This document shows positions 1-12,955 of a stretch of 12,955 nucleotides of DNA, piece after piece. The notes below the pieces were generated by a model. That model ran no database searches, was not told the DNA's origin, and was given only the letters and a program-made list of their open reading frames with translations. The number at the start of each line of letters is the position of its first letter. The first letter of the stretch is position 1. A program made the position numbers and the translations under genes. This DNA is from J088 sp003695505 [NCBI: Candidatus Dadabacteria bacterium] (lineage in GTDB: Bacteria; J088), in assembly GCA_003695505.1 (NCBI GenBank), contig RFIY01000032.1, positions 1-12,955 on the forward strand, given 5' to 3'.

Positions 1-1026
1 ACCACGCGCCCGGAAGATGTCACTGCCGTTCGCGATCCCCGCGACTGGCATCAACTGATCGATCGCCTCAGGCGCCCCCCCGATGGGCGCTGGCGCGGCT
101 TGTTCCTGACGTTCGAGGCCTGTTGTGCCGCCGGTGGCATCGATGGCCCATCACCGCCATCGGACTGGGGCGCAGCGGGGGCGACGTGGACCGGCGCACT
201 CGGAGAAGAACCCATCGACTGGCAGGCGTTACGCGCGAACTGGGAGGTCTGCATCGATCAGCCGACCTACAGGCAGCGGTTCGATCTGCTTCAGCAGGCA
301 ATCCGCGCCGGAGAAGTGTACCAGTTAAATCTGACCGTGCGTGCCCGGGCATCCGCCGCTGAGGCTCAGACAGCAGTAGTGCCTCCGATAGCGCCCGCAG
401 CCGGACGGCTTTGCCTGCCCGATGCGGGCCTGAACCTGATCAGCCACAGCCCGGAGTGTCTGCTCGAACTGGATGGCCTGGGTGCGGTTGTCAGTCGTCC
501 GATCAAGGGCACCTGCAGCGACCCCACCATGTTTTCGCAACTGCGGACGAGCGCCAAGGAACAGGCCGAGCACACGATGGTCGTCGATATGGCGCGCAAT
601 GACCTGGGACGAATCTGCCAGCCCGGCACGGTGCGCGTCAGTCCGCGCTGCGCACCACTGGATCTGCCGTACGCGACACACATGGTCAGTGATGTGCGTG
701 GACGCCTGAGGAACGGTGTGGGCGTCGCGGATGCGTTGCGCGCTGTCCTGCCCGGAGCATCCGTCACCGGAACACCGAAGATCCGGGCCTGTCAGATGAT
801 TGCCGAACTCGAACAGATGCCGCGCGGTCCCTACACAGGCATCCTGGGTGCCATTTTGCCGGATGGTCGCGCATTTTTCTCGCTGTTGATCCGTACCGCG
901 TGGCGTGACACCGACGGTAACTGGTGGTATGGCACCGGCGGCGGCATCGTCGCCGACAGCGACTGCGACGCCGAGTATCAGGAGCTGCTGCTGAAGCTGC
1001 ACCCTGTGCGCGGGGCAACGGGATGA
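1..1026 (+). CDS. pabB: Aminodeoxychorismate synthase component I (PabB), 5'-truncated by the window edge
   Basis: The reading frame is open from base 1, so the first visible 341 residues lack the true N-terminus. This is the chorismate-binding subunit that aminates chorismate to 4-amino-4-deoxychorismate in p-aminobenzoate and folate synthesis, normally with ammonia from PabA. Visible family signatures, in order, are YQLNLT, SPECLLEL, PIKGT, MVVDMARNDLGRI, ASVTGTPKIRA and a glycine-rich GTGGGIV near the C-terminus. PIKGT (lysine codon 505-507) distinguishes PabB from anthranilate synthase TrpE, which has PIAGT; in PabB this lysine is reported to attack the substrate. The stretch between YQLNLT and SPECLLEL is short and alanine/proline rich, so this looks like a compact PabB. 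The stop overlaps the next start as ATGA, implying translational coupling to the lyase-like gene. The family call is firm; PabB rather than TrpE rests on PIKGT and the neighbour. Confidence 0.93.
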   Translation, partial: TTRPEDVTAVRDPRDWHQLIDRLRRPPDGRWRGLFLTFEACCAAGGIDGPSPPSDWGAAGATWTGALGEEPIDWQALRANWEVCIDQPTYRQRFDLLQQAIRAGEVYQLNLTVRARASAAEAQTAVVPPIAPAAGRLCLPDAGLNLISHSPECLLELDGLGAVVSRPIKGTCSDPTMFSQLRTSAKEQAEHTMVVDMARNDLGRICQPGTVRVSPRCAPLDLPYATHMVSDVRGRLRNGVGVADALRAVLPGASVTGTPKIRACQMIAELEQMPRGPYTGILGAILPDGRAFFSLLIRTAWRDTDGNWWYGTGGGIVADSDCDAEYQELLLKLHPVRGATG

Positions 1027-1859
1027 AACAGCCCGAGCATCTGTACTGGGACGGACGGTCGCTCATCCCGGTTCGGGAGCCTCCGACACCGCATGTGATC
1101 GATTCCTTCGTTGTCGAAGCAGGGGCCGTTCGTGGCGGAGCGCTGCACATCGCGCGATTCTCCCGATCCGCTCGGGCGCTATGCGACCTTACGGAGGCGC
1201 GACTCACCCGGTTTACCCGTGCGATTGTGAAATACCTGCCCGGACGGACGGCGTTCGTACGGCTTGGCGCGGACGTGGAGGGGCAACTGACCCTCTGCCT
1301 GCGACCGCTGCCTCCCTCCCCCCCGTCGGTTGCGTTGTGGGTCGGTCACGCAGACGAGCGACGTGAGCCACTGCACAAAGGGCCGGATCTGATCCTGTCG
1401 GCAAACCTCCGCGACGCCGCATCCGACCACCGATGCCACGCCGGTGTGTTTTGCGACGTCACACCCTTCGCAACAGAGCTGATCGAGGCGGACTACGCGG
1501 CGCTGGTCGGCATCATTGACGGACACCTGATTCATTCGGCGAACCCACGTCGTCTGCCGTCTGTGACCGAGCATCTGCTGCGCAGATGGGCAGCGGAATA
1601 CGGCATGCCCAGCACGGCGGACCGTCTGACGCCAGAGCTGTTATGCAGCGGCCCATTCTGGCTCGTCAACGCGCGCATTGGCGCCGTTCCCGTCACCGAA
1701 CTTGTTGTGGGAGACGACGCTGCCCGGCCGCTTCCTCTGGCACCAGAACGCACCAATGAACTGCGGCGCTGGCTGTCTCGACTCGCGCAACCCGTCGATG
1801 CAGAAACGTGGATCGAGGCCGCACGCGGGAACACGGACACGGTGATACAATCAAACTAG
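1023..1859 (+). CDS. pabC: Class IV aminotransferase-fold PLP enzyme, probable 4-amino-4-deoxychorismate lyase
   Basis: The 278-residue protein starts at ATG 1023, overlapping the pabB stop by four bases; the open frame extends further upstream but only inside pabB. The N-terminal DSFVVEAGAVRG...LHIARF pattern and the KGPD motif fit the divergent class IV aminotransferase branch often encoded beside PabB. Lys119 in HKGPD is the expected PLP Schiff-base lysine. Glu155 in LIEADYAA aligns with the glutamate that contacts the PLP ring nitrogen, and WLVNARIGAVPVTE near residue 213 matches the family's C-terminal substrate-loop region. PabC converts aminodeoxychorismate to p-aminobenzoate and pyruvate, so the context suits the assignment. 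The usual E-x-x-x-[ST]-N motif is weakened to E-A-D-Y-A-A, and the usual GVTR reads SVTE. Exact substrate is therefore inferred from fold and neighbour rather than from a textbook motif set. A D-amino-acid or branched-chain aminotransferase is the less likely alternative. Confidence 0.75.
   Translation: MKQPEHLYWDGRSLIPVREPPTPHVIDSFVVEAGAVRGGALHIARFSRSARALCDLTEARLTRFTRAIVKYLPGRTAFVRLGADVEGQLTLCLRPLPPSPPSVALWVGHADERREPLHKGPDLILSANLRDAASDHRCHAGVFCDVTPFATELIEADYAALVGIIDGHLIHSANPRRLPSVTEHLLRRWAAEYGMPSTADRLTPELLCSGPFWLVNARIGAVPVTELVVGDDAARPLPLAPERTNELRRWLSRLAQPVDAETWIEAARGNTDTVIQSN
1846..1851 (+). promoter_or_regulatory. Candidate extended -10 promoter for gcvTHP
   Basis: TACAAT is preceded by TG and one base (TG at 1843-1844), giving an extended -10 element at the very end of the pabC-like gene. 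No good -35 hexamer lies 16-18 bases upstream, which extended -10 promoters can tolerate. Transcription would begin near 1858 and leave a leader of about 90 bases before the gcvT start. Confidence 0.4.
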
Positions 1860-1867
1860 AGCGCCCG

Positions 1868-1880
1868 TTGGTCAGACCAA
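1868..1880. promoter_or_regulatory. Perfect palindrome, candidate GntR/FadR-subfamily operator upstream of gcvT
   Basis: TTGGTC-A-GACCAA is a perfect 6+6 inverted repeat with one central base. It matches the general FadR-subfamily GntR pattern TnGTnnnACnA and closely resembles the ATTGGTnnnACCAAT sites known for PdhR. It begins about 10 bases after the transcription start predicted from the extended -10 element, a position that suits repression. The regulator is not encoded in this window, so the assignment is inference from site shape and location. Confidence 0.45.
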
Positions 1881-1945
1881 TCGCGCCGCGACCGCGTGTC
1901 GTCGTGCCAGCACCCTTCCTCAACATCCTCAGTGGAGTAGACGAC

Positions 1946-3013
1946 GTGAGTGATTCCTTGCGCACTGTCCTTTACGACCGTCATGTCGCCCTGGGCGCAC
2001 GGATGGTTCCGTTCGCGGGCTGGGAAATGCCTGTGCAATATACCGGCGTCAAGGCCGAGCACACGGCCGTTCGCACCACCTGCGGTCTGTTCGATGTGTC
2101 TCATATGGGCACAGTTCTCCTGCAGGGCGGTCGCGCCACGGAAGCACTCGAACGACTGACCCCGTGGCCGATGAGCAAACTGAAACCGGGTCGCGCCCGC
2201 TATACGGTGATGCTGAACGAAGCCGGGGGCACCGTTGATGACCTGATCGTCTACCGCCGCGGCAACGAGGACTGGTTCGTGATCTGGAACGCCGCCAATC
2301 ACCAGAAGAACCTGGACTGGACCGCCCCGATACTGACCGAATACGGGGTTACCCTGGAGGACCTGACAAGCGACACCGCTCTGATTGCCTTGCAGGGCCC
2401 CGACTGGCATTCGGTCTGGGAACAAGCCCTTCCGGGTGCCGCCTTCCCGGACAAACGCTTCACATTCACGGAGCACGATGGCATGCTCATCGCGCGCACC
2501 GGCTACACGGGTGAAGACGGCGTCGAGATCTGGTGTCCGAATGCCCGCGCCATTGAACTGTGGGATCGCCTGATCGATGCCGGCGCGACGCCCTGTGGCC
2601 TTGGCGCACGCGATTCCCTGCGCATCGAAGCCGGGCTTCCCCTCTATGGGCACGAGCTGTCCGATGAGATTGGCCCGATCGAAGGTGGCGTCGGGTTTGT
2701 TGTCCACAAGGATCACCACGGTTACATTGGCGAAATGGCATTGCAGCGAGATCCCCGGCGCTGTCTGGCCGGCGTCCGAATGACCGGGCGAGGCGTTCCG
2801 CGAGAGGGTTATCCCGTTCTGACACCTGATGGCGAAACGATTGGTGCCGTTACGAGCGGGAGCTACTCACCGATACTCGACACCGGCATTGGGCTGGCAC
2901 TGGTTGACCGAAAAAAATCGGGTTATGATGGAACCTCTCAGGCTGTGGCCGTCGAGATCCGCGGACGCTCGTTCGACGCGGAGCTGGTGGTGCCGCCGCT
3001 GCACAAAAACTGA
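1946..3013 (+). CDS. gcvT: Glycine cleavage system T protein (aminomethyltransferase)
   Basis: This 355-residue protein takes the aminomethyl group carried by the H-protein lipoyl arm and, with tetrahydrofolate, releases ammonia and 5,10-methylene-tetrahydrofolate. Family signatures are the N-terminal [24 protein letters not shown] stretch (quoted in parts: LYDRH at 9-13, [10 protein letters not shown] at 23-32), FDVSHMG at 49-55, [10 protein letters not shown] at 94-103 with the catalytic-region Asp98/Asp99, [13 protein letters not shown] mid-protein and [17 protein letters not shown]. Length is close to the usual 360-370. The frame is open from 1808, but GTG 1946 is preferred: GGAG at 1934-1937 lies eight bases upstream and the family N-terminus begins right there. 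It is the first gene of gcvT-gcvH-gcvPA-gcvPB, 86 bases after the pabC-like gene, with a candidate promoter and operator in between. Confidence 0.96.
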
Positions 3014-3053
3014 GTCCATTCGGACGCAAAACAACCGAACCCTGAATCCTCGC

Positions 3054-3059
3054 GAGGAG
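3054..3059 (+). promoter_or_regulatory. Shine-Dalgarno site fixing the gcvH TTG start
   Basis: GAGGAG lies eight bases before TTG 3068, the only start that gives a normal H-protein N-terminus (IPKQLRYTKEHEW). The strong site supports use of the rare TTG codon. Confidence 0.8.
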
Positions 3060-3067
3060 CAAGAACG

Positions 3068-3457
3068 TTGGAAATCCCGAAGCAGCTTCGCTACACGAAA
3101 GAACATGAGTGGGCCCGAATCGACGAAGATGGCACTGCCCTGATCGGCGTGACCGAATATGCGGTCGAGGAACTCGGGGATGTCGTATTTCTGGAATTGC
3201 CCGAAGTCGGTGACGAGGTCAGCCAGGGTGCGACATTCGGCACTGTCGAAAGTGTCAAGGCGGTCGCGGAACTGTATGCTCCATTGACGGGCGAAGTCAC
3301 CGAGCGCAACGAGGATCTGCTGGAAGCGCCGGAAACGCTGAATGAAGGCCCCTACGAGGAAGGCTGGCTGATCCGCATCTCGATCGACAACGCGGATGAA
3401 GTCGATGAGCTGATGAGCGCCGACGAGTACCAGGCTTACCTCGAAACGCTCGACTGA
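3068..3457 (+). CDS. gcvH: Glycine cleavage system H protein (lipoyl carrier)
   Basis: At 129 residues this is the normal length for the small lipoylated shuttle protein that carries the aminomethyl intermediate between the P and T proteins and presents dihydrolipoate to the L protein. RYTKEHEWARI at residues 8-18 is the typical N-terminal signature. The lipoyl site is ESVKAVAELYAP, with Lys64 the predicted lipoylation residue, followed by GEVTERNEDLLEAPETLN. The start is TTG, supported by GAGGAG eight bases upstream. It sits 54 bases after gcvT and 34 bases before gcvPA, in the usual T-H-P order. No dihydrolipoyl dehydrogenase or lipoate ligase gene is seen here, so the L protein and lipoylation enzymes must be encoded elsewhere. 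Confidence 0.97.
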   Translation: MEIPKQLRYTKEHEWARIDEDGTALIGVTEYAVEELGDVVFLELPEVGDEVSQGATFGTVESVKAVAELYAPLTGEVTERNEDLLEAPETLNEGPYEEGWLIRISIDNADEVDELMSADEYQAYLETLD

Positions 3458-3491
3458 TCAACGCACTTCCCCTCACCCAGGGAGCAATTTC

Positions 3492-4820
3492 GTGAGCTAC
3501 TTTCCCGGGCCAGACGCGCCGGATGCCCGCGCGATGCTTGACACCATTGGCGTCGAAGATGTCGACGCGCTGTTTACATCGATTCCAGAGTCCCTGCGAC
3601 GTCAGGCCGCCATCGACCTGCCCGGCATCCCCGATGAAGCCGACCTTGTCGCGTATATGCGCGAGCGCGCCGAACGCAATCGGACGGTACTGGACGCCAT
3701 CAGCTTTGTCGGCGGCGGAGCTTATGCCTATCCACCGGTCGCGGCAGCGCTGTATGCCATGTCGCGCGGCGAGTTTCTGACCGCGTACACCCCCTATCAG
3801 CCGGAGATTGCACAGGGCACTCTGATGGCAATCTTCGAGTTCCAGACCTGGGTCGCCGAGCTGACTGGACTGGATGTCGCGAACTCATCGATGTACGATG
3901 GTGCAACAGCACTGGCCGAAGCAATCCTGATGGGGCTGCGCGTGCGACGCAAGGCGCGCACGGTTGCCATTTCGGCGGGTCTGCACCCCGCGGTTCGCGC
4001 CGTCGTGCGACGCTATCTGGCCGGGCAGCAGGATCTGCAACTGATCGAGCTGCCGCTCGACGCCTCCGGTCGCACCGACCTGGATGCCCTGCCCGCCTCC
4101 GACACGCCCAGAATTGTCGCGCTTGGCTACCCGAATGGCTACGGCGTCATCGAAGACATCAGCGCGGTACGCACGGCGCTCGATGAGCAGGATTTTCTGG
4201 TGACGCATACGCCCGACCCGCACGCCTGGCTGCTCCTCGCCTCACCCGGATCCCTTGGGGTCGACGCCGCGGTCGCCGATGGTCAGCCGTTCGGTGTGCC
4301 CGTATCCTTCGGCGGACCGTCGCTGGGCATGTTCGCAACGCGGCAGGCCTATGTTCGCCAGATGCCTGGGCGACTGTGTGGACGCACGACCGATGCACAG
4401 GGACGCACCGGCTATGTACTGACGCTCAGTACGCGCGAACAGCACATTCGCCGCGAAAAAGCGACCAGCAATATCTGCACGAATCAGGGCGTCATCGCGC
4501 TCGTCGCGACAGTAACGATGAACGTACTGGGTCCAGCCGGCCTGCGCGAACGAGCACTTGCCGCGGCCCGCAACGCGCGTCGCCTCGAGCGCATCCTCGT
4601 CGACGCCGGACACACGCGGCGATTCGACGGAACCTTTTTCAACGAATTCGTCATCGACCCGTCCCGTCCGGACCTCTGGTCATCCCTGATCAATGCAGGC
4701 ATTCAGCTCGGCGTCCCCCTCAGCAAGTATCTGCCAGGGGACGACGGTCTGCTCGTTGCGGCGACGTCGTGGCTGGACGACAGCGCATTTGACCGGCTTA
4801 GTCAGGAGTGTGCGCGATGA
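3492..4820 (+). CDS. gcvPA: Glycine decarboxylase (P protein) subunit 1, split form
   Basis: This 442-residue protein is the N-terminal half of the P protein in organisms where glycine decarboxylase is a two-gene alpha2-beta2 enzyme. It lacks the PLP lysine, which lies on the other subunit. Signatures are FVGGGAYAY at 72-80, SRGEFLTAYTPYQPE at 91-105, IAQGTLMAIFEFQT at 106-119, NSSMYDGATALAEA at 131-144, and a late REQHIRREKATSNICTNQ stretch typical of P proteins. The GTG start is preceded by AGGGAG at 3479-3484, seven bases upstream. The stop overlaps the gcvPB start as ATGA, consistent with the two subunits being made in equal amounts. Length agrees with other split P1 subunits, so this is a natural split and not a frameshift of the fused ~950-residue form. 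Confidence 0.96.
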   Translation: MSYFPGPDAPDARAMLDTIGVEDVDALFTSIPESLRRQAAIDLPGIPDEADLVAYMRERAERNRTVLDAISFVGGGAYAYPPVAAALYAMSRGEFLTAYTPYQPEIAQGTLMAIFEFQTWVAELTGLDVANSSMYDGATALAEAILMGLRVRRKARTVAISAGLHPAVRAVVRRYLAGQQDLQLIELPLDASGRTDLDALPASDTPRIVALGYPNGYGVIEDISAVRTALDEQDFLVTHTPDPHAWLLLASPGSLGVDAAVADGQPFGVPVSFGGPSLGMFATRQAYVRQMPGRLCGRTTDAQGRTGYVLTLSTREQHIRREKATSNICTNQGVIALVATVTMNVLGPAGLRERALAAARNARRLERILVDAGHTRRFDGTFFNEFVIDPSRPDLWSSLINAGIQLGVPLSKYLPGDDGLLVAATSWLDDSAFDRLSQECAR

Positions 4821-6289
4821 GTGACTTTCCAGGAACGACCGGCCTGATCCTCGAAGAGCCGATCCTGTTCGACCTGCCTGGAGACCCGGATGCCGGACTC
4901 GATCCGGCCGATGTTCCGGAAGATCTGGCAGAGGTCCCGCTGCGACAGGCACCACTTGGCCTGCCAAATGTCGCCGAGTATCGTGTCGTGCGACACTACA
5001 CGCGCATTTCTCAGTACAACTACGGCATTGAGAGCGGTCTGTTCCCGCTGGGATCGTGCACGATGAAGCATAACCCGCGCGTCAACGAGCTGCTCGCAGC
5101 ACTGGATGGCTTCGCCTGGCTGCATCCGGAAGCCCCGGAGCAGTGGAGTCAGGGCGCGCTCCAGGTCGCCGTGGAACTCAATGAGGCACTGCAGGCGATT
5201 ACCGGCATGCAGGACTTCACACTGTTGCCGGCTGCCGGCGCGCACGGAGAATTCACCGGCCTCTGCCTGATCAGTGCCTATTATGAAGCGCGCGGCGAAC
5301 TCGACCGGCGCCGCAAGATCCTGATTCCCGAAACCGCGCACGGAACCAATCCGGCTTCAGCGGCTCTGGCGGGCTTCGAGGTCGTCAACCTGCCCCCGCA
5401 GCGTGGAGCAGTGCTGCAGCCCGACGAGATTCTGCCTTACCTCGACGATTCCGTCGCCTGCCTGATGTTGACGAACCCCAACACGCTCGGCGTTTTCGAA
5501 TCCCATATCGAAGCAATCGCCGAGCGCCTGCATGAACTCGATGCGTTCCTGTACTGCGATGGCGCGAATTTGAACGCCATCATGGGCAAGGCACGACCCG
5601 GCGATTTCGGTGTCGACGTGATCCACCTGAACCTGCACAAGACCATGTCAACGCCACATGGCGGCGGTGGCCCCGGCTGTGGCCCCGTCGGCGTTTCCGA
5701 GCGGCTCGTCGACTTCCTGCCGGGCCCCAGACCGGTACGGCAGGGCGATGGATTCTCCTGGGCTACGCCTGCGCAGGCCATCGAGCCGGTCAAGCAGTTT
5801 TATGGACACTTCGGTATGTTTGTCCGCGCGCTTGCCTACATCCGCCGGCTTGGCGGCGAAGGCCTGCGGCGTGCCAGTGAGCGAGCCGTTCTGAATGCAA
5901 ACTATTTACGCGCTCGCCTGGCTGACACCTTCGAACTGCCGTTCGATGATCCCTCACTGCACGAAGTCGTCTTTTCCGACAAGCGTCAAAAAATGCACGG
6001 CGTCTCGGCGCTCGACATCGCCAAAGGCCTGATTGATCGGGGTTTTCACCCGCCGACGATCTACTTCCCACTGGTCGTGTCAGGCGCATTGATGATCGAG
6101 CCGACCGAATCGGAAGATCAGGCGACGCTGGATCAGTTTGTTGCCGCGATGATCGACATCGCAGAGCAGGCCGCATCGGGTGGCGCGGATGCGCTGCACG
6201 ACGCCCCGACGCGCAGCTTCCGCGGGCGGCTCGATGAAGCCACCGCCGCGCGCAAACCCATCCTGCGCTGGACACCGGCCGATGAATGA
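4817..6289 (+). CDS. gcvPB: Glycine decarboxylase (P protein) subunit 2, PLP-binding
   Basis: This 490-residue protein is the PLP-bearing subunit that decarboxylates glycine and loads the remaining aminomethyl group onto lipoyl-GcvH. Signatures are LFPLGSCTMKHNPR at 75-88, LPAAGAHGEFTGL at 137-149, IPETAHGTNPASA at 170-182, MLTNPNTLGVFE near 217-228 and LHKTMSTPHGGGGPGCGP at 273-290, with Lys275 the predicted Schiff-base lysine. GTG 4808 is also in frame, but GGAG at 4804-4807 abuts it; ATG 4817, nine bases downstream of that site, is the better start. It overlaps gcvPA by four bases at its start and cutA by eight at its end, so all three are probably co-translated. The C-terminal ~30 residues, ending KPILRWTPADE, resemble the end of other P2 subunits. 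Confidence 0.96.
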   Translation: MSDFPGTTGLILEEPILFDLPGDPDAGLDPADVPEDLAEVPLRQAPLGLPNVAEYRVVRHYTRISQYNYGIESGLFPLGSCTMKHNPRVNELLAALDGFAWLHPEAPEQWSQGALQVAVELNEALQAITGMQDFTLLPAAGAHGEFTGLCLISAYYEARGELDRRRKILIPETAHGTNPASAALAGFEVVNLPPQRGAVLQPDEILPYLDDSVACLMLTNPNTLGVFESHIEAIAERLHELDAFLYCDGANLNAIMGKARPGDFGVDVIHLNLHKTMSTPHGGGGPGCGPVGVSERLVDFLPGPRPVRQGDGFSWATPAQAIEPVKQFYGHFGMFVRALAYIRRLGGEGLRRASERAVLNANYLRARLADTFELPFDDPSLHEVVFSDKRQKMHGVSALDIAKGLIDRGFHPPTIYFPLVVSGALMIEPTESEDQATLDQFVAAMIDIAEQAASGGADALHDAPTRSFRGRLDEATAARKPILRWTPADE

Positions 6290-6614
6290 CGGCACGGACA
6301 TCTGTGTTGCGTTGGCCAGTGCGCCAGATCGCCGCGTGGCCGAGCGCATCGCGTCGACGATCGTCGAAGAGCACCTGGCCGCCTGCGTCAACATCGTCGC
6401 CGGAATCGTCAGCATTTATCGCTGGCAGGATACGATGCATCGCGAACCCGAAGTGCTGCTTGTCATCAAGACGACCTGCGAAGCATTCGATGCCCTGTCC
6501 CGCCGCATCAGCGAGCTGCACCCCTACGATATCCCCGAAGTACTGCAGCTCCCGGTGCAAAATGGTCTGACAGATTACCTCGGGTGGGTCGCCGGCGAGG
6601 TCTCAGTCGGCTGA
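6282..6614 (+). CDS. cutA: CutA-family divalent-ion tolerance protein
   Basis: A 110-residue member of the trimeric, PII-like CutA family, close in size to Escherichia coli CutA (112). Landmarks are the N-terminal strand ICVALASAP, LAACVNIVAGIVSIYRWQ at 32-49, EVLLVIKT at 57-64 and HPYDIPEV at 80-87, the family's most recognisable motif. CutA was linked to divalent-metal (copper) tolerance in E. coli, but its molecular role is not settled. ATG 6282 lies inside the last codons of gcvPB (8-base overlap) with no strong Shine-Dalgarno site, so it probably depends on translation from gcvPB. A second ATG at 6286 is out of frame. The 3' end overlaps the convergent bolA gene by 12 bases. Family membership is firm; a link to glycine cleavage is only positional. 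Confidence 0.93.
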   Translation: MNDGTDICVALASAPDRRVAERIASTIVEEHLAACVNIVAGIVSIYRWQDTMHREPEVLLVIKTTCEAFDALSRRISELHPYDIPEVLQLPVQNGLTDYLGWVAGEVSVG

Positions 6615-6917
6615 CCGCGCTCCCGCACAATCTGGTGTCTGGTTCGCCTGAGGGCGCGCAGCCCATTCTCGCGGCGTCACGGCACGGACGGACAGCGCGT
6701 GAATGGCGTTCCGCAATTGCTCATCCAGGACCTTGTAAACGGCCCGGTGCCTGGCCACCCGTGACAGACCTTCAAACGCACCACTGACGATCGTCACGTT
6801 CCAGTGCGTCTCCGATCCCGGTGGTACATGGTGCTTGTCGCTGTCGTTGACCAGAATCAGTTCCTCCGGTTCAAATTCGGCCTCAAGCCGCTGACGGATC
6901 GTTGTCTGCAGACTCAT
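6603..6917 (-). CDS. bolA: BolA-family protein
   Basis: A 104-residue BolA-family protein. BolA proteins have a KH-like class II fold, partner monothiol glutaredoxins in Fe-S handling and, in E. coli, act as a DNA-binding regulator of stress morphology and biofilm. The core is clear: IRQRLEAEFEPEEL at 7-20, HWNVTIVSGAFEGLSRVARHR at 38-58 (quoted here as HWNVTIVS and GLSRVARHR), VYKVLDEQL, AIHALSVRAVTPREW at 71-85. The frame opens 14 codons earlier, but ATG 6917 has GGAGGAG (complement of 6925-6931) seven bases upstream. The last ~19 residues after TPREW are an extra polar tail with no family counterpart, and they reach into the end of cutA. The first 35 bases overlap the end of the diguanylate cyclase gene, so bolA is the last gene of the terC-cyclase-bolA unit. 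No partner glutaredoxin is encoded nearby. Confidence 0.93.
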   Translation of the reverse strand: MSLQTTIRQRLEAEFEPEELILVNDSDKHHVPPGSETHWNVTIVSGAFEGLSRVARHRAVYKVLDEQLRNAIHALSVRAVTPREWAARPQANQTPDCAGARSAD

Positions 6918-8091
6918 GCGAATACTCCTCCGTGTCGGTATTGTCCGGAACCGGTGCACGCTCCTCGACGACGCGGTTACGCCCCTGCTCCTTGGCGCGG
7001 TACATCGCCGCGTCGGCGCGTCTCAGCATCGCATCAATGCCGTCACCGGGACACCATTCAGTGTAGCCAATACTGACAGTAACCGAATCCGCCAGGCTCG
7101 TCAGTTGCTCCGCGACGGCGGATCGCACACGCTCCAGGATCTGCCCGGCCTCATCCGCGCTCGTATCGGGTAGTACGATCAGGAATTCCTCTCCCCCCCA
7201 GCGGCCAAAACTGTCGCGGGCACGCAGCCGTCCGTGCACGACCCGTGAGAAATCGCGCAACACCCTGTCCCCGGCAGCATGACCGTAGCGATCGTTGATC
7301 CGCTTGAAGCGGTCGAGATCCGCGATGGCCAGCGCGAATCCCTTTCTCGTTCGCTCCGCATCCGCAAGACGAAGCTCCAGTTCACGCTGCAATGTTCGAC
7401 GATTGGGCAGCCCCGTCAGAAAATCTTCGGCCGCAAGACGCTGGAGCTCCTGATTCTGAAGCAGAACCTTCGCTGCATACAGCTCCCGAATCAGTTCGAA
7501 CACCGCAAAAAAGACCGCGATCGCCAGGAACGCAAACGCTGATTCGCGAACGGCCGTCGCCGGCAATGGATCGCTCCCCCATCGGATATACGTCTGGTAA
7601 GCCATCGCAAGCGTTCCCGCAAAGACCACCAGCCAGATCAACCCCTCGCGCAGCCCGACAAAATAGAAGGCAACCGGAATAAATGTCAGCGCCCAGACCA
7701 GATAGTACGCGTCACGAAAATAGAGGATGCCAAGAAAGCTGGTTGAAAAAAGCACGAATGCCGCGAGCACGCTCAGGCGCCCAAACCAGCGATCGGCGCG
7801 CATTCGAACCAGCAGCAGCGTCCCGCCCAGGGCAATGATGGCGTACACGGCAAGCAGCACGGCAAGCTCAGTACGACCATCCGCCCAGAAAAAGGCAGCC
7901 TCAGACGACAAGAACAGGCTGGACAGAATGCCAAAAACCTGAAAAAACGTACGACGCGCCGCCCGGTCCACCTGTTCGAATCCGCCGTCCTCCAGCGCCC
8001 GCGCCAGTTCTTTGCCGCCAGGCAACCAGGGCAAAATCCGCAGGCGTCTGCGAATGAGGCGTGCCTCGCGCGGCTCGTCGGTCGTGACCAT
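6883..8091 (-). CDS. Membrane diguanylate cyclase (six predicted TM helices plus GGDEF domain)
   Basis: This 402-residue protein should make the second messenger cyclic di-GMP from two GTP at the inner membrane. About six hydrophobic segments lie near residues 48-68, 76-95, 104-123, 129-146, 149-167 and 183-202, followed by a short coiled-coil-like linker (~203-222). The GGDEF domain has all key parts: DFLTGLPNR at 223-231, DLDRFKRIND at 258-267, HAAGDRVLR at 271-279 and the active-site GGEEF at 299-303. RARD at 290-293, five residues before GGEEF, is an intact product-inhibition I-site. No EAL domain is present. The N-terminal sensor is not one I recognise. The frame opens at 8157, but ATG 8091 avoids overlap with terC and has GAGG five bases upstream on the minus strand. 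The stop lies 35 bases inside bolA. A likely active, feedback-inhibited enzyme, with unknown input signal. Confidence 0.93.
   Translation of the reverse strand: MVTTDEPREARLIRRRLRILPWLPGGKELARALEDGGFEQVDRAARRTFFQVFGILSSLFLSSEAAFFWADGRTELAVLLAVYAIIALGGTLLLVRMRADRWFGRLSVLAAFVLFSTSFLGILYFRDAYYLVWALTFIPVAFYFVGLREGLIWLVVFAGTLAMAYQTYIRWGSDPLPATAVRESAFAFLAIAVFFAVFELIRELYAAKVLLQNQELQRLAAEDFLTGLPNRRTLQRELELRLADAERTRKGFALAIADLDRFKRINDRYGHAAGDRVLRDFSRVVHGRLRARDSFGRWGGEEFLIVLPDTSADEAGQILERVRSAVAEQLTSLADSVTVSIGYTEWCPGDGIDAMLRRADAAMYRAKEQGRNRVVEERAPVPDNTDTEEYSHESADNDPSAA
6925..6931 (-). promoter_or_regulatory. Shine-Dalgarno site for bolA inside the cyclase gene
   Basis: On the minus strand GGAGGAG lies seven bases before ATG 6917. 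It sits inside the last codons of the upstream diguanylate cyclase gene, so ribosomes finishing the cyclase would pass over and could re-initiate at bolA. It excludes the upstream in-frame ATG at 6959 as the likely start. Confidence 0.75.
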
Positions 8092-8098
8092 CGCTGCC

Positions 8099-8851
8099 TC
8101 AGGCTGCCTCGTCCGGGAACCGCTGTAAGTGCACGGTATGAGCGGCATGGCGGTCACGGATACGCATGTTCAACAATTCGACCAGAACCGAGAAACCCAT
8201 TGCAAAATAGATGTACCCCTTGGGAATATGATGGCCAAATGCTTCGCCGATCAACGACACACCAATCAGGATCAAGAAACTGAGCGCCAGCATTTTGAAG
8301 GTCGGGTGACGTTCAATGAATCGGCCGACCGCACCCGACCAGGCCATCATGATCAGTACGGCCACAATCACCGCCGTGATCATCGTCGGTAAATGCGACA
8401 CCATGCCGACCGCCGTAATCACCGAATCAAACGAAAAGACCACATCGAGCGCCATGATCTGCACGAGAACGAGCGCCAGCGACGGCGGAACCGTTGCAGC
8501 TTCGGCATGTTCGGTACCCACGAGATTGGCGTGAATCTCGAACGTACTTTTCGCCAGGAGAAACAATCCGCCCCCGGCCAGAATCAGATCACGGCCACTG
8601 AACTCGAGTCCGCGCACCGTGAACCACGGCTCGGTCAATCCCATCAGCCAGGACAGTGACAACAACAGGCCAATGCGTGTAAATACCGCCAGACCAAGTC
8701 CACCAAGGCGCGCCGTATTGCGCTGGTGTTCTGGCAGCCGGGATGCCAGAATAGAAATGAAGATGATGTTGTCGATGCCAAGGACGATTTCCAGCGCGGT
8801 CAGCGTCAACAGTCCGATCAGCAGATCAGGATTTGTGAACATGTCAATCAT
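8099..8851 (-). CDS. TerC-family integral membrane protein (YgdQ-like)
   Basis: A 250-residue polytopic inner-membrane protein of the TerC family, closest in pattern to E. coli YgdQ. The family is associated with metal-ion transport, including manganese efflux, and some members with tellurite resistance; substrate cannot be read from sequence. LTLTALEIVLGIDNIIF at 15-31 contains the conserved acidic GIDN motif (Asp27). A second acidic motif, ALDVVFSFDSVITAVGM at 134-150, carries Asp136 and Asp142. SGRDLILAGGGLFLLAKSTFEIH at 85-107 is another family hallmark (key residues RDLI, GGLFLL, EIH). The frame extends to 8917, into aat on the other strand; ATG 8851 or ATG 8842 are the realistic starts, neither with a clear Shine-Dalgarno site. 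It is seven bases before the diguanylate cyclase start and so probably heads that operon. Confidence 0.9.
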   Translation of the reverse strand: MIDMFTNPDLLIGLLTLTALEIVLGIDNIIFISILASRLPEHQRNTARLGGLGLAVFTRIGLLLSLSWLMGLTEPWFTVRGLEFSGRDLILAGGGLFLLAKSTFEIHANLVGTEHAEAATVPPSLALVLVQIMALDVVFSFDSVITAVGMVSHLPTMITAVIVAVLIMMAWSGAVGRFIERHPTFKMLALSFLILIGVSLIGEAFGHHIPKGYIYFAMGFSVLVELLNMRIRDRHAAHTVHLQRFPDEAA

Positions 8852-8870
8852 CGTAGAATGTCGAATCTGC

Positions 8871-8876
8871 GGGAGG
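8871..8876 (+). promoter_or_regulatory. Shine-Dalgarno site fixing the aat TTG start
   Basis: GGGAGG lies seven bases before TTG 8884. The next codons (TDYIVATADP) give a plausible N-terminus, and no ATG or GTG fits before the conserved AYAQGIFPM motif. Confidence 0.75.
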
Positions 8877-8883
8877 CCCGGTC

Positions 8884-9540
8884 TTGACTGACTACATTGT
8901 AGCGACAGCCGATCCACGAATCCGCCTCTTGTCGGATCTGGCCGTCCTGACGCTTCAGGCCTATGCTCAGGGTATCTTTCCGATGGCAGACTCGCGCAAC
9001 GGGGAGCTCGGCTGGTATCTGCCGAAGTACCGTGGCATCATCGAGCCAGAACGATTTCACATTCCACGCAGGCTTGCCAAGACGATTCGGCAGCGCCGTT
9101 TTCGCGTAACGGTCAATATCGCGTTTGCCGACGTCATCCGCGCCTGCGCCGAACCGGCTCCGGGCCGGGAAGACACCTGGATCAGCGACGAAATCATTGC
9201 GCTCTATCAGGAGTTGCACGATACCGGCTTTGCCCATTCGATTGAATGCTGGCAAGGCGGCAAACTCGTCGGTGGCCTGTACGGTATTGCCATACGCGGG
9301 CTGTTCGCCGGAGAAAGCATGTTTTCGCGCACGCGCGATGCCAGCAAGGTCGCCCTGGTCGAACTGGTACAGCGACTCAGAGCGGGCGGCTTCACACTGC
9401 TGGACACGCAATTTTATACCCCGCACCTGGGGCAGTTCGGCGCGATCGAAATCCCGGATGAAGCGTATCAGGTTCGCCTGCAACGCGCATTGATGACAGA
9501 TGCGCGCTTCCCGGTCGGATCGCTATTCGACGGGGGGTAA
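8884..9540 (+). CDS. aat: Leucyl/phenylalanyl-tRNA--protein transferase
   Basis: This 218-residue enzyme transfers Leu or Phe from aminoacyl-tRNA to proteins with N-terminal Arg or Lys, marking them for ClpS/ClpAP degradation in the bacterial N-end rule pathway. Conserved features are LQAYAQGIFPMA at 24-35, GWYLPKYRGIIEP at 43-55, DTWISDEII at 97-105, YQELHDTGFAHSIECW at 108-123, GGLYGIAIRGLFAGESMFSR at 130-149, DASKVAL at 152-158 and TLLDTQF at 171-177. Asp174 and Gln176 match the catalytic Asp186/Gln188 pair of the E. coli enzyme. The start is TTG with GGGAGG seven bases upstream. The GWYLPKYRGIIEPERFHIPR-type segment, in place of the enteric LWWSPDPRAVL, is the variant common in alphaproteobacteria. 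It is divergent from terC and convergent with greB. Confidence 0.94.
   Translation: MTDYIVATADPRIRLLSDLAVLTLQAYAQGIFPMADSRNGELGWYLPKYRGIIEPERFHIPRRLAKTIRQRRFRVTVNIAFADVIRACAEPAPGREDTWISDEIIALYQELHDTGFAHSIECWQGGKLVGGLYGIAIRGLFAGESMFSRTRDASKVALVELVQRLRAGGFTLLDTQFYTPHLGQFGAIEIPDEAYQVRLQRALMTDARFPVGSLFDGG
8896..8901 (-). promoter_or_regulatory. Candidate -10 element for the terC operon, inside the aat coding region
   Basis: On the minus strand this reads TACAAT, about 45 bases before the terC start. No convincing -35 hexamer lies 16-18 bases upstream, so support is weak. If real, the promoter of the minus-strand operon lies within the first codons of aat. Confidence 0.25.
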
Positions 9541-9580
9541 CCCCCCCACTCTTGCGTCGCACACCTGTGGCGCGCGCAAG
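9532..9580. terminator. GC-rich hairpins between convergent aat and greB, possible bidirectional terminator
   Basis: Six G's ending aat face seven C's across the TAA stop codon (9532-9547). Just after, CTTGCG (9551-9556) pairs with CGCAAG (9575-9580), with inner CGC/GCG pairing around an ACCT loop. No T-tract follows on either strand, so factor-independent termination is uncertain. The 46-base gap serves both converging genes. Confidence 0.3.
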
Positions 9581-9586
9581 CAGCAT

Positions 9587-10117
9587 TCAGAGTGTCGGAC
9601 GGAACTCCCAGTCCGCAAATGCTTCAACGACGCGCCGCCATACTGGTCCACCATATTCGATCGCGAGCAATTCATACTCGATTTCTCCGGCCGGCAACTC
9701 GACGTCGACGATGTCGCCGACCCGCTTGCCCCACAATGCGCGCGCCACCGGTGATGAAGCCGAAATCAGACCGTATTCCGGATCCGATTCCCCTTCGCCG
9801 ACGATCGTCCAGGTGCGCGTACGTCCGTTGTCGTCTTCAACGGTCACCGTTGCCCCGAAACCGACCCGATCGGACTGGATATCGCACGGATCCACGACAC
9901 GTACCCCGTCCAGCAGGCGACTGAGGTAACCGAGTCGCTTGTCGATCTGGCGGAGCTTCTTGCGTCCGTAAATGTACTCGGCATTCTCGGATCGATCCCC
10001 TTCCGCAGCAGCATCGGCAACGCGCTGCACGGTTTCCGGCCGCAGCACCTTCCAATAGTAGTCATACTCCGCCTGCAGTCGGCGAAAACCGAGACTGGTC
10101 AGGAGTTTTTCAGCCAC
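9587..10117 (-). CDS. greB: Transcription elongation factor GreB
   Basis: This 176-residue protein rescues backtracked RNA polymerase by stimulating cleavage of the nascent RNA 3' end. The N-terminal coiled coil covers about residues 10-72, with FRRLQAEYDYYWKVLRPE at 11-28 typical of GreB. The acidic tip is GDRSENAEYIYGRKKLRQID at 40-59, where Asp41 and Glu44 correspond to the residues that reach the polymerase active site. The C-terminal FKBP-like domain includes YGLISASSPVARALWGKRVGD at 115-135 (core SSPVARALWGK) and PAGEIEYELLAIEY. It lasts ~20 residues beyond the usual IEY end. Two in-frame GTGs compete; GTG 10117 has GGAGGT nine bases upstream, whereas for GTG 10126 the same site is one base away. 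It overlaps the end of the arsC-like gene by 19 bases, so the two are probably co-transcribed. Confidence 0.95.
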   Translation of the reverse strand: MAEKLLTSLGFRRLQAEYDYYWKVLRPETVQRVADAAAEGDRSENAEYIYGRKKLRQIDKRLGYLSRLLDGVRVVDPCDIQSDRVGFGATVTVEDDNGRTRTWTIVGEGESDPEYGLISASSPVARALWGKRVGDIVDVELPAGEIEYELLAIEYGGPVWRRVVEAFADWEFRPTL

Positions 10118-10443
10118 TGTGTCCACACCTCCGGCACATAGCCCACGGTCGCCCGCGGTCCGCAGCGCACAATCGGTGTGCGTGTAATGCCAGGCCAGCG
10201 CTGCAGCGCCTCCACCCAGTCCACCGAGAGGTAGCGCAGATTCTGCTTTTCGAATTCTTTGCCCTCCCGATCGATAATTGCGTCAATACCGCCAACCTGC
10301 GCAGCAATTTTGCGGATCTCGCCAGGGGTCAGCGGCTTTTGCCGCACGTCGCGCGTATGCGGCCGCACGCCGCGTTCCTTGAAAAACCGCTCGGCCTTTC
10401 GTGTATCTGCGCATTTCCTGCTGCCGATTACAATGATATCCAT
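10099..10443 (-). CDS. ArsC/Spx-like thioredoxin-fold protein (ArsC family (seleno)protein type)
   Basis: This 114-residue protein has the ArsC/YffB-like thioredoxin fold. IVIGSRKCADTRKAERFF at 4-21 places one candidate active cysteine, Cys11, in a C-x-x-T-R-K-A-E-R-F-F setting. TPGEIRKIAAQVGG at 39-52, EGKEFEKQNLRYL at 60-72, and RTPIVRCGPRATVGYVPEVW at 88-107 with the expected Arg88 complete the pattern. This matches the branch annotated as ArsC family (seleno)protein more than true arsenate reductases, which have other motifs around the cysteine. Here residue 11 is encoded by TGC, an ordinary cysteine. No ars genes are nearby, so arsenate reduction is not supported; a thiol-redox role is a guess. 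ATG 10443 is used; no good Shine-Dalgarno site is visible. It overlaps greB at its 3' end and is divergent from the DUF192 gene. Confidence 0.8.
   Translation of the reverse strand: MDIIVIGSRKCADTRKAERFFKERGVRPHTRDVRQKPLTPGEIRKIAAQVGGIDAIIDREGKEFEKQNLRYLSVDWVEALQRWPGITRTPIVRCGPRATVGYVPEVWTQWLKNS
10127..10132 (-). promoter_or_regulatory. Shine-Dalgarno site deciding the greB start
   Basis: Minus-strand GGAGGT lies nine bases before GTG 10117 but only one base before GTG 10126, so it supports the downstream start. It lies inside the arsC-like gene. Confidence 0.65.
10429..10434 (+). promoter_or_regulatory. Candidate -10 element for the DUF192 gene
   Basis: TACAAT on the plus strand lies about 40 bases before the likely DUF192 start, within the first codons of the opposite-strand arsC-like gene. 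No good -35 hexamer is visible at 16-18 bases, so this is tentative. Confidence 0.3.
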
Positions 10444-10474
10444 ACGCGACAATCCGATGCAGAGGGGGAGAATC

Positions 10475-10852
10475 TTGTCAGATCCACATGGCCATCCGCT
10501 GGCCATTGCGGCAGGTTCCATGATAACCGGGGCGACGACAACGCTGGAGATTGCCGACACTTTCCGCAGCCGTTTGTTGGGCCTGATCGTCGGGCCGCCG
10601 CGTCCACTCCTGTTACTTGATACGCGGATGATTCATACCTTTGGTATGCGTTATCCCATCGATGCGTGTTTTTTGGACCGTGATGGAGACCCTCTGCACA
10701 CGGTTCGCCATCTCCGTCCAAAGCGCATCGCCGGTCACCTTCGAGCACGACACACTCTCGAAGTTCCTCCGACCATCTCAGAAGCGACGTTGCAACGCCT
10801 GCTGGATCTGGCCAGGCGCGAGATCCGTGCGCGTTCACAGCGAATGACGTGA
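10475..10852 (+). CDS. DUF192 family protein (short cytoplasmic form)
   Basis: A 125-residue DUF192 protein of unknown function. The diagnostic core is LEIADTFRSRLLGLI at 24-38, where the family usually has AxTxxxRxxGLM, and IHTFGMRYPIDACFLDRDG at 53-71, the aromatic/PID segment that defines the domain. DUF192 proteins are often secreted, but no signal peptide is visible here, so this copy is probably cytoplasmic. TTG 10475 is preferred because the purine-rich AGAGGGGGAG (10461-10470) ends four bases upstream. ATG 10457 would add six residues, with no Shine-Dalgarno site; the frame is open further back but only inside the arsC-like gene. It is divergent from arsC-like by 31 bases and upstream of the large lipoprotein gene by 139 bases, with a separate promoter for the latter, so it is probably monocistronic. 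Confidence 0.82.
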   Translation: MSDPHGHPLAIAAGSMITGATTTLEIADTFRSRLLGLIVGPPRPLLLLDTRMIHTFGMRYPIDACFLDRDGDPLHTVRHLRPKRIAGHLRARHTLEVPPTISEATLQRLLDLARREIRARSQRMT

Positions 10853-10871
10853 GCGAGATTTCCTCTCATCG

Positions 10872-10895
10872 TCAAAACGCGTTTTTCTTTTTTGA
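10872..10895 (+). terminator. Possible weak terminator after the DUF192 gene
   Basis: The self-complementary AAAACGCGTTTT (10874-10885) runs into a T-rich tract up to 10893, and TCAAAA (10872-10877) could also pair with TTTTGA (10890-10895). The stem is AT-rich and weak, so termination strength is doubtful. The whole 10853-10991 gap otherwise holds only the GC-alternating tract at 10894-10909 and the lipoprotein promoter. Confidence 0.3.
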
Positions 10896-10925
10896 GCGCG
10901 CGCGCCGCGAACCCCCTGTGATCGC

Positions 10926-10953
10926 TTGCCTTTTGGAATGTGACTGCTAAGAT
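10926..10953 (+). promoter_or_regulatory. Sigma-70-type promoter for the repeat lipoprotein gene
   Basis: TTGCCT (10926-10931) and TAAGAT (10948-10953) are separated by 16 bases. The -10 hexamer is preceded by TGC, an extended -10 arrangement. Transcription would start near 10960, leaving a leader of about 30 bases with AGGG (10980-10983) eight bases before ATG 10992. It is the best-formed promoter in the window. Confidence 0.6.
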
Positions 10954-10991
10954 AAGGGGTGGCGCTAACCAATCAAAACAGGGTGTGATCG

Positions 10992-12953
10992 ATGCATAAC
11001 GCCTCTTCCTCGTTTGTCCGTAACCTGGTGCTTCTGGTAATCAGTGGCCTGGCGATTGCCTGTGGAGACTCCGGAACAGGTGGTTCCGCGGCCCCACCGC
11101 CAGCAGGCGGAACTGGATCCGGCTCGGGATCTGGTACGACCGTACAAGCCACGGTGACCGTCAGTATATCCTCTGCAACCGCACCGGCGGACGGCGCCAC
11201 GCCGATCACCGCAACCGCAGTCGTGACCCTCTCAGACGGTTCGGTTGTCGCTGACGGCACCACCGTCACGTTCACGACCACCCTGGGAACCTTCGTCGGT
11301 TTTGGAACGGCAACAGCCCAGACCACCACAACAAATGGCTCGGCAAGCCTGGCACTCGTGTCCTCCAGTCCGGGGGATGCTCTGGTTCGTGCAGCGACAT
11401 TCGGCTCCCTGGGCAGCGCCAGCGTCTCGTTCGTCAGCACCGGCAGTGGCGGTGGCAGCGGTGGCGGTGGCAGCGGTGGTGGGGGCGGTTCCGGCGGCAC
11501 AAATGTCTCGTTCAACGGGACACTCCTCCTGTTTTCTGACAGCAATCTTGTGGATGCTGGCGTGCAAAATACGGTCACGCTCTCCGGATACGCGAAAAAC
11601 CCCAATCACACGCCATATGCCGAAACGGGCCCTGTGGTCTGGACGGTTACCGGTCCAGCCAGCGTGCCGCCTGCGGACTGGGGAATCATTTCAGCATCGT
11701 CACAGGTCGCCAACGGCACCTTTTCCGGCACCTGGAACGCGGCCGAACAAGCGGGCAGGTACCTGCTGATCGCCTGGCTTGGCAGCGTCACCGACTATGT
11801 GTTTATCGATGTCATCGATCGTTCCCCGGCCAGCGTCAGCCTGAGCCTGTCGCAGTCCGCCGTTGACGGCGACGGCGCAAGCACCGTAGACCTGACCGTC
11901 ACGGTGCTCAATTCGTCCGGAACGCCAGTTGCAGATGGCACCGATGTATTGCTGACGTTGAATGGCGTTGGTCTGCTCGACAATACCGCGCTGCAAACAT
12001 CTGGAGGAATCGCAAAGGCCGTCTACACGGCGCCGTCCACCAATGTCGGCGCGTCTGTCTCGATTACGGCCGCAGTTGGCGCACTGACCGATACCGCCAC
12101 GCTCACCGTAAATCCCGTCTTCGCTACGGGCCCATTCTCCGGTGCGCTGCTGCTCTCTGCGGATCCATTGATTACAGACGCCGGTGCATCGAATACCGTA
12201 AGCCTCTCCGGCTTCGCGAAAAACCCTGACAACACACCGTATGACGGTAACGACCAGGTCGTCTGGACGGTCACGGGTCCAACCGGCGTACCCTCGATCG
12301 ACTGGGGGATCGTCGATCCGCCCTCCAGCGTGAACAACGGAACCTTTTCAGGCACCTGGAATGTCGCGGAACAGACCGGCAAGTACCTGCTGATGGCGAC
12401 GCTTGGCAGTGTGACAGACTATGTGTTCATCGACGTCGTTGACCGCTCGCCGGCATCGGTCGCGCTCAGCGCATCCCCAACAGTACTTGATGCAGATGGG
12501 ACGAGCACATCGAACCTGACCGTCACGGTACTCGACAACTCGGGGAGTCCGGTACCGGATGGCACCGGCGTACTGTTGACGCTCAGTGGTGCTGGTGTAC
12601 TGAATGATACCGCCCTCCAGACATCCAACGGCGTCGCGACTGCCGTGTACACGGCGCCGAGCACAAGCGCCAACAGTACCGTTACCATCACGGCATCGGC
12701 CAGCGGCATCACGGCCAATGTGACCCTGACCATCAACGGCGTCGCACCGCCGGCTCCGTTTTCAGGCACGGTACTGTTGTTCTCGGATGCGAATCTGGTG
12801 GACGCCGGCGCACAGAATACCGTCAGCCTGTCTGGTTTCGCCAAGAATGCCAACAACACTCCCTATGACGGCAGCGACACGGCTCGCTGGTGCGTAACTC
12901 GCCCGTCTGGTATACCCGCATCTGACTGGGGTAGCGTCGATCCGCCTGCCTGA
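10992..12953 (+). CDS. Surface lipoprotein with Ig-like domains and a 208-residue repeated module (C-terminus uncertain)
   Basis: This 653-residue protein begins with a type II signal peptide: a hydrophobic core (NLVLLVISGLAI) and lipobox LAIAC, giving Cys24 as the lipidated residue. Gly at +2 argues for outer-membrane sorting. A Gly/Ser/Pro linker follows (~25-50), then a Big_1/invasin-like Ig domain (~50-150) with the PADG...DGTTVTF pattern, a glycine-rich linker (151-169), then modules at 174-381, 382-589 and 590-653. Each full module is 208 residues without gaps. The first half (F-[NS]-G...DAG..NTV.LSG.AKN...TPY, WTVTGP, DWG, NGTFSGTWN.AEQ.G.YLL, GSVTDYVFIDV) is a fold I do not recognise. 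The second half (SPASV...LTVTVL..SG.PV.DGT.VLLTL...ATAVYTAPST) is Ig-like. No cysteines occur after the lipobox until an odd one in the broken third copy. An adhesin or surface-scaffold role is inferred. The TGA lies two bases from the window end. Confidence 0.85.
   Translation: MHNASSSFVRNLVLLVISGLAIACGDSGTGGSAAPPPAGGTGSGSGSGTTVQATVTVSISSATAPADGATPITATAVVTLSDGSVVADGTTVTFTTTLGTFVGFGTATAQTTTTNGSASLALVSSSPGDALVRAATFGSLGSASVSFVSTGSGGGSGGGGSGGGGGSGGTNVSFNGTLLLFSDSNLVDAGVQNTVTLSGYAKNPNHTPYAETGPVVWTVTGPASVPPADWGIISASSQVANGTFSGTWNAAEQAGRYLLIAWLGSVTDYVFIDVIDRSPASVSLSLSQSAVDGDGASTVDLTVTVLNSSGTPVADGTDVLLTLNGVGLLDNTALQTSGGIAKAVYTAPSTNVGASVSITAAVGALTDTATLTVNPVFATGPFSGALLLSADPLITDAGASNTVSLSGFAKNPDNTPYDGNDQVVWTVTGPTGVPSIDWGIVDPPSSVNNGTFSGTWNVAEQTGKYLLMATLGSVTDYVFIDVVDRSPASVALSASPTVLDADGTSTSNLTVTVLDNSGSPVPDGTGVLLTLSGAGVLNDTALQTSNGVATAVYTAPSTSANSTVTITASASGITANVTLTINGVAPPAPFSGTVLLFSDANLVDAGAQNTVSLSGFAKNANNTPYDGSDTARWCVTRPSGIPASDWGSVDPPA
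11442..11498 (+). repeat. Glycine/serine linker repeat in the lipoprotein gene
   Basis: Nineteen consecutive Gly or Ser codons, built largely from GGTGGC and AGCGGT units, separate the first Ig-like domain from the 208-residue modules. Such low-complexity DNA can change length by slippage in whole codons. Confidence 0.75.
11511..12134 (+). repeat. 624-bp coding repeat, copy 1
   Basis: Codes residues 174-381 of the lipoprotein. It aligns with copy 2 without any gap, and the period is exactly 624 bases. Best-preserved segments encode NGTFSGTWN, GSVTDYVFIDV, DRSPASV and AVYTAPST; differences are concentrated at third codon positions. Confidence 0.9.
12135..12758 (+). repeat. 624-bp coding repeat, copy 2
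   Basis: Codes residues 382-589. Aligned without gaps to copy 1. Compared with copy 1 it has NTPYDGNDQ in place of HTPYAETGP and WGIVDPPSS in place of WGIISASSQ, features also found at the start of copy 3. Confidence 0.9.
12759..12953 (+). repeat. 624-bp coding repeat, copy 3, cut off
   Basis: Codes residues 590-653, about the first third of a module, then hits TGA at 12951. It mixes features of copy 1 (LLFSDANLVDAG) and copy 2 (NTPYDG, DPP). Its last ~25 residues degrade: ARWCVTRP where the others have VVWTVTGP, then DPPA and stop where copy 2 continues DPPSSVNNGTFSG. Confidence 0.85.
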
Positions 12954-12955
12954 GT

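What the first reader, a model, noticed from the sequence alone, without database searches (positions are those of the whole stretch)
11511..12758. Two exactly 208-residue modules, half of each an unrecognised domain
The period is 624 bases with no gaps between copies. The second half of each module is Ig-like, but the first ~108 residues (DAG..NTV.LSG.AKN, WTVTGP, DWG, NGTFSGTWN.AEQ, GSVTDYVFIDV) match no family I know. Protein is better kept than DNA at third positions, so selection seems to act on it. This is the strongest candidate for something undescribed in the window.
Basis: partly seen in the sequence, partly recalled or inferred. Interest (0 to 1): 0.6.

Follow-up and report, generated by a model that had tools for sequence, protein, structure and literature searches.

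The report
Divergent Ig-like repeats in surface lipoprotein
The puzzling repeat is real, but its "unknown" half is predicted to be another immunoglobulin-like building block, like those in the stalks of bacterial adhesins, only too diverged for standard databases to recognise.

Summary
The 208-residue repeat is real and gap-free; a third copy starts at 12759 and is cut by the contig end. Selection keeps the protein: A1-A2 dN 0.25, dS 1.68. The second half of each module (B) is an Invasin_D3/Big_1-type Ig-like domain. But AlphaFold2 predicts an 8-strand beta-sandwich (pLDDT 88.8) that superposes on Ig-like domains of GH2 galactosidases (Z 12.5, 2.1 Å, 98 residues) and intimin (Z 12.0, 1.8 Å, 93 residues). 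Profile-profile comparison ties A to Big_1-type arrays (score 38.0; best of 100 shuffles 13.4; weaker without the array that A itself had picked, absent against the own B domains). So each module is probably two Ig-like domains. The N-terminus looks like a lipoprotein signal plus Gly/Ser spacer. Most likely this is the start of an Ig-like stalk held at the outer membrane; the distal end is missing. No close relative of A was found in the genomes sampled. Verdict: a divergent member of a known kind.

The parts
10992..11063 (+). N-terminus with lipoprotein-type signal peptide; lipobox ends at Cys24
   Evidence: PROSITE-like lipobox pattern (pattern recalled) matches at residues 14-24; sequence. 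The only positive charge before it (Arg10) lies later than the classic rule (recalled) asks for.
11064..11153 (+). Gly/Ser/Pro-rich spacer
   Evidence: sequence shows it directly
11154..11435 (+). Big_1 Ig-like domain (B0)
   Evidence: best Big_1 stretch of the protein, residues 55-148; whole protein 50.7 bits against cut-off 34.9; alone 34.7 bits against 34.9
11439..11501 (+). Gly/Ser-rich linker
   Evidence: tandem 15-bp repeat 11446-11479; sequence
11511..11834 (+). A1: divergent Ig-like domain, 108 residues
   Evidence: 73 of 108 identical to A2; no Pfam match beyond a chance hit at E 0.28; as a single sequence it matches the profile of 50 Big_1-type domains with probability 82%
11835..12134 (+). 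B1: Invasin_D3/Big_1-like Ig domain
   Evidence: Invasin_D3 22.4 bits, Big_1 21.3 bits alone, both under cut-off
12135..12458 (+). A2: divergent Ig-like domain, 108 residues
   Evidence: AlphaFold2 model pLDDT 88.8, all-beta apart from a three-residue helix; fold matches
12459..12758 (+). B2: Invasin_D3 Ig domain
   Evidence: Invasin_D3 40.2 bits, over cut-off 33
12759..12950 (+). A3: first 64 residues of a third A domain, cut by the contig end
   Evidence: 41 of 64 identical to A2; profile match 120.4 bits

Best explanation
The open frame at 10992-12953 is the first part of a long surface protein built as a chain of Ig-like beta-sandwiches. Each 208-residue module is two such domains in series: A, a diverged Ig-like domain that family HMMs miss, and B, an Invasin_D3/Big_1-type domain. 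The array grew by duplication of the A-B pair as a unit. The protein is probably exported by Sec, lipidated at Cys24, held at the outer membrane, and lifted off the surface by flexible Gly/Ser spacers, so that the Ig-like chain works as a stalk that presents a distal, here unsequenced, end. Shown: the repeat, B's family, lack of a family match for A. Predicted by computation: A's fold and its tie to Big_1-type domains. Inferred: lipidation, surface exposure, stalk/adhesin role.
For: Repeat and purifying selection. B is Invasin_D3/Big_1-type. A modelled as an 8-strand beta-sandwich, pLDDT 88.8, pTM 0.78, from only 3 sequences; 37 PDB chains with Foldseek E<=0.001, headed by S-layer SbsC and GH2 galactosidases and including the adhesins InvE and InvD, about ten of the 37 being antibody fragments; Z 12.5/2.1 Å/98 residues to 6qub and Z 12.0/1.8 Å/93 residues to intimin 6tqd. 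The module model puts A and B strands in the same order and matches invasin over 190 residues (Z 13.2 but rmsd 8.5 Å, so the angle between the domains differs). Profile-profile A against 53 Big_1-type domains: probability 87.5%, score 38.0, 97 columns; 100 column shuffles at most 13.4, reversed 3.8. Of the three non-own genome hits in the domain-wide search, the one that spans nearly all of A (positions 3-99) is one domain of a Big_1-type array. Precedents: InvL, a predicted lipoprotein with invasin-like Ig domains and no beta-barrel (PMC9245377, passages seen); intimin D00, an Ig domain that HMMER does not recognise, suggested by HHpred and shown by a crystal structure (PMC7718877, passages and section 9 seen).
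Against: The profile link weakens when the array that A itself picked (L101) is left out (probability 64%, score 27.7, best of 60 shuffles 16.3) and more when the own B0-B2 are left out as well (38%, score 24.0, best shuffle 17.1). Against the own B0-B2 alone it is absent (score 14.3, best shuffle 15.7); against B1 and B2 alone 15.3 beats the shuffles (14.0) but not the best negative slice (16.0). The truncated A3 as a single sequence gives no match (probability 1.8%). Only two of the five AlphaFold2 models of A were good (88.8, 88.0; the rest 65.6, 63.5, 42.3), and only one of five for the module (81.6; the rest under 60). Scored one by one in the genome, none of B0, B1, B2 reaches the Big_1 cut-off. 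No signal-peptide program was available. The distal end and any adhesive domain are not in the contig.
Confidence: 0.75

Rival explanations
1. A is not a passive spacer but the binding domain: its Ig-like frame carries an A-specific loop (W-x-V-T-x-P-x3-P-x2-D-W-G, residues 44-58 of A) that binds a ligand, and B is the spacer, so that binding sites are shown many times along one chain.
For: The loop between strands 41-47 and 58-61 is longer than the matching one in B (10 against about 3 residues), and W44, V46, T47, P49, P53, D56, W57, G58 are kept in all three copies. The boundary between stalk and adhesive domains is not always clear (PMC9210967, passages seen).
Against: Only three copies from one protein, so conservation cannot be told from common descent. 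A short helix near a proline is also described for the juncture domain intimin D00.
Confidence: 0.15
2. A is a truly new domain family, unrelated to Ig-like domains, that only looks like one in the model.
For: No family match to A and no trustworthy PDB sequence match; no clear link to its own B domains; no close relative found in the collections searched with A.
Against: Model confidence and fold matches; profile link to Big_1-type arrays over most of the length.
Confidence: 0.05
3. The protein is a periplasmic or secreted lipoprotein, or a coat-like structural protein, rather than an adhesin stalk.
For: Fold matches include S-layer SbsC domains and GH2 enzymes as well as adhesins; the distal end is unknown.
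Against: The nearest precedent found with lipid anchor plus invasin-like Ig domains, InvL, is a surface adhesin.
Confidence: 0.2

Closest known systems
Intimin/invasin passenger domains (Big_1, PF02369; Invasin_D3, PF09134)
   Same: B domains match by HMM; A has the same predicted fold and a modest profile-level tie to Big_1-type domains; tandem Ig-like chain
   Different: No beta-barrel or LysM family found at the N-terminus; lipoprotein-type signal instead; A falls below every family cut-off
InvL of Acinetobacter baumannii (PMC9245377, passages seen)
   Same: Predicted lipoprotein with invasin-like Ig domains and no beta-barrel
   Different: [quoted passage not shown] here the chain is longer, built of A-B pairs, and its end is not sequenced
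Intimin D00 (PMC7718877, passages and section 9 seen)
   Same: An Ig-like domain invisible to HMMER, with a short helix interrupting the sandwich
   Different: D00 sits once, next to the beta-barrel; A is repeated and alternates with B. Judged by chain ranges (557-655 in 6tqd) the best intimin match of A was D0, not D00
   Same: Long chains of about 95-100-residue Ig-like domains
   Different: In the stretches read, uniform arrays without an alternating A-B pair

Membership tests
Pfam Big_1 / Invasin_D3, for domain B | score over the curated cut-off (set for the whole protein) | tested here: met
   whole protein Big_1 50.7 (cut-off 34.9), Invasin_D3 48.1 (33); B2 alone Invasin_D3 40.2. Domain by domain most fall short: B1 alone 22.4, B0 alone Big_1 34.7; none over the Big_1 cut-off in the genome search
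Pfam Big_1, for domain A | score over the curated cut-off | tested here: not met
   no Big_1 hit for A1, A2 or A3 up to E 10
Ig-like beta-sandwich fold of the intimin/invasin type, for domain A | about 100-residue seven-to-eight-strand sandwich that superposes over the whole domain | tested here: met
   AlphaFold2; Z 12.0, 1.8 Å, 93 residues to intimin 6tqd. Prediction, not a solved structure
Big_1-type superfamily at profile level, for domain A | profile-profile match above controls | tested here: met
   score 38.0 against at most 13.4 in 100 shuffles, 53 domains; 24.0 to 32.9 against at most 16.3 to 18.1 in 60 shuffles and 15.2 in 29 negative slices, subsets of 39, 42 and 50 domains; not above controls with the own B0-B2 alone, and not above the best negative with B1, B2 alone
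Inverse autotransporter (type Ve, intimin/invasin) | N-terminal outer-membrane beta-barrel | tested here: not met
   residues 1-54 hold only signal, lipobox and Gly/Ser spacer before the first Big_1; no barrel family among the five Pfam hits
Bacterial lipoprotein | signal peptide with lipobox ending in Cys | tested here: inconclusive
   pattern matches, Cys24; no signal-peptide program at hand; the early positive charge rule (recalled) is not met, as the first Arg is at position 10
Fibrillar adhesin | stalk plus adhesive domain | not testable with these tools
   stalk-like domains present; the distal end lies beyond the contig

The most novel reading that the evidence does not exclude
A is a separate, unrecorded family of Ig-like domains that travels as a fixed pair with an Invasin_D3-type domain, and whose conserved W-x-V-T-x-P...D-W-G loop forms a binding site shown once per module, giving one chain many identical binding sites.
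Probability: 0.12. Interest if true: 0.35.

Novelty: new member of a known kind. Interest (0 to 1): 0.17.

Why it matters
It shows that a domain which looks unknown in sequence searches can be placed by a three-copy alignment and a fold prediction. It adds a probable lipoprotein-anchored Ig-like chain from a poorly sampled lineage. It would matter more if A proved to be a recurring family: its profile could fill annotation gaps in fibrillar surface proteins.

Tried and rejected
Relatives of A. No confirmed relative in viral contigs (3 stretches, 54 stretches), genome contigs (two 8-residue patterns, 54 stretches) or phages; for A1-B1-A2 none in plasmids at E 1e-5; for A2-B2 in phages three weak matches, all in B. 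The pattern scans need near-exact 7-8-residue matches, so they say little about distant relatives.

Genome searches. With A1-B1-A2, 5 of 59 had a match, the own genome included; the other four match mainly in B (alignments of the top loci seen in a cut output). With the A profile: 0 of 10, 2 of 369, 0 of 50, 4 of 386 including the own genome, 1 of 251, 0 of 398. These sets overlap in part. I looked at each of the six non-own hits: L096 lies opposite a TrpD-like frame, L097 in the tail of an FtsZ-like frame, L104 in a 287-residue frame that looks like a metabolic dehydrogenase (names by eye, recalled): taken as chance. L102 is a short fragment and L103 a set of partial, weak matches. L101, a domain of a Big_1-type array, is the only informative one.

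Placing the genome. No order or phylum partner is held. Beside GreB, three of the 80 loci had one further window gene each, at 31-41% (L029 pabB, L048 bolA, L094 GGDEF), so no shared gene order; in that script pabC was read in a wrong frame with stops. GcvPB: 149 of 185 genomes from the class of an Acidiferrobacterales genome matched, best listed identity 53%. The lineage stays open.

Continuation of the gene. No further A copy on another contig of the own genome. A Big_1-like hit on C233 (L105, 32.7 bits, under the cut-off) lies in a different 493-residue protein and is not the missing end.

Rejected: polyubiquitin and antibody hits of the A profile in PDB sequences (E 0.005-0.02, no stretch significant on its own); scFv and other matches to the Gly/Ser linker in the whole-protein PDB search, where GH2 galactosidases match over B2 and, in one case, the end of A2 (E 0.0006-0.009); Rfam, 0 matches in the window at gathering thresholds.

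The idea that A is a recent copy of B: pairwise scores of A1 and A2 against the own B1 and B2 beat most shuffles in three of four pairs (5, 6 and 5 of 300 shuffles as good) but not in the fourth (A1-B2, 133 of 300), and not against B0 (164 and 254 of 300); the profile test against the own B domains fails. So any split is old.

Limits of the profile test. One search used one more hhalign option, so scores compare within a call only. A few of the 29 negative slices come from the pabC frame with stops.

Full report
What is in the sequence. An open frame starts at 10992 and runs to 12953, two bases before the end of the contig; the contig is the whole window. The protein is 653 residues as far as it is read. 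It begins with a hydrophobic signal ending in a lipobox-like L-A-I-A-C (Cys24; pattern match), then a Gly/Ser/Pro spacer, a Big_1 domain at residues 55-148, a Gly/Ser linker, and then A1 (174-281), B1 (282-381), A2 (382-489), B2 (490-589) and the first 64 residues of A3 (590-653).

The repeat. The period is 208 residues, 624 bases, without a gap: 172 of 295 residues agree at offset 208 and 36 of 87 at offset 416; no other offset in the two ranges scanned exceeds 14%. The DNA repeat finder sees three copies 624 bases apart. Codon positions 1 and 2 of A1-A2 agree at 0.78 and 0.80, position 3 at 0.44; dN/dS is 0.25/1.68 for A1-A2, 0.34/2.04 for B1-B2 and 0.27/1.60 for A2-A3; for A1-A3 dN is 0.30 and dS saturated. 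The copies are therefore old and the protein has been kept.

Domain B. Pfam gives Invasin_D3 and Big_1: B2 alone scores 40.2 for Invasin_D3 (cut-off 33); B1 alone is under the cut-off (22.4) and B0 alone just under that of Big_1 (34.7 against 34.9); the protein as a whole passes both. Scored one by one in the genome, none passes the Big_1 cut-off.

Domain A. A alone matches no Pfam family up to E 10 except a chance DUF1203 hit at 0.28 for A1. NCBIfam, run on the whole protein, gives three weak hits, none over a cut-off. PHROGs gives only hits at 0.13 and 0.26 for A1 and A2. The profile search of PDB sequences gives ubiquitin, antibody and other hits with no trustworthy stretch.

Fold of A. AlphaFold2 on the three-row alignment gives mean pLDDT 88.8 and pTM 0.78; two of the five models reach 88, three are poor. 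Strands: 4-10, 13-15, 21-29, 41-47, 58-61, 70-77, 82-90, 93-102. Foldseek gives 37 PDB chains at E<=0.001, with S-layer SbsC, GH2 beta-galactosidases, the Yersinia InvE and InvD adhesins and alpha-2-macroglobulin, and also about ten antibody fragments. VIA-align puts A on GH2 domain 6qub (Z 12.5, 2.1 Å, 98 residues), intimin 6tqd (Z 12.0, 1.8 Å, 93 residues), FdeC 4e9l (Z 11.4, 2.6 Å, 99 residues) and InvE 5n40 (Z 11.3, 2.5 Å, 105 residues). Rows within 1 of each other are tied, so the data name the broad fold, not one nearest protein. In the model of the whole module, B's strands follow the same order as A's (one good model of five), and the module aligns to invasin over 190 residues at Z 13.2 with rmsd 8.5 Å, as when two similar domains meet at another angle. 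In BFVD, 5 viral models reach E<=0.001.

Tie to Big_1 by sequence profile. Because L101 had been found with the A profile itself, I repeated the test with subsets (where one option differs, so scores compare within that call). Without L101: 42 domains, score 27.7, probability 64%, best of 60 shuffles 16.3. Without the own B domains: 50 domains, 32.9, 86%, best shuffle 18.1. Without both: 39 domains, 24.0, 38%, best shuffle 17.1. The best of 29 negative slices of other window proteins over these sets is 15.2. Against the three own B domains alone, 14.3 is within the shuffles (15.7); against B1 and B2 alone, 15.3 exceeds the shuffles (14.0) but not the best negative (16.0). As single sequences, A2 and A1 still match the 50 outside domains (77% and 82%), the truncated A3 does not (1.8%). 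So the tie is above controls but modest, and A is not a recent copy of B.

What sets A apart. Between strands 41-47 and 58-61 A has ten residues where B has about three. W44, V46, T47, P49, P53, D56, W57 and G58 are the same in all three copies. This may be a structural brace or a binding loop; three copies in one protein cannot decide.

Relatives. None close was found. The A profile was run on 10, 369, 50, 386, 251 and 398 genomes (partly overlapping sets) with 0, 2, 0, 4 (own included), 1 and 0 genomes hit; of the six non-own hits only L101 is meaningful, and it is one domain of a long Big_1-type array. The genome has no order or phylum partner in the held set, and its GcvPB is at best 53% identical to those listed from 185 genomes of one class, so close relatives may simply be unsampled. 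Absence here is weak evidence.

How it most likely works. The anatomy fits a lipid-anchored chain of Ig-like domains on flexible spacers. This is inference. The precedent is InvL, a predicted lipoprotein with invasin-like Ig domains and no beta-barrel, secreted through a type II system (PMC9245377; passages seen). Intimin D00 is a precedent for an Ig domain that HMMER misses, that HHpred had suggested and that a crystal structure showed (PMC7718877; passages and section 9 seen). Whether this genome has a type II secretion system was not tested. Paper searches (listings seen) were used to find precedents, not to prove absence from print.

Verdict. The reading 'half of each module is an unrecognised domain' is right for sequence searches, but the domain is most likely a divergent Ig-like domain of the intimin/invasin/Big_1 kind. 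It is a new member of a known kind, of modest interest.

Noticed in passing
12882-12955: The last part of A3 is less like A1 (8 of 23 residues, against 28 of 41 before it) and somewhat less like A2 (13 of 23 against 28 of 41), holds the only Cys besides Cys24, and the frame ends at a TGA two bases before the contig end. This could be decay or a poor contig end; it was not resolved.
   Followed up: partly
1-10852: Upstream genes are ordinary housekeeping: pabB-like, gcvT, gcvPA, gcvPB, bolA-like, TerC-family, aat, greB-like, Spx/ArsC-like (NCBIfam, several under their cut-offs), with pabC, gcvH, cutA, GGDEF and DUF192-like frames by eye.
   Followed up: partly
4808-6289: GcvPB of this genome is at best 53% identical to those listed from 185 genomes of one proteobacterial class, and no order or phylum partner of the genome is held: it may be a deep or unsampled lineage.
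   Followed up: partly
L105, 1396-2877 (G000:C233:5299-6780): A second protein of the same genome has a Big_1-like stretch (32.7 bits, under the cut-off) in a 493-residue secreted-looking protein beside glyA- and nrdR-like frames (names by eye).
   Followed up: partly
   Followed up: partly
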